Of a stretch of 64,000 nucleotides of DNA, positions 1 to 64,000 are shown piece after piece. The position numbers and the translations under genes were made by a program. This DNA comes from Sporosarcina ureae (GTDB lineage Bacteria; Bacillota; Bacilli; Bacillales_A; Planococcaceae). Positions within the stretch are counted from its first letter, which is position 1, and the number at the start of each line of letters is the position of its first letter. The stretch lies in the NCBI RefSeq assembly GCF_002109325.1, contig NZ_CP015348.1, positions 1,962,501-2,026,500 of the forward strand, read 5' to 3'. The notes under the pieces were generated by a model. It searched no databases, had not been told where the DNA came from, and worked only from the letters and a program-made list of their open reading frames with translations.

Positions 1-1472
<1,472 letters not shown>

Positions 1473-1547
1473 ATTTTAAAAAGTAGTTACTTGAACTACG
1501 CCAATGTCTTTTATTCAGTTTTGAGTGAACAAGCTTTACTCAAAGAG

Positions 1548-1663
<116 letters not shown>

Positions 1664-1670
1664 ACGCGAA

Positions 1671-1697
1671 GCCATTCCCTTTGGGGAGTGGCTTTTT
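1671..1697 (+). terminator. Rho-independent terminator of the rRNA operon
   Basis: GCCATTCCC and GGGAGTGGC form a hairpin with one wobble pair and a TTTG loop, followed by six T residues. It sits 8 nt after the 5S gene. Confidence 0.9.
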
Positions 1698-1795
1698 TGT
1701 GCTTTCAGGGAGAATTTAATCGCATTAAAGAGGAGATGATCCCGTTTAGTTATTGCGTTACCTTTTTATCCAGTATAATCAATCTTTCTCCGTGA

Positions 1796-2272
1796 GCGCT
1801 CTATCCGCTGCGTTGACCGCTCTATGGGCGTCGCTGAGTGCTCTATTCCTCGCCGTGGCCGCTCTATCTGCCGTGCTCAACGCTCTATAGCCTCTGAAAA
1901 CCGCTCATAGCCTTCATTTTCCACTATGATTATCTGTGTCGATCAATTATCTCTATAAGCGCTCTATCTACTGCGTTGACCGCTCTATTGGCATCGCTGA
2001 GTGCTCTATTGGCATCGCTGAGTGCTCTATTCCTCGCCGTGACCGCTCTATCCACCGTGCTCACCGCTCTATCATCCCCCACAACCGCTCATAGCCTTCA
2101 ATATGTAGCTAATTTCCACCAATAATTATGTGTCGATCAATCTTTCACCACAAGCGCTCTATCCGCTGCGTTAACCGCTCTATTGGCGTCGTTGAGTGCT
2201 CTATGCGTCGCCGTGACCGCTCTATCAACCACGCTCACCGCTCTATAGCCCTCCACAACTGCTCATTAGTCC
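1796..2272. repeat. Three arrays of 21-bp phased GCTCTAT repeats
   Basis: The heptamer GCTCTAT starts at 1798, 1819, 1840, 1861, 1882 (then GCTCATAG at 1903); at 1961, 1982, 2003, 2024, 2045, 2066 (then GCTCATAG at 2087); and at 2156, 2177, 2198, 2219, 2240 (then GCTCATT at 2261). Every step inside an array is exactly 21 bp. The 14 bp between heptamers differ along an array but follow the same order in all three, so there is also a higher-order repeat (163 bp, then 195 bp where one 21-mer is doubled). The spacers share GTGTCGATCAAT. In one forward frame the arrays read as A-L-x-x-x-L-x heptads but hit stops and have no start, so coding is unlikely. A second patch lies near 50.2 kb. Function unknown. 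Confidence 0.93.
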
Positions 2273-2303
2273 CCCATCGCATAAACCTTTTTAAAAAGTA
2301 GAA

Positions 2304-2333
2304 TAAAAAAACCCATGTTAGAAAAGCCCATGG
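2304..2333 (-). terminator. Weak terminator after the 76-aa gene
   Basis: Read on the minus strand, CCATG and CATGG form a 5-bp stem followed by GTTTTTTT, about 50 nt past the stop of the 76-aa gene. The short stem and long loop make it weak. Confidence 0.4.
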
Positions 2334-2381
2334 ATTAAATAATAAATACCTATTAATTTTTGTTTGCTTTGGTTTTACTAC

Positions 2382-2612
2382 TCACACAGAGTAGTAAATA
2401 TCATCTTCACTCTCGTAGCGCACAGCAATGGACTGTCCATTATCTGATTGGAACTGCAAAGCAGCGATGTCTAGTTGGCCAGTAAGAATAGAAAATGAAT
2501 GATGATCATGCTGTGTAGGTAGAAGAGAATAGTGGATAATATCATGAATAAGAGAAGACATATCTTCAAATGAAGTAAAAATATAATACTCATTAACCAT
2601 ATAAGCCGGCAT
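2382..2612 (-). CDS. Uncharacterised 76-aa protein
   Basis: I do not recognise this protein. It is 76 residues, acidic, rich in Tyr, His, Asp and Ser, with no signal peptide or membrane segment, and ends in a DDIYYSV tail. I start it at the ATG at 2612, which has AAGGAG nine bases upstream; an in-frame TTG at 2639 would put the Shine-Dalgarno sequence inside the gene. It has its own minus-strand promoter (-10 near 2725) and a folded 5' leader, and is separated from the upstream XRE gene by a terminator, so it is probably a single-gene transcript. Composition resembles a small soluble cytoplasmic protein; no function is assigned. Confidence 0.7.
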   Translation of the reverse strand: MPAYMVNEYYIFTSFEDMSSLIHDIIHYSLLPTQHDHHSFSILTGQLDIAALQFQSDNGQSIAVRYESEDDIYYSV

Positions 2613-2674
2613 ATTGCTCATCTCCTTGTAATTAGCCAAAGAACGGATCGACGGAGGGGCCGAAGCGAATAACT

Positions 2675-2720
2675 TTCAGGCTAGCAGGTACTTTGCAGCC
2701 GGCTTCAAAATGAGCCTGAA
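2675..2720 (-). promoter_or_regulatory. Folded 5' leader of the 76-aa gene
   Basis: TTCAGGCT (2675-2682) and AGCCTGAA (2713-2720) form a perfect 8-bp stem around a loop containing the palindrome GCCGGC. With the -10 at 2725-2730, transcription would begin at about the first base of this stem, leaving a leader of roughly 105 nt before the ATG. It has no terminator-like T run, so it may affect stability or translation rather than attenuation. Confidence 0.45.
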
Positions 2721-2724
2721 TTAT

Positions 2725-2754
2725 ATTATATGCTTCAAATAGAATATTTGTGAA
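2725..2754 (-). promoter_or_regulatory. Sigma-A promoter of the 76-aa gene
   Basis: On the minus strand TTCACA (2749-2754) and TATAAT (2725-2730) are separated by 18 bp. The -35 differs from consensus at one base and the -10 is perfect. Confidence 0.6.
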
Positions 2755-2756
2755 TA

Positions 2757-2793
2757 TAAAAATCATTCTACCGTTATTATAAAGTAGAATGAT
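2757..2793 (-). terminator. Terminator of the XRE regulator gene
   Basis: On the minus strand ATCATTCTAC and GTAGAATGAT make a perfect 10-bp stem (2762-2793) followed directly by TTTTTA. It ends the XRE gene and separates it from the 76-aa gene. Confidence 0.75.
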
Positions 2794-2841
2794 AGAAATT
2801 ACTATTGAGTATTGTTAATTTATTGAAAAAGGGTAATTAGA

Positions 2842-3225
2842 TTATTTTCTCAAACTAAACATAGTTTGCATGAAGGCCAACAGTGCATTTTTATCTGCGT
2901 CAGATAAGTCTATTCCGTTAAAAGATACTTGTCCGCGTAAAATATTCTCAAGAGCAAGATCTTTAGGTTGTCTCTTGTTTTTTGAAGAAGAGATGGCTTG
3001 ATCTACTGTTTCGTTAGGTAAGTAACCTGCCAATATTAGTAACTCGTTTTTATCCGTCTCTAACGCAGCTGCCAATGCACAAATCGTTTCACGAGAAGGA
3101 TTGTATCTACCTTTCTCCAGTGAAGCAATGAAAGAGTAGCTCAAGTCAGCGCGATCTGCCAAATAACGTAAAGTCATTTCACGTTGTTCACGTAATTTCC
3201 GTAGACGATTTCCAAACTCGTTCAA
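2842..3225 (-). CDS. XRE-family transcriptional regulator
   Basis: A 127-residue DNA-binding protein with an N-terminal helix-turn-helix of the XRE/Cro type (about residues 4-60: RLRKLREQREMTLRYLADRA then SYSFIASLEKGRYNPSRETI). The C-terminal half is a short, mostly helical region of unknown role, perhaps for dimerisation. I start at the TTG at 3225, which has AAGGTGG eight bases upstream; the in-frame GTG at 3237 overlaps that ribosome-binding site. It reads away from the exopolysaccharide island, 800 bp from its first gene, so it could control the island, itself, or neither; the sequence does not decide this. Confidence 0.88.
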   Translation of the reverse strand: MNEFGNRLRKLREQREMTLRYLADRADLSYSFIASLEKGRYNPSRETICALAAALETDKNELLILAGYLPNETVDQAISSSKNKRQPKDLALENILRGQVSFNGIDLSDADKNALLAFMQTMFSLRK

Positions 3226-3277
3226 TAATATCCCCACCTTATCTATCTACAGTTTTTAGTAAAAAGTATGCATTACT

Positions 3278-3306
3278 ATTATAGCCTATTTATATAAAGA
3301 TAAACA
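3278..3306 (-). promoter_or_regulatory. Probable promoter of the XRE gene
   Basis: On the minus strand there is a perfect TATAAT (3278-3283) with a weak -35 TGTTTA (3301-3306) 17 bp upstream, about 55 bp before the start codon. Confidence 0.45.
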
Positions 3307-3610
3307 GAACAAAGTCAAAAGTCTAATAGGTAAAAAGACTATTTTATTAAAAAAATTACACTATTCAAATAAACCTTCGATAGATCTCGTCTGATGATAG
3401 CTTAGATAAATATAGTTAAAGCGGATACAGCACTGTATTTGAATTTTTGCCTATATAGTTATTTTACTTTATTGAGTGGTGAACTTCTATACTCCATATC
3501 CCTTAGTTTTTAAATAGTTTACTTTCTATATGTATTTTTAACGAGCCTACAAAGAAACTCATGTATTAAAAATTCATTTTATTACGCGATAGAATTATCT
3601 GACAAATGTG

Positions 3611-3639
3611 TTGACAAAAAGAACAAAAGGGCATAATAT
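3611..3639 (+). promoter_or_regulatory. Strong sigma-A promoter facing the island
   Basis: A perfect TTGACA (3611-3616), a 17-bp spacer and TAATAT (3634-3639). It is the best promoter between the XRE gene and the island and points toward the island, so it may drive the whole operon with a leader of about 390 nt, or a separate small RNA. Confidence 0.65.
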
Positions 3640-4037
3640 GTGTTGTAAGGCTAAACAAAAAGTTTTTTTGCTCTCTTTGTTTAGAAAAACAACACAAAAT
3701 AATTCTTGATATAGAAAGGGGAGTAGAAGGGGTTCCGATGTATACGGCTACCCACATTATATATTCCACAGTTTACCTTTGCATCTGCTTACGTTTATCT
3801 TGTGTAGCATTTTAGCTTTTGTATTAGTTTGCTGGACAGTAATTATAAGGATGATTGTAGTGATAGGCGATAGTAAAAACATACGTAACGAAAAGCAGTA
3901 GAACTTTTATGTAGTCAGCGAACAGGTCTGAACTTCTTATTAACACAGGTCGTTCGGAATACTTAGTGTAATCTTTGTACTTTATACTAACAAATTTGAC
4001 TAAAAATGTGGTGACACAGAAAGTGCAGGTGTTGAGA
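3640..4037 (+). promoter_or_regulatory. Long leader with hairpins before the exopolysaccharide genes
   Basis: Directly after the promoter a long imperfect hairpin can form: GTGTTGT (3640-3646) with ACAACAC (3689-3695), and inside it CTAAACAAA (3651-3659) with TTTGTTTAG (3676-3684). A smaller stem pairs CGAAC (3919-3923) with GTTCG (3952-3956). No known riboswitch consensus is visible; I looked for the cyclic-di-GMP classes and did not find their conserved core. A 25-codon frame (3738-3815, AAGGGG upstream) is present but not convincing. From 3307 to 3610 I see only AT-rich sequence with no gene. Confidence 0.4.
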
Positions 4038-5510
4038 ATGCGTTATGAATCTAAGGAATCTCGCAACAAGAGCAAAATGAAGTCTACCACTCTTCTTTTA
4101 TTTCTAAGTTCTATATTGGTAGTAGGAGGGTGTTCACCTCTATTTGGAAATAGAGCAAATAATGACTCTAATGCAGTCGCATTAGCCAGTGAAAAGGTAG
4201 ACCACTATGTCGGTGAGAAAAGTGAGGCTCTTTCTTTTGTATGGACTACTAGAAAGGAGTTATCCCTAACATTTAACGGAATGGCTGATAAAAAGACGAT
4301 GTTGGAACTTTTGGATGCATTAGAGGAAAACAATATTCCTGCTACATTCTTTTTACCTGGTATTCGGGTAGCAGAAGAGCCTGAAATTGCTAAGTTGATT
4401 TTGGAACGTGGTCATGAAATAGAAAACAACACATTGAATCAAATGGAAATTCGGAATATGAGTTATGAACAGCTATATAAAGAAGTGAAACTGAGTAATG
4501 AAGTAATTCGAAATGAAACCGGTGTTACACCTCGTTATGTAAGGACTAGATCTGGTGATTACAATGAAGAACTGCAAGCAGTCACTGCACAACTGGGAAT
4601 GGATGCAGTCATTAATTACACAATCAATCCACGTGAAGGGGATATGCAAGGGGCTAAAACAATTGGAGACTATATTGAAAGATATATAACACGCGGGTCC
4701 ATCATTTCTATGCATACGGACATCAATCCCGAGGTAGTAGGATCCATTCCATATATCGCAAAAGCTGTAGAAAAAACAGGCTATAAATTGGTCCTGCTAA
4801 AAGAACTGGTCGATAGGGGAACTGAACGCAAATCACTGGAGCAAATTACAGGCTATGATCGAATCAAAATCAATCCAAACTATAAAGACATCAAAACCAA
4901 CATCTTCTACGACGCTCAAACGGAAGAAAAAGTTATTGCACTGACATTCGATGACTGGGCAAGCGACTATACAGTGTCCAAGATTCTAGACATTTTAAAA
5001 GAGGAGAAGGTTCCGTCCACGTTCTTCCTGATTGGTAAAGGTGTAGAGAAGAATCCAAACCTAGCACGAGCAATTTATGAACAGGGGCATGAAGTAGCAA
5101 GTCACTCATACGGTCATGAAGTTGTAACAGGGATGACCCCTGAAAGGTTACAAGAGGATTTGGTGAAATCCCACAGAGCGATTACCGAAGCTATTCAAGC
5201 AAGGCCCACAATGTTATTTCGTCCTGCTACAGGAGAAATAGATGAAGAAACTGCAAAGATTGCTATGGCTACAGGTTATAAAAGTATTGCATTATATGAT
5301 GTCACACCGTTTGACTGGGACCTGGAAAATGATGCAGATGAAATTGTAAAACGCGTCATCAATAAACGCGGAGATGGAAGCGTCATCGTACTTCACATCT
5401 TAGATGGCACACATACGATCGAAGCCCTACCTAAGGTGATTCATACATTACGCGAGGAAGGCTACACATTTAAACATATGTCCGAATTAATGCGAATGAA
5501 GAATAACTAA
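4038..5510 (+). CDS. Lipoprotein with two polysaccharide-deacetylase (NodB) domains
   Basis: Family role: removal of N- or O-acetyl groups from a polysaccharide outside the membrane. The 490-aa protein begins with a basic stretch and a hydrophobic segment ending in the lipobox VVGGC (Cys32). Two NodB-like domains follow. The first (about 75-260) is degenerate: LTFNGM (residues 77-82) replaces TFDD, and ENNTLNQ replaces the NHTxSH metal motif. The second (about 298-490) keeps TFDDW (303-307), SHSYGH (355-360), RPATG and VIVLHI, so it is probably the active one. I start at the ATG at 4038 with AGGTG upstream; a later ATG at 4077 would also keep the signal. It is the first gene of the island, 18 nt before the dehydrogenase. 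Confidence 0.88.
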   Translation: MRYESKESRNKSKMKSTTLLLFLSSILVVGGCSPLFGNRANNDSNAVALASEKVDHYVGEKSEALSFVWTTRKELSLTFNGMADKKTMLELLDALEENNIPATFFLPGIRVAEEPEIAKLILERGHEIENNTLNQMEIRNMSYEQLYKEVKLSNEVIRNETGVTPRYVRTRSGDYNEELQAVTAQLGMDAVINYTINPREGDMQGAKTIGDYIERYITRGSIISMHTDINPEVVGSIPYIAKAVEKTGYKLVLLKELVDRGTERKSLEQITGYDRIKINPNYKDIKTNIFYDAQTEEKVIALTFDDWASDYTVSKILDILKEEKVPSTFFLIGKGVEKNPNLARAIYEQGHEVASHSYGHEVVTGMTPERLQEDLVKSHRAITEAIQARPTMLFRPATGEIDEETAKIAMATGYKSIALYDVTPFDWDLENDADEIVKRVINKRGDGSVIVLHILDGTHTIEALPKVIHTLREEGYTFKHMSELMRMKNN

Positions 5511-5528
5511 TAGATGGAGATGGTATCA

Positions 5529-6848
5529 ATGGCGAATACATTATACGAGCGAATCGCAGATAAACAGGAAAAGATTGCGGTAGTTGGTTTGGGTTACGTA
5601 GGACTACCGGTGGCTATCGCATTTTCGGAAGTGGCTGACGTCATAGGTTTCGATGTTAGTGAAAAAAAGATCGATCAATTATTCGCTGGAATTGACGTGA
5701 CGGGCGATGTAGGAGACGAACGAGTACGCGATACAAGTATGCTATTCACTTCAGATGAAAAAGACTTACAAGATGCAAAGTTTTTCGTTGTCGCCGTTCC
5801 CACTCCTATTCAGTCAGGAAATCTCCCAGATTTAAAATTTCTTCAATTGGCCAGCCAAGCTGTGGGCCGAAATATGAAGAAAGGATCGATCGTAGTCTAT
5901 GAATCAACAGTTTATCCAGGGGTTACAGAGGAAGTATGCATACTCGAACTTGAAGCAGCATCCAACCTGAAGTTTGGAACAGATTTTACGGTTGGCTACT
6001 CGCCAGAGCGAATTAATCCGGGTGATCAAGTACATCGTCTTGAAAATATTGTGAAAATCGTCTCGGGTAGTGATAAAAAAACACTGGATACTGTGGCAAG
6101 CGTCTATGAAATGATTATTGATGTCGGTGTATACCGTGCGGAATGTATCAAAGTAGCAGAAGCGGCAAAAGTTATTGAAAATGCACAACGGGATATCAAC
6201 ATTGCGTTCATGAATGAACTTTCCATGCTGTTCAATCAAATGAAGATTGACACACAGGCAGTCTTACGGGCGGCGAAAACCAAGTGGAACTTCTTACCGT
6301 TCTCACCGGGCTTAGTAGGAGGACATTGTATCGGAATTGACCCCTACTATTTAACATATAAAGCAGAAGATTGCGGTTACCGATCTAGGATATTACTTGC
6401 GGGGCGTCATATCAATGATTCCATGGCAATATACATTTCCCAGCAAATCCTTAAAAATCTGGCGCAGCAGAAAGTGAATATGAACGATATTAAAGTAGGC
6501 GTACTGGGCCTAACCTTTAAAGAAGATTGTCCCGACTTCCGTAACACGAAAGTACTCGATATTATCAATGAATTAAAAGAGTATGGAATCGAACCTATTG
6601 TAGCAGACCCATTAGCAGATCCCCAAGCAGTGAAAGAAGAATGTGGTATTACACTAACGTCAGTTGATGAATTCAAAGACTTGCATGCGGTGATTGTGGC
6701 AGTACCTCATGAAACATACAGGGGACTTAGGCTGGAAGATTTCCAGCAAATGTTCAAGTCAGAGACTACGCAGCTATTAGTAGATATAAAAGGTATCTAC
6801 AATAAAAAGGAGTTTGAAGAGCAAAATATTCGATATTGGAGTCTATAA
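5529..6848 (+). CDS. UDP-N-acetylhexosamine 6-dehydrogenase (TviB/WbpO type)
   Basis: Family role: two-step NAD-dependent oxidation of a UDP-sugar to a UDP-uronic acid in the cytoplasm. The 439 residues show the Rossmann motif VVGLGYVGLP (18-27), the NADP/sugar-binding middle and the catalytic Cys267 in GGHCIGIDPYYL. KWNFLPFSPGLVGGHCIG and PTPIQSGNLPDL resemble the TviB/WbpO/CapL group, which uses UDP-GlcNAc or UDP-GalNAc, more than the UDP-glucose enzymes TuaD/HasB; this is judgement from motifs. Start chosen at the ATG at 5529 with GGAG nine bases upstream. It would supply the uronic-acid precursor for the GT2 synthase 15 nt downstream. Confidence 0.9.
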   Translation: MANTLYERIADKQEKIAVVGLGYVGLPVAIAFSEVADVIGFDVSEKKIDQLFAGIDVTGDVGDERVRDTSMLFTSDEKDLQDAKFFVVAVPTPIQSGNLPDLKFLQLASQAVGRNMKKGSIVVYESTVYPGVTEEVCILELEAASNLKFGTDFTVGYSPERINPGDQVHRLENIVKIVSGSDKKTLDTVASVYEMIIDVGVYRAECIKVAEAAKVIENAQRDINIAFMNELSMLFNQMKIDTQAVLRAAKTKWNFLPFSPGLVGGHCIGIDPYYLTYKAEDCGYRSRILLAGRHINDSMAIYISQQILKNLAQQKVNMNDIKVGVLGLTFKEDCPDFRNTKVLDIINELKEYGIEPIVADPLADPQAVKEECGITLTSVDEFKDLHAVIVAVPHETYRGLRLEDFQQMFKSETTQLLVDIKGIYNKKEFEEQNIRYWSL

Positions 6849-6863
6849 GAAAGGAGTGGAATT

Positions 6864-8660
6864 ATGGTGAAAGAAAAACTAACGACCAAAACAGTAGTCA
6901 GACACACTAGTGAATCGACACTTCTTCCGAACGTTCCAATAGTTCGAAGAGATGAAGAAGGCAACATGGTCGAAACAAATCGCCTGTTGAAAGATTCCTG
7001 CTCATGCGACTTCAACGTCATAATGAAAGAAAAAATGTTCGGCACTAAAATGAAAACAAAAGCTATCGAAATATCTAAAACTGAGCTGATTGTGGACTTC
7101 GATTCATCTATGAATGCACTGAAAGCCGGTGATGTTGTAAACTTACGCTTTAAAATTCCCGAAGGAACATTGGGCGAAGGGTACGAGTCGACAGTGAGAA
7201 TCCAAGGAACAGTTAGCTGGCAAGAAGTGAAGATGCCAAATGGTGAAGTAAGCTGGAAAATGGTATTCAGATTTGTTGAATCTTTGGATACGTACTTCCA
7301 AAGAACGAAATGGAGATTTATTACGACTATCACTCTTGCCAGTCTACTGCTCGTATCATTCTTCATTGTATTAATGCGTGTTGAAAGTTTAGTCTACTTT
7401 AAATTCAATAAATTCATTTACTTCTATAGTCTCATTGCAGCTACCTTCTTGCTGACTCGTTATATATTTGGAGCCTTATATAAAAATGTCCCAATTAACC
7501 CAAATTATCGTCCGGGTGTTTCCATTATCATTCCTGTCTTCAATGAAGAGGAATGGATTCATAAAACGATTTACAGCTGTCTAAATCAGAACTATCCTAT
7601 CGACAAGCTGGAAGTAATCGTTGTAGATGATCAGTCTACAGATCTCACGGTAGAAAATGTTTGGAAAGCGGTAGAAAAGTTGGGACAAGAAGATGAAGTT
7701 TACAAAATAAAAGAGCGATTACAAGTATACGTTATGCCGAAAAACGGTGGGAAACGCGAAGCTTTGGTTGATGGTGTAGCAATGGCTAAGCACGACCTCG
7801 TAGTATTCGTTGATTCTGATAGTTTTCTAGAACCAAACGCCATTTTGAATTTAGTCCAGCCGTTTCAAGATCCTAAAATGGGTGGCGTTGCTGGTCGAAC
7901 GGATGTTGAAAATAAATATGCAAACAGTATTACTAAATTACAAGTTGTACGTTATTACATTGCCTTCCGCGTCATGAAGGCAGCTGAATCATACTTTGAT
8001 TGCGTTACTTGTTTATCGGGTCCGCTTTCTTGTTACAGAAAATCCTTGATTCTCGAACACCAGGAAGATTGGCTCAATCAAACCTTCTTAGGCCAGCCAG
8101 CAACATTTGGTGATGATCGCAGTATGACCAACTTTATTTTACAAACACATCGCACAGCATATCAAGATAAAGCAATTTGTTCGACAGTTGTACCTGATAA
8201 ATTTGGTGTGTTTTTAAAACAACAAATGCGTTGGAAACGTTCGTGGTTACGTGAATCACTACGTGCAGGAACTTTTATTTGGAAAAAGGAAGTATTCATG
8301 GCTTTGTTCTTTTATGTAGGACTGATTGTACCGATAGCCGCGCCAGTAGTTGTACTGTACAACTTAGTATATGTACCGCTGTATCACGGTATATTCCCAG
8401 CGACATTTTTAATGGGACTATTCCTAATGGCCTTCATGATGAGCGCGGCTTACTTGTTCTTTAAAAGAAGCAGCTTGTGGATCTTCGGATTTGTCTTCGT
8501 GTTGATGTATGAAGCAGTTCTTTTGTGGCAGATGCCGGTTGCCTGGGTAACCTTCTGGAAATCTACTTGGGGAACACGTGATACACCACAAGACATCGAA
8601 GCACGAGAGAAGAAATTGGGGAAGAAGTTGAAAAAAGATCCTCTAACTATCAAATCATAA
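6864..8660 (+). CDS. Processive family-2 glycosyltransferase with PilZ-like N-terminus
   Basis: A 598-aa membrane synthase predicted to polymerise and extrude an exopolysaccharide. Order: a beta-rich PilZ-like region (about 48-138), membrane segments (about 152-171 and 183-203), a cytoplasmic GT2 domain (about 218-460), then four or so C-terminal membrane segments. Catalytic motifs are complete: VVDD (253-256), DSD (317-319), SGPLSCYR (385-392), GDDR (416-419), QQMRW (453-457). SGPLSxYR and GDDRxxTN are typical of hyaluronan-synthase, NodC and Alg8 relatives. The PilZ-like part keeps the fold pattern but I do not see a clean RxxxR, and EISKTEL replaces the D/NxSxxG motif, so cyclic-di-GMP binding is uncertain. 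Good RBS AAAGGAG. Confidence 0.92.
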   Translation: MVKEKLTTKTVVRHTSESTLLPNVPIVRRDEEGNMVETNRLLKDSCSCDFNVIMKEKMFGTKMKTKAIEISKTELIVDFDSSMNALKAGDVVNLRFKIPEGTLGEGYESTVRIQGTVSWQEVKMPNGEVSWKMVFRFVESLDTYFQRTKWRFITTITLASLLLVSFFIVLMRVESLVYFKFNKFIYFYSLIAATFLLTRYIFGALYKNVPINPNYRPGVSIIIPVFNEEEWIHKTIYSCLNQNYPIDKLEVIVVDDQSTDLTVENVWKAVEKLGQEDEVYKIKERLQVYVMPKNGGKREALVDGVAMAKHDLVVFVDSDSFLEPNAILNLVQPFQDPKMGGVAGRTDVENKYANSITKLQVVRYYIAFRVMKAAESYFDCVTCLSGPLSCYRKSLILEHQEDWLNQTFLGQPATFGDDRSMTNFILQTHRTAYQDKAICSTVVPDKFGVFLKQQMRWKRSWLRESLRAGTFIWKKEVFMALFFYVGLIVPIAAPVVVLYNLVYVPLYHGIFPATFLMGLFLMAFMMSAAYLFFKRSSLWIFGFVFVLMYEAVLLWQMPVAWVTFWKSTWGTRDTPQDIEAREKKLGKKLKKDPLTIKS

Positions 8661-8692
8661 CTATATGAATTTGTAGACAAGGAGAATGGCGT

Positions 8693-10420
8693 ATGAAACA
8701 AAAAAATAATGAAGTATTAGATTATGAAATGAAGAATCGTAGGAAAGTAAGACGTTCGATTTTTCAATTAGCTATCTTACTGATCGTAGTCTTCCTTGTA
8801 TTCCAAACGTTTGTCGAAATGAATCGTTATGATGCAACAGATAGTAAGGAATGGAAAAACAAGAAAGGCTTTATTGCACTATCCTATCCTGGTGTATCGA
8901 GGGATGGTTCAGATTCACTGTTTGCTAAGAAGCAATTGCAACAGCAGCTGCAAGCGTTAACAGACCAAGGATTCGTGACCATCTCTCAACAAGATGTCTT
9001 GGACTTCTATAAGAAAAAGAAACCATTACCCGAAAAGGCATTGTTTCTTGCTTTTGAAGATGGCCGTACGGATACGAGTGTATTCGTCAATCCATTGTTG
9101 AAGAAATATAACTACAAAGCAACATTACTATCCTTTGCCAATAAATTGAATGAGAAGGATAAACGGTTTTTGCAGCCTTCACATTTGAAGCAGATGCAAA
9201 AAAGCGGTTTTTGGGAATTAGGCAGTAATGGCAACCGCTTAACATATATCAATATCTTCAATAAAGCAGGCACATTTCTGAACATACGCAATGATGAGGA
9301 AGTACTGAGTAAGGATGAAATCGATTCGTACAATCACTTTTCGATGGACTTTATCCGCGATCAGTACTTGATCCCTAGTGAAAATCGTGTAGAGATGGAG
9401 CGACGAATTACAAAGGATTACGAAGAGATGCGTCAAACATATCAAAAACAGTTGGGTTCGACACCGGGTGTCTACATGATCATGCACGCCAATGGGCTCT
9501 ACAATACGGCAAACAATTTGGTTACCGAAGTAAACGACAAGGAAATTAGAAAGACTTTCGATATGCACTTCAATCAAGAAGGAGACGCGTACAACACAAA
9601 GGATAATGAATTATATAATCTTACACGTGTCCAGCCCGTGCCTTCCTGGTCAACCAATCATTTGCTAATGAAAATTCAAAAAGACACCAACCAAAAAGTA
9701 GAATTTGTAAAAGGGAATGAAAAACAAGCGAGGCAATGGAAGGAAGTGGAAGGGGCGGCTGAGTTCAACGAGAACACCATTACACTTACATCAAAAGCAA
9801 GAAAGCAAGGGAAATTGATATTGACAGAGAGTAATGACAAAGACATTCAATTTACTGGCAAAGTGGGCGGGGATGTTGAAGGTCAACAATCCATTTTCTT
9901 ACGGCGTAGTGATAATGGTGATGGATATGTGAAAATAGCATTTGAAAATGATCAAATAATTATTGAAGAAAAAGTAGAAGGTCATTTGAATGAATTGCTT
10001 GATACCCAGTCAATTGAGATAATCAATCACGCTCAAGCGACTGATAGTGATGAGTCCACTTCAAGAAATGAAAATGAAGTGCAACAAGAAAAACTACCCA
10101 ACGAAAAGTATATAGAAATGAAGCTTCAAGATAATAAGTTATCCATTTGGATAAATGACAAAAAAGTTATCAATAAGCTAGCTATCAATCCAGATATTCA
10201 AGCTGGCAAACTAGCACTTGGTTCTACATGGATAACAGGTGACTTTAATGATCCAATCCATGATGCACACTTCAGTGATATCACAATCACTTCATTAGCA
10301 AATAAAGACGTTGCGCAAACTACATTATTCACAAATGAAATACAAAAACCACAGCAAGTCATGTATACGTTTGTCGGTTCTATCAAGTCTGCAATGAACT
10401 GGGTTGTTGATAATTTCTAA
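8693..10420 (+). CDS. Membrane-anchored deacetylase-like protein with C-terminal jelly-roll region
   Basis: A 575-aa protein with a short cytoplasmic start, one membrane segment (about 23-40) and an external part. Residues 58-330 follow the pattern of PgaB/YdaL-like NodB domains: a QL-x-LTDQGFVTIS block, then ALFLAFEDGR (117-125) where an active enzyme has TFDDG, and ELGSNG in place of the ExGxHT motif. It is therefore probably an inactive or altered deacetylase that binds the chain. Residues about 350-545 look beta-rich (KLALGSTW near the end), like a LamG/DUF1080-type carbohydrate-binding fold. AAGGAG lies eight bases before the ATG. It follows the synthase by 32 nt and probably acts on or guides its product. 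Confidence 0.75.
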   Translation: MKQKNNEVLDYEMKNRRKVRRSIFQLAILLIVVFLVFQTFVEMNRYDATDSKEWKNKKGFIALSYPGVSRDGSDSLFAKKQLQQQLQALTDQGFVTISQQDVLDFYKKKKPLPEKALFLAFEDGRTDTSVFVNPLLKKYNYKATLLSFANKLNEKDKRFLQPSHLKQMQKSGFWELGSNGNRLTYINIFNKAGTFLNIRNDEEVLSKDEIDSYNHFSMDFIRDQYLIPSENRVEMERRITKDYEEMRQTYQKQLGSTPGVYMIMHANGLYNTANNLVTEVNDKEIRKTFDMHFNQEGDAYNTKDNELYNLTRVQPVPSWSTNHLLMKIQKDTNQKVEFVKGNEKQARQWKEVEGAAEFNENTITLTSKARKQGKLILTESNDKDIQFTGKVGGDVEGQQSIFLRRSDNGDGYVKIAFENDQIIIEEKVEGHLNELLDTQSIEIINHAQATDSDESTSRNENEVQQEKLPNEKYIEMKLQDNKLSIWINDKKVINKLAINPDIQAGKLALGSTWITGDFNDPIHDAHFSDITITSLANKDVAQTTLFTNEIQKPQQVMYTFVGSIKSAMNWVVDNF

Positions 10421-10453
10421 TGACTGGCATGAGCTGAAAAGGCGGAGATTTCA

Positions 10454-11731
10454 ATGCTAACTACTAAAAACATCATATTCATTGTGATTTCCTGCCTCTT
10501 TTTCAGTGGATGTCAGGAAAAGAAACAGCAAACTATGGATTTATCAGTTCTAGATGAATTGAAGTTTTCAGCTTGGGTTACAGAATGGCAATGGCAAAGC
10601 GGAGTGGAGGATCTACGACAAGTTGAAGGTCTTGATAGAGCACAGGTTTTTGCAGCATATTTCGATGGGGAAGATCACATTTACTTCCGCGATAAAATGG
10701 ACGATGCCATTGCTGGTATGAAGAAGCTATCAAAAGAACGTAATATCCCGCTGGATTTAACGATTGTGAATGATCTGTTTCTACCCGATGGAACAGTTGT
10801 CCACAAAGATTCAGAGTTAATTGGACGATTGATAGAAACGCCTGAAAGTCGTAAACAACATATTGATAATATTTTGGAGTACATCGATACCTATCAATTT
10901 GAAGGTCTTGAAATAGACTACGAAAATATAAACGAAGAGGACTTGCCGAATTTGATCCAGTTTTATCAAGAACTGCATGTCGTTCTTGAAGCACAAGGAA
11001 AACCATTGCGTATTATATTGGAGCCTAACTTACACGTGGAACAATACAACTTTCCAACAGGACCGGTTTACGTCATGATGGCTTATAACTTACATGGGGG
11101 GCATTCCGAGCCGGGCCCAAAAGCGGATGACGAGTTCATCCGTAAAGTAGTGAATAAAATGAATACTCTTCCTGGGCAACCGGTTATCGCCTTATCAGCT
11201 GGCGGTTTTAGTTGGCAGCACGGAAATGGGGAAACGAAAACCCTCACAGAGATGGATGCAGAGGGTCTTGCTGAAACAGCGGATGTTGTACCTATGCGAG
11301 ATCCATCGAGTGGCAGCATGTACTTTGATTACCAAGATGCACATGGTGATACGTTTACTGTTTGGTATGGAGATCAGCAAACCTTGTATCAATGGATGAA
11401 GATTTCAGCTGAAGAGGGACAGACGAGGGTTTCTTTATGGCGAATGGGGGGAATGGAAACATCCACATTGGAATTCCTGAATAAAGCCGTCAATTATAAA
11501 GCGAAGGCGAGAGGAGAAAACGAGATGTTTGCCAATCATATAAAAGAACTTAGGAAACAAATGAATCTGACGCAGGCAGAGTTGGCCGAGCGAGTGGGGA
11601 TCGGACGTACAGCCTTATCCAAAATAGAGAACGGTGCGTACTATCCAAGTGCCAAAACAATGAAAAAGATTTCGGATGTACTTAATAAGCCAATTGGGGA
11701 AATATTTTTTAATACAGATATATCTTCATGA
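10454..11731 (+). CDS. GH18-like lipoprotein fused in frame to an XRE helix-turn-helix
   Basis: The first 350 residues look like an exported lipoprotein: hydrophobic N-terminus, lipobox FSGC (Cys20), then a GH18-like barrel with FEGLEIDYEN (149-158), in which Asp155 and Glu157 fit the end of the DxxDxDxE motif, and a VMMAYNLHG strand. Residues 358-425 are a standard XRE DNA-binding domain (NLTQAELAERVGIGRTALSK). An exported enzyme has no evident use for this domain. The HTH part begins with an ATG at 11525 preceded by GAGGAG eight bases upstream, so it may be made separately as a 68-aa regulator. Either a stop between two genes has been lost or an overlapping gene lies inside. GGCGGAG precedes the first ATG. 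Confidence 0.82.
   Translation: MLTTKNIIFIVISCLFFSGCQEKKQQTMDLSVLDELKFSAWVTEWQWQSGVEDLRQVEGLDRAQVFAAYFDGEDHIYFRDKMDDAIAGMKKLSKERNIPLDLTIVNDLFLPDGTVVHKDSELIGRLIETPESRKQHIDNILEYIDTYQFEGLEIDYENINEEDLPNLIQFYQELHVVLEAQGKPLRIILEPNLHVEQYNFPTGPVYVMMAYNLHGGHSEPGPKADDEFIRKVVNKMNTLPGQPVIALSAGGFSWQHGNGETKTLTEMDAEGLAETADVVPMRDPSSGSMYFDYQDAHGDTFTVWYGDQQTLYQWMKISAEEGQTRVSLWRMGGMETSTLEFLNKAVNYKAKARGENEMFANHIKELRKQMNLTQAELAERVGIGRTALSKIENGAYYPSAKTMKKISDVLNKPIGEIFFNTDISS
11525..11731 (+). CDS. Possible separately translated XRE regulator inside the GH18 gene
   Basis: This is the same reading frame as the end of the GH18-like gene. The ATG at 11525 has GAGGAG with an 8-nt spacing, as good as any other site in the operon. 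The 68-aa product would be a complete minimal HTH_3 regulator beginning MFANHIKELRKQMNLTQAEL. It would sit directly before two LAL regulators, a sensible place for another regulatory gene. Whether it is made independently of the fusion cannot be told from sequence. Confidence 0.5.
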   Translation: MFANHIKELRKQMNLTQAELAERVGIGRTALSKIENGAYYPSAKTMKKISDVLNKPIGEIFFNTDISS

Positions 11732-11799
11732 CAAGTGAACAGTATGTACCGTCCATATCCTAGTGTGAGTCGTAAAGCGACCGAGGGGAGAGAAGATTC

Positions 11800-14358
11800 A
11801 TGAAAGTACATGGAGCAGATGAAAAAATTAAAATGCCACTAGCAAACGAAGAAATAATCTTCAGAAAAGACATAGAGGTTCCTATTCATATGAGGGTAGT
11901 GCGACTTACTATTATTCGTGCACCAAAGGGATACGGAAAGACGATGTTGCTAAGTAAATCACTCTTCGAGACAAAAGACTCAACGGCTTGGCTCACATTG
12001 GATGGAATGGATAATGATCCGGTTCGGTTTTGGACGTACGTGATTACCGCACTAGGTGGAATTGGGAAAGCGTTCGATACAGAAAAACTATTGTCATTCG
12101 TTAAAACTAGCCCACCTCATTTCATGATCGTCGACATATTGTTGAATGAACTAACTAACATGCATGGTAAAACCGCACTTATTCTAGATGATTATCATAT
12201 GATCACGAATCCAGTCATCCATAAAATGATGAACAGATTCATCGATTACTTACCACATCACGTAAAGCTGTTCATAGCGAGTCAAAATGAAGTACCACTA
12301 ACTGTTTCAAAGTGGCGGACAAAAGGTTGGGTATATGAAATTGGTATTCAACAACTACAATTTCAACTGCATGAAATTCGAGAGCTATATAGCAAGCATT
12401 CACCTGAAATGAGTCATTCTATATTTTTTTATCAGCAAGTATTACGTATTACAGAAGGTTGGGCTTTAGGGATCCAATTAATCCACTTGGCGGGAATAGA
12501 GGATGATCGTCAATGGGAGTCAAAGGACTCTTCCATATTATCACCCGTGGTAGCAAATCACTTACTCTATGAAGTTTTATCGAGCCTCAAGCCTTCGATG
12601 CAAGACTTTCTTATACGTACATCCATGTTGAATGAATTAATACCTGAAAAATGTAATCAGGTATTGGGTCGTAGTGATAGTGAAGATAGATTGAAAGATA
12701 TAGAAAAAAGAGGGCTGTTTATTCATCGGTTAGATAACAGTCATTTGACATACAGATATCATAGTCTATTTTCAACTGCTTTACAAAACGAGATGCATCA
12801 ACGTTTTTCCAAAGACTCTATCACTGAAATTTATACCAAAGCAGCGTACGTCGAATATGAACAAGGTAATTATGCTCTAGCAATAGAGCTAGCGGTAAAA
12901 GGAAAACTCTTCACCGTAGCGGATCATTGGATCGAAGTGAATCTAGTAAACATCGTTTTATCTAAACAAATAGAAATGTTTATGTGGTGGGTTAAGACGC
13001 TTCGTAAAAACTCCTTTGAAATTCATGTCGAAACGCTTGCCATATACGCATTCAATCTAGCCATGCAGTTTGAGATGGAAAAGGCAGGATCGATTGTTAG
13101 AGAGCTTGATCGTAGACATGAAAAAGATGGTTGGAAAAGTGAGACCGCATTGGAAGATGCATCACTAATTTTAGAGGTCGTAAAAGTCTTTATGTTGTGT
13201 ACGCAGTGTGGACCGACAGATAAGAGAGTCCTGTATTTACAGCAAAAGATTCACAATCACCCATTTTCAACAGATTCTCGATGGAAACATGTGTCCATCA
13301 TTTATAACCACTTTGAACCACAGTTGTTACGCACTAGTTTAGGCAACAGAGGTAAACTGTGCTCCATCAAACAATTATCTATATACAATGACACGTTGCG
13401 AAGTGATAAATTCCTCGCCCACAATTTAGCCGGGTATAGTTATGGTCTGCAAGCCGAAGTTCTTTATGAAATGAATCTACTGCCCGAATCAGAGCAATAT
13501 ATAGAAAAGGCAATGGAATATACTTACCGTCATGCCGACGCAGGCTTGTCTGTCCCCATGTACATTTTACAAGCGAAGATTTATCTAGACGGTAAACAGT
13601 TTATCAAAGCACAAGCCATACTCAACCACGCGATAGAGTCAGCGGTTAATCCCAACTGGCAATGTATTTTAATTACAATGAAAGCACTTGGTTATATTCG
13701 GGAAGGGTCTTTAGATCGGGCGGAATTTGAATTGAACAGATCATCAAGTCTAACCTACAAGCAGGCAGAGCCCCGCTTGGAATTCTGGATTCTCGTACGA
13801 GCAAGATGGCATATGGAAAAAGGCAATATCCGAAGAGCTCTTTATTATATTGATCAAGTGGCGCAAGAAGCTAAAGAAAATTTTCAATTGACAACTTTAA
13901 TAGAAGCAAAGGTATTGCGATCAATCTGCATGTGGCAAACCAATAAGAGAAAACTGGCGGTGGAGACACTTCATGAAGCACTCGAATTGGCAGTGAAGTC
14001 AGGTTATAAAAGACTATTCATGGATGAAAAAGCATTAAATTCAGTGCTGATCAGTTATATCAAAAGTCGAATGAATTTTGAACGGGCAGAATGGGAGACG
14101 GTCCCGCTTGTTTTTGCACAGTCGTTACGCACAGACCATATCACTCGTCCCACAACCACTCATCATAGTAAACCGAAGCTAACTCCGCGAGAGGAAGAGC
14201 TGATCAAAGCACTTGCGACAGGTTCAACAAATAAGGAAATAGCTGAACAACTATTCCTTTCAGAGGGAACCGTTAGAGTGTATTTATCGAAGGTGTATAA
14301 AAAGCTCAATGTCAGCTCGCGAACTCAAGCTATATTGCAAGTGAAGGATTGGCAGTAG
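11800..14358 (+). CDS. LAL/MalT-type LuxR-family regulator, first copy
   Basis: An 852-aa ATP-dependent transcription activator of the LAL class. It has an N-terminal STAND-type NTPase with Walker A APKGYGKT (41-48) and Walker B ILDDYH (128-133), a long helical, TPR-like sensor region, and a C-terminal LuxR helix-turn-helix (about 788-850: LTPREEELIKAL, TNKEIAEQLFLSEGTVRVYL). In family members such as MalT a small ligand, often a sugar, binds the sensor region and triggers DNA binding. GGGGAGAG precedes the ATG. It follows the GH18-HTH gene by 68 nt with no terminator between, so it is likely in the same operon. Confidence 0.9.
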   Translation: MKVHGADEKIKMPLANEEIIFRKDIEVPIHMRVVRLTIIRAPKGYGKTMLLSKSLFETKDSTAWLTLDGMDNDPVRFWTYVITALGGIGKAFDTEKLLSFVKTSPPHFMIVDILLNELTNMHGKTALILDDYHMITNPVIHKMMNRFIDYLPHHVKLFIASQNEVPLTVSKWRTKGWVYEIGIQQLQFQLHEIRELYSKHSPEMSHSIFFYQQVLRITEGWALGIQLIHLAGIEDDRQWESKDSSILSPVVANHLLYEVLSSLKPSMQDFLIRTSMLNELIPEKCNQVLGRSDSEDRLKDIEKRGLFIHRLDNSHLTYRYHSLFSTALQNEMHQRFSKDSITEIYTKAAYVEYEQGNYALAIELAVKGKLFTVADHWIEVNLVNIVLSKQIEMFMWWVKTLRKNSFEIHVETLAIYAFNLAMQFEMEKAGSIVRELDRRHEKDGWKSETALEDASLILEVVKVFMLCTQCGPTDKRVLYLQQKIHNHPFSTDSRWKHVSIIYNHFEPQLLRTSLGNRGKLCSIKQLSIYNDTLRSDKFLAHNLAGYSYGLQAEVLYEMNLLPESEQYIEKAMEYTYRHADAGLSVPMYILQAKIYLDGKQFIKAQAILNHAIESAVNPNWQCILITMKALGYIREGSLDRAEFELNRSSSLTYKQAEPRLEFWILVRARWHMEKGNIRRALYYIDQVAQEAKENFQLTTLIEAKVLRSICMWQTNKRKLAVETLHEALELAVKSGYKRLFMDEKALNSVLISYIKSRMNFERAEWETVPLVFAQSLRTDHITRPTTTHHSKPKLTPREEELIKALATGSTNKEIAEQLFLSEGTVRVYLSKVYKKLNVSSRTQAILQVKDWQ

Positions 14359-14387
14359 AACTACTATCGACAAAGGGGATGGCTATA

Positions 14388-16895
14388 ATGGTTGTATTAG
14401 TAGAATCGAAAATACAAAAGCCTGTTCATTTTGAAAAGTGGATTAGCAGGGAGAGTATGTTCACCGTCCGACATGAGGCGGTACAGTCAAACGTACTATT
14501 TATCAGCGCTCCAACGGGTTATGGTAAGACGACATTTTTAACTCGTTGGTCAGAAGAACTTGATGAACATATTGCATGGCTATCAGTCGATGAAAGCGAC
14601 AATCAAGCACTTCATTTCTTTGGATATATTATCTATACCGTTTATTCAGCGTGTAATTTGCTACCCAAAAAGAAATTACAAAAGAAGTTAGCCAAAGCAG
14701 ACCGGAATGAACTGGATGCTATGTGGAGCTACTATAAAGAACTAGACAGAGGTAAAGAAAAGCCGATACGATTGATCATCGATGACTTTCATCATATTAA
14801 TGATCCAGAACTATTGGAAATGATTCAATACTTTGTAGTAAATTTACCGAAATCATTAAAAATTTGCTTCGCCAGTCGCCATCTTCCCCCCTTTACACTC
14901 GCACTATGGCAATCCTTATTAACTGTCACTGAAGTTAGAATGCAGCAATTGCGCATTACGGATGATGATATGAAAAGCTACTTGAAACAACACCCTCAAC
15001 AGCAAGGATCAGTATGGCAAGAGTTTATTCAAACGGAAGGGTGGCCTGCGGGACTTCAAGAGGTTTTACAGTCACAAGGAATATCTCATCAATTGAGGTC
15101 TGACAGGCATCGACAATTCACAATGAATGTCCTAACAAATGATTTATGGAGCAATTTTTCAGGCTCCGCACAGCATTTCCTCTTAGTGACATCCATCTTG
15201 GACACAATGAATCAACAGATATGTGATGCCTTACTCGAAAGTAAAGAGAGTCTTATTCATTTAAAGAATTTAGAAGAAAAAGGGTTTTTCATAGAAAGTG
15301 ATTCAGAAATAGATACACAATATCGCTATCATCCACTTTTTGCTGTAGCGCTACGGCAAAACTTGCAGAAAAACCATTCCAAGGAATTTGTATCTGCTTT
15401 GCATAGGAAAGCTGCAGGGATATACTTTCGGCAAGGTAATGTTGTGGAAGCCATCACCCATGCCTTAAAGGGGCAAGCGTACCCACTTGCAAGCACTTGG
15501 ATGATGCATTACGGTGAGGATCTTATAAAAAATAAAAAAACTGCATCTTTTATCTCCTGGTGTAAAGAATTTGAAAAAGTTCATATTCCATTGGCTTTTG
15601 ATCTTCAACTGCTCTTTGCTTTTGCCCTTCTAGCTGAGCATCAAGTGGATGAAGCAGATCACGTCATGAACCAAATGACGGCGCAAGGGAATCGGAAAGA
15701 ATGGAATGCTTTTACCGAAAGAAGTCGATCTGCTGCATACGACTATTTCTTAATCAAATCCTATATCACAATCATTCGAATGGGTGGCGTGACAGAAGTA
15801 GGACAGTGGCTGCAAAAGGGCTTTGATTTACATGTAGAAAAAAGCTCCAAACTATACGTGCTACCACTTCAATTTAATAAAGTAGAGCCTGTATTATTAC
15901 GAACACCACTAGGTTCGGCCAAAAAATTAGGCATACAGCAAACTCTACTAGAGATACAATCTTGCCAGACAAATAAACTGTCCATAATAGGTTATTATCA
16001 TGGTATTCAAGCTGAAACATTGTACGTGACAGGTTCAATAAAAGAAGCTAGACAGCAACAAGTAGAAGCGCTACTTCTAGCACATCATTTCCAAGATCCA
16101 GGTCTGTTGATACCTATGTATGTATTGAGTTGTAAATTGCATATAGCGAATGGTGAGATGGAAAAAGCACATGAGACGATCCGAAGCGCTTTACTATATA
16201 CCGAAGACGGCTATTGGAAAGGGTTTTTATACGCATTCGAAGCATTCCTGCACTTGAAACAAGACCATCTAGAAGATGCAGAAATGGCGCTCTCGATGAT
16301 ACAACGTGACTATGCAGAAGGTATACAGCAACATCCTTTTGTTACGCTTGTAGAAGCAAGACTGCTTTTGAGAAAAGGGCAATGGGAAGAAGCATTGGAG
16401 AAAACATTGTGTGTGAAGTTCGAAGCTTTAGAAGAAAGGCAAGTAGTAACATATATTGAGGCTACGATCTTAGAAAGTTCTTGTTACGCGCGTATGGCAT
16501 ACTGGCCCGAAATGGCTCAGTCCTTACAAGATGCAATGGCTTATAGTAAAGAATATGGCTATACGCAGTTATTCGTGGAAGAAGACAATATGGAGGATAT
16601 GCTAAAAGAATATGTGAAATTACGTAAGCAACAAATTGATAGGGAATGGACGCAGGTTCCACACTTCTACGTAGAACGCTTGATACAGGCCACAAAAGAA
16701 AGGAACCCTGTCCTAGAGTTGCTAACACCACGTGAACAGGAAGTGTTCTCACTTCTTGTGCTAGGTGAAACCAATTATAAAATAGCAAAAAACCTAGCTT
16801 TGACGGAAGGGAGCGTGCGGATCTATTTAACTTCTATATATGAAAAGCTATGTGTCAATTCTAGGAAGCAAGCCATGTTAAAGGCGTATAAATAA
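14388..16895 (+). CDS. LAL/MalT-type LuxR-family regulator, second copy
   Basis: An 835-aa paralogue of the preceding gene with the same architecture: Walker A APTGYGKT (41-48), Walker B LIIDDFHH (129-136), helical repeat sensor, and LuxR HTH (LLTPREQEVFSLLVLGETN near residue 775 onward). The two diverge clearly in the sensor region, so they may respond to different signals or form a mixed complex. I start at the ATG at 14388, which has AAAGGGG nine bases upstream and lies 29 nt after the first copy; an in-frame TTG at 14349 overlaps that gene and lacks a binding site. It is the last gene before a strong terminator. Confidence 0.9.
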   Translation: MVVLVESKIQKPVHFEKWISRESMFTVRHEAVQSNVLFISAPTGYGKTTFLTRWSEELDEHIAWLSVDESDNQALHFFGYIIYTVYSACNLLPKKKLQKKLAKADRNELDAMWSYYKELDRGKEKPIRLIIDDFHHINDPELLEMIQYFVVNLPKSLKICFASRHLPPFTLALWQSLLTVTEVRMQQLRITDDDMKSYLKQHPQQQGSVWQEFIQTEGWPAGLQEVLQSQGISHQLRSDRHRQFTMNVLTNDLWSNFSGSAQHFLLVTSILDTMNQQICDALLESKESLIHLKNLEEKGFFIESDSEIDTQYRYHPLFAVALRQNLQKNHSKEFVSALHRKAAGIYFRQGNVVEAITHALKGQAYPLASTWMMHYGEDLIKNKKTASFISWCKEFEKVHIPLAFDLQLLFAFALLAEHQVDEADHVMNQMTAQGNRKEWNAFTERSRSAAYDYFLIKSYITIIRMGGVTEVGQWLQKGFDLHVEKSSKLYVLPLQFNKVEPVLLRTPLGSAKKLGIQQTLLEIQSCQTNKLSIIGYYHGIQAETLYVTGSIKEARQQQVEALLLAHHFQDPGLLIPMYVLSCKLHIANGEMEKAHETIRSALLYTEDGYWKGFLYAFEAFLHLKQDHLEDAEMALSMIQRDYAEGIQQHPFVTLVEARLLLRKGQWEEALEKTLCVKFEALEERQVVTYIEATILESSCYARMAYWPEMAQSLQDAMAYSKEYGYTQLFVEEDNMEDMLKEYVKLRKQQIDREWTQVPHFYVERLIQATKERNPVLELLTPREQEVFSLLVLGETNYKIAKNLALTEGSVRIYLTSIYEKLCVNSRKQAMLKAYK

Positions 16896-16913
16896 TATAG
16901 GACGATACAAATG

Positions 16914-16947
16914 GCGATACTTCTTACATCAGAAGTGTCGCTTTTTG
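16914..16947 (+). terminator. Terminator of the exopolysaccharide/LAL operon
   Basis: GCGATACTTCT and AGAAGTGTCGC form a strong hairpin with a short loop followed by TTTTTG, 18 nt after the second LAL gene. Confidence 0.85.
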
Positions 16948-16982
16948 CTATACTGAATGAAAGTAAAGGAGTGTAAAAACAC

Positions 16983-18407
16983 ATGAAGTATCGAGATCGC
17001 CCACTTGTACAGGCGTTGCAGGATTTTAACGACAAAAACCCCATTTCACTCCATGTACCTGGCCATAAAAATGGGATGTTATCTGATTTGCCAGAGGCTC
17101 TGCGTCAAGCACTTGCATATGACGTAACAGAGTTGACAGGACTCGATGATTTGCATGAGCCGACAGAAGCGATTAAACAAGCTGAAGATAAGCTGTCCAA
17201 TCTTTATGGAAGTGACCGTAGTTTCTTTTTGGTGAACGGTTCGACAGTAGGGAATCTGGCTATGCTGTATGCGACGGTTCAACGGGGTGACTCAGTTATT
17301 GTGCAACGCAATGCACATAAATCGATATTTAATGCACTGGAACTAACAGGTGCCAATGCGGTATTTCTTTCCCCAGATTGGCATGAGCAAACACAAACGG
17401 CTGGAACGGTATCGTTGAGAAGTATAAGAGAGGCACTCGCGCAGTATCCGAATAGTAAAGCAGCTATTTTAACTACGCCTACGTATTACGGAATGGTAAA
17501 TAAAGATCTGAAAGCGATTATAGAAATTTGTCACAGCCATAACATACCGGTTTTAGTGGATGAAGCGCACGGTGCGCATTTTATAGCGAGTAAAGAATTT
17601 CCAAAGAGCGCACTAGAACTCGGAGCGGATGTTGTCGTTCAGTCTGCTCATAAAACACTACCTGCTATGACGATGGCATCTTTTTTACATGTTCGTTCGC
17701 AATTTATAGAGTTGGAACGAGTGGCTCATTACCTACAAATGTTGCAGTCGAGTAGCCCGTCCTATTTATTAATGGCATCTTTAGATGATGCAAGATATTA
17801 TGCAGAGATGTATGATGAGGATGACTTTGAAAGTTTTCAACTATACAGAAGTAGTTTAATTCGAGGTTTATCTACTATAAATCACGTCGAAGTAGTGGAG
17901 ACTGACGATGAACTAAAGTTGCTTATACGTGTAATAGGTCATACCGGGTTTATCTTGCAGGAAGCATTGGAACAACAGGGTGTGTATACGGAGTTGACGG
18001 ACTTATATCAAGTGCTACTAATACTGCCTTTAGTAAAAGCGAAACATGTAGAATCATGTGCTCATATAATCGACAAATTTAGGCGAGCAGTGGATAGTGT
18101 AACAGATCGAGAAGATACGTCAGTAGAAATCCATAACTTCTTGCCAATTAGTACTCCGACATCGGTAGTCTATACGGCAAACCAAATTCATACGATGGAT
18201 ACAGAGTGGGTAGATATTGAGAAGGCAACAGGAAAAGTGGCGGCAGATGCCGTTATTCCCTATCCACCAGGCATTCCTCTAGTATGTGCAGGGGAGCGCA
18301 TTAGTCGCGAGCACGCTGAACAAATGCATAAACTCTTGACGGCTGGCTGTAGATTTCAGGGAGCATTCAATATTGAGAGGAAACAAATAATAGTAGTAGT
18401 CGAATAG
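16983..18407 (+). CDS. yaaO: PLP-dependent Orn/Lys/Arg decarboxylase-family protein (YaaO)
   Basis: A 474-aa fold-type I PLP enzyme of the ornithine/lysine/arginine decarboxylase family. HVPGHKNG near the N-terminus, NGSTVGN, VDEAHGAH and SAHKTLPAMT (the Schiff-base lysine) are all present. YaaO of B. subtilis has the same length and neighbour (tmk). Its substrate is not certain; arginine or lysine decarboxylation to a polyamine precursor is the family expectation. AAAGGAGTG lies before the ATG. It begins the conserved core after the island and is followed 15 nt later by tmk. Confidence 0.9.
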   Translation: MKYRDRPLVQALQDFNDKNPISLHVPGHKNGMLSDLPEALRQALAYDVTELTGLDDLHEPTEAIKQAEDKLSNLYGSDRSFFLVNGSTVGNLAMLYATVQRGDSVIVQRNAHKSIFNALELTGANAVFLSPDWHEQTQTAGTVSLRSIREALAQYPNSKAAILTTPTYYGMVNKDLKAIIEICHSHNIPVLVDEAHGAHFIASKEFPKSALELGADVVVQSAHKTLPAMTMASFLHVRSQFIELERVAHYLQMLQSSSPSYLLMASLDDARYYAEMYDEDDFESFQLYRSSLIRGLSTINHVEVVETDDELKLLIRVIGHTGFILQEALEQQGVYTELTDLYQVLLILPLVKAKHVESCAHIIDKFRRAVDSVTDREDTSVEIHNFLPISTPTSVVYTANQIHTMDTEWVDIEKATGKVAADAVIPYPPGIPLVCAGERISREHAEQMHKLLTAGCRFQGAFNIERKQIIVVVE

Positions 18408-18422
18408 ATGGGGGATAAAAAG

Positions 18423-19064
18423 ATGGCGGGATTATTCATTAGTTTTGAAGGACCAGAAGGAGCTGGAAAGACGACTGTGTTAGAAGAGATTACAGACCGT
18501 CTGAGAGCACAAGGACAAGACGTCGTGATGACTCGAGAACCAGGTGGAATTCCTATTGCAGAAAAGATCCGTGAAGTGATCCTAGATTCGAATCACGATA
18601 CAATGGACAGCAAAACGGAAGCTTTGTTGTACGCAGCCGCGCGTAGACAACATTTGGTGGAGAAAATCATACCAGCACTTGAGCAGGGTAAAATTGTTCT
18701 TTGCGATCGTTTCATCGACAGTTCATTGGCTTATCAAGGTTTCGCACGTGAACTTGGTATTGAAAATGTACTGGCGATTAACTTATTTGCGATTGAGCAA
18801 TATATGCCAGATTGTACAATCTTCTTCGACGTGCCACCTGAAGTAGGACTAGCTCGAATATGGAAGGATAAAGACCGTGAACGAAATCGTCTAGATTTGG
18901 AAAAACTGGATTTTCATAAGCAGGTATACAAAGGCTATCAAGAAGTGATGCGACTGGATAGTGAACGGATTCAGGTGGTGGATGCACAACAAACACCAGA
19001 ACAAGTAGTTGAAAATGTTTGGCGAATTGTAAGTTCTGAAGTCAACATACACAAGGATTCATGA
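18423..19064 (+). CDS. tmk: Thymidylate kinase
   Basis: Phosphorylates dTMP to dTDP with ATP. The P-loop [11 protein letters not shown], the DR[YF]xxSxxAYQG signature ([19 protein letters not shown]) and the lid region are intact; 213 aa is a normal length. I start at the ATG at 18423, which has GGGGG eight bases before it, rather than the upstream ATG at 18408 that overlaps this site. Probably co-transcribed with yaaO. Confidence 0.97.
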
Positions 19065-19070
19065 TATAAT
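19042..19070 (+). promoter_or_regulatory. Sigma-A promoter before darA
   Basis: TCAACA (19042-19047), 17-bp spacer, perfect TATAAT (19065-19070). The -35 and most of the spacer lie within the end of tmk. Confidence 0.6.
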
Positions 19071-19072
19071 AA

Positions 19073-19447
<375 letters not shown>

Positions 19448-19464
19448 TATAGAGGTGAATGCTG

Positions 19465-19905
19465 ATGAAAGTCAATGGTGAATTCCGTACAGGTATGGAT
19501 AAATTACCGCCAGATCCTCTTCGGCATGCACAAGGTAATAACAAATTTGGACAAATGGTAGAAAAACAAGGGGCGCGTCTGCAAGGAGAACAGATCACAA
19601 GGTTGTTTGGGGATATCTCAAATGCTGGAGATCGACTCGCTAGGTCGCGAAACTTACGTGATATGGCAAAATACAAGATGCTCATCAAACGCTTTTTGAA
19701 AGAAGCGGTAGATTCGGGTATCGAGTTAACACAATCCCATACATGGAACCAATTCGGTGAAGGTCGCCGATTGAAACTTGTTCAAACAATAGATGAAAAA
19801 CTAATCGCGTTGACGGAGGCACTTTTGGATGAAGAAGAATCATCCATTGATTTACTCGCCAAAATAGGGGAAATCAAAGGTCTTCTAATCAATTTATATA
19901 CGTGA
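19465..19905 (+). CDS. yaaR: YaaR/DUF327 family protein
   Basis: A 146-aa mostly helical cytoplasmic protein of the DUF327 family, found in this operon position across Bacillales. The family's function is not established. The conserved region YKMLIKRFLKEAVDSGIEL and the following amphipathic helices are visible. I start at the ATG at 19465, which has GAGGTG seven bases before it; the ATG at 19459 is closer to that site. A terminator follows at once. Confidence 0.92.
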   Translation: MKVNGEFRTGMDKLPPDPLRHAQGNNKFGQMVEKQGARLQGEQITRLFGDISNAGDRLARSRNLRDMAKYKMLIKRFLKEAVDSGIELTQSHTWNQFGEGRRLKLVQTIDEKLIALTEALLDEEESSIDLLAKIGEIKGLLINLYT

Positions 19906-19906
19906 T

Positions 19907-19941
19907 CCCGTGCTGCACTCACATGTAGCACGGGGTTTTTT
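19907..19941 (+). terminator. Terminator after yaaR
   Basis: CCCGTGCT and AGCACGGG form a perfect 8-bp stem with a 12-nt loop followed by a run of T. Confidence 0.9.
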
Positions 19942-19973
19942 GCAACATGTTTACTAACTAAGGAGGAGCTTGC

Positions 19974-20984
19974 ATGTCAGAGAAGTCGCACGACCATGCA
20001 TTGCAGTCTCAGAAACAAGTCGTTGATAAGTTAACGAGGATTCACGAAAGACAGCGTATCGGACATGCTTATATATTTGACGGTTCGAACGGTGCTGGCA
20101 AGGAAGCGATTGCGCAATATTTTACGAAACTACTGTTATGCATGGAGCCGATAGAAAATGTTCCATGTGAAACATGTCACTCGTGTAAACGTATAGAGTC
20201 GGGTAATCATCCGAACGTAGTAATGATTAGACCGGACGGACAAGACATTAAAAAGGATCAAATGTCCGAATTAATTATGAAGATGACGAAAAAAGGATAT
20301 GAAGAAGGACGAAAAGTATATGTGATTGCGAATGCAGAACGAATGAATACCTCGGCGGCTAATACATTACTGAAATTCCTCGAAGAACCAGAAGGTAGCG
20401 TTACGGCCATTTTATTAACTGATTCCTATTCGGCCATTTTGCCAACCATTCAATCACGTTGCCAACGTATTTCGCTACAACCAATGAATCGTCAAGATAG
20501 CATAGAAAGTCTTGTTGAAAAAGGAGTTACTGCCTCAATGGCAGCGACAGTAACGATGATGACAGCCAATGTCGAAGTAGCTTATGAAATGGCTCAAGAA
20601 GATTCCTTTGTACAGAGACGGAAATTAGTGTTAAAATTAGTAGAGGCAATCGAACAGCGATCTCAAGTTGAGTCGTTACTGTTCATTCAGACAGATTGGA
20701 TGCCTTTCATGAAGGAAAAAAGTGATTGTGAACAAGGGTTGGATTTGCTTCTCTTTGCATACCGTGATATTGTGGCGGTAAAAGCAGGATTGGAGTCCAC
20801 TATAGCCTATCCCGATCAATTGGAACTCTTCACAGGACATTCTGTCAAAAATACTTATAGCAGTTTAACTGTTAAAATAGATGCCATCTTGCAGGCGAAA
20901 AAACGATTGCATCAAAATATGAATCGTACGCTTTTACTAGAACAATTGGTGCTTACTATGCAGGAGGGGTTATTGTTTGTTTAA
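19974..20984 (+). CDS. holB: DNA polymerase III delta' subunit
   Basis: Clamp-loader subunit of the replicative polymerase. The 336-aa protein has an AAA+ fold with a degenerate P-loop (FDGSNGAGKEAIA), a Cys cluster (CETCHSCK) for structural zinc, and the SRC arginine-finger motif (QSRCQRI) in the expected place. AGGAGGAG precedes the ATG. Its last eight bases overlap ricT. Confidence 0.95.
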   Translation: MSEKSHDHALQSQKQVVDKLTRIHERQRIGHAYIFDGSNGAGKEAIAQYFTKLLLCMEPIENVPCETCHSCKRIESGNHPNVVMIRPDGQDIKKDQMSELIMKMTKKGYEEGRKVYVIANAERMNTSAANTLLKFLEEPEGSVTAILLTDSYSAILPTIQSRCQRISLQPMNRQDSIESLVEKGVTASMAATVTMMTANVEVAYEMAQEDSFVQRRKLVLKLVEAIEQRSQVESLLFIQTDWMPFMKEKSDCEQGLDLLLFAYRDIVAVKAGLESTIAYPDQLELFTGHSVKNTYSSLTVKIDAILQAKKRLHQNMNRTLLLEQLVLTMQEGLLFV

Positions 20985-21804
20985 AGTCGTAGGCGTCCGC
21001 TTTAAAAAAGCGGGTAAGTTATATTATTTTGACCCATTGGATATGCCAATTGAAATTGGCGACTATGTCATTGTAGAAACTGCGAGGGGCGTAGAGTACG
21101 GTAAAGTAGCCAGTCGAAGTAATGAAATAGATGATGAAGACGTTGTCTTGCCACTGAAGAAGATCATTCGCCTTGCAGATGAGGGTGATCGTGAACGTGT
21201 CAAAGAGAATGAGCAAGAAGCAAAACAAGCATTTGATGTCTGTGTTGGAAAGATTACAGAACATCAATTGGATATGCGTTTAGTAGATGTAGAATATACA
21301 TTTGATCGAAATAAAATCGTCTTTTACTTTACTGCCGAAGGACGTGTCGATTTCCGTAATCTTGTGAAAGATCTAGCTGCGATATTCCGTACGAGAATTG
21401 AATTGCGCCAGATTGGTGTGCGGGATGAAGCAAAGATGCTTGGTGGTATTGGTCCATGCGGTAGAATGCTTTGTTGTTCAACGTTTTTAGGTGATTTCGA
21501 GCCAGTATCCATCAAGATGGCAAAAGATCAAAACCTATCATTGAACCCATCGAAGATTTCAGGTCTTTGCGGTCGCTTAATGTGCTGTCTGAAGTATGAA
21601 AATGATGCGTACGAAGAAGCGAAAGCACTCATGCCAGATCTAGGTAAACAAGTCGTTACGCCAGATGGAGTAGGGAAAGTGGTTGGGCTAAACCTATTGG
21701 AGCGTGTGCTTCAAGTGAATATGCCAGTATTTGAACGAGTAGTGGAATATGCGTGGAGTGAGATTGAGGATTTACAGAAGGAAATAGCTCAATTGACGAA
21801 ATAA
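20977..21804 (+). CDS. ricT: RicT (YaaT), PSP1-domain regulator of RNA processing and sporulation
   Basis: In B. subtilis RicT joins RicA and RicF in a complex with iron-sulfur clusters that stimulates RNase Y cleavage and affects Spo0A phosphorylation. The 275 aa include the PSP1 C-terminal domain with the Cys-rich segments [12 protein letters not shown] and [14 protein letters not shown]. It starts with TTG at 20977, seven bases after AGGAGGGG, and overlaps holB by eight bases. Confidence 0.95.
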
Positions 21805-21820
21805 TGATGAGGTGGAACAG

Positions 21821-22180
21821 TTGAAAGAAGTGAACTTTCTTGACAGAGTAATGGATTTTGAACAACAGTTGGATTCTATGCAAAAACAATTCAGAGAACT
21901 CATTGGTTTTGTAGCAGAGATGACTGAAGAAAACCACTCGCTTCGTCTGGAAAACCATCATCTGCGAACGCGACTCGATGAAATCGATAAGATTACACAA
22001 GAAATAGAAGAGGCCGCGCGTGATGAACGTCCAAAGAAGCTAGATGTGGGCGAAGGCGTAGACAATCTGGCACGCTTGTACAATGAAGGTTTTCATGTGT
22101 GCAATGTACATTACGGCAGCAGTCGTAAAGGCGAAGATTGTCTATTCTGCCTATCATTTTTAAATAAACAGAACGGTTGA
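21821..22180 (+). CDS. yabA: Replication-initiation control protein YabA
   Basis: YabA binds DnaA and the beta clamp and limits re-initiation of replication. The 119-aa protein has the N-terminal leucine-zipper coiled coil (about 10-60) and a C-terminal zinc-binding end CNVHYG and CLFCLSF. I start at the TTG at 21821 after AGGTGG; a GTG at 21812 lies inside that site. Followed by a terminator. Confidence 0.95.
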
Positions 22181-22182
22181 AA

Positions 22183-22215
22183 GGTCAATTCCTATTTTTA
22201 GGTATTGGCTTTTTC
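22183..22215 (+). terminator. Terminator after yabA
   Basis: GTCAATTCCTA and TAGGTATTGGC form a hairpin with wobble pairs and a TTTT loop, followed by TTTTTC. Confidence 0.7.
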
Positions 22216-22238
22216 TTTTGATTGAAGGAGTGTAGATT

Positions 22239-22979
22239 GTGAACCTACAAGGCGATGAACGACTAGATTATTTATTGGCAGAGGACTTGCGCATCATTCA
22301 GAGTCCTTCTGTTTTTTCCTTTTCCTTAGACGCGGTGCTATTGGCGCGTTTTGCCTACATGCCGATTCGTGGAGGAAAGATTGTGGATTTGTGTACGGGT
22401 AATGGTGTAATCCCACTATTCATGAGCGCCCGAACGAAAGGCAAGATTATCGGTATTGAATTGCAAGAGCGTCTAGCAGATATGGCGCAAAGAAGTGTAG
22501 TGCTTAACCATTTAGGAGAGCAAATCACGATTAAAAATGGAAATGTTATCGGTATTGCAAAAGACATAGGCTACGAATTGTACGATACAGTTACATGCAA
22601 TCCACCTTATTTCCCGGCCAATGAAGCAAGTGCTAGAAATAAAAGTGATTATTATACAATTGCTAGACATGAAGTGGAGCTAACGCTCGATCAAGCCGTC
22701 AAGTCTGCAAGTGAGTTGTTGAAGCAGGGCGGGAAAGCTGCATTTGTTCATCGTCCTGGTAGGCTTCTCGATATCGTTACATCAATGAGACAGTACCGTT
22801 TAGAACCAAAGCGCATTCGTTTTGTTTACCCGAAAGAAGGAAAAGAAGCGAATACACTTTTAATCGAAGCCATTAAGGATGGGAAACCTGATCTGAAAAT
22901 CCTTCCACCTTTATACGTCTACCGCGAAAATGGAGAGTATACAGAAGAAGTGAGGCAGTTATTGTATGGAGAAGAATGA
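22239..22979 (+). CDS. yabB: tRNA1(Val) adenine-37 N6-methyltransferase-like protein (YabB)
   Basis: A 246-aa class I SAM-dependent methyltransferase of the TrmN6 family. It shows the SAM motif [12 protein letters not shown] and the N6-adenine motif CNPPYF. The family methylates A37 of tRNA-Val in E. coli; the exact tRNA here is inferred. GTG start with AAGGAG nine bases upstream. The end overlaps yazA by 14 bases. Confidence 0.92.
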
Positions 22980-23229
22980 ACACTTTTTCTATGTACTAAC
23001 ATGTAATGATGGATCGTATTATGCGGGGTACACGAATGATTTAGAACGTCGCTTGCGTGTACATAATGAAGGAAAAGGTGCAAAGTATACAAGAGGTCGC
23101 TTACCGGTACAATATATTTATAAAGAATCGTTTGAAACACAGCGACAAGCAATGCAAGCGGAATATCAATTTAAGCAATTAACTCGAAAACAAAAAGAGC
23201 ACTTTCTAAAAAAGGAGCGATCCACATGA
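22966..23229 (+). CDS. yazA: GIY-YIG domain protein YazA
   Basis: A small 87-aa GIY-YIG nuclease-fold protein of the UPF0213 family. The motif appears as [19 protein letters not shown], with the conserved Arg in [19 protein letters not shown]. The cellular role of this family is not firmly known. Overlaps yabB at its start and rsmI by four bases at its end, so the three genes are translationally coupled. Confidence 0.92.
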
Positions 23230-24104
23230 TTACATCTCAAAAAAGTGCCGAAACTACAGATCTAGGGAAGCTGTTCATTGTAGGCACACCAATCGGCAAT
23301 CTGGAAGACATGACATTCCGTGCCGTCCGGATCTTACAAGAAGTAGATTATATCGCGGCAGAAGATACACGTAATACAATCAAACTATGTAATCATTTTG
23401 AGATTCAAACACAAATGATCAGCTATCACGAACATAATACGCGGGTGGCTGGGGATAAGATTATAGAACTACTTCAAGATGGGAAGGATATTGCTATTGT
23501 CAGTGATGCCGGAATGCCATGTATTTCAGATCCAGGCGCAGATCTTGTGGAACTGGCGATTGAACACGGAGTTGCTGTTGTTCCTGTTCCAGGACCGAAC
23601 GCAGCGGTTACAGCGTTGGTAGCCTCAGGCATTACACCGCAACCATTTCTATTCTATGGGTTTTTATCACGGCAAAAGAAGGAATTGAAGACACAGCTTG
23701 AGAAATTGCAAGGCTATGAGGAGACATTGTTGTTTTACGAAGCTCCACATCGTCTAAAACAAACATTACGTGGTTTAGCGGAACAATTTGGTAATGAACG
23801 AAAGATTGTTATGGCACGTGAATTGACGAAACGATTTGAAGAGTTGTTGAGAGGGACGCTTGCAGAAGCAGTAGAATGGGCTGAAACGAATGAAGTCAGA
23901 GGTGAGTTTTGCTTAGTTGTGGAAGGAAATCAACATGTACAACACACTGTTGCAACTGCCTGGTGGACAGACTTGTCTATGAAGGAGCACGTAGAACATG
24001 TAATAGAAGAAAAAGCGATTCGTTCGAAGGATGCTATCAAGGAAGTAGCGGAAGCACGTGAAGTAAGTAAACGGGATGTCTATCAAGCATATCACGTAGA
24101 ATAA
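23226..24104 (+). CDS. rsmI: 16S rRNA 2'-O-methyltransferase RsmI
   Basis: Methylates the ribose of C1402 in 16S rRNA. The 292 aa carry the tetrapyrrole-methylase-fold motifs [22 protein letters not shown] and [16 protein letters not shown], and the C-terminal region typical of the family. AAGGAG precedes the ATG by eight bases. A two-way terminator separates it from abrB. Confidence 0.96.
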
Positions 24105-24106
24105 GA

Positions 24107-24142
24107 CAAAAAAATCCTGAGCGGATAACCGTTCAGGATTTT
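24107..24142. terminator. Bidirectional terminator between rsmI and abrB
   Basis: AATCCTGA and TCAGGATT form a stem flanked by an A run on the left and a T run on the right, so it can serve the two convergent genes. Confidence 0.88.
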
Positions 24143-24148
24143 TGCAAA

Positions 24149-24424
24149 TTAATTGATTTTGTTTTGAATTTCATCCATCAATTGTTTTGCGCCTTCAGGA
24201 CTCAAAATTAGCTTACCGTCGATCAAACGAAGATTATCGTCTGATACTTCTCCAGTAATAGAACATGTCATATTAGGCAAGTACTTTTTCAAGATAATTT
24301 TGTCATCGTCCACGTATATTTCTAACGCGTCTTTTTGCTCAATACCAAGCGTGCGACGCAGTTCAATCGGGATTACAACGTGGCCTAGCTCGTCAACTTT
24401 CCTTACAATTCCAGTAGACTTCAT
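24149..24424 (-). CDS. abrB: Transition-state regulator AbrB
   Basis: A 91-aa DNA-binding repressor of post-exponential genes. The N-terminal swapped-hairpin domain MKSTGIVRKVDELGHVVIPI is nearly identical to AbrB and to the N-terminus of SpoVT in this window. The C-terminal multimerisation region is present. AGGAGG precedes the ATG. It is convergent with rsmI and has two Spo0A boxes upstream, as in B. subtilis. Confidence 0.96.
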   Translation of the reverse strand: MKSTGIVRKVDELGHVVIPIELRRTLGIEQKDALEIYVDDDKIILKKYLPNMTCSITGEVSDDNLRLIDGKLILSPEGAKQLMDEIQNKIN

Positions 24425-24457
24425 GAGAAGAATTCCTCCTACACTATAGATTTAACA

Positions 24458-24474
24458 TTCGTCAAAATTCGACA
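24458..24474 (-). promoter_or_regulatory. Two tandem Spo0A boxes upstream of abrB
   Basis: On the minus strand TGTCGAA (24468-24474) and TGACGAA (24458-24464) both match TGNCGAA and lie 10 bp apart. The B. subtilis abrB promoter has the same arrangement, where Spo0A~P represses abrB. About 35-50 bp before the start codon. Confidence 0.75.
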
Positions 24475-24566
24475 TATTTCTTTTGTCTATTAAACATCAT
24501 ACCAACTCTTCCAATAACCGTCAATCATCATAACTTAAATAAACACTATTATTTTTTATTAAATTT

Positions 24567-26686
<2,120 letters not shown>

Positions 26687-26700
26687 GTTAATAAAATACA

Positions 26701-26749
26701 AAGCTGTCATCAGAAGTCGGAATTAACGATTTCTGATGACGGCTTTTTT
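26701..26749 (+). terminator. Terminator of metG
   Basis: AAGCTGTCATCAGAA pairs with TTCTGATGACGGCTT through a long stem with wobble pairs, followed by TTTTTTC. Confidence 0.92.
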
Positions 26750-26796
26750 CATTTTGACATGAATTGAGTGAGTGGAGAGTAAGATGCGTAGGGTAA

Positions 26797-26925
26797 TAGT
26801 GCTGAGTACTAGTCAGGAAAAACTAATAAGGACGCTATCAGCACTACGGTTTCTTAAAATCTTGAAGGGAGAATACAGCACGAGTTGATCGGAGTGGAAC
26901 GCGTCGCACTAGAATGCAGATCAAC
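26797..26925. repeat. Two inverted repeats in the metG-tatD gap
   Basis: TAGTGCTGA (26797-26805) and TCAGCACTA (26838-26846) are perfect inverted repeats 32 bp apart. GTTGATC (26884-26890) and GATCAAC (26919-26925) are a second pair; its left part GTTGATCGGAGTGGAACGCG faintly resembles the palindromic elements at 39.4-39.8 kb and may be a decayed relative. The 460-bp gap (26687-27149) otherwise contains only the tatD promoter region. Confidence 0.5.
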
Positions 26926-27056
26926 GGCTCACACCCACTACCCAAGTTTTATGTCATAAATGTTACAACAAACCTATAAAAGCCAATAGTTTGCCATATA
27001 CACCCCAATGGCTCAGCATGTCTACTAGTAAAGCATTCCTGGTTGACTAGACAGAA

Positions 27057-27086
27057 TTAACAAACTACTTGTTACACAACTGTAAT
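27057..27086 (+). promoter_or_regulatory. Candidate promoter of tatD
   Basis: TTAACA (27057-27062), 18-bp spacer, TGTAAT (27081-27086); one mismatch from consensus in each box. Confidence 0.4.
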
Positions 27087-27149
27087 ACAAATGAGATGAA
27101 AGACACAAACAAAAATTATAGAATAGGAAACAGTGTTAGGAGAGATACT

Positions 27150-27917
27150 ATGTTTATTGATACACATGTTCACTTAAATGCAGATCAATACGAAGAAGAC
27201 GTGGAAGAAGTCATTCAACGTGCAATTGATGCAAACGTAGAAAAGATGGTTGTAGTTGGGTTTGATACAAAAACTATCAACAAGGCCATGGAATTAGTAG
27301 AACAATATCCATTCATCTATGGCGTTATTGGCTGGCATCCTGTTGATGCAATAGATTGCACAGAAAGCGATCTACAATGGATCAAGGAATTAGCAGCGCA
27401 TCCAAAGGTGGTCGGAATCGGAGAAACCGGTCTCGATTATCACTGGGATAAATCGCCGAAAGACATACAGCAAGAAGTATTTCGCAAACAAATACAGTTG
27501 GCTAAAGAAGTAGATTTGCCAATCATCATTCATAACCGCGACGCAACAGGCGATGTAGTTCGCATTCTACAAGAAGAAAATGCGGCGGAAGTCGGAGGGA
27601 TCATGCATTGTTACGGCGGCAGCGTGGAAACAGCTAAACAATGTATAGATATGAACTTCTTCATCTCGCTAGGTGGACCTGTAACATTTAAAAATGCTAG
27701 AATGCCGAAAGAAGTAGCGACACAGATTCCGCTTGACAAGCTACTGATCGAAACGGATGCACCATACTTAGCGCCGCATCCTTATCGAGGGAAACGTAAT
27801 GAACCTTCTTATGTACCACTGGTGGCAGAAGAAATTGCCCGCTTAAAGGAAGTATCGGTTGAGGAAGTAGCCAAACAAACGACTGCAAATGCATTACAAC
27901 TGTTTAAGATTCAGTGA
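27150..27917 (+). CDS. tatD: TatD-family metal-dependent deoxyribonuclease (YabD)
   Basis: A 255-aa TIM-barrel hydrolase of the TatD family, proposed 3'-5' DNA exonuclease in repair. Metal ligands are visible: DTHVHL, GETGLDYHW, IIHNRDA, IMHCYGG and ETDAPYLAP. The start is the ATG at 27150 with AGGAGAG upstream; longer in-frame versions add an unconserved leader. Conserved position between metG and yabE. Confidence 0.96.
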   Translation: MFIDTHVHLNADQYEEDVEEVIQRAIDANVEKMVVVGFDTKTINKAMELVEQYPFIYGVIGWHPVDAIDCTESDLQWIKELAAHPKVVGIGETGLDYHWDKSPKDIQQEVFRKQIQLAKEVDLPIIIHNRDATGDVVRILQEENAAEVGGIMHCYGGSVETAKQCIDMNFFISLGGPVTFKNARMPKEVATQIPLDKLLIETDAPYLAPHPYRGKRNEPSYVPLVAEEIARLKEVSVEEVAKQTTANALQLFKIQ

Positions 27918-27989
27918 ACGATTTATGGCGATTATTTGTCTTACACGTCTGAAAAGATTCTAGTTGGCAAGGATAGGTAGTTTAATAGT

Positions 27990-28018
27990 TTGACAGTGAA
28001 AAATAAACGCTATATACT
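27990..28018 (+). promoter_or_regulatory. Sigma-A promoter of yabE
   Basis: Perfect TTGACA (27990-27995), a 17-bp spacer and TATACT (28013-28018), 30 bp before the start codon. Confidence 0.85.
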
Positions 28019-28048
28019 CAGCCGAGTAATGAAAGGGGAAACTTTTAC

Positions 28049-29311
28049 ATGTCTCAGAAGAATAATAAGGGTATGCGTATTGCAGTTTTATTCATGGCAA
28101 TCGCATTATTCGTAGCAACAACGTCACTCGTATTGATTGACGGGAAAAAGAAAAACGTCTCAATGGATCTTAATGGAAAGCAAATAGAATTACGTACAGC
28201 AGAAGCTACGGTTGGAGAAGTATTAGCGGCAAATGACGTAAAAGTAGCAAAACATGACATAGTAGAACCGGCAGTCAACACGCCAGTTGAAAACGATACA
28301 GCAATCAAATGGCAAAAAGCTAAACAAGTTATGATTGATGTAGATGGCAAGACACAAGAGCTATGGACAACAGATGCTACAGTAAATGATGTCTTGAAGA
28401 CAGCGGGAATTGAAATCACTACACATGATGAAATCGAACCTGCTCTAGAAACGAAGATTACAGACAATCAGCCAATTGCGATTGCAAAAGCATTTCCTGT
28501 TACGGTTAAAGACGGTGGAAAAGAAAGTACTGTATGGTCTACTCAAACTACAGTGAGAAAGTTTTTAACGGATCAGAACATCCGTCTTTCAAACTTGGAT
28601 AAAGTAGAAGGTGACACAAGTGCGAAACTAACAGCATCAAATGCAGTGGTAAACATCGCGCGTGTTGAAAAAGTTACTGATGTAGTAGTAGAACCAGCAG
28701 ATTTCAAAACAAAGAGAAAAACAGATATGACAATGCTTAAAGGTGAAGAGAAAGTCGTCACGAATGGTAAAAAGGGTAAGTTACAAAAGAAGTTCCAAAT
28801 CACGAAAAAGAACGGAAAAATCGTTTCACGTGAATTCGTTGGCAAAACAATGGTAGAAGAACCAACGGCCAAAGTAGTTCACGTAGGAGCTAAAGCACCT
28901 AAAGTAGAAGTAGCGGCTGCACCGGCAAAAGCGGCTACAAGCGCGTCGGCAAAATCTTCAAGCACGCCAGCAAAAGCACAAGTTGCAGTATCACGTGGCA
29001 ACAGCGGGGAGCCTAGCGGCGGAAAAGAATTCTACGCTAATGCAAGCGCGTATACAGCTTATTGTAACGGATGTTCGGGAATCACAGCTACAGGCGTTAA
29101 CTTGCGCGCAAATCCAGGTATGAAATTGATTGCAGTAGATCCGAGAGTCATTCCACTAGGCTCTAAAGTATGGGTGGAAGGCTATGGTTACGCAATTGCA
29201 GGAGATACAGGGGGCGCTATTAAAGGAAACCGTATCGACTTGCACATGCCTACAAAAGAAGCGGCTTATGCATTTGGTCGCCGTCAAGTAAAAATTAAAG
29301 TTATCAACTAA
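28049..29311 (+). CDS. yabE: Cell-wall-active protein YabE (DUF348-G5-3D)
   Basis: A secreted or membrane-anchored 420-aa protein related to resuscitation-promoting factors. Order: membrane segment (about 11-28), three DUF348 repeats (about 35-205), a G5 domain (about 210-285), an Ala/Lys/Ser-rich linker, and a C-terminal 3D domain with AVDPRVIPLGSKV, AGDTGGAIKG and RIDLH, the three aspartates of the name and the predicted lytic site. AAAGGGG precedes the ATG. It has its own promoter and terminator. Confidence 0.95.
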   Translation: MSQKNNKGMRIAVLFMAIALFVATTSLVLIDGKKKNVSMDLNGKQIELRTAEATVGEVLAANDVKVAKHDIVEPAVNTPVENDTAIKWQKAKQVMIDVDGKTQELWTTDATVNDVLKTAGIEITTHDEIEPALETKITDNQPIAIAKAFPVTVKDGGKESTVWSTQTTVRKFLTDQNIRLSNLDKVEGDTSAKLTASNAVVNIARVEKVTDVVVEPADFKTKRKTDMTMLKGEEKVVTNGKKGKLQKKFQITKKNGKIVSREFVGKTMVEEPTAKVVHVGAKAPKVEVAAAPAKAATSASAKSSSTPAKAQVAVSRGNSGEPSGGKEFYANASAYTAYCNGCSGITATGVNLRANPGMKLIAVDPRVIPLGSKVWVEGYGYAIAGDTGGAIKGNRIDLHMPTKEAAYAFGRRQVKIKVIN

Positions 29312-29321
29312 TAAAAGCTAG

Positions 29322-29363
29322 CCGATAAGGAGAAGAAAAACTCTTCCTCTTATCGGTTTTTTC
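29322..29363 (+). terminator. Terminator of yabE
   Basis: CCGATAAG with CTTATCGG, plus an inner pairing of GAGAAGA with CTCTTCC, followed by TTTTTTC. Confidence 0.9.
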
Positions 29364-29444
29364 TGTTTCCTATCGGTAAGGTTGTATAGAATAGAAAAAC
29401 GCAGTAAAATAGTAAGAATGATATCGTGAGAAAAGAGGAATGTT

Positions 29445-30897
<1,453 letters not shown>

Positions 30898-30947
30898 AAT
30901 TAATGACAATTTCATATGAAAAAATAGTGAATTTCATCATAAAGTAA

Positions 30948-31016
30948 TTGACAAAGACATAGACAAACTGTTAAAATAAAAATTTTATTGACAAACGCAT
31001 GTAAAAATGTTATGCT
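30948..31016 (+). promoter_or_regulatory. Two tandem sigma-A promoters of veg
   Basis: First: TTGACA (30948-30953), 17 bp, TTAAAA (30971-30976). Second: TTGACA (30988-30993), 17 bp, TATGCT (31011-31016). Both -35 boxes are perfect. The veg promoter is very strong in B. subtilis, which fits. Confidence 0.75.
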
Positions 31017-31040
31017 TATATTTAGTGAGGTGTAAGTAAC

Positions 31041-31307
31041 ATGCCAAAAACATTAGCAGACATTAAAAAGTCACTGGACGCTCATTTAGGGAAACGTCTT
31101 CACTTGAAAGCAAATGGTGGTCGTAAGAAGACGATCGAACATGCTGGAGTGTTGCGCGATACGTATCGTGCCGTTTTCGTAGTAGAGTTGGATCAGGATG
31201 ACAATGCGTTTGAAAGAGTTTCTTACAGCTATGCTGATATTTTAACCGAAGCGGTTGAAATAACAGTTCTTGATGGTTCGGACCAAACAGCGTTTATCAT
31301 CAAGTAA
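31041..31307 (+). CDS. veg: Veg protein
   Basis: An 88-aa small protein conserved across Bacillales. In B. subtilis Veg influences biofilm formation, reportedly through SinR. The N-terminus [20 protein letters not shown] and the SH3-like beta-rich remainder match the family. GTGAGGTG precedes the ATG. Transcribed alone between tandem promoters and a terminator. Confidence 0.96.
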
Positions 31308-31339
31308 TTCATCATGCTATTTTAATTTATTTCCTAGTG

Positions 31340-31371
31340 AATCCGCCAGAACTTCTTGGCGGATTTTTTAT
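31340..31371 (+). terminator. Terminator of veg
   Basis: AATCCGCCA and TGGCGGATT form a perfect stem followed by a T run. Confidence 0.92.
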
Positions 31372-31447
31372 TATTTTGCATAAACGAAGTGTGATTTTCT
31401 CTAAATGGCTCATATTACATATGTCAGCCGAAAAGGAGGAAACTAAA

Positions 31448-31621
31448 ATGGCGAGAAAAGGCGTCATGTCAGATCAATTGAAAGTAGAAATCGCGAAAGA
31501 GCTTGGCTTCTATGACGTTGTTCAGAAAGAAGGCTGGGGCGGTATTCGCTCACGTGATGCAGGAAACATGGTAAAACATGCAATTGAAATGGCAAGTAGA
31601 CAAGTGGAGGAAAAGAAATAA
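31448..31621 (+). CDS. sspF: Small acid-soluble spore protein SspF
   Basis: A 57-aa alpha/beta-type SASP relative that coats DNA in the spore. The signature [20 protein letters not shown] followed by AGNMVK is clear and includes the region cut by the GPR protease on germination. The start is the ATG at 31448 after AAAGGAGG. Upstream there is a TGCATA (31377-31382), like a sigma-G -35, but the -10 at the right distance is poor. Confidence 0.95.
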
Positions 31622-31661
31622 TCCAACCAATGTCCGTAGAATCCAAAACAGGCTGACAGAT

Positions 31662-31700
31662 AGAACTGCAAAGGCATAATTGCTTTGCGGTTCTTTTTTT
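31662..31700 (+). terminator. Terminator of sspF
   Basis: AGAACTGCAAAG pairs with CTTTGCGGTTCT, followed by seven T. Confidence 0.9.
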
Positions 31701-31710
31701 GATAAATGAG

Positions 31711-31750
31711 AAGGCTATATACCGGTCATATTGACTGGTATATAGCCTTT
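31711..31750 (-). terminator. Hairpin at the 3' end of the LPMO gene
   Basis: AAGGCTATATACC and GGTATATAGCCTT form a perfect 13-bp stem 14 bp beyond the LPMO stop. The T run on the minus strand is short and interrupted, so it may act as a weak terminator or as a barrier between converging transcripts. Confidence 0.6.
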
Positions 31751-31763
31751 CGATCATATTAAA

Positions 31764-33050
31764 TTACTTACGCTTCCACTGTACACTGTCACTAGGGACA
31801 TTCGCACGTGTCCACCATTTCGCTTCATATAGATTGCCGTTGTACATCACATGGTCGCCAGTAACGTATACATTTGTAGTACGCCATTGTGGCACGCCTG
31901 TAGCAGCGGATTTTACTAATGTCCAAACCGCTGAATCGCCAGGAAGATCTCCACGTGTCCACCACTTCGCTTCATATAAATCGTTATTATATAGAACTTG
32001 ATTCCCTACTAGATAGACTAGTTTCTTTTCCCACTTCTTCACGTCAGCATTGATGATCTTGATGAATTTCCAAACATCCTTTTCCCCTGGAGTATCACCG
32101 CTCGTCCACCATTGTGCTTCGTAAACGATTCCTTCATGTAGCACTTGATTCCCTACCGTATAAACGTTCTTCATCTTCCAGTCGCGAATCTCCGTGGTAG
32201 AAGACTCAAGTAGCATCCACACGGCTGAATCACCAGGGAGATCACCGCGAGTCCACCATTTCGCTTCGTATAAGCTGCCTTCAAATCGTGCCTGGTCTCC
32301 TTCTACATAGACAATACCTTGATCCCATTTGACCGTGGGTTGAGTTGGTTTGTCCTTATCGGGCTTTGGCTGTGTTTCAGGTGCTAAGCTTGGTTTGCTT
32401 GGCGTTAGAGGTACCATGTCCACAGTTTTGTCGGGCTCAGTCGGTTGTACTTGTTTACCGCCGAAATCAGCATCAATCACATTGTAGAAAGCATTCTTTG
32501 TATCGCCGATGTTCCATACGGCTAGAATTACATGATAACCGGTCCGTTCAGGTATGTTACAAGTATGTTTTACTTCGGAAAGCGGTCTTTGTTTCTTCCC
32601 GTCTACTGTACAGAACTTTTGGAGATCAGCCCGTTTTAATGGCTGATTCGTATCCCATCCTGTCCGTGTTATGTAATATTCCCATGAAGCAGTCACATGT
32701 GGTGCTGTAAATTTCCATTTGAATTGATTGGTACCTTTTTTCATCGGTACCTTTTGCCAACGAAGGCGTGTTTGTGTATCTAACTCGAAGAAAATATTAG
32801 CACTGGCAATTTTCCCGTCTGCTGGACCGCCTATCGGGAAGTTCCCGGGTGCTTCCAAGCTTTGTGGTTCATAAATTATTTTACCGCAGTTCTTATTATC
32901 TCCTTGCTTGCATAAAAGTGCTCGACTTTCGGGTTGGCTTACATATCCGTGCGCAGATGCTTGGTTGGTAAATGAAAAAGTCGCAAGCAGGACAATTAGC
33001 GCACCAAAGAAGATAGGCAAGACCGCTATGCGGGACATTCGTAACCACAT
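31764..33050 (-). CDS. Secreted AA10 lytic polysaccharide monooxygenase with four CBM repeats
   Basis: A copper enzyme that cuts chitin (or cellulose) oxidatively outside the cell. The 428 aa begin with a signal peptide ending SA before His34, which becomes the N-terminal copper ligand; the second histidine is His118 in APHVTASW. The AA10 domain runs to about residue 200. After a Pro/Lys-rich linker come four copies of a roughly 45-residue CBM5/12-like module, each with a GxLYEAKWWTRGDxPG-like core. GGAGG precedes the ATG. It reads against its neighbours and lies in an accessory insertion between sspF and ispE. Chitin is the likeliest target from the module type. Confidence 0.93.
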   Translation of the reverse strand: MWLRMSRIAVLPIFFGALIVLLATFSFTNQASAHGYVSQPESRALLCKQGDNKNCGKIIYEPQSLEAPGNFPIGGPADGKIASANIFFELDTQTRLRWQKVPMKKGTNQFKWKFTAPHVTASWEYYITRTGWDTNQPLKRADLQKFCTVDGKKQRPLSEVKHTCNIPERTGYHVILAVWNIGDTKNAFYNVIDADFGGKQVQPTEPDKTVDMVPLTPSKPSLAPETQPKPDKDKPTQPTVKWDQGIVYVEGDQARFEGSLYEAKWWTRGDLPGDSAVWMLLESSTTEIRDWKMKNVYTVGNQVLHEGIVYEAQWWTSGDTPGEKDVWKFIKIINADVKKWEKKLVYLVGNQVLYNNDLYEAKWWTRGDLPGDSAVWTLVKSAATGVPQWRTTNVYVTGDHVMYNGNLYEAKWWTRANVPSDSVQWKRK

Positions 33051-33146
33051 TTGTTTCTTCCTCCTTATAGTTTGGAATAACTATGTTTTATATGGCTTCA
33101 TCATAGAACCATTTTCCGTAAGAATCAATGTTTGAAATACAGCACT

Positions 33147-33176
33147 ATTATAGTAAATTCAATTAGTAATTAACAA
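33147..33176 (-). promoter_or_regulatory. Promoter of the LPMO gene
   Basis: On the minus strand TTGTTA (33171-33176), 18-bp spacer, perfect TATAAT (33147-33152). The region between this and the next promoter at 33513 is AT-rich and shows no gene. Confidence 0.55.
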
Positions 33177-33512
33177 AAATGTGTCGCGAAAGAAATATTT
33201 GACAGTAATAATGGATAATAAGTATAACTATATACCTGTTAAGAAAAGTCTATATATACAGGAATTCGGTGTTTAATTGATGGCAAAATAAGAATTTATA
33301 CTTATCAATATTTATAACGTTGTGTTGCACAGCACAAAGTTGATAGTTTATTCTGACTAACCATTACATATTCAGTAGTGATATAGCGTTGATGTCTTTG
33401 GAAAATAGTACTGTATGTATATATATGTACAAATGGGGTGTATACAAGTAGCGAATTTAGTACGTTTGTGTAGTAAAACAACATGTTTTAACGTTTTCAT
33501 CTTATACCTAAA

Positions 33513-33540
33513 TTAACATGATATAGTCAGTACATATTAT
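33513..33540 (+). promoter_or_regulatory. Promoter of the SLH protein gene
   Basis: TTAACA (33513-33518), 16-bp spacer, TATTAT (33535-33540), 21 bp before the start codon; one mismatch in each box. Confidence 0.55.
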
Positions 33541-33561
33541 GGGAAAAGGGGACCAATACGT

Positions 33562-34608
33562 ATGAAAAAGATTTTTACAGTAATTTTGCTACTTGTTTTG
33601 ACACTATCGTCAGCTCCTACAACACATGCTTCTACTAAAGTATTTACAGATGTTCCGAAAACTCACCCGAACTATACGGCTATTATGTATTTATTGGAAA
33701 ACAAAGTGATTGAACCTACTGCGCATTTTGGGTTAAACGATAAAGTGACACGTGAAGAAGTAGCAATTATGGTGGCTAAAGCGACAGGGCTTGATGGAAA
33801 GAAAACGAAGACGAAGTTTAAAGATGTTCCCGCCAGCAGATACTCATCTGGCTATATCAACTCTGCGGTGAAAGCAGGAATTATAAACGGCTATCCCGAT
33901 GGTACATTTAAACCGACGCAAAAAGTAACACGTGGACATATGGCTGCATTCATTGCGAATGCGTTTAAACTGACGAAAGAAAAAGATATTCGATTTAAGG
34001 ACGTACCGAAGGGTTCTACTGCGTATAATGCGGTGCGTAAGCTAGCTTTTGAAAATATTACCTCGGGCTATCCGGACGGCACGTTTAAACCGAATGAAAC
34101 ACTGACTCGTTCGCATATTGCTGCATTCGTAGCAAGAGCTATGGATCCCGCATTCCGACCTGTGCCGCCTGTCATGGTTACAAGAGGTATTCATTTTGGA
34201 ATGGATCCTGCACAAGTAATGAATGTCGAATCAAAGTCACCAGCTATATTGCTGTCCAATTTACGTGAAGGAAATAAACGATTATTGATCTACCGGACTA
34301 CAAAGTATAATTACTATACAGATCTAATTTACTACTTTGAAAATAATAAGTTGCAGTTCATAAGTTATGACTTTATGGGTGGCGAAGACTACTATCATAC
34401 TTCAGGTGAGATGTTTGCAATATACAATGAATTAAACGAACAGGCACAACGTGAATTCGGAGCAGACTATTACTCGGACACAGATAATGAAACTACATTC
34501 AATTCAGGATGGGAAAAGACCGGATACGTAGTAATTCTTACAGTGAATGATGACAATGTAAGTACTGCCGCTAATTTAGTGTATTTGCCGCATTCAATGT
34601 TAAAGTAA
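33562..34608 (+). CDS. Surface protein with three SLH domains
   Basis: A 348-aa exported protein. A signal peptide (about 1-23, ending in HAS) is followed by three S-layer homology domains (about 27-85, 87-145, 146-200), each with the FKDV and GYPDGTFKP-type motifs that bind pyruvylated cell-wall polymer. Residues 205-348 form a Tyr-rich domain I do not recognise (starts near VTRGIHFGMDPAQV). AAAAGGGG precedes the ATG. Own promoter and terminator; it is divergent from the LPMO gene and both act at the cell surface. Confidence 0.92.
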   Translation: MKKIFTVILLLVLTLSSAPTTHASTKVFTDVPKTHPNYTAIMYLLENKVIEPTAHFGLNDKVTREEVAIMVAKATGLDGKKTKTKFKDVPASRYSSGYINSAVKAGIINGYPDGTFKPTQKVTRGHMAAFIANAFKLTKEKDIRFKDVPKGSTAYNAVRKLAFENITSGYPDGTFKPNETLTRSHIAAFVARAMDPAFRPVPPVMVTRGIHFGMDPAQVMNVESKSPAILLSNLREGNKRLLIYRTTKYNYYTDLIYYFENNKLQFISYDFMGGEDYYHTSGEMFAIYNELNEQAQREFGADYYSDTDNETTFNSGWEKTGYVVILTVNDDNVSTAANLVYLPHSMLK

Positions 34609-34622
34609 CAGGTTGTTTATTG

Positions 34623-34656
34623 GAGTTACAAAGTGAAATATCTTTGTAACTTTTTT
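34623..34656 (+). terminator. Terminator of the SLH protein gene
   Basis: AGTTACAAAG and CTTTGTAACT form a perfect 10-bp stem followed by TTTTTC. Confidence 0.9.
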
Positions 34657-34781
34657 CTATTACACAAAACGAACGTGGAAACTTCAAATTTTTACAATTT
34701 ACGTTATGCTAGAGTGAACAGTCACTATACGTTTTAGAATTCTCAGGGCTGTTTTAGTCGCCCGAAATGGTAGGAGGGGAA

Positions 34782-34988
34782 ATGGTGAAGAAAGGCAATT
34801 TAGGACGAGCTCTATTTGCAGGTATCTTTGTCGGTATGATCAGCTTCATCAAAGAGTTGTTTTTTCCAGAACTGAATTCTTTTATATCTATTGCGCTTAT
34901 GGTAGTCGCTGCTTTAATAGGTTATTCGTTGGGAAATAAAATATGGGTCAGACGTGAAGAAGAGAGAAACACTAAAACTACTACATAA
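34782..34988 (+). CDS. Small membrane protein of unknown function
   Basis: About 68 residues with two hydrophobic segments (about 10-25 and 33-51) and a charged, Arg/Glu/Thr-rich C-terminal tail, so probably a two-pass membrane hairpin. I do not recognise the family. AGGAGG lies just upstream; both the ATG at 34782 and the GTG at 34785 are possible, the GTG having the better spacing. It precedes the nitronate monooxygenase-like gene by 24 nt and is probably co-transcribed with it. Confidence 0.7.
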   Translation: MVKKGNLGRALFAGIFVGMISFIKELFFPELNSFISIALMVVAALIGYSLGNKIWVRREEERNTKTTT

Positions 34989-35012
34989 TCTTTTAAAGGG
35001 AGGTTAGTAAAG

Positions 35013-36080
35013 ATGTGGAATCAAAATGACTTAACAAAAGAATTGGGTATTACCTATCCCATTATACAAGCAGGAATGGCTGGCGGTACGACCACGCCAG
35101 AACTGATAGCGGCTGTATCCAATGCGGGTGGTTTAGGTACACTGGGCGCGGGCTATATGAAAGCAGAAGACATGAAAGCAACAATAAAACAGATTAAGGA
35201 ATTAACGAATCGACCTTTTGGTGTCAATTTATTTATTCCCGAGACATCTGATCTATCCAAAGAAAAGATTAAGAAGGCTAATGATTTATTACGACCATAC
35301 CGTGAAGAGTTACATGTTTCAGAGCCAGAAGTGAAAATGATATCTACAGCAAACTTTGAACAGCAAATAGAAATTATTATACAAGAAAAAATAGCAGTTT
35401 GTAGCTTCACGTTTGGTGTTCCGACTAAGGACATAGTCCAACGACTAAAAGCAGATAACATCCTCGTCATGGGGACTGCCACGACAGTGAAAGAGGCAAT
35501 GATCAATGAAGAGTCGGGTGTGGATATGGTCGTCATGCAAGGTAGTGAAGCAGGTGGTCATCGAGGTACGTTTTCGGGAAGTTTCGATGATTCTATGATC
35601 GGAACGATGTCGCTTGTACCGCAAGCTGCGGACGCAGTGCAAATCCCGGTTATTGCAGCCGGAGGAATAATGGACGGAAGAGGCGTTTTGGCAGCTCTTA
35701 CACTTGGCGCGCAAGCTGTTCAAATGGGGACGGCTTTTGTAACGGCTATTGAAAGTGGCGCAAAATCACAGCACGCCGACGCCATTTTACATAGTACGGA
35801 AGATCAAACTGTCATCACATCGGTATTTAGCGGCAAGCCAGCTAGAGGCATTCAGAATGAGTTTATAACGAAAATGAAACCTTATGAAGAAAGTCTGCCT
35901 GATTATCCTATAATGAATACATTAACAACAGGAATACGCAATGAGGCCGCTAAGCAAAATCGTCCTGAATGGATACATCTTTGGAGCGGACAATCGCCCC
36001 GTTTGAGTAAGAAGCAACATGTTGCGGACTTACTAGCGGAAATCGTTTCCCAAGTAGAGAAGATCATACGCAATAGATGA
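35013..36080 (+). CDS. Nitronate monooxygenase-like FMN protein
   Basis: A 355-aa TIM-barrel flavoprotein of the NMO/2-nitropropane dioxygenase family, which oxidises alkyl nitronates such as propionate 3-nitronate. Family motifs: [11 protein letters not shown] at the start, GEAGGH-type SEAGGHRG with the conserved His, [14 protein letters not shown] and [11 protein letters not shown] near the phosphate site. Some relatives are enoyl-ACP reductases (FabK), but the length and the start favour NMO. GGGAGG precedes the ATG. Followed closely by a DUF2200-like gene. Confidence 0.88.
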
Positions 36081-36094
36081 TAGGAGGATGGATG

Positions 36095-36445
36095 ATGGTT
36101 AAACATAAAATCTATACAATGAGTTTCGCGAGTGTGTATCCATTGTATATTAAAAAGGTAGAGAGAAAAGGACGTACAAAGTCGGAGGTCGATGAAATCA
36201 TTCATTGGTTAACGGGATATAACCAACAGGAGTTGGAAGCGCTAATTGAAAAACAAACAGACTTTGAGACCTTCTTTTCTGAGGCTCCTAAGTTGAACCC
36301 TTCTCGGACGTTGATTAAAGGTATTATATGCGGTATTAGAGTAGAAGAAATTGAAGAGCCAACGATGCGAGAAATTCGTTATTTGGATAAGTTAATTGAC
36401 GAGTTGGCGAAAGGGAAATCGATGGAAAAGATTTTGCGTCAATAA
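36095..36445 (+). CDS. DUF2200-family protein
   Basis: A 116-aa cytoplasmic protein. The N-terminus [20 protein letters not shown] with [17 protein letters not shown] is the hallmark of the DUF2200 family, whose function is unknown. I start at the ATG at 36095, seven bases after AGGAGG. It starts 14 nt after the upstream stop and shares a terminator, so it probably ends that operon. Confidence 0.85.
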
Positions 36446-36518
36446 GAACTGAAGTTGCAGTTGAACAATCAAGTTGTAGTAAAGCAAATGTCTAATGACT
36501 GCCCTATCAAAATTAGAG

Positions 36519-36555
36519 TAAAGAACCGTGTATTTCTTTGCGGTTCTTTTTTTTA
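36519..36555 (+). terminator. Terminator before ispE
   Basis: AAGAACCG and CGGTTCTT form a perfect stem with a 12-nt loop followed by a T run. Confidence 0.88.
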
Positions 36556-36630
36556 TTAATCCTCCTATGTTCTATTCATTCTGTGGTAATATATGAGCAA
36601 GAACAATGCTGTGGGGAGGGAGCTTTTATC

Positions 36631-37497
36631 ATGATTTACGAAAAGGCGCCTGCGAAAATCAACTTAACATTAGATGTGTTAAGCAAAAGACCGGATGGCT
36701 ATCATGATGTCGAAATGATTATGACAACGGTTGATTTGGCAGACCGTATATGGCTTCGTCCAACGACGGATCATGCTATTACAATTAAATCGTCTCATCG
36801 ATTTGTGCCGAATGATCGCAAAAACTTGGCGTATCAGGCAGCGGATTTATTGCGTAAGCGCTATAGCTTGGATTATGGAGTTGAAATTACTCTGGATAAG
36901 AATATACCGATTGCCGCTGGACTAGCAGGTGGTAGCTCAGATGCAGCTGCAGCTCTTCGTGGATTGAATCGGCTGTGGAATCTCGGGCTATCACTTGATC
37001 AATTAGCGGTGCTTGGTTCCGAAATTGGCTCAGACGTGTCGTTCTGTGTATACGGTGGCACGGCTATTGCAAGGGGACGTGGAGAAGATATCACTCATCT
37101 ACCAGCTCCACCTAATTGCTGGGTCGTGCTGGCGAAGCCGACAATTGGCGTATCGACAGGCAATATCTATGGTCAGTTGGACTTGTCCTCCATTTCGCAT
37201 CCCCAAACGGAGCGTATGATGGAAGCTTTGCAGGCAAGTGATTATGACAAGATGTGTGCTTCGCTAGGAAATGTACTGGAGCCCGTAACGATGGGTCTCC
37301 ATAAAGAAGTTGTCATACTTAAAGAACAAATGGAGCGTTTTGGGGCAGATGCTGTTTTAATGAGCGGTAGCGGTCCGACAGTCTTTGGATTAGTGAAGCA
37401 TGAATCGCGTGTACCAAGAATCGTCAACGCCTTGAAAGGGTTCTGCCAGGATGTACATGCCGTACGTATGCTTGGTGAACGTATTGTAGTTGATTAA
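36631..37497 (+). CDS. ispE: 4-diphosphocytidyl-2-C-methyl-D-erythritol kinase
   Basis: A GHMP kinase of the MEP pathway for isoprenoid precursors. The 288 aa show [10 protein letters not shown] and [10 protein letters not shown] at the start, the ATP loop [20 protein letters not shown], and the C-terminal [10 protein letters not shown]. The start is the ATG at 36631 after GGGAGGGAG; an upstream hydrophobic in-frame extension from 36538 overlaps the preceding terminator and is rejected. Confidence 0.97.
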
Positions 37498-37540
37498 TAC
37501 CGGACGATTATGATAGTCTACTTATAAATCATTCGGATTT
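37496..37540 (+). promoter_or_regulatory. Possible pair of PurBoxes upstream of purR
   Basis: AATACCGGACGAT (37496-37508) and, on the other strand, AAATCCGAATGAT (37528-37540) each match the PurR box AWWWCCGAACWWT at 11 of 13 positions and point toward each other. Their spacing is about one helical turn longer than the usual 16-17 bp, so autoregulation by PurR is only suggested. Confidence 0.35.
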
Positions 37541-37555
37541 AGGAGTCGGTATTAT

Positions 37556-38398
37556 ATGAAATGGAAAAGAAGTGAAAGGCTTGTCGATATGACGCGTCAT
37601 TTGCTGGAAAATCCACACACACTCATTTCTTTGACGTTTTTTTCGAACCGGTATTCAGCCGCCAAGTCCTCAATTAGTGAAGATCTTGGTATTTTGAAAG
37701 AGACATTTGAAGAAAGCGGTACGGGTCGTTTAATCACGATTTCAGGTGCGGCTGGCGGTATTAAATATATTCCGTTAGTCAGTCGTGAGGAGATAAAAGA
37801 AGTCATTCATTCATTAATGAACGAACTTAGAAAGTCAGATCGACTACTTCCAGGTGGTTATTTGTATATGACTGATCTGTTAGGAAATCCCAGGTTTCTT
37901 GATCGAATCGGCAAAGTAATTGCGACAGCTTTCTATGATAAAGAAATTGATGCAATTATGACAGTTGCGACAAAGGGCATTCCTATCGCCCACGCGATTG
38001 CGCGGCATTTGAACGTACCTGTCATCGTCGTTCGAAGAGATAGCAAAGTGACGGAAGGTTCTACTGTCAGCATTAATTACGTTTCGGGTTCTGCGCGCAG
38101 GATCCAGACGATGGTGCTGTCGAAGAGAAGTATGCAGAGCGGTCAGAAAGTATTGTTGACAGATGATTTTATGAAAGTGGGCGGCACGATGCAAGGTATG
38201 AAGAGCCTGCTTGAAGAATTCGACTGTGAACTTGGCGGAGTGGCGGTTTTGGTGGAAGCTGAACATCTCGAAGAAGTTCTGGTAGATGATTATCTTTCAT
38301 TGGTGAAACTGCATGCGGTTGACGAGAAACACCGTAAGATTGAGCTGGAAGAAGGAAATTATTTCACGAGAGGCGGTAATGAGTTATGGAATACGTAA
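37556..38398 (+). CDS. purR: Purine operon repressor PurR
   Basis: A 280-aa repressor of purine synthesis genes, relieved by PRPP. It has an N-terminal winged helix (about 1-72) and a phosphoribosyltransferase-like effector domain with the PRPP motif [22 protein letters not shown] lies ten bases before the ATG. Its last 13 bases overlap ridA, as in B. subtilis. Confidence 0.96.
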
Positions 38399-38760
38399 AA
38401 ACAGAACAAGCTCCACAAGCAATTGGACCGTATTCACAGGCAGTAAAAGTGAACGGAGTAGTGTACACGTCTGGACAAATTCCTCTGACGCTTGCTGGGG
38501 AAGTAGTAAGCGGCGGAATCGAAGAACAAACGAATCAAGTTCTTCACAACCTAAAAAAAGTACTTGAAGAAGCAGGTTCAAGTTTACAACAAGTCATTAA
38601 AACGACAGTATTCATTCAGGATATGAATGAATTCGGAGCGTTAAACGCCATTTATGAAGAACACTTCGGTGAGCACAAACCGGCTCGCTCGACAGTGGAG
38701 GTGGCACGCCTTCCAAAAGACGTACGAGTGGAAATAGAAGCAATCGCGCTTTGTCAATAA
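38386..38760 (+). CDS. ridA: RidA-family enamine/imine deaminase (YabJ)
   Basis: A 124-aa trimeric RidA protein that hydrolyses reactive 2-aminoacrylate and related imines. Family motifs: [18 protein letters not shown], and [10 protein letters not shown] with the conserved catalytic arginine. In B. subtilis it is YabJ and is co-transcribed with purR. A strong terminator follows. Confidence 0.96.
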
Positions 38761-38769
38761 TAGAAATTG

Positions 38770-38808
38770 AAATCCGCCATGATCAGCATAAGATCATGGC
38801 GGATTTTT
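38770..38808 (+). terminator. Terminator after ridA
   Basis: AATCCGCCATGATC and GATCATGGCGGATT make a perfect 14-bp stem followed by TTTTC. Confidence 0.93.
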
Positions 38809-39012
38809 CTCGTTATGGCATAATAATTAGGCTAAAAGTAGCCTGACATTTGAAGTATTATACAAAAATTTAAAAATTCACAAAAAATTCTATTTTCATT
38901 TGACGGGAAAACTAGTATTATAGAATCAGCACAAGTATTATGGTTAAAATGTAATCATACCAACTAACCTAGAATACGTTCAGTGTCAGTAGACAACAAG
39001 GGAGTGGGGAAA

Positions 39013-39300
39013 ATGGAGATCACAGATGTGAGATTACGCAAGGTAGACACGGAAGGTAGAATGAGAGCAATTGCTTCCATTACGCTTAACGATCAATTTG
39101 TCATCCATGATATCCGAGTCATCGAGGGGAATGACGGATTATTCGTGGCAATGCCGAGCAAGCGCACACCGGATGGGGAGTTCCGCGATGTGGCACATCC
39201 GATTAATTCGGATGCACGAACTAAGGTACAAGAGTCCATCCTGGCAGCATATCATCAAGTAGGCGAGCAGCAAGGGGAATTGCAAGAGGCTGTTCTATAA
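39013..39300 (+). CDS. spoVG: SpoVG, RNA/DNA-binding regulator
   Basis: A 95-aa pleiotropic regulator expressed early in sporulation. [19 protein letters not shown] and [20 protein letters not shown] are hallmark SpoVG sequences. The start is the ATG at 39013 after GGAGTGGGG. Upstream, GACGGGAAA and ATAGAATCA resemble the sigma-H boxes, but with a 9-bp rather than 11-12-bp gap, so I do not call them a promoter. Confidence 0.96.
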
Positions 39301-39340
39301 TTTTATAAAGTAAGACAGCGTTTCCATATGTCGTATCCAC

Positions 39341-39376
39341 AAAAAAGCCATCTATTCGAGTAGATGGCCTTTTTGT
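39341..39376 (+). terminator. Terminator of spoVG
   Basis: GCCATCTA and TAGATGGC form a perfect stem flanked by an A run and a T run. Confidence 0.92.
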
Positions 39377-39420
39377 TGTTTTGAAATAGTAATGGAAAAG
39401 CTAGAAATGGGATAGGGGAT

Positions 39421-39548
39421 GGGATTTTCGTTGCGAGCGGACGCTTTCCCATGGGCTCTCGGTGAGCCAACCAGGTCGCAAGCTCCCTTTTGGTTGTCTC
39501 TCCTTTCGAGCTGATCCATCGGGAGTCGCCGCTCGCAACGAAAATCCC
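39421..39548 (-). repeat. 128-bp palindromic element, copy A
   Basis: Perfect 20-bp terminal inverted repeats lie at 39421-39440 and 39529-39548. Inside are smaller stems (GGCTctcggtGAGCC; AACCA with TGGTT). Read on the minus strand it shares GCGACTCC, TGGATCAGC, GAGAC and GGAAAGCGTCC in the same order as copy B at 39693-39823. This looks like a non-coding palindromic repeat family seen in Bacillales (from memory). It encodes no protein. Confidence 0.82.
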
Positions 39549-39692
39549 TGCATTGTAAGTAGATAATACTTATTATTGTCCATAGAAGTTAGGTTTGTAT
39601 TTTTATGTACTTGAACTTAAACAAGTTAAAAGACAACAATAAATTACACATTACCGCTAGTGAGTGATCTATATCTTTCCGCTATCTATGTA

Positions 39693-39823
39693 GGATTGAA
39701 GCGGAAGCTGGGGCGACTCCGAGTGGATCAGCGTGCGCCTTGAGACCCTGGACGGAGCTGAAAGCGGAGGAAGCGGCTCAAGCCACGCCCACCGGAAAGC
39801 GTCCCCAGCTGGAGCTTCAATCC
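39693..39823 (+). repeat. 131-bp palindromic element, copy B
   Basis: Ends GGATTGAAGC (39693-39702) and GCTTCAATCC (39814-39823) are inverted, and the arms continue with mismatches through GCTGGGG and CCCCAGC. It shares ordered blocks with copy A but in the opposite orientation, 145 bp away. The stretch from spoVG to glmU (39301-40018) contains only the terminator, these two elements and the glmU promoter. Confidence 0.82.
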
Positions 39824-39951
39824 CCTTGTACTCAAAACGTAACTCTCCATTTCAATGACACTTTGGTTAAAACTTTTATTCCTATACCGATATATTCGCA
39901 AAAAGATTAACAATCATAAAATAAACCTATGTAATTGTCAAGGGGATATGC

Positions 39952-39980
39952 TTGAAAAAGTCAGTCATTTCCGATATAGT
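39952..39980 (+). promoter_or_regulatory. Sigma-A promoter of glmU
   Basis: TTGAAA (39952-39957), 17-bp spacer, TATAGT (39975-39980), 38 bp before the start codon. Confidence 0.7.
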
Positions 39981-40018
39981 CAATTATGAATTTATCAAAT
40001 AAGGATGGAGGCTGACAG

Positions 40019-41377
40019 ATGGAAAACACATATGCGATCGTCCTAGCAGCAGGACAGGGCACGCGAATGAAGTCGGATCTTTACAAAGTACTTCATCCAG
40101 TCTGTGGCAAGCCGATGGTGGAGCATGTGATCGATCATATTCGTGATCTTCAAGCAGATCGGATTGTCACGATTGTCGGTCACGGCGCTGAAATGGTAGA
40201 GCAAACATTGGGCGACAAAAGTGAATACGCCCTGCAGGCAGAACAATTAGGCACTGCCCATGCTGTGCAACAAGCGGAGGCCGTACTTGCAGATCTTGAC
40301 GGCACCACACTTGTCGTCTGCGGTGATACACCCCTAATCAGCACGGAAACGATGGCAGCACTCCTTGCACACCATCACGAAACAGAAGCGAAGGCAACGA
40401 TACTTACTGCAATTGCAGATGATCCGACGGGATATGGTCGAATCATCCGCGCAGAGAACGGCGACGTAGTACGGAACGTCGAACATAAGGATACAAATGA
40501 TGGAGAACGCCTCGTCAAGGAAATCAATACAGGTACGTACTGCTTTGATAACCGTGTGCTATTCGACACGCTGAAAAAAGTGAACAACGATAACGCACAA
40601 GGCGAATACTATCTTCCAGACGTATTAGGAATCTTGAAATCTGAAGGGCAGAGAATTTCAGCTTACACGACGCCAGACTTCCATGAAACGCTAGGTGTCA
40701 ATGATCGTGTAGCATTAGCGAAGGCTGAAAAAGGCATGCGTCAACTGATAGCAGAGAAGCATATGCGTAATGGCGTCACAATCATCAGTCCTGAGCAAAC
40801 AGTGATTAGTGCAGAAGCTGAAATTGGTCGTGACACGATTATACAACCTGGCGTAATCATTGAAGGCGCTACGAAGATCGGTTCGCAATGTATTATTGGT
40901 CCGAACAGTCACATTCAAAACAGTACGGTGGGCGACCACACGACAGTTCATTCTTCAGTTGTCCGTGATAGCGCTATAGGCAATCAGACGGCAGTTGGGC
41001 CATTTGCTCACTTGCGTCCTGAAACACAGCTCGGGGATCATGTGAAAGTTGGAAACTTTGTCGAGGTGAAAAAATCACGACTTGGTGACAGTAGTAAAGT
41101 TTCACACCTCAGCTATATAGGAGATACGGAAATAGGCAAGAATGTTAACGTTGGCTGTGGTACGATTACAGTGAATTACGACGGTAAAAACAAACACAAG
41201 ACAGAGATAGAAGATTATGCCTTCATTGGATGCAATGCCAATTTAGTCGCACCAGTGACGATAGGAAAGAATGCGATTGTGGCAGCGGGATCCACAGTCA
41301 CAAAAAATGTCCCTGAAAATTCACTTGCAATTGCACGCGTTCGGCAAGAGAATAAAGAAGGATACGTAAAAAACTAA
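40019..41377 (+). CDS. glmU: Bifunctional GlmU: GlcN-1-P acetyltransferase and UDP-GlcNAc pyrophosphorylase
   Basis: Makes UDP-GlcNAc, precursor of peptidoglycan and probably of the island's polymer. The 452 aa have the uridylyltransferase domain ([19 protein letters not shown] near the start) and, from about residue 250, the left-handed beta-helix of hexapeptide repeats with the acetyl-CoA site ([15 protein letters not shown]). GGATGGAGG precedes the ATG. Followed 27 nt later by prs. Confidence 0.97.
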
Positions 41378-41404
41378 TCTTACCCAACCAACAGGAGGGC
41401 CATC

Positions 41405-42364
41405 ATGGCAAATCATTATCCAAACGACAAACTGAAAATCTTTTCTTTAACTGCGAATGAACCACTTGCACAAGAAGTAGCAGAGCAAATCGGGCTTCCG
41501 CTCGGCAAACTCTCAGTCAAACGTTTTAGTGACGGAGAAATCCAAATCAATATCGATGAAAGCATCCGTGGCTGTGAAGTATTTGTTATTCAATCCACTT
41601 CTAATCCGGTCAACGATAATCTAATGGAGCTTCTCATTATGCTAGATGCCTTAATGCGTGCTTCCGCGCGTACGATTAACGTGGTAATGCCATATTACGG
41701 CTATGCACGCCAAGACCGTAAAGCGAGTTCACGTGAACCTATCACGGCTAAATTAGTTGCGAACTTACTAGAAAAAGCAGGAGCTGACCGCGTAATTGCA
41801 GTAGACTTGCATGCACCACAAATTCAAGGTTTCTTCGACATTCCAATCGATCACTTGATTGCAGAGCCGATCTTAACTGAGTACTTCCAGAGCGAAGGAC
41901 TAGGGGGCGATGACTTGGTTATCGTTTCACCTGACCACGGCGGTGTAACACGAGCGCGTAAAATGGCTGATCGTATGAAAGCGCCAATTGCGATTATTGA
42001 TAAGCGTCGTCCACGCCCTAACGTAGCGGAGGTCATGAATATCGTTGGCAATGTAGAAGGAAAGACCGCGATATTGATCGATGATATTATCGATACAGCT
42101 GGTACTATCACGATTGCTGCGAGCGCCTTAATTGAAAGTGGAGCCAAAGAAGTGTATGCTTGTTGTTCACACCCTGTTTTATCCGGACCAGCGATTGAGC
42201 GCATTAATAATTCTCAAATCAAGCAATTAGTGATTACGAATTCTATTAAATTGCCGGAAAGTAAACAATCTCCAAAAATCAAACAGCTATCCATTGCGCC
42301 ATTATTGGCATCTGCAATTATTCGTGTGTTTGAGAACAAATCTGTAAGTACATTATTTGAGTGA
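41405..42364 (+). CDS. prs: Ribose-phosphate pyrophosphokinase
   Basis: Makes PRPP from ribose 5-phosphate and ATP. The 319 aa have the ATP/catalytic regions ([14 protein letters not shown]) and the PRPP-binding loop [19 protein letters not shown] precedes the ATG. Standard operon with glmU. Confidence 0.98.
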
Positions 42365-42365
42365 T

Positions 42366-42383
42366 GACAAGTTAACACTTGTC
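42366..42383 (+). other. Short perfect hairpin between prs and ctc
   Basis: GACAAGT and ACTTGTC with a TAAC loop directly follow the prs stop. There is no T run, so it may be an mRNA-stabilising or partial-termination structure. Confidence 0.5.
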
Positions 42384-42434
42384 TTCTGATATTAAAAATC
42401 CCAAAAAAATATGATAGGATAGGTGACTTGACAA

Positions 42435-43064
42435 ATGAGCACAATTCAGTCGAAATCAAGAGAAACTGACAAGAAATCAGTAAGCGAATTACGAAAAAAT
42501 GGATGGATTCCTTCCGTAGTTTATGGTTACAAAACGGAAAGCACACCAATCGCAGTAAAAGAACGCGATCTTCTAGACACACTTCGTGAAACAGGAAGAA
42601 ATGGCGTAATCAAATTGACTGTTGAAGATAAAGATGTAAACGTTGTACTAAACGATTACCAGTCTGACGTATTGACTGGTTTCCTTACACACGCTGACTT
42701 CTTAGCGATCAACATGACAGAAGAGCTTGAAGTAGACGTAGCAATCAACCTAGTTGGAACTTCTCCAGGTGAAAAAGAAGGCGGAACTGTTCAACAACCA
42801 GTATGGGAAGTTACAATCCGCGTAAAACCTTCTGATATTCCTGATCATATCGACGTTGATGTTTCTGAACTTCAAATCGGAGAAACGATTCTTGTTAGCG
42901 ATATTCGCGACAAAGTGAAGTTTGAAATCCTAACTGAAGATGAAGTAGGATTAGTAACAATCTCTGCACCACGTACTGAAGCTGAACTAGAAGCATTGGA
43001 TGAAGCTACTGAAAGCACTGAAGCAGAGCCGGAAGTAATCGGTGAAGATAAAGAAGAAAAATAA
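42435..43064 (+). CDS. rplY: 50S ribosomal protein L25/general stress protein Ctc
   Basis: Binds 5S rRNA in the large subunit; called Ctc in Bacillus. The 209-aa long form has the L25 N-terminal domain (to about 92), the TL5/CTC beta domain (about 95-185) and an acidic Glu-rich tail. AGGTG precedes the ATG. I did not find a clear sigma-B promoter in the 70 bp upstream, unlike B. subtilis. Confidence 0.95.
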   Translation: MSTIQSKSRETDKKSVSELRKNGWIPSVVYGYKTESTPIAVKERDLLDTLRETGRNGVIKLTVEDKDVNVVLNDYQSDVLTGFLTHADFLAINMTEELEVDVAINLVGTSPGEKEGGTVQQPVWEVTIRVKPSDIPDHIDVDVSELQIGETILVSDIRDKVKFEILTEDEVGLVTISAPRTEAELEALDEATESTEAEPEVIGEDKEEK

Positions 43065-43074
43065 GTTACAAAAT

Positions 43075-43105
43075 GGGCGCACGAGTGTAAACCGTGCGCT
43101 CCTTT
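43075..43105 (+). terminator. Terminator after ctc
   Basis: GGGCGCAC and GTGCGCTC form an 8-bp stem with one wobble pair, then CTTTTC. Confidence 0.75.
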
Positions 43106-43144
43106 TCTATGTATATATATCGTTTAGAAAAGGAAGAGAAAAAC

Positions 43145-43711
43145 ATGAAATTACTAATTGGTCTCGGAAATCCCGGGAAGAACTATGAAAACACGCGTCA
43201 CAATATTGGATTTCAAGTCATTGATGAATTAGCTAAACGCTTTCAAGCACCAGCGTTCCAGCAAAAGTTTAATGGGCTATTTACAACTGTCCATACGTCT
43301 GAAGGTAAAGTGATTTTACTGAAGCCGATGACGTATATGAACTTGTCTGGAGAATGCGTTCGCCCTTTAGCGGATTATTTTGAAGTAAATGATGAAGAAA
43401 TTGTTGTGTTATACGATGATTTAGATTTACCTGCAGGAAAGATTCGACTTCGACAAAAAGGAAGTGCTGGCGGCCACAATGGCATGAAATCGCTCATTGC
43501 ACACCTAGGCACGTCTGAATTCAATCGTATCCGTATCGGTGTTGACCGTCCGACTGGTGGTATGAAAGTCGCTGACTATGTATTATCCCCGTTTAGCAAA
43601 GACGAGCAGCCATTGATTGAAGATGCGATACAAAAAAGTGCAGATGCTTGTGAAGAATGGACGACAAAAAAGACACCATTCCTCGAAGTGATGAATAAAT
43701 TTAACGGATAA
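43145..43711 (+). CDS. pth: Peptidyl-tRNA hydrolase
   Basis: Recycles tRNA from peptidyl-tRNA that drops off ribosomes. The 188 aa contain [18 protein letters not shown] with the catalytic His, [11 protein letters not shown] and [22 protein letters not shown]. The start is the ATG at 43145 after AAGGAAGAG. Known as spoVC in B. subtilis. Confidence 0.97.
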
Positions 43712-43741
43712 GCATAATACGGACACTCTTTGCCTATACTT
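43711..43741 (+). promoter_or_regulatory. Candidate forespore (sigma-F/G) promoter of fin
   Basis: AGCATA (43711-43716), an 18-bp spacer and TATACTT (43735-43741) resemble the forespore consensus TGMATA-N17/18-CATAHTA. In B. subtilis fin is expressed in the forespore. Confidence 0.45.
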
Positions 43742-43764
43742 TGAAAAAGGAAGGTGAAGAGAGT

Positions 43765-43983
43765 ATGATCCGTTATTCTTGCAATCACTGCCAGACGGAA
43801 ATGGGTTCCATTCCATTTGAATCAGCCAAGGAAACTATTAGTCAGTTAGACGACGCAGATAAAAGTTCATATTTATCCGTAGATCCGGATGGTGGCTTGC
43901 ACATACGATGTATTTGTGAACACTGCGAGCAATCATTGCAGACGTTCCCGGATTATTACACCTTAAAGAAATGGTTACAATAA
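43765..43983 (+). CDS. fin: Fin, anti-sigma-F factor of the forespore (YabK)
   Basis: Fin inhibits sigma-F at the switch to sigma-G in the forespore. The 72-aa protein has two zinc-binding cysteine pairs (CNHCQ near the start, CICEHC near the end) and the expected length. The start is the ATG at 43765; GGAAGGTG lies upstream. It has its own terminator before mfd. Confidence 0.93.
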   Translation: MIRYSCNHCQTEMGSIPFESAKETISQLDDADKSSYLSVDPDGGLHIRCICEHCEQSLQTFPDYYTLKKWLQ

Positions 43984-43992
43984 GTAACAGAT

Positions 43993-44021
43993 GCTTTGGC
44001 GCTGATTGCCAAAGCTTTTTG
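43993..44021 (+). terminator. Terminator of fin
   Basis: GCTTTGGC and GCCAAAGC form a perfect 8-bp stem followed by TTTTTG. Confidence 0.9.
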
Positions 44022-44086
44022 TGCATAAAGTATTCTGAACGACATAAATAGATGCACTAATTTAATAGATAAGGAGGAGGAGTCGA

Positions 44087-47000
44087 GTGGGAGTAATAGA
44101 ACAACTTTTTCTGGAAGAGAAAGAGATTCAAGGCTTGCTGAACGATTTAGAAGATGGACAGGATCAGCAGTTGATTACAGGTCTTTCAGGTGGTTCCAAA
44201 GCGATTTTCTTTAAATTAATTCAGCAGTCACTGACACGTCCTGTCTTGATCGTCTCACCCAATATGCTGCAGGCACAACGAACATATGAAGATTTAAGTA
44301 AATTGGTTAGTGATGAGCATATTCACTTGTATACAGCGGAAGAATTAGTTGCCGCAGACTTTTCATTCGCTAGTTATGAACTGCGTGCAGGCAGGATTGA
44401 CACGTTAGATCACATGGCGCGTACAGGCAGTGGTATATATATCACGCCAGTCGCGGGCTTGCGCAAGTTATTGCCGTCAAAGGAGCGCTGGTTGGCGCAC
44501 TATGTAACGGCTACGACAGATGACGAGATTGATATAGGGATTTGGCTCGAGAAGCTGGTATCCATGGGCTATATACGAAAAGACCTGGTGAGTGCACCGG
44601 GTGAATTTGCGTTGCGTGGTGGAATATTAGACGTCTATCCGCTGACGATGGCAGAACCTGTACGTATTGAGTTATTCGATACGACGATTGATTCGATCCG
44701 AACATTTTCGGCAGAAGATCAGCGTTCTACAGGTAAATTGAATTCAATTACTTTGTTACCAGCGACCGAATTTATCTGGACACCTGATGAATTACAACAA
44801 GTTTCACAAAAAGTGGAGCAAGCGTTGGGCGAAAGTTTAACTAAAATTAAAAGTGAAGAATTGCAACAGCAATTATTGATGACGATTATGCAAGATATAG
44901 GCATGATGAAAGATGGTATTGTGCCAGAAGCGATGAAGAAATACGCGTCATTTTCCTCTGAAGCAAGTGCGATGTTAACTGATTACTTGCCGACAAACGG
45001 TCTTATCATTTTTGATGAATTGGGCCGCATACAAGAATCGGTGGCTACGTTGGAGTCAGAAGAGCAGGAGTATCAGCTTTCGATGCTTGAAGACGGGAAA
45101 ATGCTACATGATACGAAACTAGCGTGGAAATACGAACAAGTTCTTGAGGGTATTAAGCAGCAACGATTCTATTTATCATTATTTACCCGTGCGGTACCTG
45201 GATTTACTATTAAGAAATCTATTTCAATTTCTTGTAAGCCAATGCAACAATTCCATAGCCAGATGCCACTGCTGAAAAGTGAAATAGAACGTTGGAAGCA
45301 AGGTAAATATAACGTCTTTCTATTAGCTTCTTCAAATGAAAGAATGCATACGATCCAAGAGATTTTACGAGAGTATGATATAGAAGCAGTAATAGATGGT
45401 AAGCCTAGTAAAGAAGGTATGTTGTCGATTATAGAAGGGGATTTGTCTGCGGGATTTGAATTGCCGTTTCAGAAACTTGCGGTTATTACAGACGCAGAAC
45501 TGTTTACAGGCAAGCCGAAACGTAAAGCACGAGCCCCTAAACTAACGAACGCGGAGCGGATCAAAAGTTACTCGGAAATCAAGCCAGGCGACTATATCGT
45601 CCACGTTCATCACGGTATTGGGAAATATTATGGCGTCGTTACACTTGATGTCAAAGGCATCCAGAAAGACTATTTAGATATTCGTTACCGCGGTGAAGAT
45701 AAACTCTTTGTTCCTGCTGATCAGATTGATTTAATTCAAAAGTATGTCGCGTCCGGTGAAAAAGAGCCGAAGCTACATAAACTTGGCGGTACCGATTGGG
45801 TTAAAACAAAGCGCAAAGTGACAGCAGCCATACAAGATATTGCAGATGACTTGATCAAGTTGTACGCAAGGCGAGAAGCAGAAAAAGGATTTGCTTTTGG
45901 TGAAGACGATGATTTGCAACGTTCATTTGAAAATGCTTTCCCATATGAAGAAACGCAAGACCAGTTACAATCCATTGACGAAATCAAGAAAGATATGGAA
46001 CGTATACGACCAATGGATCGACTGTTATGTGGGGATGTAGGGTATGGAAAAACGGAAGTTGCGATCCGTGCTGCATTTAAAGCGGTAACGAACGGTAAAC
46101 AAGTGGCCTTTTTGGTTCCCACTACTATTTTGGCACAGCAACATTTCGAAACGATGAAAGAACGTTTCGCAGATTATCCTGTAACCGTTTCATTACTTAA
46201 TCGTTTTCGCACGAAGAAAGAACAAGATGAAACGATCAAAGGACTGAAAGCGGGAACTGTCGATATTGTGATCGGAACACATCGATTATTGTCAAAAGAC
46301 GTAGTGTATCAAGATCTTGGGCTTCTCGTTGTCGATGAAGAGCAACGTTTTGGTGTAACACATAAAGAAAAGTTGAAGCAGTTGAAAAATAACGTAGACG
46401 TCTTGACGTTGACTGCTACACCGATCCCAAGGACTTTGCATATGTCGATGATGGGCGTACGTGACTTGTCTGTCATTGAAACACCACCAGCCAATCGCTT
46501 CCCTGTCCAGACATATGTCATGGAACATAACGGTGGTTTGGTACGAGAAGCAATTGAGCGAGAGATGGGCCGCGGCGGACAGGTCTTCTATTTATATAAT
46601 CGCGTAGAAGATATGGATCGCAAAGTGCAGGAAATCCGTGACTTGGTACCTGAAGCGCGTATTGCCTCTGCACACGGTCGTATGGGGGAAGCTGCCCTGG
46701 AAGCGGTGATTTTGAGTTTCCTTGAAGGGGAATTCGATGTGCTTGTTACGACAACCATCATTGAAACAGGAATCGACATCCCGAACGTCAATACGTTGAT
46801 TGTTCATGACGCGGATCGGATGGGGCTATCACAGCTCTATCAATTGCGTGGACGGGTCGGCCGTTCAAACCGTGTAGCATACAGCTATATGCTCTATCAG
46901 CGTGATAAAGTGTTGACTGAAGTCGCGGAAAATCGCTTGCAGGCAATTAAAGAGTTCACTGAACTTGGATCTGGCTTTAAAATTGCGATGCGTGATCTAT

Positions 47001-47620
47001 CCATTCGGGGGGCAGGAAATTTACTTGGCTCACAGCAACATGGATTTATTGATTCAGTCGGTTTCGATTTGTATTCGCAATTGCTACAGGAAGCGATAGA
47101 AGAAAGACAGACCGGTGTTGTCAAAGAAGACAAAGTGGATGTCGAAATTTCCTTGCCTATTAATGCATACTTGCCTGAAACATACATTCAAGATGGTTAT
47201 CAAAAAATCCAAATGTATAAACGCGTAAAAGCGATTACGGACGATGAGGATTACTTGGAGCTCGTCGACGAGATGATCGACCGCTTTGGCGATATGCCAT
47301 TTGAAGCTGACCTATTGCTACGCGTTGGACGCATGAAGGCTTGGGGACGTGATGCTGGCGTGGTCTCCATCAAAAATGTGCAAGGTATAGTAGAAATTCG
47401 TTTATCTGAAGAAGGAACAGCTCGTGCTGACGGCGCAAAACTGATGGAACGCTCGTTGAAGTTTGGCCATGCGGTTGGACTAACGATTGATAACGGACAA
47501 ATTACTGTAACCGTGAATGAAAAGAAGTCCAATCAGTTCACAGAGTTCGATATGGTTGAAGATATGGTACACACGATGCAGGAAACGGCAAAGGAAGTTG
47601 AATCTTCGGATGCCTTGTAA
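44087..47620 (+). CDS. mfd: Transcription-repair coupling factor Mfd
   Basis: Removes RNA polymerase stalled at DNA damage and recruits UvrA. The 1177 aa have the UvrB-like N-terminus, the RNA-polymerase-interacting domain (about 500-560, GDYIVHVHHGIGKYYG), the translocase with Walker A GDVGYGKT (about 648-655) and VVDEEQRFG (about 748), and the TRCF C-terminal domain. GTG start after AAGGAGGAGG. Confidence 0.97.
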   Translation: MGVIEQLFLEEKEIQGLLNDLEDGQDQQLITGLSGGSKAIFFKLIQQSLTRPVLIVSPNMLQAQRTYEDLSKLVSDEHIHLYTAEELVAADFSFASYELRAGRIDTLDHMARTGSGIYITPVAGLRKLLPSKERWLAHYVTATTDDEIDIGIWLEKLVSMGYIRKDLVSAPGEFALRGGILDVYPLTMAEPVRIELFDTTIDSIRTFSAEDQRSTGKLNSITLLPATEFIWTPDELQQVSQKVEQALGESLTKIKSEELQQQLLMTIMQDIGMMKDGIVPEAMKKYASFSSEASAMLTDYLPTNGLIIFDELGRIQESVATLESEEQEYQLSMLEDGKMLHDTKLAWKYEQVLEGIKQQRFYLSLFTRAVPGFTIKKSISISCKPMQQFHSQMPLLKSEIERWKQGKYNVFLLASSNERMHTIQEILREYDIEAVIDGKPSKEGMLSIIEGDLSAGFELPFQKLAVITDAELFTGKPKRKARAPKLTNAERIKSYSEIKPGDYIVHVHHGIGKYYGVVTLDVKGIQKDYLDIRYRGEDKLFVPADQIDLIQKYVASGEKEPKLHKLGGTDWVKTKRKVTAAIQDIADDLIKLYARREAEKGFAFGEDDDLQRSFENAFPYEETQDQLQSIDEIKKDMERIRPMDRLLCGDVGYGKTEVAIRAAFKAVTNGKQVAFLVPTTILAQQHFETMKERFADYPVTVSLLNRFRTKKEQDETIKGLKAGTVDIVIGTHRLLSKDVVYQDLGLLVVDEEQRFGVTHKEKLKQLKNNVDVLTLTATPIPRTLHMSMMGVRDLSVIETPPANRFPVQTYVMEHNGGLVREAIEREMGRGGQVFYLYNRVEDMDRKVQEIRDLVPEARIASAHGRMGEAALEAVILSFLEGEFDVLVTTTIIETGIDIPNVNTLIVHDADRMGLSQLYQLRGRVGRSNRVAYSYMLYQRDKVLTEVAENRLQAIKEFTELGSGFKIAMRDLSIRGAGNLLGSQQHGFIDSVGFDLYSQLLQEAIEERQTGVVKEDKVDVEISLPINAYLPETYIQDGYQKIQMYKRVKAITDDEDYLELVDEMIDRFGDMPFEADLLLRVGRMKAWGRDAGVVSIKNVQGIVEIRLSEEGTARADGAKLMERSLKFGHAVGLTIDNGQITVTVNEKKSNQFTEFDMVEDMVHTMQETAKEVESSDAL

Positions 47621-47629
47621 CACCTTGAT

Positions 47630-47660
47630 TGCATAAAATGACCAATGTTGATGCATACTA
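47630..47660 (+). promoter_or_regulatory. Sigma-G-like promoter of spoVT
   Basis: TGCATA (47630-47635), 18-bp spacer, CATACTA (47654-47660): a very good match to the sigma-G consensus. spoVT is a sigma-G gene in B. subtilis. The -35 lies just past the mfd stop. Confidence 0.7.
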
Positions 47661-47703
47661 CTCTCAGAAATACATTTCATTTCGAGAAAGTGAGGCATTA
47701 TAC

Positions 47704-48240
47704 ATGAAAGCAACGGGTATTGTCCGCAGAATTGATGACTTGGGTAGAGTTGTGATACCAAAAGAAATTAGAAGGACACTTCGCATTCGTGAAGGTGACC
47801 CTTTGGAAATATTCACCGATCGTGAAGGGGAAGTCATATTAAAGAAGTATTCACCTATATCAGAGCTTGGTGAATTTGCTGTGGAATATGCGGAATCACT
47901 TTACGAAACAATTGGTACGCCGGCGTTGATCAGTGACCGTGACGAGATGCTCGCGGTGGCGGGTCTTGCCAAGAAAGATTATATGAACCGCCAATTGTCA
48001 CCCATTTGTGATGAGATTCTTAATGGTAGGTCCACTATCATGGAAAAACACGAAAAGACGGTCGAATGGGTGCCTGGTCAAGTGGAGCAGGTTAAATCCT
48101 ATTGTATAGCACCAATTATTACAAATGGTGATGCAATAGGCGCGATCTATTTGCTGTCAAAGGTTCACTTTGTTGGTGAGGTTGAACAAAAGGCTGCAGA
48201 GACAGCAGCCAACTTCTTGGCAAAACAAATGGAAAACTAA
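47704..48240 (+). CDS. spoVT: Stage V sporulation protein T
   Basis: A forespore transcription factor that adjusts sigma-G-dependent genes. The 178 aa are an AbrB-like N-terminal DNA-binding domain (MKATGIVRRIDDLGRVVIPK) followed by a GAF-like domain (about 55-178). Length equals that of the B. subtilis protein. The start is the ATG at 47704; GTGAGG lies upstream. Confidence 0.97.
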   Translation: MKATGIVRRIDDLGRVVIPKEIRRTLRIREGDPLEIFTDREGEVILKKYSPISELGEFAVEYAESLYETIGTPALISDRDEMLAVAGLAKKDYMNRQLSPICDEILNGRSTIMEKHEKTVEWVPGQVEQVKSYCIAPIITNGDAIGAIYLLSKVHFVGEVEQKAAETAANFLAKQMEN

Positions 48241-48275
48241 GCGAGTTTGATAAATGTGTAAAATTTTTAATGGAA

Positions 48276-48310
48276 ACTCACAGTAGATGTATCTACCGTG
48301 AGTTTTTTTA
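48276..48310 (+). terminator. Terminator of spoVT
   Basis: ACTCAC-GTAGAT pairs with ATCTAC-GTGAGT across one A/C mismatch, followed by seven T. Confidence 0.88.
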
Positions 48311-48484
48311 TCGTCTAATTTATTGTTGGTTGAATGTTTTACATTATTTATAGATTGAGAGTACGTATAGGGTGGTCACAATACCTATAATTTATTAATG
48401 AAATATTGAAAACGATCGCATAAAAAACCTACATTACCCCAAATATATCTTCCGAAAGCTTCAATTTTTTTCTTCATTTAAAAA

Positions 48485-48610
48485 GTGAAATACTTCACAT
48501 ACTGACTGTATAATTCCGTTTTTAAGTATAAAATTTTTACGTGAAGGATTTCACAAAACCGCTTAGTGAAGGGCTTCACAAGCCATAAAATCAAAAGTGA
48601 AAAGTTTCAC
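48485..48610 (+). promoter_or_regulatory. Four Rex-like operators upstream of the malic enzyme gene
   Basis: Four copies of the palindrome GTGAA-N4-TTCAC lie at 48485-48498, 48541-48554, 48566-48579 and 48597-48610. The B. subtilis Rex consensus is TTGTGAA-W4-TTCACAA; copies 2 and 3 also carry the right-hand AA. Rex represses fermentation and redox genes when NADH is low. The target here would be the NAD(P)-dependent malic enzyme that starts at 48818. Binding by Rex is inferred from the motif. Confidence 0.7.
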
Positions 48611-48686
48611 ATACTACTAAAAAGGGCAAATGTCAAAACTTTTTTAACTTTTTTTAAAACCAGTATAAAACCTTTGACAAAGGGAA

Positions 48687-48700
48687 TGTAACCGCTTACG
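48687..48700 (+). promoter_or_regulatory. Catabolite-responsive element (cre)-like site
   Basis: TGTAACCGCTTACG matches the CcpA consensus TGWAANCGNTNWCA at every position but the last. It lies between the Rex-like sites and the promoter. Confidence 0.5.
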
Positions 48701-48736
48701 AATTTTCAATTTTTTGATTTGAAAGAATATTGGTGC

Positions 48737-48766
48737 TTGTAATTGGTTTGCGTTTGCGCTTATAAT
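48737..48766 (+). promoter_or_regulatory. Promoter of the malic enzyme gene
   Basis: TTGTAA (48737-48742), 18-bp spacer, perfect TATAAT (48761-48766), about 50 bp before the ATG. In the rest of the 577-bp gap (48241-48817) I see the inverted pair TATAGG/CCTATA near 48367-48390 and no gene. Confidence 0.5.
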
Positions 48767-48817
48767 CACTACCAACACGAAGGAACAATAAAAAAACCGG
48801 ACAGGGAGAGCGATATT

Positions 48818-50023
48818 ATGAACAGGAAGTATAAATCTTCTTTACACATGCATCAAATTCACAATGGAAAAATGGAAGTCGTTTCGAAAGTACCGTTAGA
48901 GAATAAAGAGGATTTGAGTTTGGCGTACTCGCCAGGAGTGGCTGAACCATGTGTAGAGATCGCTCACGACCCATCACTAGCGTATGAATATACAATTAAG
49001 GGGAATTTAGTTGCAGTTGTAACAGATGGAACGGCTGTACTTGGTTTAGGAGATATCGGCCCTGAGGCTGCTTTACCGGTAATGGAAGGAAAAGCACTAT
49101 TGCTGAAGCAATTTGCAGGGATCGATGCATTCCCTATATGTCTGGATACAAAAGATGTGGATGAAATCGTTAATATTGTAAAAGCAATTAGCCCAACATT
49201 TGGTGCGGTAAATCTGGAAGATATCTCTGCTCCCCGTTGTTTCGAAATTGAACGTAGATTGCGTGAAGAATGTAGTATTCCAATTTTCCATGACGATCAA
49301 CATGGCACAGCGATCGTAGTAGGAGCTGGATTGCTTAACGCATTGAAAGTAGTGGGGAAACTAAAAGAAGAAGTTAAAATCGTCTTGAACGGTGCCGGTG
49401 CCGCTGGAGTGGCGATTACAAAACTATTGTTGAGTATGGGCTTCGAAAACATTATTATGTGTGATTCAAAAGGAATTATTTATGAAGGCCGAGAGAACGC
49501 AATGAATAGTGTGAAGCATGAAATGTCACGCGTCACGAATCGAGAGAAGATTGAAGGTTCATTAGCAGACGCAATGAAAGGTGCAGACATTTTCGTTGGT
49601 GTATCCGTTGCAAACTTGCTAACGAAGGAATTGATTGCGCTAATGAATACGGATCCAATCGTATTTGGTCTTGCGAATCCAATGCCTGAGTTGAAGCCTG
49701 AGTTGGCTGAAGAATACGGTGTGCGCATTATTGCAACAGGCCGTTCCGATTATCCTAACCAAGTCAACAACGTCTTGGCATTCCCAGGAATATTCCGTGG
49801 AGCACTAGACGTTAGAGCGACGGAAATCAATGAAGAGATGAAGCTCGCAGCAACGTACGCGATTGCGGATTTGATCAAGGATGAAGATCTACGTGATGAT
49901 TACATCATTCCGGATCCATTTGATGATCGTATTCCAACAATTGTTGCACATGCGGTAGGTAAAGCCGCCATGCGCTCAGGTGTATCCGTTGCAAAGGAAC
50001 TGATTTTGCCCACACCCAGATGA
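48818..50023 (+). CDS. NAD(P)-dependent malic enzyme
   Basis: Oxidatively decarboxylates malate to pyruvate. The 401 aa match the short YtsJ/MaeB-type enzymes: AYSPGVAEPC near the start, FHDDQHGTAIVVGAG, the nucleotide motif LNGAGAAGVAITKLL and GRSDYPNQVNNVLAFPG. Which cofactor it prefers cannot be read with confidence. The start is the ATG at 48818 after GGGAGAG. It is not part of this locus in B. subtilis. Its upstream region carries four Rex-like sites and a cre-like site, so control by redox state and carbon source is likely. Confidence 0.93.
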   Translation: MNRKYKSSLHMHQIHNGKMEVVSKVPLENKEDLSLAYSPGVAEPCVEIAHDPSLAYEYTIKGNLVAVVTDGTAVLGLGDIGPEAALPVMEGKALLLKQFAGIDAFPICLDTKDVDEIVNIVKAISPTFGAVNLEDISAPRCFEIERRLREECSIPIFHDDQHGTAIVVGAGLLNALKVVGKLKEEVKIVLNGAGAAGVAITKLLLSMGFENIIMCDSKGIIYEGRENAMNSVKHEMSRVTNREKIEGSLADAMKGADIFVGVSVANLLTKELIALMNTDPIVFGLANPMPELKPELAEEYGVRIIATGRSDYPNQVNNVLAFPGIFRGALDVRATEINEEMKLAATYAIADLIKDEDLRDDYIIPDPFDDRIPTIVAHAVGKAAMRSGVSVAKELILPTPR

Positions 50024-50038
50024 AGATGAATAATGACC

Positions 50039-50074
50039 CGTCTTTCCTAACAAGTATAGGGAAGACGTTTTTTT
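50039..50074 (+). terminator. Terminator of the malic enzyme gene
   Basis: CGTCTTTCCTA pairs with TAGGGAAGACG (one wobble pair), followed by seven T. Confidence 0.9.
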
Positions 50075-50096
50075 ATGGAGTGAGTGGATGAAAAGG

Positions 50097-50300
50097 ATAG
50101 AGCGATGTTCGACTTTCGGGCTGAACTCTTTATCGAAGGCTTCCGAATTACTGATAACAGTCGGGCGCTCATTAATTCCTGCAACTGCTCATAGTTCATA
50201 GTTAGCCGCTCTATGGCGCCCGACTTCCGCTCTATCTACATGCGCGAGTGCTCTATCGTACTCCCTAAGCGATCATAAACACTGTGCAACCGCTCTAAGG
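50097..50300. repeat. Second patch of 21-bp phased GCTCTAT repeats
   Basis: GCTCAT at 50167 and 50187, GCTCTAT at 50208, 50229 and 50250, a degenerate GATCATA at 50271 and GCTCTAA at 50292. From 50187 on each step is exactly 21 bp. One inverted copy (ATAGAGCG) lies at 50097. The inter-heptamer sequences end in GAGT or AACC as in the arrays near 2 kb. More decayed than that locus. No gene lies between 50024 and 50387. Confidence 0.8.
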
Positions 50301-50387
50301 TTTGTTCCTCTATGCGCCTAGCGCACACACGCCGGCCTCGTTGTGCACGTATAGTATGATAAAACCAAATAGGCTGGAGGGAGCGGA

Positions 50388-50981
50388 ATGACTTGGCTAC
50401 TGATCATAGGCTTTGCAATTTCATCTAGTATCGACAACTTTGGAGTCGGACTTTCTTACGGTGTACAGCGAGTTCGAATTCCACCCACTTCAAATGCACT
50501 CATTGCGGCAATTTGTTTCATTTTCAGTTTAATCGGCATCGTCTCAGGCGCATGGTTAGCTGTATTGTTACCAGGAATATTGCCTGATCTCATAGCGTTT
50601 GCTGTGCTCAGCACCATCGGAATACGCGTCATGGTGATCGCATTTCGTCAACAGAGAAAACATCAAGCGAATGTGTTCAGTGAACCCGAAAAAATGGACT
50701 TTGACGGTTCTTCGCATATTAGTCTGGGTGAAGCTTTGTTACTTGGGATTGCGCTTTCCGCGAACGCTTTGACGAACGGAGTGGGTGCGGGGCTTTTGGC
50801 ATTATCACCGTTAGCTATCGCGCTGTCGGCGGCTGTGGGTAGTTACATCACATTATCGATTGGTGTAGGATTGGGCGCAAAACTGGCAGGTGTGCAAATT
50901 GGCAAGATGTCAGTTGGCCAGTTCGGGACATTCATGAGTGGTGTCATTATTTTATTGATTGCGGTCACACGCCTATTCTAA
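50388..50981 (+). CDS. ytaF: Sporulation membrane protein YtaF
   Basis: A 197-aa integral membrane protein with about six membrane segments, related to the MntP manganese exporters. Family features are the duplicated small-residue helices with SSSIDNFGVGLSYG and LSANALTNGVGAG. In B. subtilis ytaF is expressed in sporulation but has no clear phenotype. GGAGGGAG precedes the ATG. It is located elsewhere in B. subtilis. Followed 46 nt later by the flippase gene. Confidence 0.9.
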   Translation: MTWLLIIGFAISSSIDNFGVGLSYGVQRVRIPPTSNALIAAICFIFSLIGIVSGAWLAVLLPGILPDLIAFAVLSTIGIRVMVIAFRQQRKHQANVFSEPEKMDFDGSSHISLGEALLLGIALSANALTNGVGAGLLALSPLAIALSAAVGSYITLSIGVGLGAKLAGVQIGKMSVGQFGTFMSGVIILLIAVTRLF

Positions 50982-51027
50982 TGAAATGGTATACTAGGAA
51001 CCATCATCAAATGAAAGAGGCGCATAT

Positions 51028-52620
51028 ATGGCGTTGACTAAATGGAATATGAAGTCGTTTATGAAGGGTGCGTCGATTCTGACGATTGCCGCCGTCATTG
51101 TCAAAGTGCTGAGCGCGGTCTATCGAGTCCCTTTTCAAAACTTAGTTGGAGATAAAGGTTTTTATATTTATCAGCAAGTGTATCCGTTTATCGGAATATT
51201 TATTGTATGGACATCTTCAGGTTTTGCTGTCGCAGTCTCTAAAATGCTCGCAGAGAGTAAAGGTCCTGGAGAGTCACGCGGAATTTTACGAATATCGCTC
51301 GCTTATCTTCTCGCGTTATCAGTAGGGATTTTTCTATTGTTACGATCGGGATCATCTTTCTTCGCTGATTTAATGGGAGACCCTGCTTTGGCGCCTGTTT
51401 TGCAGACTGGAGCGTACATCGTGCTCGTGTTGCCATTCCTTGCTGTGCTGAAGGGCGTCTTTCAATCAGAGGGGCAAATGATACCTGTAGCCATCTCGAA
51501 TGTCTCAGAGCAGCTGTTCAGGGTTGTGATCGTGTTGGCAGGTACGTGGATTGCGTTGCGTGCAGGATCTTCGCTTTATAAAGTAGGAGAAATTACGATG
51601 TGGGCCGCAGTGGCAGGAGAAGCGGTAGGTGTATTGATTCTAACAAGGTTCTTTCTACAGCGGGAGCGTATGGCGATAGCGACTGTAAAGCCGTGGCGGG
51701 TAATTAAAGATCTGACCAAAATCAGCATTGGTGTCAGTGCGAGTTCATTAATTTTATTGGTGTTTCAGTTAGTGGATTCTTTCACGATCTATAATGCATT
51801 AGTCGAGGCTGGTGTGATGAGTGAGACTGCCATGGAAATGAAAGGCGTCTATGACCGAGGACAGCCGCTTGCGCAAATGGGTATTTTACTTGCTTCTACA
51901 TTAGCGTTAGCACTTGTTCCTTTAATTGCGCATCACGCATCCAAAAGGGACGGAAAAGGTGCATTGCCGTTTATAAGTCTGACATTCAGGACATCTATTT
52001 TATTCGGGTGGGCTGCGACAATAGGATTGGTTCTGGTACTGCCTTTCGTCAATGAAATGCTTTTCCAGACGCGAACAGGCTCTGTCGCGCTGATCATCTT
52101 CTGCATCCAGATCTTCTGGTTGTCGATTATTTTACCACTAACCGCTATTCTTCAAGGAAGCGGAAAAGTACGAGCGCCGTTATTACTCATGTTGCTTGGC
52201 ATCGCAATCAAACTAACGACTACACCATGGATGGTACGACGATATGGAATTGAAGGTGCAGCCGCATCAGGTGCCATCGCGTTTGCGATCGTTGCCGTGT
52301 TATTGATCATCTATTTCAAAAGGTTTTGGAAGTTCCCGTTAGCACCGCGCCGTTTTTACGCCGTGTTGCTTATTGCAGGTGTGGCCATGACAGGAGTACT
52401 GATTCCGTGGATGTTCACCGCTGACTATTGGCTATTTGCTGGCCTGTCACCACGTATTAGCTCAACATTAACAGCCGTATCAGCTGTCGCAATTGGAGCG
52501 ATCATATTTCTTTTCGTCGTCTTGAAATCACGTATAATGAAAGAAAAAGAGTGGTATTTACTACCTTTCGGAAAACGATTGGCGACTGCTCAACTATGGC
52601 TAACTAAAAATAGAAGGTGA
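51028..52620 (+). CDS. yabM: MATE/MurJ-type polysaccharide flippase (YabM, SpoVB family)
   Basis: A 530-aa membrane protein with about 14 segments, of the MOP superfamily that includes SpoVB, YabM and MurJ lipid-linked sugar flippases. RVPFQNLVGDKGFYIYQQVYP near the start is typical of the SpoVB/YabM group. Its position before yabN identifies YabM; a role in spore cortex or another envelope glycan is inferred. AAAGAGG precedes the ATG. Its end meets yabN closely. Confidence 0.9.
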   Translation: MALTKWNMKSFMKGASILTIAAVIVKVLSAVYRVPFQNLVGDKGFYIYQQVYPFIGIFIVWTSSGFAVAVSKMLAESKGPGESRGILRISLAYLLALSVGIFLLLRSGSSFFADLMGDPALAPVLQTGAYIVLVLPFLAVLKGVFQSEGQMIPVAISNVSEQLFRVVIVLAGTWIALRAGSSLYKVGEITMWAAVAGEAVGVLILTRFFLQRERMAIATVKPWRVIKDLTKISIGVSASSLILLVFQLVDSFTIYNALVEAGVMSETAMEMKGVYDRGQPLAQMGILLASTLALALVPLIAHHASKRDGKGALPFISLTFRTSILFGWAATIGLVLVLPFVNEMLFQTRTGSVALIIFCIQIFWLSIILPLTAILQGSGKVRAPLLLMLLGIAIKLTTTPWMVRRYGIEGAAASGAIAFAIVAVLLIIYFKRFWKFPLAPRRFYAVLLIAGVAMTGVLIPWMFTADYWLFAGLSPRISSTLTAVSAVAIGAIIFLFVVLKSRIMKEKEWYLLPFGKRLATAQLWLTKNRR

Positions 52621-52625
52621 ATGAT

Positions 52626-54086
52626 ATGAATAAAATAACTGTGATCGGACTGGGCGCAAGTGATTTGGAACAATTGTCACTTGGCACGTATCGCCTATTA
52701 AAAGAAGCGGACCATCTTTACATTCGGACGGAAGAGCATCCCGTCGTTGCGGAGTTGCGTTTAGAAGGGGTAGAAATGGAAAGCTTCGATTCAATTTATG
52801 AAGCGAATGATTCATTTGAAGCCGTCTATCAGCAAATCGTCGACAAACTTCTTGAAATGAGTGCGCATCAGCCAATTACATACGCTGTGCCAGGACACCC
52901 GCTTGTGGCGGAACGTACAGTTCAACTATTAATTGAAAAAGAACGTACAGGTGAAATTGAACTTCATATCGCGGGGGGCAGCAGCTTTCTTGACCCGATT
53001 TTCACGGCACTCCGTATCGATCCAATCGAAGGGTTTCAGCTACTAGATGGCACGGACTTGAAACGTGATGATGTACGCATGGATCAGCACGTATTAATTG
53101 GACAAGTCTACGATGCATTCATTGCATCGGACGTGAAATTGTCTTTGATGGAGAAGTACCCTGACCATCATGTTGTGACCATTGTTACATCAGCGGGTTC
53201 CCAAGATGAAAAACTGACTGAAGTACCGTTGTTCGAGCTTGATCGCACAGTGACATTGAATAACTTGACGACAGTTTATGTACCACCCATTCTGGATAAT
53301 GAACAGCGACTAAAAGAGTGGAGTTCATTTAGAGAGATCATTGCCATTTTGCGTGGACCGGATGGTTGCCCTTGGGATCGCGAGCAAACGCATGAATCAT
53401 TGAAGCGTTATTTAATCGAAGAATCCTTTGAGTTGATTCAGGCGATTGATGAAGAAGATGATGACGCGATCATCGAAGAGCTAGGAGATGTATTACTACA
53501 AGTATTCCTTCATGCGCAAATCGGCGAAGATAATGGCTATTTTACGATGGAAGACGTACTTGAAACAGTCGCGGCTAAAATGATTCGTCGCCATCCACAT
53601 GTATTTGCGCAAGCTAAAGCTGACACTACAGATGAAGTGTTAACGAACTGGCAAGCGATCAAGGACCAAGAGAAACCGCAAACATCTACGTTGTTAGAAG
53701 GACAAGAGCGATTGGCATCCTCTTTGCTGACATCTTATAATTATCAAAAGACCGCAGCCAAAGTAGGATTCGACTGGCCTTCTATACAAGGAGCTTTCGA
53801 CAAGTTCCAAGAAGAGTGGCAAGAGTTTCAGGAAGAAGTGCATAACGGTGGAGTGGAGCAACAACTGGACGAGCTAGGAGATGTCCTATTCACTATCGTC
53901 AACATCGCAAGATTCCTCAAGATCTCACCAGAAGAAGCGATGTGGCATACCAATAAAAAGTTCAAATCCCGTTTTCAATTTGTGGAGCAGTCCGTTAAAC
54001 AAGGAAGCGGCAGTTTTGAAGACTATACATTAGAGGAACTTGAAGAGTTCTGGCAACAGGCCAAACGAAAGGAAGAATCGAAATGA
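52626..54086 (+). CDS. yabN: MazG nucleotide pyrophosphohydrolase with methylase-like N-domain (YabN)
   Basis: A 486-aa two-domain protein: a tetrapyrrole-methylase-fold N-domain (about 1-220, with [17 protein letters not shown]) and a MazG C-domain (about 230-480) with [17 protein letters not shown] and the EExxE-type metal site repeated as ELGDVL twice. MazG hydrolyses non-canonical NTPs. I start at the ATG at 52626; the GTG at 52617 lies within the ribosome-binding site. Overlaps rqcP by four bases. Confidence 0.95.
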
Positions 54087-54373
54087 GACTAGATAAATTT
54101 CTTAAAGTATCTCGCTTTATCAAACGCCGTACACTCGCAAAGCAAGTGGCGGACCAAGGGAGAATTACGATTAACGGAAAAGTAGCCAAAGCTTCATCAG
54201 TCGTCAAACCGGGGGACGAGCTATCCATCCGTTTCGGTCAGAAAATTGTCAATGCTACAGTTAATGAGCTGAAGGCGTCTACTAAGAAAGAGGACGCGGC
54301 AGGTATGTACACGATCACAAGTGAAGAACGCTTGGAGAAAGTGGAGCCTGAATTTGTAGACGACGAAAATTAA
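54083..54373 (+). CDS. rqcP: RqcP (YabO), S4-domain ribosome quality-control factor
   Basis: A 96-aa S4 RNA-binding protein that works with RqcH in adding alanine tails on stalled 50S subunits. [20 protein letters not shown] is the S4 signature. Its start overlaps the yabN stop. A terminator follows. Confidence 0.95.
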
Positions 54374-54388
54374 AACTAATTAACGAAG

Positions 54389-54417
54389 AGACAGCCTGTA
54401 GTCGGGTTGTCTTTTTT
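54389..54417 (+). terminator. Terminator after rqcP
   Basis: AGACAGCC and GGGTTGTCT form a stem with wobble pairs followed by TTTTTT. Confidence 0.82.
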
Positions 54418-54465
54418 AATAGCTAGACTAGGTAATGGGATTTGTACTTCAATTAAAAACAGCTT

Positions 54466-54495
54466 GTCATGTTTGGCCAAGCCCCTGCATATGAT
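54466..54495 (+). promoter_or_regulatory. Sigma-E-like promoter of yabP
   Basis: GTCATGTT (54466-54473), 14-bp spacer, CATATGAT (54488-54495) resemble the sigma-E boxes (kmATATT and CATACAnT). yabP is a sigma-E gene in B. subtilis. Confidence 0.55.
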
Positions 54496-54526
54496 ATGGG
54501 GAACGTACTAGAGAAGGGGGACGCAT

Positions 54527-54823
54527 ATGCAGATTCAAACAGACAGCTCGATGTATACTATTCCATCAGGAGACCACGTAGTGACGATGCGCAATCGCAA
54601 AAGAATGGACCTCACATCCGTGAAAACGATCGACCGCTTTGATCAGGAGGAATTTCTCGTTAGAACATCGCTTGGCGTACTGCAAATCCGTGGGGAGGAA
54701 CTGCGTATTGTACATCTAGATGTGGACAAGGGCTTGCTAACACTTGAAGGCACAGTCCAAACTTTGCAATACGACGACGAAGAAGCAGGCTCACGCAATT
54801 TCCTCCATAAACTATTCGGATGA
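54527..54823 (+). CDS. yabP: Spore cortex protein YabP
   Basis: A 98-aa mother-cell protein of the YabP/YqfC family needed for cortex formation. The body is beta-rich with DHVVTMRNRKRMDLTSVKTI typical of the family. GAGAAGGGGG precedes the ATG. Its last four bases overlap yabQ. Confidence 0.95.
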   Translation: MQIQTDSSMYTIPSGDHVVTMRNRKRMDLTSVKTIDRFDQEEFLVRTSLGVLQIRGEELRIVHLDVDKGLLTLEGTVQTLQYDDEEAGSRNFLHKLFG

Positions 54824-55362
54824 GCCTATCCGTCCAGTTCTTCAGTCTGTTGGCGATGATCGGGACAGGGATTGCTGGTGGAATTGTAATGGATTTATTC
54901 GGAACGATTGTCGCCGCGTGCGATAAACGTTCGTTCATTAGAAGATGGGCATTCTGGCTTGAGTGCATCATCTGGATTATGTTAGGGATTGGAGCCTTTT
55001 TGGTATTACTTATGGTACGTGACGGGGCATGGAGAATGTATGACCCCGTTGCCCAGGTCAGTGGCTTGTTATTGTACGCTGCCATCTTCCATCGTCCTGT
55101 CAGATTCGTAGGTAGACTACTGTTACTTGTGGTGCTTAGGCCGATTTGGCTCATCATTCGTCTTGTCTACCTGACGATTCAACGTATTGTCTATGTAATA
55201 GTCTCTATTTTGTCACTAATCATGTCTCCATTCACACGATTAATAAAGAACATAGGGAAATACCTTCAAAAAAATGCAGAGTACTATATAATAGAGTGCA
55301 ATAGTAGAATTACGCCAGAAAGGTGTGTGCGCCATGAAAAAAACACAGAAGCCCTCAACTAA
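54820..55362 (+). CDS. yabQ: Spore cortex membrane protein YabQ
   Basis: A 180-aa membrane protein with four or five hydrophobic segments, required for cortex assembly in B. subtilis with YabP. The start overlaps the yabP stop (ATGA), so the pair is translationally coupled. Its C-terminus runs 29 bases into divIC. Confidence 0.92.
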   Translation: MSLSVQFFSLLAMIGTGIAGGIVMDLFGTIVAACDKRSFIRRWAFWLECIIWIMLGIGAFLVLLMVRDGAWRMYDPVAQVSGLLLYAAIFHRPVRFVGRLLLLVVLRPIWLIIRLVYLTIQRIVYVIVSILSLIMSPFTRLIKNIGKYLQKNAEYYIIECNSRITPERCVRHEKNTEALN

Positions 55363-55747
55363 GAATGTAACATCGATCGATACAGACTATGTGCGCTCCA
55401 TGCAAAAAAAAGAAAATTTTAAAAAAGCACAACAAAAACGTCTGCGTAATCGACTAGCTGTATTTTTTGTTATCGTCTGTGTAGTTGCTGGAAGTTTATT
55501 CAATATGAATGCTGGACAGAAAGAAATTCTGGCTGCCAAACATAAGGAAAAAGAACAAGCAACGGCTATACTAGAGGATTTGAAGGAACAGCAAGACCAA
55601 CTGAATACGCAATTAATTCGTTTGGATGATGATGAGTATATTGCTAAACTTGCACGCAAGGAATACTTTCTTTCTGAGTCCAATGAGATCATTTTTTCCA
55701 TTCCAGATAAGAAAAAAGTTTCTGGAAAAGAGTCCGAAAAAGAGTAG
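55334..55747 (+). CDS. divIC: Cell-division protein DivIC
   Basis: A 137-aa bitopic septum protein of the FtsB family that joins FtsL and DivIB. It has a basic cytoplasmic end, one membrane segment (about 37-56), and an external coiled coil (about 65-105) followed by YIAKLARKEYFLSESNEIIF. The start is the ATG at 55334 after AAAGGTG. Confidence 0.95.
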   Translation: MKKTQKPSTKNVTSIDTDYVRSMQKKENFKKAQQKRLRNRLAVFFVIVCVVAGSLFNMNAGQKEILAAKHKEKEQATAILEDLKEQQDQLNTQLIRLDDDEYIAKLARKEYFLSESNEIIFSIPDKKKVSGKESEKE

Positions 55748-55768
55748 TCAAGTTGACACTCTTTTTTT
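55737..55768 (+). terminator. Terminator of divIC
   Basis: AAAAAGAGT pairs with ACTCTTTTT, and inside GTCA pairs with TGAC across an AGT loop; a T run follows. The right arm contains the -35 of the yabR promoter. Confidence 0.85.
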
Positions 55769-55780
55769 GTTGGCTATAAT
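55753..55780 (+). promoter_or_regulatory. Sigma-A promoter of yabR inside the divIC terminator
   Basis: Perfect TTGACA (55753-55758), 16-bp spacer, perfect TATAAT (55775-55780). The -35 lies in the right arm of the divIC terminator hairpin. Confidence 0.82.
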
Positions 55781-55868
55781 ATAAGTAGGAGCCTGTAAAA
55801 TACAGGCACTGCCAATATGGTTGATAGGCTTACGAGCCGCTTAAAACTTAAGGAGGAGCATTTTTTTT

Positions 55869-56294
55869 ATGTCAATTGAAGTAGGCAGCAAGTTAGAGGG
55901 TAAAGTAACCGGGATCACAAATTTTGGGGCATTTGTTGAATTGCCAAGCGGATCCACAGGATTAGTCCATATTAGTGAAGTAGCTGACAATTATGTCAAA
56001 GATATAAACGATCATTTAAAAGTCGGCGATATGGTTGAAGTGAAGGTAATGAATGTGGGATCTGATGGTAAAATCGGTCTTTCCATCCGTAAGGCGAAGC
56101 CTGAGTCAGAACAACGTCCACAGCGTCCACAACGTCCAACGAGACCTCGTCAAGGGAGCAAGCCAAGCTTTGAACGACCAGAGAACTTTGAGCAGAAGAT
56201 GGCAAAGTTCATGAAGGACAGCGAAGAACGTCTAACTACCTTAAAGAGAGCGACAGAGTCCAAACGTGGCGGTCGTGGAGCTAGAAGGGGATAA
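55869..56294 (+). CDS. yabR: S1 RNA-binding domain protein YabR
   Basis: A 141-aa protein with an N-terminal S1 domain (about 4-74: GSKLEGKVTGITNFGAFVEL) and a basic, Pro/Arg/Gln-rich tail (QRPQRPQRP and RGGRGARRG) suited to RNA. The family resembles general stress protein GSP13. AAGGAGGAG precedes the ATG. Own promoter and terminator. Confidence 0.94.
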   Translation: MSIEVGSKLEGKVTGITNFGAFVELPSGSTGLVHISEVADNYVKDINDHLKVGDMVEVKVMNVGSDGKIGLSIRKAKPESEQRPQRPQRPTRPRQGSKPSFERPENFEQKMAKFMKDSEERLTTLKRATESKRGGRGARRG

Positions 56295-56340
56295 CTTGCT
56301 GACTGTTTCAACTGTGAACTAAAATCAGATGACATCCTAT

Positions 56341-56376
56341 ACGTATGTTCCGCACTATGGAGCATGCGTTTTTTGT
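56341..56376 (+). terminator. Terminator of yabR
   Basis: ACGTATGTTCC and GGAGCATGCGT pair with wobble pairs, followed by TTTTT. Confidence 0.85.
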
Positions 56377-56409
56377 GTCTAAAAATGTATTTGAATGTAT
56401 TGACTGGGG

Positions 56410-56602
56410 TTGGGTCGTTGCTCGAATTTGGCTTGGTCATTGAATGTAGTGAGGGTCATGCTTTGGACTCGCGCAGGCACGTGGGGGATTGCCTCCAGCC
56501 ATGAGCCAACTAGCGGTGGAACTGCTATCTGTCTCCTGGCCACGGCCGACCCCGCAGTTGTGCCTGCGCTGCTAAGTGGTTGACAAGTTAGATTGTGGTT
56601 TA
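56410..56602 (+). repeat. 193-bp structured repeat, copy 1
   Basis: It aligns without gaps to 56669-56861 (offset 259) with about 18 differences, roughly 91% identity. GCGCAGGCAC (56471-56480) and GTGCCTGCGC (56560-56569) form a perfect 10-bp stem closing a 79-nt interior, which holds GGGG/CCCC and TAGC/GCTA pairings. No convincing reading frame. Confidence 0.88.
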
Positions 56603-56668
56603 GAAAAGATGAAGATCAGTGAATCGTGATAACTTTCTTCGGTGTTGGAAAAGTATATAACAGATAGA

Positions 56669-56861
56669 TTGGATCGTTGCTCGAGTTTGGCTTGGTCATT
56701 GAAAATAGTGAGTGTCACTCTTTGGACCCGCGCAGGCACGTGGGGGATTGCCTCCAGCCATGAGCCAACTAGCGGTGGGGCTGCTAGTTGTCTCACGGCC
56801 ACGGCCTACCCCGCAGTTGTGCCTGCGCTACTGAGTGGTTGACAAGTTAGGTTGTGGTTTA
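56669..56861 (+). repeat. 193-bp structured repeat, copy 2
   Basis: Second copy of the preceding repeat. The closing stem is unchanged (56730-56739 with 56819-56828), and the inner stem is one pair longer (CTAGC with GCTAG) than in copy 1 (CTAGC with GCTAT). Substitutions spare the main stem, which suggests that the fold matters. A spurious 66-codon frame crosses it. Confidence 0.88.
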
Positions 56862-56891
56862 TAGTAGATAAAACCAGTGACTGAGTAGTAC

Positions 56892-56995
56892 CAGTTCCTA
56901 TTCTTGCAAAAGAAGAATCAGAACTGCTTTACACACTATCTAAGGTAGGCGGAAGCCAACCACCACCGCCGAAGTGGGGCCAATGCCCGCCCCAC
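56892..56995 (+). other. Two further hairpins before the tRNA gene
   Basis: CAGTTCCTATTCTT pairs imperfectly with AAGAATCAGAACTG (56892-56926). GTGGGGC (56974-56980) pairs perfectly with GCCCCAC (56989-56995). Neither has a T run. From 56996 to 57078 nothing else is visible. Confidence 0.55.
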
Positions 56996-57078
56996 ATACA
57001 TTGCTAGTCAAACCACTACCTAACATCGTATCCTACTGACTTGTACGAATACCTTGCCCATGTAATCACCAACACATA

Positions 57079-57109
57079 GAAAAACTCCCCTTGCCTAAGC
57101 AAGAGGAGT
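57079..57109 (-). terminator. Terminator of the tRNA-Met gene
   Basis: On the minus strand ACTCCTCTTGC pairs with GCAAGGGGAGT around TTAG, followed by TTTTT. Confidence 0.85.
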
Positions 57110-57125
57110 CTTCGTGTTTCTATTA

Positions 57126-57199
57126 TAGCGGCGGAGGGATTCGAACCCACGACCTTTCGGGTATGAACCGAATGCTCTAGCCAACTGAGCTACACCGCC
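57126..57199 (-). tRNA. tRNA-Met (anticodon CAT)
   Basis: The 74-nt cloverleaf has the anticodon stem TTCGG/CCGAA with loop TTCATAC, giving anticodon CAT; a D arm (GCTC/GAGC), a T arm with TTCGAAT, and an acceptor stem closed by G1-T72, as in the B. subtilis elongator tRNA-Met. CCA is not encoded (the DNA reads TAA after the discriminator A). It is divergent from spoIIE, in the same place as the tRNA next to spoIIE in B. subtilis. Elongator Met is preferred over lysidine-modified Ile from similarity. Confidence 0.93.
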
Positions 57200-57310
57200 A
57201 AGACATTTGCACGTTGAAATTATACAACTTCAAACGCAACGTCTCTTATCATACTAGGCATTTAAACAACTGTCAACCTCTCTTTTGCTAAAAAATAAAC
57301 ATACGGAATA

Positions 57311-57376
57311 CGTCGAAATGTTTTGCGAATATGCCGCCATGAACAGACAAAATTTCTCGCAACTCCCATGTATAGT
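57311..57376 (+). promoter_or_regulatory. Possible Spo0A-controlled promoter of spoIIE
   Basis: CGTCGAA (57311-57317) and TTGCGAA (57323-57329) are each one base from the Spo0A box TGNCGAA. A -10 TATAGT lies at 57371-57376. The -35 is unclear, as at the B. subtilis spoIIE promoter, which needs Spo0A~P. Confidence 0.35.
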
Positions 57377-57407
57377 TTTATGTAAGAGAACATAGGGGGT
57401 ATGGGAA

Positions 57408-59807
57408 ATGAAGATGATTGACAATATGGAGCGACCGTTTGTGCAGATGTTCAGGGCATCGTGGCAAGAATTGATGAATCGAAAAGTCTACTTGCTGACG
57501 GCCCTTCTTTTCTTAGTAGGATCATTCTTTCTATCACAAGCAGTAGTATTTGATATGGCAGTTCCGTTTTTCTTACCAATCTGGGCGTTGGCCAGTATGC
57601 GCTACCGTCAACATATGATTTATGTATTTATAGGAGGGATGGCGGGCAGCGCATTTCTAGGGGTCGGACAAGCCGTCATTCATCTAACACAATTATTGCT
57701 GTTTCATTCAATTATTAAAATTCCTGTTGTGAAAAGGTCAATTCCAATCGCTGTAGCGGGGGCAATGATTATTCCGCAACTGGTCTGGCAACTCGTAAAG
57801 TACGGAGACGGGATGTTGCCTTTGGCAGTTCAGTTATCGATCGGATTAGAAGCATTGCTTGCGCTATTCATGACTATTTTCATGTTGCTTGCATTTCCTT
57901 CTATAGAAAGAATGCTATACGGACCATGGAACCCTGAGCAGATCAGTGCGATGTGTATAGTGGGAGCGCTTGCAGCAACAGGGATGGGCGGTTTCCAGAT
58001 TGGGACGGTTTCAGTTGCGGGTGTGTTCTTGTTTCTCGCAATCTTTGTAGCGGCTGTCGTTGGGGGAGTGCCGTTTGCTACAACTGTCGGAATGATCATC
58101 GCATTGATTATAGGGGTATCAGAACTATCTTTCACGGGTATGATGGCGTTATATGGTATGACTGGTTTGCTCGCGGGTTCACTGAAACGGTTTGGGAAGC
58201 TTGGGATCATCACCGGCAGTGTCTTTGTTTCGCTCTTTTTCCTTCTTTATGATGCGACATTGCCTCTTGATACCGTACATTTTTCCACAGTCGGTACCGC
58301 GGCATTACTGTTTATATTGATTCCTTCACGTAAATTAAGTCAAATACGACAAGTTTTATTGCCGAAACAAGAAGGGATATCGGAAAAACGACAACAATGG
58401 TTGGCGGATAAATTGGATGGACAGTTAGCGGAGTTCCAGCAGTTCGCTCATTTCATGTCAACACTCGTCAATGATCGTCTGTCTCCTGAAGAGGAAGTGG
58501 CGGCAACAAGTCAAGTACCATCTATTTGTCAATCCTGTTTTCGTTACCGTAAGTGTTGGGAAAATGAAGAGGATGGCATTGAACCGTTGATTAATGAATG
58601 GGAAACCACCTATTCCGCAACAAAAAAAGCGGCACGAGTACGTGTGGAACAGCAGATGAAATATAAATGTCTGCGCTTTAAAGGATTATTGAATGAATTG
58701 GAGGAAAGAGGAGCTAATAAATTATTAATGGGGCAGTTACAGCATGGACGAAAGATGCTGGCATTACAATTGCGCGATATGAGTACCCACATTGAAAAAG
58801 TTATGCGAGAAGTGAAAGAAGATCTGACTACGTATAAGTTGGCCGAAGAAGAACTTGCGAATCGATTGCAGTCACAAGGGATCGAGTTTTTCCAAATAGA
58901 TATTTTATCCGAAGAACGAGGTGCCTGTAGAATTGTAATATCGGTGCCAGAGAAAAAAGCGGACTTTGAAGCAGAGACAACTGTTGGGGAGTATTTATTA
59001 TTGCCTATTTTAGAGGAAATGTATGACGAACCGATGCATATTTCAAAATCAACGTACCAACCATTCCCGTTCCCCCATGTCCAATTGACCTTTAGTTCTG
59101 CGGTTCGTTTTTCACTCGACTATGATATTGTCACGACAGCAGGGAAAGGATCGTTCAATGGCGGTGATGCGTATGAGTTATTCAAGATTCACGACGGATT
59201 GTCGGCCGTACTGCTATCTGATGGAATGGGACAAGATATCAATGCATACCACGAGAGTAGAAAGGTTATCCGATTGATGAGGGAATGCTTGGGGCAAAAA
59301 ATGGATCCTGAAACGGCAATTCACACATTACATTATATGATGGCGTTAAATGGGCTAGATGATATGTACGCAACACTCGACTTAGCATTAATTGATTTAC
59401 AGGAAGGGCGGCTGTGGTCGTGGAAAGCGGGATCGATGAGTACCTATATTAAGAGAAGTGATGATTGTATCCGGTTGGACAGCAAAACGGTGCCATTTGG
59501 CTTCTTACCTTCATTTTCAATAGAAGCAAAAAATGAAAAGTTGAAATCTGGTGATATTGTTGTCATGATGACGGATGGTATATTTAATGGAGATATACCG
59601 CTTGATATTCAGGAGGACGTCATGAATCAAACGATAGAACGCTTTAAAGAGATGGACTGCCGAACGATTGCGGATCAAGTGATGATGGAGATGGAACGGG
59701 TATTTGAGTCTGTGGAAGATGATCGGACGATTCTAGTTATGAAAGTCGGTCATATTGTGCCGAAGTGGTCAAAAGCTAATAAGCAACCTCGAATCATTTC
59801 TAGCTAA
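57408..59807 (+). CDS. spoIIE: SpoIIE serine phosphatase
   Basis: Dephosphorylates SpoIIAA to activate sigma-F in the forespore and binds FtsZ at the polar septum. The 799 aa have about ten N-terminal membrane segments (about 20-310), a middle FtsZ/oligomerisation region with a Cys pair (SICQSCFRYRKCWE), and a C-terminal PP2C domain (about 575-790) with LLSDGMGQ and VVMMTDGI. AGGGGG lies eight bases before the ATG. Confidence 0.97.
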   Translation: MKMIDNMERPFVQMFRASWQELMNRKVYLLTALLFLVGSFFLSQAVVFDMAVPFFLPIWALASMRYRQHMIYVFIGGMAGSAFLGVGQAVIHLTQLLLFHSIIKIPVVKRSIPIAVAGAMIIPQLVWQLVKYGDGMLPLAVQLSIGLEALLALFMTIFMLLAFPSIERMLYGPWNPEQISAMCIVGALAATGMGGFQIGTVSVAGVFLFLAIFVAAVVGGVPFATTVGMIIALIIGVSELSFTGMMALYGMTGLLAGSLKRFGKLGIITGSVFVSLFFLLYDATLPLDTVHFSTVGTAALLFILIPSRKLSQIRQVLLPKQEGISEKRQQWLADKLDGQLAEFQQFAHFMSTLVNDRLSPEEEVAATSQVPSICQSCFRYRKCWENEEDGIEPLINEWETTYSATKKAARVRVEQQMKYKCLRFKGLLNELEERGANKLLMGQLQHGRKMLALQLRDMSTHIEKVMREVKEDLTTYKLAEEELANRLQSQGIEFFQIDILSEERGACRIVISVPEKKADFEAETTVGEYLLLPILEEMYDEPMHISKSTYQPFPFPHVQLTFSSAVRFSLDYDIVTTAGKGSFNGGDAYELFKIHDGLSAVLLSDGMGQDINAYHESRKVIRLMRECLGQKMDPETAIHTLHYMMALNGLDDMYATLDLALIDLQEGRLWSWKAGSMSTYIKRSDDCIRLDSKTVPFGFLPSFSIEAKNEKLKSGDIVVMMTDGIFNGDIPLDIQEDVMNQTIERFKEMDCRTIADQVMMEMERVFESVEDDRTILVMKVGHIVPKWSKANKQPRIISS

Positions 59808-59842
59808 ACAATGGTAGAATAGAGAGAGGAGGGAGATGGATC

Positions 59843-61252
59843 ATGAAAAGTTTGCAGCAAAAGGTTTTGAAGTTTATCGACAAGCAAACACTGATTCCTC
59901 CCGGCTCTCGTGTACTGGTCGCGTGTTCGGGTGGTGTGGATTCCATCGCACTGCTTCACTTTCTTGCGACGCATCAGCAATTTTTGGCCATTGAAGTTGG
60001 GGCCATTCATGTAGACCATATGCTCCGTGGAGCTGAATCTGCTGAAGATGCGTTTGTTGTGAAGCAACTATGCGAGGAATTCGGACTACCCTTTTATTCT
60101 GAACAAGTGCCTATTCGGGCTATCTTAGAAAGCCAGGGTGGCAATATGCAGCAAGTTTGTCGGCAACAGCGTTATGCACGTTTCGAACAAACGATGAAAA
60201 GTGAGCAGTTCACGGTTCTCGCAACAGCCCATCATGCAGATGATCAACTGGAGACGGTATTGATTCAATTGAGTAAAGGACAATCATTAAACGGTATGCC
60301 GATACAACGCGCGTTTCATTCGGGTAAAATTGTACGGCCATTCCTTCCGTTAAAAAAAAGCGAACTGTACACGTATACGACACAATGCAAAATAAAGTTC
60401 CGGGAAGATCCCAGTAATCAGCAAGATTATTATTTGCGCAATCGTATGCGACACCAAGTGCTACCCCTCTTGATAGAGGAAAATCCATCTGTTGCGGTCA
60501 ATACGGTACGCCAAACGGAGCAACGTCAAGCGGATGAAAAATTGCTGAGTGAGCTTGCAAGTCAACATTGGCAATCGATTGTTACGTATACGGATGAACA
60601 GCTTCCTTCTTTTCAACGGGAGGCATTTCTTGCTATTCCCCACGCTTTACAAAAGCGAGTGATTCAACTACTATTAAAATGTCTGACTGAACCAGCAACA
60701 GAGAACGCTGAGTGGCATTTTACATTAGTGGATGAACTGTTACAGCATATTACGAACACAGCTGGGAATGTCACAATTGATTTGGCAAATGGCTATCGGT
60801 TTATCAGGCAATATGATAAACTGCTAGTTACAAAAAAGGATATAGATACAGCGTCTCTTCGTCCAAAAGTCCTTGAGAAAGGTACTTGGCATACGTGGGG
60901 AAATATTCAATTTTACTGGCATCATGTCAATGCGCATAGGATCCAACACTTTTTACCTTCAGACGAAATTAGGTATTTTCAATTGCCTAAGTCGGAACTG
61001 CCGTTAACTGCACGGTTGCGAATTACCGGAGACAGAATGTTGCTCAAAGGAATGTCTGAGCCAAAACGTATAAAGCGGATATTGATTGATGAAAAGATAG
61101 GGATCGTGCAAAGACAACAGCAGCCTGTCATTACGACAGCGAGCGGTACTGTGTGTGCGGTGCCTGGTGTACGGTATGGTGAGATGTTTTCGCGCTGCCA
61201 ACTGGAAGGCGATTCATACATATGGATTACGCGAGAAGGCGAGACAAGATAA
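59843..61252 (+). CDS. tilS: tRNA(Ile)-lysidine synthase
   Basis: Modifies C34 of the tRNA-Ile(CAU) to lysidine so that it reads AUA. The 469 aa contain the PP-loop SGGVDS (29-34), the central domain and a C-terminal TilS domain. GAGGAGGGAG precedes the ATG. Followed by hpt 19 nt later. Confidence 0.96.
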
Positions 61253-61271
61253 AATAGAGGGGGACGGGCCG

Positions 61272-61814
61272 ATGATCGCACAAGATATCGAGCATGTTTT
61301 AATTTCAGAAGAGCAATTAGAAGAGAAAGTCCGGGAACTCGGAGCAACATTAACTGAAGAGTACCGTGAAAAGTTTCCATTGGCAGTCGGCATACTTAAA
61401 GGTGCATTACCATTTATGAGTGATCTGATCAAACGTATTGATACGTATATCGAATTGGATTTCATGGACGTCTCTAGTTATGGAAATGCAACAGTTTCTT
61501 CAGGTGAAGTGAAAATCATCAAAGATTTGAACACTAGCATAGAAGGTCGCGATGTGTTGATCATTGAAGACATTATCGACAGTGGAAAGACATTGAATTA
61601 TTTAGTTGAGCTGTTTAAATACAGAAAAGCCAACTCTATTAAAATTGTTACATTGTTGGATAAACCTACTGGCCGTAAAGTAGATTTAAAAGCAGATTAT
61701 GTTGGTTTCGATGTACCAGACGCGTTCGTAGTTGGGTACGGATTGGATTACGCAGAGAAATATCGTAATTTGCCATACATCGGTGTATTGAAAAAGGAAA
61801 TCTATTCTTTCTGA
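61272..61814 (+). CDS. hpt: Hypoxanthine phosphoribosyltransferase
   Basis: Salvages hypoxanthine and guanine with PRPP. The 180 aa have the PRPP motif [13 protein letters not shown] and the family end ([12 protein letters not shown]). The start is the ATG at 61272 after GAGGGGGACGGG; the in-frame extension from 61155 lies inside tilS and is not conserved. TilS and Hpt interact in regulating ftsH in B. subtilis. Confidence 0.96.
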
Positions 61815-61864
61815 CCGTAGTTTAACGGACAGTAAGGAAAGCCTTTTTTCATAAAGCATTTCTT

Positions 61865-61894
61865 TTGTTAAGTAGTGTTAATCTATGCTAAAAT
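61865..61894 (+). promoter_or_regulatory. Promoter of ftsH
   Basis: TTGTTA (61865-61870), 18-bp spacer, TAAAAT (61889-61894), 52 bp before the start codon. Confidence 0.5.
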
Positions 61895-61945
61895 TTACAA
61901 TAGTTTTCTGTTTAGTTTTTGTTGAATGAGATGAGGAGGCTTGGG

Positions 61946-63985
61946 ATGAATCGAATACTTCGATACTTTCTTTTATATGGATTGATCTTCCTTGCAATAA
62001 TGGGGATATTCAGTTCGCTTAACAATCCAAATCCGAAGATGAAACCAATTCGGTATGATGAATTCATCACAGCGCTGGAACAAGGAAAAGTTGAAAATGC
62101 AACTTACCAACCATTACAGCTTGTGTATGAAGTAAAAGGGGAAATGACCGACTACGAAAAAGGTGAAACATTCGTAACGAACATTCCAGAAAATGATATG
62201 GACGGCATTCGCGAAATAGTCGCAAAGACAAATACTGAAATTGACATCCTACCGCCAAAAGAAACAAGCGCGTGGGTATCGTTCTTTACAGGACTTGTAC
62301 CATTCATAATTATTATTATCCTTTTCTTCTTCTTACTGAACCAATCACAAGGCGGCGGTGGCGGCAAGGTGATGAACTTCGGGAAAAGTAAAGCGAAACT
62401 GCAAACGGACGATCGAAAGAAAGTACGTTTCAATGATGTTGCAGGTGCAGATGAAGAAAAGGCAGAGCTTGAAGAAGTCGTGGACTTCTTGAAAGACGCC
62501 AGTAAGTTTGTGGAGTTAGGCGCACGGATTCCAAAAGGGATCTTGCTAGTTGGACCTCCAGGTACAGGTAAAACATTACTTGCGCGTGCAGTTGCAGGCG
62601 AATCTGGTGTACCATTCTTCTCGATTTCAGGTTCTGATTTCGTTGAGATGTTTGTAGGTGTGGGTGCTTCTCGAGTGCGTGACTTGTTCGAGAATGCCAA
62701 GAAAAATTCACCATGTATTATCTTTATTGATGAAATTGATGCAGTTGGACGTCAGCGTGGAGCCGGCTTAGGTGGCGGTCACGATGAGCGTGAGCAAACA
62801 TTGAACCAGTTGCTAGTAGAAATGGATGGATTTGAAGGAAACGAAGGAATTATCATCGTTGCCGCTACAAACCGTCCGGATATTTTGGACCCGGCACTTC
62901 TTCGTCCGGGACGTTTTGACCGTCAAATTACGGTTGGTCGTCCAGATGTTAAAGGAAGAGAAGCTGTGTTGAAAGTTCACGCACGTAACAAGCCACTTGA
63001 CGATACAGTCGATATGAAAGCTCTAGCTCAGCGTACTCCAGGATTCTCTGGCGCGGATCTTGAGAACTTATTGAATGAAGCAGCTCTTGTGGCAGCGAGA
63101 AGAAATAAACTAAAAATCGATATGTCCGATATTGATGAAGCAACGGATCGTGTTATTGCAGGTCCTGCAAAAACAAATCGTGTCATTTCGAAAAAAGAAC
63201 GAAACATCGTCGCGTTCCACGAAGCGGGTCACGTAGTTGTGGGCTTAATACTCGATGATGCAGAAATCGTTCATAAAGTAACTATTGTTCCTCGTGGGCA
63301 GGCTGGCGGATACGCAGTCATGCTTCCAAAAGAAGATCGTTACTTCATGACAAAACCTGAACTCCTCGACAAAATTGCGGGTCTTCTAGGTGGACGTGTT
63401 TCAGAAGAAATCGTGCTTGGCGAAGTATCAACCGGTGCACATAATGACTTCCAGCGTGCTACAGGTATTGCACGTTCGATGGTTACAGAATACGGAATGA
63501 GCGATAAAATCGGTCCGATGCAGTTCGGCCAGACGCAAGGCGGCCAAGTATTCCTTGGACGTGATTTCAATTCTGAGCAAAACTATTCTGAAGCAATCGC
63601 ATACGAAATTGATTCTGAAATGCAAATTATTATTAAAGAGCAATATGAACGTACAAGAAAGATTTTGACTGAAAACCGAGAATTGCTTAATCTGATCGCA
63701 ACGACTCTATTGGAAGTCGAAACGTTGGATGCGGAACAAATCAATCACTTGAAAGATCACGGTACTTTGCCTGATCGCCCATACGACAACAACGATGGCG
63801 GCGATGATGACAAGAAGATTGTGGAATCCCCTGTGGAAACTGCAATGAATGAAACACCGGATTCAACAAGCGTGACTCCTGATAGTACGGGCGCACCATC
63901 AGACCCGTCAATCGGTGACTTGCCAAGTGAAGGTGGGGCAACAGATAAGACACTACCACCAATTGATGAAGAACGCAGAGACTAA
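61946..63985 (+). CDS. ftsH: ATP-dependent membrane zinc protease FtsH
   Basis: Degrades misfolded membrane proteins and regulators such as Spo0E. The 679 aa have two membrane segments (about 6-25 and 110-130), an AAA+ domain with Walker A GPPGTGKT (about 203-210), the DEIDA Walker B and SRH region, and the zinc motif HEAGH (about 425). The C-terminal tail is acidic and rich in Asp, Pro and Ser. The start is the ATG at 61946 after GAGGAGG. The gene is complete; the window ends 15 bases later. Confidence 0.98.
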
Positions 63986-64000
63986 GCGAACCTAACAGCC

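Follow-up and report, generated by a model that had tools for sequence, protein, structure and literature searches.

REP and BIME elements are seated at the ends of transcription units, and the direct repeats of iterons and plasmid centromere-like sites are spaced by multiples of the helical turn, so that proteins can bind them cooperatively. A REP is an imperfect palindrome 20-40 bp long, and REPs alternate in orientation within BIMEs; BIME-2 elements bind gyrase in vivo (PMC6379681). The extended gyrase motif of Escherichia coli spans about 130 bp, with a GC rhythm of ~10.5-10.75 bp and a non-periodic centre of 36 bp at the cleavage site; gyrase sites are enriched in BIME-2 and after rRNA and other active operons (PMC6379681). 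The STAR elements of Staphylococcus aureus repeat a GC-rich word of 14 bp, T(G/A/T)TGTTG(G/T)GGCCC(C/A), in 1-7 copies separated by spacers of at least 40 bp (PMC3532100).

The arrays described here resemble each of these systems in part. Like REP and BIME elements they are intergenic, present in many copies and located at transcription-unit ends. They differ in that each element consists of seven direct, non-palindromic words set a constant two turns apart; with all words on one strand and RNA folding at chance, we do not place them in that family. Their spacing at helical-turn multiples recalls iterons and centromere-like repeats, but those occupy one locus by a rep or par gene, whereas the arrays occupy about 40 chromosomal loci after unrelated genes. 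With STAR elements they share intergenic direct repeats of a conserved word, spacers that vary by locus or lineage and a variable copy number (PMC3532100). However, STAR elements have no reported helical pitch, whereas the arrays hold a fixed 21-bp step, a word of 6-7 bp, sizes centred on seven and species-specific words; a family with the word GCTCTAT and an insert of 14 bp is not a STAR family. The length of ~130 bp and the ~10.5-bp rhythm agree with the gyrase motif, but that motif is highly degenerate and lacks a strict repeated word. We found no description of these arrays in the open-access literature, which is not proof of novelty.

Results and discussion

Four arrays in the window

The window, the whole 64-kb stretch of DNA analysed, carries four arrays of 7, 8, 7 and 7 words. 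Three follow an rRNA operon; the fourth lies between a malic enzyme gene, with its terminator, upstream and a manganese efflux pump gene.

1548-1663, + strand: 5S rRNA, final gene of the upstream rRNA operon (Rfam RF00001, 98.9 bits)
1668-1704, + strand: rRNA-operon intrinsic terminator, located ahead of the arrays (terminator scan)
1777-1909, + strand: array 1, AATCAAT, five GCTCTAT and GCTCATA; seven words, step 21
1941-2093, + strand: array 2, GATCAAT, six GCTCTAT and GCTCATA; eight words, step 20, then 21
2135-2267, + strand: array 3, GATCAAT, five GCTCTAT and GCTCATT; seven words, step 21
50167-50298, + strand: array 4, GCTCATT, GCTCATA, three GCTCTAT, GATCATA and GCTCTAA; seven words

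The T-run of the rRNA-operon terminator begins 84 bp ahead of array 1. The initial annotation of this DNA had reported three arrays with sixteen GCTCTAT words between them, each array ending in a GCTCAT variant and none deviating internally from 21 bp. Sixteen words (5 + 6 + 5) were indeed found across 1777-2267 at exact 21-bp steps, and no pair at that spacing arose in 100 shuffles. Arrays 1-3 each end in GCTCATA or GCTCATT, as reported, and each opens with a further variant, AATCAAT or GATCAAT; counting these first and last words gives complete sizes of 7, 8 and 7. The eight-word array 2 corresponds to seven words plus one exact duplicate of a 21-mer (GCTCTATTGGCATCGCTGAGT, at 1982/2003). 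The 21-bp rule holds between GCTCTAT words, but array 2 opens with a step of 20 bp from its variant word to the first GCTCTAT. In array 4, too, the first step is 20 bp and the rest are 21 bp. DSM 2281 and P17a carry an array at the position corresponding to array 4.

The order of the 21-mers was said to be kept between arrays, and this extends beyond the window: rRNA arrays located at 30 kb and at 1.939, 1.964 and 2.050 Mb resemble each other. The emphasis on the rRNA operon did not survive, since the rRNA site is only one of about 40 sites fetched, and adjacency to rRNA genes does not define the arrays. An HTH protein is encoded beside them (2842-3237); it has an ordinary Xre-type domain, and nothing ties it to the arrays.

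A genome-wide family with a preferred size of seven

A search of the whole genome and of related Planococcaceae, as suggested in the initial annotation, revealed 232 GCTCTATN14GCTCTAT pairs in the source genome (presumably strain P32a, 3,382,744 bp; 157 forward, 75 reverse) and arrays with differing words in relatives. The reversed word at the same spacing gave no match in the whole source genome. A sample of 468 kb, made up of stretches picked by the strict word, contains 217 of the 232 pairs; within it, the distance from one GCTCTAT to the next was 21 bp in 217 cases, 22 bp in one and 20 bp in none. When the variants GCTCAAT, GCTCATA and GATCATA were admitted and at least four words were required, 54 chains were obtained at step 21 and none at any step of 14-20 or 22-35.

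For counts of array size, steps of 20-22 bp were permitted because the shorter word form GCTCAT often precedes a 20-bp step. Of the 55 P32a arrays, 43 contained exactly seven words, a span of about 133 bp; the other 12 had different sizes, some strongly expanded. Seven was also the commonest size in related strains (63/106) and in P17a (18/31), where stretches were selected by synteny and not by the word. Unit 1 is mostly GCTCAAT or GCTCATA and unit 7 mostly GCTCATAG, indicating that the element has defined and unlike ends. The words of one array are non-palindromic direct repeats on a single strand, and most loci have word and phase in common but not the insert sequence.

Long expansions, of up to 38 and 46 words in alternating 21-mers, were seen at L160 3972-4755, L165 10950-11902 and L193 1827-2338, and such very long arrays are possible strain-typing markers. 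At 1.042 Mb of P32a (L185 3741-4617), four 241-bp super-repeats each hold one seven-word array. Another seven-word array exists in four unlinked copies, at 0.75, 0.86, 2.45 and 2.86 Mb, which are 93-95% identical over the array and have partly common flanks. This sub-family looks like the result of dispersal within a larger mobile repeat.

L163 3966-4097, + strand: seven-word array, unlinked copy
L183 3976-4107, + strand: seven-word array, unlinked copy
L171, - strand: seven-word array, unlinked copy
L181, - strand: seven-word array, unlinked copy

Arrays follow transcription units

With genes called by a simple hexamer model, all 41 clusters lay outside genes, except for two on which short reading frames with weak scores encroach. 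The array and its upstream gene had the same sense in 31 cases out of 38. When gaps no shorter than 100 bp were counted within the fetched DNA, arrays were present in 18 of the 37 convergent gaps, in 15 of the 112 tandem ones and in 1 of the 54 divergent ones. Because array content guided the choice of stretches, the absolute shares run too high, but the difference among the classes holds. Of the 41 clusters, 25 have a same-strand intrinsic terminator no more than 200 bp ahead of them, where the background rate is 0.05 terminators in 200 bp.

Array direction also agreed with that of replication, in 14 of the 18 convergent gaps and 12 of the 16 tandem ones. Such a bias would be expected of a polar element with a direction-dependent action on replication forks or segregation, serving for example as a weak barrier to forks or as a directional signal for segregation. 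However, direction follows the upstream gene too, and the two effects are poorly separable; the replication origin was placed from gene strand bias only, and the arrays are individually dispensable (see below) and spread unevenly over the genome. A polar replication element is thus a poor candidate.

Words are held while inserts drift

In orthologous arrays of other strains of the S. ureae group the words were largely kept, often including the word subtype at each place, while the inserts drifted. Substitutions affected 9 of 553 word positions, as compared with 163 of 938 insert positions (Fisher p about 7e-25). Because these loci were located via the word, the word rate is biased downwards; after three units per comparison were discounted for this ascertainment, the word figure became 9 of ~301, still far below that of the inserts. 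No codon (three-base) rhythm was found in the insert substitutions. In comparisons with a near relative, bin.75, the divergence was 12.5% at fourfold sites and 1.0% at codon positions 1+2, as against roughly 10% in inserts and roughly 1% in words. The inserts are therefore near neutral, and the words are held like protein-coding positions.

Sites were also compared with P17a, where they were found by their flanking genes and not by the word. An array was present at 10 of 12 syntenic sites and two were empty, showing that single arrays are dispensable. At several P17a sites the word had mostly switched along the array to GCTCAAT, and the step was still 21 bp (20 bp after some words). The identity of the word can thus shift as a set, while the pitch does not.

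These comparisons bear on the strongest rival explanation, that the arrays are a selfish or neutral repeat family which arose by slippage, spread as passengers of small mobile elements and occupies post-terminator gaps as the least harmful places, its word and phase being kept by the spreading machinery rather than by host use. The empty P17a sites are consistent with this, as are the four nearly identical unlinked copies with their partly common flanks, the expansions to 38 and 46 units and the local 241-bp super-repeats. Against it, most loci share only word and phase, 10 of the 12 sites are common with P17a and the words are held as strictly as codon positions 1+2. Neither the preferred seven nor the A/T rhythm of the inserts (see below) is expected from slippage, and neither a target duplication nor a second element end was recognised. 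We consider a selfish origin unlikely, although it deserves more weight than any other alternative.

A 10.5-bp rhythm in double-stranded DNA

The main rhythm of A/T content in the arrays was 10.5 bp, with a power of 13.5, as compared with 1.6 in the flanks. After the bases within the inserts were shuffled, this power fell to 7.1 (sd 0.38; highest of 200, 8.4), which means that part of the rhythm resides in the inserts. Arrays of other species showed an A/T peak at 10-10.5 bp. The initial annotation had proposed that a protein binds cooperatively to words facing one side of the DNA; helically phased DNA is supported by this rhythm and by the preferred seven, and a protein may bind it cooperatively.

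A site of ~133 bp with a 10.5-bp A/T rhythm matches the E. coli gyrase motif, and a position after rRNA and other transcription units matches the distribution of gyrase in E. coli (PMC6379681). By analogy, the arrays could be high-affinity sites for DNA gyrase itself, its GyrA arms wrapped on phased DNA, with no dedicated protein. The published motif, however, has a non-periodic centre of 36 bp, whereas the rhythm in unit 4 is as strong as in the other units of the array, so the motif is not fully fitted. Strict words that differ between close species are likewise unexplained by a conserved enzyme, and we regard this reading as improbable.

The steady sense orientation relative to the upstream gene would suit an RNA element, either a transcribed 3' end or a small RNA, bound seven-fold by an RNA-binding protein. 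Yet the folding energy of the arrays was at the chance level on both strands, no Rfam match to the arrays was found (only 23S and 5S rRNA exceeded the cut-off in 1300-4000), many arrays are located after the terminator and a 10.5-bp rhythm belongs to double-stranded DNA. An RNA element is very unlikely.

The step stays when the word changes

The degenerate word pattern matched 34 of 61 Sporosarcina genomes, some with >100 matches. Within the family, 10 genera out of 19 were hit. Reversing the pattern left counts near zero save in a few genomes, chiefly one from another genus (G100). There the reversed control TANCTNG itself occurred at 21-bp steps, with 27 and 39 matches, which suggests arrays of an unrelated word at the identical pitch. 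Matches outside Sporosarcina were mixed and included apparent near-perfect minisatellites (Evansella L045, Oceanobacillus L070) and simple repeats (Cyclobacteriaceae L051); these were left out of the family count.

A blind scan was made for any 6-mer repeated at a constant step of 12-50 bp in forty 20-kb stretches of other Sporosarcina, some picked near known matches and others not. It returned 23 arrays, with steps of 20 bp (10), 21 bp (10), 41 bp (two, being 20 + 21) and 15 bp (one), while Markov surrogates and 50 kb of E. coli yielded none. The sole array at another step (L277 12128-12253, genome G014) is a 15-bp repeat within a gene, apparently a His-rich motif. In a second set of stretches, drawn from the wider family, six intergenic arrays were detected, of which five have step 21 and one has step 20. 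Two checks raised in the initial annotation, whether the phase is kept while inserts drift and whether the period drifts freely in relatives, are thereby answered: the two-turn step is held, with steps almost only of 20, 21 and 41 bp, while inserts and even the word differ.

The species-specific words were TGATCATAAA, GCTGATA, CGCATAAA, GATCGATA, GGTCCATTC, CGCTCAAT and GGTCTATGAGCG, and some other species have arrays after rRNA operons too, each with its own word. At L335 13648-16378 (genome G088, of another genus), arrays of GAGTGACGCAAGTTTGG, TTGCAATTAG and CTTTAG lie within 3 kb, with steps of 21, 20 and 21 bp. GGGAAAT was noticed in some arrays of other species; as it is not consistent across species, Noc- or parS-like sites were rejected.

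The constant step also bears on the possibility that the arrays are decayed coding DNA for heptad repeats. Some frames do remain open across arrays, and real coding heptads can fit the degenerate pattern (L196 is IDQRFEQIDRRFEQMD). However, pure 20-bp arrays in relatives break every frame, which excludes heptad coding, and the arrays are intergenic with insert changes lacking a codon rhythm. The initial annotation had already disfavoured this origin, which we judge the least probable of all.

A phased element after transcription units

We propose that each array is a copy of a single intergenic element, ~133 bp of double-stranded DNA that carries seven recognition words (GCTC[T/A]AT or GCTCATA) two helical turns apart. 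Its exact step, preferred seven, slow word change, 10.5-bp A/T rhythm and seat after transcription units were all observed. We put the probability that it is a helically phased DNA element under selection at roughly 0.8. That it is bound by protein and has a role at transcription-unit ends is more tentative, its chances falling a little short of even. Somewhat less probable is a new class of element across Planococcaceae: a seven-site, 133-bp phased DNA wrap after transcription units, its word co-evolving with a dedicated putative wrapping protein. Such a wrap would amount to a particle the size of a nucleosome, fixed in its chromosomal position, or to a topological boundary. The gyrase, polar replication, RNA and coding readings, in falling order of probability, are all weaker rivals.

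Positive supercoils build up ahead of RNA polymerase, hence after transcription units, and especially between convergent genes. In the proposed mechanism, a sequence-specific protein would occupy one DNA face at all seven words and would wrap or coat ~133 bp as a single complex. Directly after transcription units, this complex might form a topological boundary or sink and either take up positive supercoils or halt read-through, in the manner proposed for BIME-2 and gyrase sites in E. coli. The recognised word would drift among species together with its protein while the geometry stayed fixed; the species-specific words point to a dedicated protein.

Several findings tell against this proposal: individual arrays are dispensable (two of 12 P17a sites are empty), post-terminator gaps are where any repeat is best tolerated, 12 P32a arrays depart from seven, some by strong expansion, word conservation was measured on loci found by the word, and the central unit has no special site like the gyrase cleavage region. 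The preferred seven, the constant two-turn pitch under a changing word and the seat after transcription units suggest a defined nucleoprotein particle, and we know of no described bacterial example of one at fixed chromosomal places. The arrays make it possible to test directly how supercoiling and read-through between genes are managed in bacteria, and they would reveal a fast-evolving DNA recognition pair. With a common geometry and species-specific words, the putative binding protein should be findable by pull-down and checkable by word swaps between species. Even if the family is selfish, its quantised repeat size is unusual.

Methylation sites and mobile elements

A restriction or methylation site was considered and rejected, since the methylome motifs of P32a, CCAG, CAAYNNNNNGTAA and ACRGAG, differ from the word; other strains of its group have different methylation motifs (PMC5930826 Table 2). 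A phage or plasmid origin was weighed as well, and no plasmid match to the arrays was found. The triple GCTCTAT pattern is borne by six IMG/VR viral contigs (L358-L363).

Follow-up and report, generated by a model that had tools for sequence, protein, structure and literature searches.

The stretch of DNA that was analysed, called the window here, comprises 64,000 nucleotides of the soil bacterium Sporosarcina ureae (assembly GCF_002109325.1, contig NZ_CP015348.1, positions 1,962,501-2,026,500 of the forward strand), and all coordinates given below are relative to it. The features at the locus are as follows, with the basis of each assignment in brackets.

2382-2639, - strand: small ORF of 85 aa, kept beside the XRE gene (tblastn)
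2842-3237, - strand: XRE regulator of 131 aa, divergent half of the putative switch (HTH_3 and HTH_31; orthologues present in 15 of the 68 Sporosarcina genomes)
3611-3639, + strand: sigma-A-type promoter, TTGACA-17-TAATAT (pattern search; conserved across 15 module loci)
3641-3658, + strand: operator-like element TGTTGTRN5RAACAA over the expected transcription start (conserved in module loci)
3673-3701, + strand: second, imperfect copy of the element in inverted orientation (inverted repeat 3634-3662 / 3673-3701, 76% complementary)
4038-5510, + strand: NodB1, lipoprotein with two deacetylase domains, the N-terminal one degenerate and the C-terminal one intact; start at 4038 or 4077 (domain calls)
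5514-6848, + strand: NDH, TviB-type nucleotide-sugar 6-dehydrogenase (NCBIfam scores, tree)
6864-8660, + strand: GT2, processive HAS/NodC-like synthase with an altered N-terminal PilZ-like module (profiles, alignment, model)
8693-10420, + strand: NodB2, PgaB-fold protein anchored in the membrane and bearing a CBM66-like domain (fold comparison, alignment)
10454-11731, + strand: GH18 lipoprotein, in frame with HTH by stop-codon loss (domain calls, comparison with relatives)
11525-11731, + strand: HTH, single-domain XRE regulator of 68 aa, preceded by a ribosome-binding site of its own, AGGAG at 11512-11516 (comparison with relatives)
11800-14358, + strand: LAL1, MalT/LuxR-type regulator (domain calls)
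14349-16895, + strand: LAL2, MalT/LuxR-type regulator (domain calls)
16913-16942, + strand: terminator-like hairpin of 12 pairs (terminator scan)

As read from the sequence, seven co-directional ORFs lie between 4038 and 16895, with the order NodB1, dehydrogenase, GT2, NodB2, GH18, HTH, LAL1, LAL2 and hairpin, and with the domain calls, in the same order, polysaccharide deacetylase, TviB-like dehydrogenase, GT2, weak deacetylase, GH18 with HTH_3, and two MalT/LuxR. The earlier note described eight co-directional reading units that end in one terminator. The co-direction and the place are right, but the number eight is reached only when HTH is counted apart from the seven ORFs. The single hairpin agrees with the one terminator, in a scan that as a whole gives no excess over shuffles (10 sites versus 9.8) and that reveals no further terminator-like site on the + strand between the operon genes. 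The genes are present in the interval 4038-16895 noted there, but the regulatory part starts upstream of it, with the XRE gene and the promoter and operator at 3611-3658. No riboswitch or other known RNA was detected in 1680-17000 at E<=1. Note also that GH18 and HTH are two adjacent genes in G122 and G211 and are fused in the window and five relatives, so that "GH18-HTH" is not one regulator; it consists of two genes that were joined when a stop codon was lost, with the Shine-Dalgarno sequence of HTH kept before its start at 11525.

The five-gene core from NodB1 to GH18 is a conserved cassette. Its exact order is present in 50 of 80 Bacillota loci, these being the 80 of 150 whose synthases most resemble that of the window, a choice because of which the set is skewed to close relatives, while the counts of complete cassettes are lowered because some contigs end inside or near the cassette. 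The locus had been called uncommon and its combination new, which is wrong for the five-gene core. The cassette is widespread in Bacillota but without a description found in the open-licence literature searched, where titles and the starts of abstracts gave nothing on the cassette or on the switch described below, which is not proof of absence. A GH18 match in G203 belongs to a separate locus and not to the cassette.

The dehydrogenase scores 451.8 bits against the TviB model, which does not reach the cut-off of 592 but is still the best-scoring equivalog, compared with 210 and 205 for the ManNAc dehydrogenase models and 117 for TuaD. In the tree it lies inside the TviB-type clade, apart from E. 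coli Ugd, the branch of which is very long. Among the same best 80 of 150 loci, a UDP-HexNAc-type dehydrogenase stands beside the cassette in 76 (TviB-type in 63, WecC-like in 13, as typed by the best of three tblastn queries, and also by NCBIfam for ten representatives and by the tree), and none is nearby in the other four (L076, L083, L091, L102). The gene is found at several positions relative to the cassette, the TviB-type and the WecC-like ones in different positions. In the own genome two dehydrogenases exceed the TIGR03026 cut-off, that of the operon and a WecC-like one, and no UDP-glucose-type enzyme is over its model cut-off. Because the TviB and WecC scores are below the curated equivalog cut-offs, the assignment of the substrate is tentative. 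The single-polymer operon of the earlier note was to be weakened if the genes were scattered in relatives or if the dehydrogenase grouped with UDP-glucose enzymes. Neither is the case: the gene order is kept across Bacillota and the enzyme falls in the TviB-type clade, which together support such an operon with a UDP-HexNAc-type dehydrogenase.

It could be supposed that the product is a hyaluronan-like polymer, with the synthase using UDP-GlcA and UDP-GlcNAc as HAS does, since the closest solved relatives of GT2 are the hyaluronan synthases, both by sequence and by the fold of a structure model of middling confidence (mean pLDDT 64.9). Against this, the dehydrogenase of the operon is TviB-type, the genome is without a UDP-glucose-type enzyme over cut-off, and the type of dehydrogenase partner is kept in the 76 of the best 80 of 150 loci. 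We consider this supposition very improbable, and hyaluronan was set aside on the scores, the tree and the genome search. A polymer containing an N-acetylhexosaminuronic acid, as had been proposed from the dehydrogenase type and the deacetylase-like proteins, is favoured over hyaluronan because the dehydrogenases are TviB-type and WecC-like and no UDP-glucose-type enzyme passes the model cut-off in the own genome.

As in the class I hyaluronan locus hasA-hasB, which has the nearest solved fold, one HAS-like membrane GT2 is accompanied by a nucleotide-sugar dehydrogenase gene. A UDP-glucose dehydrogenase supplying UDP-GlcA was not detected over the model cut-off, however, and the cassette has instead the UDP-HexNAc-type enzyme, together with two deacetylase-fold proteins, GH18 and the N-terminal PilZ-like module. 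With the PNAG systems (pgaABCD, icaADBC) it shares the likely logic of deacetylating an extruded HexNAc polymer and, by fold only, the PgaB/IcaB-like NodB2, the model of which matches PgaB with Z 21.8 and CBM66 with Z 18.6, while the PgaB equivalog score is 54.3 bits, under the cut-off of 321.9. It differs in adding the dehydrogenase, and in its synthase, which scores higher against NodC than against PgaC/IcaA (112 bits, cut-off 422.3), both scores being under their cut-offs. PgaB has metal-site histidines, and these, sought in NodB2 (alignment A2 comprises 23 of the NodB2 proteins), are not evident there. To the Vi capsule the cassette is linked by the TviB subfamily of its dehydrogenase, assigned by best score below the equivalog cut-off, while domain searches revealed no other Vi-type gene in it. 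The partners in the ydaJ-N locus of B. subtilis are DUF2334 and GH8, and no dehydrogenase is known there, so that the cassette differs both in its partners and in having a dehydrogenase. The two are alike in being Gram-positive and in having membrane glycosyltransferases, which in ydaJ-N are linked to c-di-GMP (PMC5422440).

We now turn to the regulatory part. The HTH gene and the divergent XRE gene around one conserved promoter and operator were seen in Sporosarcina only, in 15 of 68 genomes, with HTH at 52% identity at least in 14 of the 15 XRE-bearing genomes, and the small ORF has a tblastn match in 13 of the 15 module loci (missing from L170 and L171) and no match in Pfam, NCBIfam or PHROGs. 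This arrangement is absent from the earlier note. A search for the promoter pattern gives a single match in the window and none in 100 shuffles of it, and exact copies of the element number two in the own genome, one at 3641-3658 and one inside an ORF. Of the 261 family genomes, 16 have promoter and element together, and 14 of these 16 are exactly the module loci, versus 3 of 261 for the reversed pattern; in G215 the sequence differs from the pattern in the last base. A first consensus score for the promoter was set aside, the shuffled best being 29 of 49 versus 28-37 for the real loci; because it was poorly registered, the pattern search and its reversed control are relied on. The cassette lies between the promoter and HTH in 8 genomes. 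Elsewhere the cargo behind the switch is another polysaccharide locus (DUF2334/GT2 or Wzx-type, with a ydaJ-N-kind locus in G234) or a lasso-type peptide cluster.

It might be argued that an ordinary synthase-dependent polysaccharide operon lies by chance between a pair of unrelated XRE genes, so that its surroundings are silent on its control. XRE genes are common, the DNA binding of XRE and HTH is a prediction, and in G230 the cassette is present without the pair. On the other hand, the length and spacing of promoter and element are identical in the 14 matched module loci, including those with other cargo, and they lie about 25-28 bases 5' of HTH in four cassette-free loci and otherwise upstream of the whole cassette. 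A chance neighbourhood thus appears rather unlikely to us. The arrangement, with two divergent XRE genes and one operator region, is also that of CI/Cro, SinR/SlrR and CylR2, to which the switch may be functionally alike, and HTH can be aligned with CylR2 over almost its entire length. The Sporosarcina switch differs in that its operons vary between genomes and its DNA binding is predicted.

The earlier note took LAL1 and LAL2 as the operon's own regulators. They follow HTH with no terminator between, and they are at the locus in 8 of 68 genomes, in seven of which the cassette is intact or decayed, while the eighth has none. Yet G103 and G134 have both genes intact although their cassette is decayed or absent, and in S. 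ureae DSM 2281 only a stop-ridden fragment of them is left beside an intact cassette. Their integrity in genomes without a working cassette means that they are not dedicated to it, and we regard their being its real regulators as improbable. In G134, which stands beside the S. ureae group in the XRE/HTH tree, no remnant of the cassette was found.

The loss of the PilZ signature from the synthase is a further observation absent from the earlier note, which had described a PilZ-like GT2 synthase. The GT2 is confirmed and its orthologues match Pfam PilZ, but the window synthase does not match at E<=10, nor do the N-termini of the six relatives that make up the S. ureae group with it, and the signature D/NxSxxG is absent from all seven. 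In alignment A1, which comprises 31 of the available synthases, Pfam PilZ is matched in 26 of 31, and D/NxSxxG is present by eye in 26 of the 26 other rows, the orthologues from outside the S. ureae group. By genome, the signature is intact in G230, part-altered in G211 and lost in the S. ureae group. RxxxR is part of the usual PilZ motif; since it is not clearly seen in the synthases of the relatives either, c-di-GMP binding by their modules is only putative. Relaxed selection on the altered module is unsupported (mean pN/pS 0.27 versus 0.09-0.34 in eight signature-bearing pairs). The module remains under purifying selection, so that it may have a different mode of ligand binding. A genome-wide loss of c-di-GMP signalling was rejected, with 14 GGDEF and 2 PilZ matches in the own genome. 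From the loss of the signature in the synthase of this lineage we infer that the switch at the promoter has taken over control from c-di-GMP acting on the enzyme.

We thus favour, with moderate confidence, a synthase-dependent exopolysaccharide cassette for a HexNAc-uronic-acid polymer that lies inside a divergent two-repressor switch, with its control moved to the promoter. In the proposed pathway, the dehydrogenase would produce a UDP-N-acetylhexosaminuronic acid, for which UDP-GlcNAcA derived from UDP-GlcNAc is the most likely candidate, and the membrane GT2 would polymerise it, probably in a linkage alternating with GlcNAc, and extrude the chain. Outside the cell, NodB1 would remove acetyl groups from the chain, NodB2 would bind it via the CBM66-like domain, and the GH18 lipoprotein would trim it. 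Transcription would start from the promoter at 3611-3639 and be repressed by XRE and/or the small HTH bound to the element at 3641-3658, which covers the start site, and HTH, being last in the cassette, would give feedback as in a CI/Cro- or SinR-like switch. Some 400 bases separate the promoter from NodB1, and this stretch may contain a further promoter.

More tentatively, it is possible that the XRE gene, the small HTH and the small ORF, with one promoter and operator, form a portable three-part switch that controls in Sporosarcina any attached secreted-product operon, whether this cassette, the DUF2334/GT2 or Wzx-type polysaccharide loci or the lasso-type peptide cluster. The capture of the cassette between promoter and HTH would then have replaced c-di-GMP control by promoter control, after which the PilZ signature would have decayed stepwise through states such as those of G230, G211 and the S. 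ureae group.

If this is true, a widespread Bacillota cassette for a probable N-acetylhexosaminuronic-acid polymer, without a description found in the literature searched, would have been identified. Moreover, the Sporosarcina loci would be a natural exchange series, with a single small genetic switch joined to different secreted products, and the synthase would be an enzyme that has seemingly swapped second-messenger control for promoter control, with its close relatives giving the states before and after.

The candidate exopolysaccharide cassette, made up of NodB1, the dehydrogenase NDH, the GT2 synthase, NodB2 and GH18, is located in a genome of 3.38 Mb; the closest records with a name belong to the S. 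ureae group of Sporosarcina. Its surroundings in the window are laid out as follows.

2842-3237, divergent XRE gene, half of the switch
4038-16895, seven co-directional ORFs, in the order NodB1, NDH, GT2, NodB2, GH18 in frame with the small HTH gene, and the MalT/LuxR-type regulator genes LAL1 and LAL2
16913-16942, terminator-like hairpin at the 3' end of the seven-ORF run

Imperfect 21-base repeats based on CGCTCTAT are present at 1780-2270, in the stretch that follows the rRNA genes.

It was proposed in the earlier note that the operon is uncommon and that its polymer contains an N-acetylhexosaminuronic acid and is not hyaluronan. The first point does not hold: a GT2 search of genome contigs gave 150 relatives, and among the best 80 of them, retained for locus comparison, the exact order NodB1-NDH-GT2-NodB2-GH18 occurs in 50 loci, the others mostly having the dehydrogenase elsewhere, of another kind or not at all, or missing one end gene; gene clusters other than the cassette recur in 14 of the 80 at most. 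The enzymatic reading largely stands. For NDH the best-scoring model is TviB, with a score under the TviB cut-off, and in the dehydrogenase tree it falls in the TviB-type clade, with E. coli Ugd apart on a very long branch that makes its exact placement unsure. Two such dehydrogenases of its own genome pass the cut-off, and no UDP-glucose-type enzyme is among them. Across the 80 cassette loci the dehydrogenase is TviB-type in 63, WecC-like in 13 (Lysinibacillus and Metasolibacillus) and absent in four. The same synthase family is thus paired with two different UDP-HexNAc-type dehydrogenases, located at different operon positions, and therefore the polymer likely contains N-acetylhexosaminuronic acid and hyaluronan is an unlikely product.

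For the other enzymes, the nearest solved structures to GT2 (structure model pLDDT 64.9) are hyaluronan synthases, and its nearest NCBIfam model is NodC, with a score under the cut-off. In sequence and alignment, NodB1 retains the deacetylase motifs in its C-terminal but not its N-terminal half. NodB2 has a PgaB fold and a CBM66-like domain; all 23 aligned sequences share an FEDG motif and the histidines 215 and 265 but show no clear counterpart of the usual histidine pair, so that NodB2 is best called a putative deacetylase. GH18, with a sporulation-type enzyme as closest match, retains the final DxE of its motif.

The synthase is present in 41 of 200 sampled genomes of the family and in 10 of 68 of the genus (nine full length, one fragment). 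The seven Sporosarcina rows of the synthase tree group as a single clade (support 99; S. ureae-group stem long, 0.54) nested in a Paenibacillaceae-dominated clade, separate from their own family's Lysinibacillus-Kurthia-Bhargavaea clade (support 98), which suggests transfer. Decayed cassette copies are carried by two genomes, G103 (locus L156, 10057-11808) and G179 (L124, 5862-10285), and in three Paenibacillus (L063, L074, L082, about 2000-6600) the cassette is closely preceded by a second GT2/dehydrogenase locus.

Pfam PilZ is matched by 26 of the 31 aligned synthases, and by eye each of the 26 aligned synthases not from the S. ureae group shows D-I/V-S-x-x-G plus an earlier [DE]RR...[DNE]RR motif. 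Both motifs are missing from the window synthase and six relatives, in whose N-termini PilZ stays unmatched at E<=10. Within the same genus, the synthase of G230 retains both motifs and that of G211 retains DISSTG with the first motif altered. The altered N-terminal module remains constrained, and c-di-GMP enzymes remain encoded (14 GGDEF matches). We regard this loss of the synthase PilZ signature, alongside the switch described below, as new.

The earlier note also took GH18-HTH as one unit and the LAL genes as the operon's own regulators, a regulatory reading that gives way here to a predicted XRE/HTH switch with a promoter and operator-like element. In G122 and G211 GH18 ends at a stop codon and a separate HTH gene follows; in the window, L032-L035 and L122 that stop is lost, with AGGAG ahead of the HTH start retained. 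In the S. ureae group HTH is 92-100% conserved, as against 67-85% for GH18. An HTH carried on a lipoprotein would have no access to DNA, and so we infer that the working regulator likely comes from internal initiation.

The XRE gene and HTH co-occur in 14 genomes of the genus; in a 15th, G235, the XRE gene is frame-broken and no HTH is seen. Between the two genes sits the promoter with its operator-like element. This pattern occurs in 16 of 261 genomes of the family, 14 of these being switch loci (reversed-pattern control, 3 of 261). It lies 25-28 bases 5' of HTH in G217, G234, G215 and G225, and upstream of NodB1 in cassette-bearing genomes, where the cassette thus stands between promoter and HTH. 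Adjoining the XRE gene, a small ORF (2382-2639; 85 residues, no known family) is kept in 13 of the 15 switch loci, and its protein is perhaps a third part of the switch.

The LAL genes may share a transcript with the cassette, and their distribution argues that they are not dedicated to it. LAL1 at at least 58% identity occurs in 8 of 68 genomes, all also carrying the switch; it is absent from DSM 2281, whereas G103, with a decayed cassette at the switch, and G134, with only LAL genes there, keep it intact though they have no working cassette. Note also that G211 has two tandem LAL-type genes, 34-40% identical to LAL1, near its cassette as well (L157, 20-4497).

The cassette stands at the switch in 8 of the 15 switch loci. 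Behind the switch of G234 are DUF2334, GT2, UDP-GlcNAc 2-epimerase and GH8 genes, behind that of G215 and G225 CpsB/CapC-like, epimerase, GT2 and Wzx-like genes, and behind that of G235 an asparagine-synthase-like gene, read by eye in the sequence. Directly behind that of G217 (L159, 8772-14852) are asparagine-synthase, PqqD, transglutaminase-like, HPr-kinase-like and ABC genes, which we take to be a lasso-peptide-like cluster. From these comparisons, what we consider new is a predicted switch whose cargo differs between genomes.

Follow-up and report, generated by a model that had tools for sequence, protein, structure and literature searches.

A single open reading frame in the window, a stretch of 64,000 nucleotides from Sporosarcina ureae, joins a GH18-like lipoprotein to a small XRE-type helix-turn-helix (HTH) regulator. 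The arrangement probably arose by loss of the stop between two neighbouring genes, with translation of the second gene retained from inside the longer frame. Internal translation taken alone has the stronger standing and is highly likely: the HTH is very probably still made as a separate cytoplasmic protein from its old start, because its Shine-Dalgarno sequence (SD) and ATG are invariant, its dN/dS is 0.015 compared to 0.11 for GH18, and two lineages kept the HTH after the loss or breakage of GH18. The HTH is predicted to be a gene within a gene, and automatic annotation of a ‘lipoprotein-HTH fusion’ product would hide a regulator.

Structure of the fused reading frame

The open reading frame at 10454–11731 (+) runs over 425 codons from ATG to TGA without an internal stop, which confirms the initial annotation of a lipoprotein signal and an XRE HTH in one open frame. 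Residues 1–345 (10454–11488, +) make up the GH18-like lipoprotein, which elsewhere in the Planococcaceae is a stand-alone protein of about 350 amino acids. The Pfam profile Glyco_hydro_18 (PF00704) matches residues 120–331 (E 9.6e-10, 39 bits against a cut-off of 29.6). By inspection, residues 1–20 close with SCLFFSGC, in which FSGC (residues 17–20) resembles a lipobox, and an N-terminus of this type was also seen in the GH18 proteins of relatives. The catalytic motif DxxDxDxE aligns as EGLEIDYE, with the last Asp and the Glu present and an earlier Asp replaced by Glu. Relatives of this part in the PDB are YdhD (3cz8) and 5jh8.

A linker of 12 codons (11489–11524, +), delimited by codon-register alignment with the related genome G074, leads to an XRE/Cro-CI regulator of 68 amino acids that begins at an internal ATG (11525–11731, +). 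HTH_3 matches residues 363–417 of the fused protein (E 7.6e-19), and the 68-residue piece alone matches the whole profile (E 2.4e-20). An AlphaFold model based on 13 related sequences gave a confident barrel for the GH18 part, with an alternating helix/strand fold, a helix spanning the junction at a pLDDT of about 62 and a C-terminal domain of five helices.

Conservation of the fusion and its origin

The window genome (G000) is a Sporosarcina genome of 3.38 Mb on a single contig. The uninterrupted fused frame was found in six species-level genomes, namely this one and G019 (the S. ureae type strain DSM 2281), G018, G075, G001 and G024, the last five with a protein identity of 84–87%. In a seventh, G090, the same junction codons are free of stops and GH18 is otherwise broken; this is a metagenome assembly whose frameshifts cluster in GH18. 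The GH18 gene occurs in 42 of the 261 family genomes, fused copies included. Outside the fused clade, the open frames listed for it are about 325–366 amino acids long, except for one of 434 and the broken copy of G090.

In the relatives examined, GH18 closes an operon consisting of a deacetylase, a dehydrogenase (not always included), a GT2 synthase, a PgaB-like deacetylase and GH18 itself. In the window these genes are PDA1, a polysaccharide deacetylase lipoprotein (3975–5510, +; Pfam PF01522), UGD, a nucleotide-sugar dehydrogenase (5514–6848, +; NCBIfam TIGR03026), a NodC/PgaC-like GT2 polysaccharide synthase (6864–8660, +) and PDA2, a PgaB-like polysaccharide deacetylase (8693–10420, +), the latter two assigned by profile matches.

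A search for the two parts as separate genes in relatives, as had been proposed, was successful. In G074, GH18 and HTH are direct neighbours, co-linear and sharing one frame, with two in-frame TAA codons between them, while in G072 they are likewise adjacent and separate. The linkers of G074 and of the fused genomes have an equal number of codons in the codon-register alignment, the TAA codons aligning with TAT (11495–11497) and GCG (11501–11503) of the window. The co-linear arrangement of G074 with its two in-frame TAA codons therefore argues for a single origin of the fusion by stop-removing substitutions. In an Mfd tree, drawn without G028, G074 branches outside the fused clade and G030 within it, as (G074,((G000,G090),((G019,G018),(G001,(G075,G030))))), with bootstrap values of 99–100% on the relevant branches. 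With G074 outside, the stops were therefore lost once, after its split.

The starting point would have been an exopolysaccharide operon that closed with a GH18 lipoprotein gene and, next to it, a small XRE gene. Substitutions in the ancestor of the S. ureae species group would then have removed the in-frame stop or stops between the two, leaving one frame. Judged from the sequences, the fusion was in place before this species group diverged and is conserved in seven genomes, so that it is not the recent accident considered initially. Within the linker at least 14 substitutions have occurred, and no stop was regained in the seven genomes where roughly one would be expected. These changes are too few for significance, and the long form may have a role. 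Neither this locus nor a directly matching case of stop loss was found in searches of an open-access library.

Probable internal start of the HTH and selection within the clade

As the initial annotation had it, the HTH starts at ATG 11525 with a good SD: AGGAG (11512–11516, +) ends 8 nt before it. The stretch AGGAGAAAAC together with the ATG is invariant in the seven fused-frame genomes, and linker codons on both sides of it change amino acids. The motifs AGGAG or GGAGG at 5–10 nt precede only six of 1936 other in-frame internal ATG codons (0.31%) in long open reading frames of the fetched regions, compared to the HTH start in all six fused genomes counted, so the internal SD is beyond chance. 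At −9.1 kcal/mol, this SD pairs with the anti-SD as strongly as ordinary starts in the vicinity do. The start site is only modestly more accessible than the average. The N-terminus of the predicted short product coincides with those of the stand-alone orthologs and of the complete, 66-residue CylR2. Stand-alone orthologs or homologs are present in G074, G030, G072, G009, G016, G077 and G083. Inside GH18, a search for an internal HTH promoter gave four promoter-like sites against 4.1 by chance, none of them just upstream of 11525.

In 15 pairwise comparisons of fused genomes, dN/dS was 0.015 for the HTH, 0.114 for GH18 and 0.50 for the 12-codon linker, with a dN of 0 at a dS of 0.76 in the HTH core. 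GH18 is under purifying selection in this clade. Decay has set in twice. In G090, sister to the window genome, GH18 is disrupted by several frameshifts and a deletion of about 98 bp, and UGD and GT2 are gone through a deletion that fuses PDA1 to PDA2; the promoter, SD, ATG and HTH (94% amino acid identity) are intact and both LuxR genes behind the HTH are full length. In G030, which is nested in the fused clade, the whole polysaccharide operon is gone, and the operator pair described below was kept together with the HTH, which is preceded by an SD (GGGGAG) and by stops. From these sequences, a lipoprotein start able to feed the HTH is absent in both genomes.

Ribosomes entering at the GH18 start would yield an exported lipoprotein with a useless or tolerated HTH tail. 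Others, on the same mRNA, would use the internal SD and ATG to produce a cytoplasmic HTH of 67–68 residues, like the stand-alone orthologs. Of the two explanations that had been offered as alternatives, a lost stop and translation of the regulator from within the enzyme gene, both stand, jointly: the first is visible in the stops of G074, the second is very probable from the conservation of SD and ATG.

Operator-like palindromes at the operon promoter

The polysaccharide operon is preceded by a promoter at 3611–3639 (+), consisting of TTGACA (3611–3616), 17 nt and TAATAT (3634–3639), a layout that is alike in 13 genomes. Two operator-like palindromes of 17 bp with the form TGTT-N9-AACA were located here, 32 bp apart: O1, TGTTGACAAAAAGAACA (3609–3625, +), overlaps the −35 box and O2, TGTTGTAAGGCTAAACA (3641–3657, +), lies just past the −10 box. 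An inverted third site O3, TGTTGTTTTTCTAAACA (3678–3694, −), is the RNA hairpin partner of O2. In RNA form, O2 and O3 make a strong hairpin (3640–3696; −20.1 kcal/mol, z −4.1) at the point where the operon mRNA is predicted to begin; the O2/O3 repeat recurs in the leaders of G074 and of most clade members.

The same promoter structure is found upstream of the stand-alone HTH in G009, G077 and G083, where the operator pair immediately precedes the HTH gene. In the window genome the paired structure occurs once (3609–3657), heading the polysaccharide operon 7.9 kb upstream of the HTH. The exact pair is present in 12 of the 261 family genomes, and the reversed control gave no match. Among the 14 genomes that clearly have the HTH, 11 have the pair, against one of the 54 other genomes of the genus (Fisher test, 2.7e-9, or 6.5e-6 if the S. 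ureae clade is treated as a single case). Of the three remaining carriers two have the pair with one mismatch, and in G016 O1 is degenerate. G023, the twelfth genome with the exact pair, has no HTH; it is 83% complete, with broken reading frames. The pair is missing from the HTH-less versions of the operon in G014, G087, G137, G153 and G156.

All genomes that clearly have the HTH carry it downstream of an operator-type promoter, either distally in the polysaccharide operon or as the first gene of another cluster, which, named by eye from the translations, contains polysaccharide genes in G077, G083 and G016 and an asparagine synthase in G009. The asparagine-synthase cluster behind the operator pair is lasso-peptide-like by eye, and is present with the HTH in G009 (L068, 10360–12711) and without it in G023 (L094). 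A wider regulon of single palindromes was rejected, their genome-wide count of 29 being close to the 27 of the reversed control. The cluster in front of the operon is therefore the only one considered meaningful.

Predicted role of the HTH and the divergent XRE gene

A second XRE gene of 131 amino acids (2842–3237, −) shares its 15 genomes with the operator pair and is divergent from the operators every time; G023 has a part of it beside the operators. The HTH is present in 14 of these 15 genomes.

The HTH is most likely a CylR2-like local regulator of the polysaccharide operon, possibly together with the divergent XRE protein, because of the paired palindrome at the operon promoter, which was found in 12 of the 261 genomes, 11 of them with the HTH. 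Local autoregulation is the simplest reading, and the positions of the sites make repression probable. The HTH would dimerise like CylR2, bind TGTT-N9-AACA over the −35 box and the +1 position and, as a distal cistron, repress its own operon, alone or with the 131-residue protein; these steps are less certain than internal translation. That the HTH itself binds O1 and O2 is predicted with moderate confidence only, lowered because the divergent XRE gene co-occurs with the operator pair at least as well. The latter may encode the operator-binding protein or a partner. This leaves the case for internal translation untouched.

The strongest competing explanation is that the HTH is translated from its internal start while the palindromes are the operators of the divergent XRE protein, the HTH having another site of action or serving as partner or antagonist, in the manner of SlrR towards SinR. 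It is a real but lesser possibility. The constant, always divergent association with the operator pair agrees with it, as do the membership of both proteins in the XRE family and G023, where operators and part of the XRE gene remain and the HTH is absent. However, G023 is an incomplete genome, the HTH accompanies the operators almost as faithfully, and where the HTH gene stands alone the operators directly precede it. With the HTH as the favoured regulator, the locus would provide a polysaccharide operon that is spread across the family with a predicted regulator and operator.

An 85-residue protein is encoded beside the 131-residue XRE gene (2382–2639, −), and by eye a similar one is located near the G016 and G023 loci. 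The XRE gene with its neighbour looks like a recurrent regulatory module before surface-polysaccharide and other clusters. The window genome also contains a second, stop-containing copy of the 131-residue type of XRE gene (G000:C1:153513-153767).

Alternative roles of the long form

The long exported form and the internal repressor could both matter, with one frame held open by selection. We consider this rather unlikely; if true, the level or rate at which the gene of the exported enzyme is read would set the level of the repressor of its own operon, for instance by crossing ribosomes competing with initiation.

Still less probable is a function of the fusion as one membrane-linked GH18-HTH protein, of which the HTH would bind DNA before or instead of export, or after proteolytic release. 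The frame still open in seven genomes, the purifying selection on GH18 and the continuous modelled helix over the junction with both domains folded are consistent with such a protein. Against this, the HTH with its own SD is kept where GH18 is frameshifted (G090), absent (G030) or separate (G074, G072), the lipoprotein signal would place the C-terminus outside the cell, and the linker shows little constraint at the protein level. The tethered protein releasing its HTH after failed export, as the initial annotation had suggested, likewise has no support, the HTH being conserved in G090 and G030.

A recent neutral stop loss with the HTH as a functionless passenger would fit the weakly constrained linker, but is very improbable given the purifying selection on the HTH, without amino acid change in its core, and its survival after GH18 was lost. 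A stop removed by sequencing or assembly error, for which nothing was found in favour, is ruled out, since the junction is equally open at identical codons in seven genomes, including DSM 2281.

Comparison with known systems

SinR and SlrR are XRE regulators of matrix polysaccharide genes in Bacillus, and CylR2 of Enterococcus faecalis regulates a cytolysin operon. CylR2 (PDB 1utx, 66 amino acids) aligns over residues 1–61 with residues 1–61 of the HTH; it is also a one-domain XRE protein and shows that this length suffices for a complete protein. It differs in operator and target, and the HTH is nested in a lipoprotein gene. The SinR structures 1b0n and 5tn0 are among the structural relatives of the HTH. 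As with SinR/SlrR, a second, longer XRE gene is located beside the promoter here, but the HTH has no oligomerisation domain, the operators are different and no orthology is claimed.

Two known systems produce a short protein from inside a longer gene. RpnS is the C-terminal domain of the longer RpnL frame, separately translated from an internal in-frame start (PMC10327210). Like the HTH it is a short C-terminal product, but RpnS inhibits its own long form, whereas the HTH is unrelated to its GH18 host, with a predicted exported long form and a predicted cytoplasmic, DNA-binding short form. The unfused ancestral arrangement of GH18 and HTH is, moreover, visible in a sister species. Cas11 is a small protein translated from an internal ATG with an SD near the 3′ end of cas8 or cas10 (PMC11899642 and works cited there). 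Cas11b resembles the HTH in this position of its start; Cas11 joins the complex of its host protein, while the GH18 and HTH products are predicted to differ in compartment and job. Compared to known genes within genes, the novelty would be that the loss of a stop turned two existing, unrelated genes into one frame whose products are predicted to end up on either side of the membrane. The origin of genes within genes is rarely visible. Here one genus shows, at one locus and with the same spacing, a separate ancestral state, fused descendants and two decays that kept only the inner gene.

Neighbouring genes

Behind the HTH, two MalT/LuxR-type regulators were assigned by Pfam and synteny (11800–14358, + and 14349–16895, +); G019 is without both. 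The block of these two genes and a decarboxylase (11800–18407) is about 91–93% identical to that of G090 and mostly only about 58–75% to those of other clade members, unlike the dehydrogenase and GT2 of the latter (about 86–93%), which suggests replacement by recombination or fast evolution of the block. The GT2 synthase has an N-terminal extension of about 200 amino acids without a Pfam match (6864–7500), perhaps PilZ-like. The mfd gene of G024 (G024:C5:41803-45334) consists of two overlapping frames, while its relatives have one. Imperfect repeats of about 21 bp around GCTCTAT are located at 1800–2280, just downstream of the rRNA operon.
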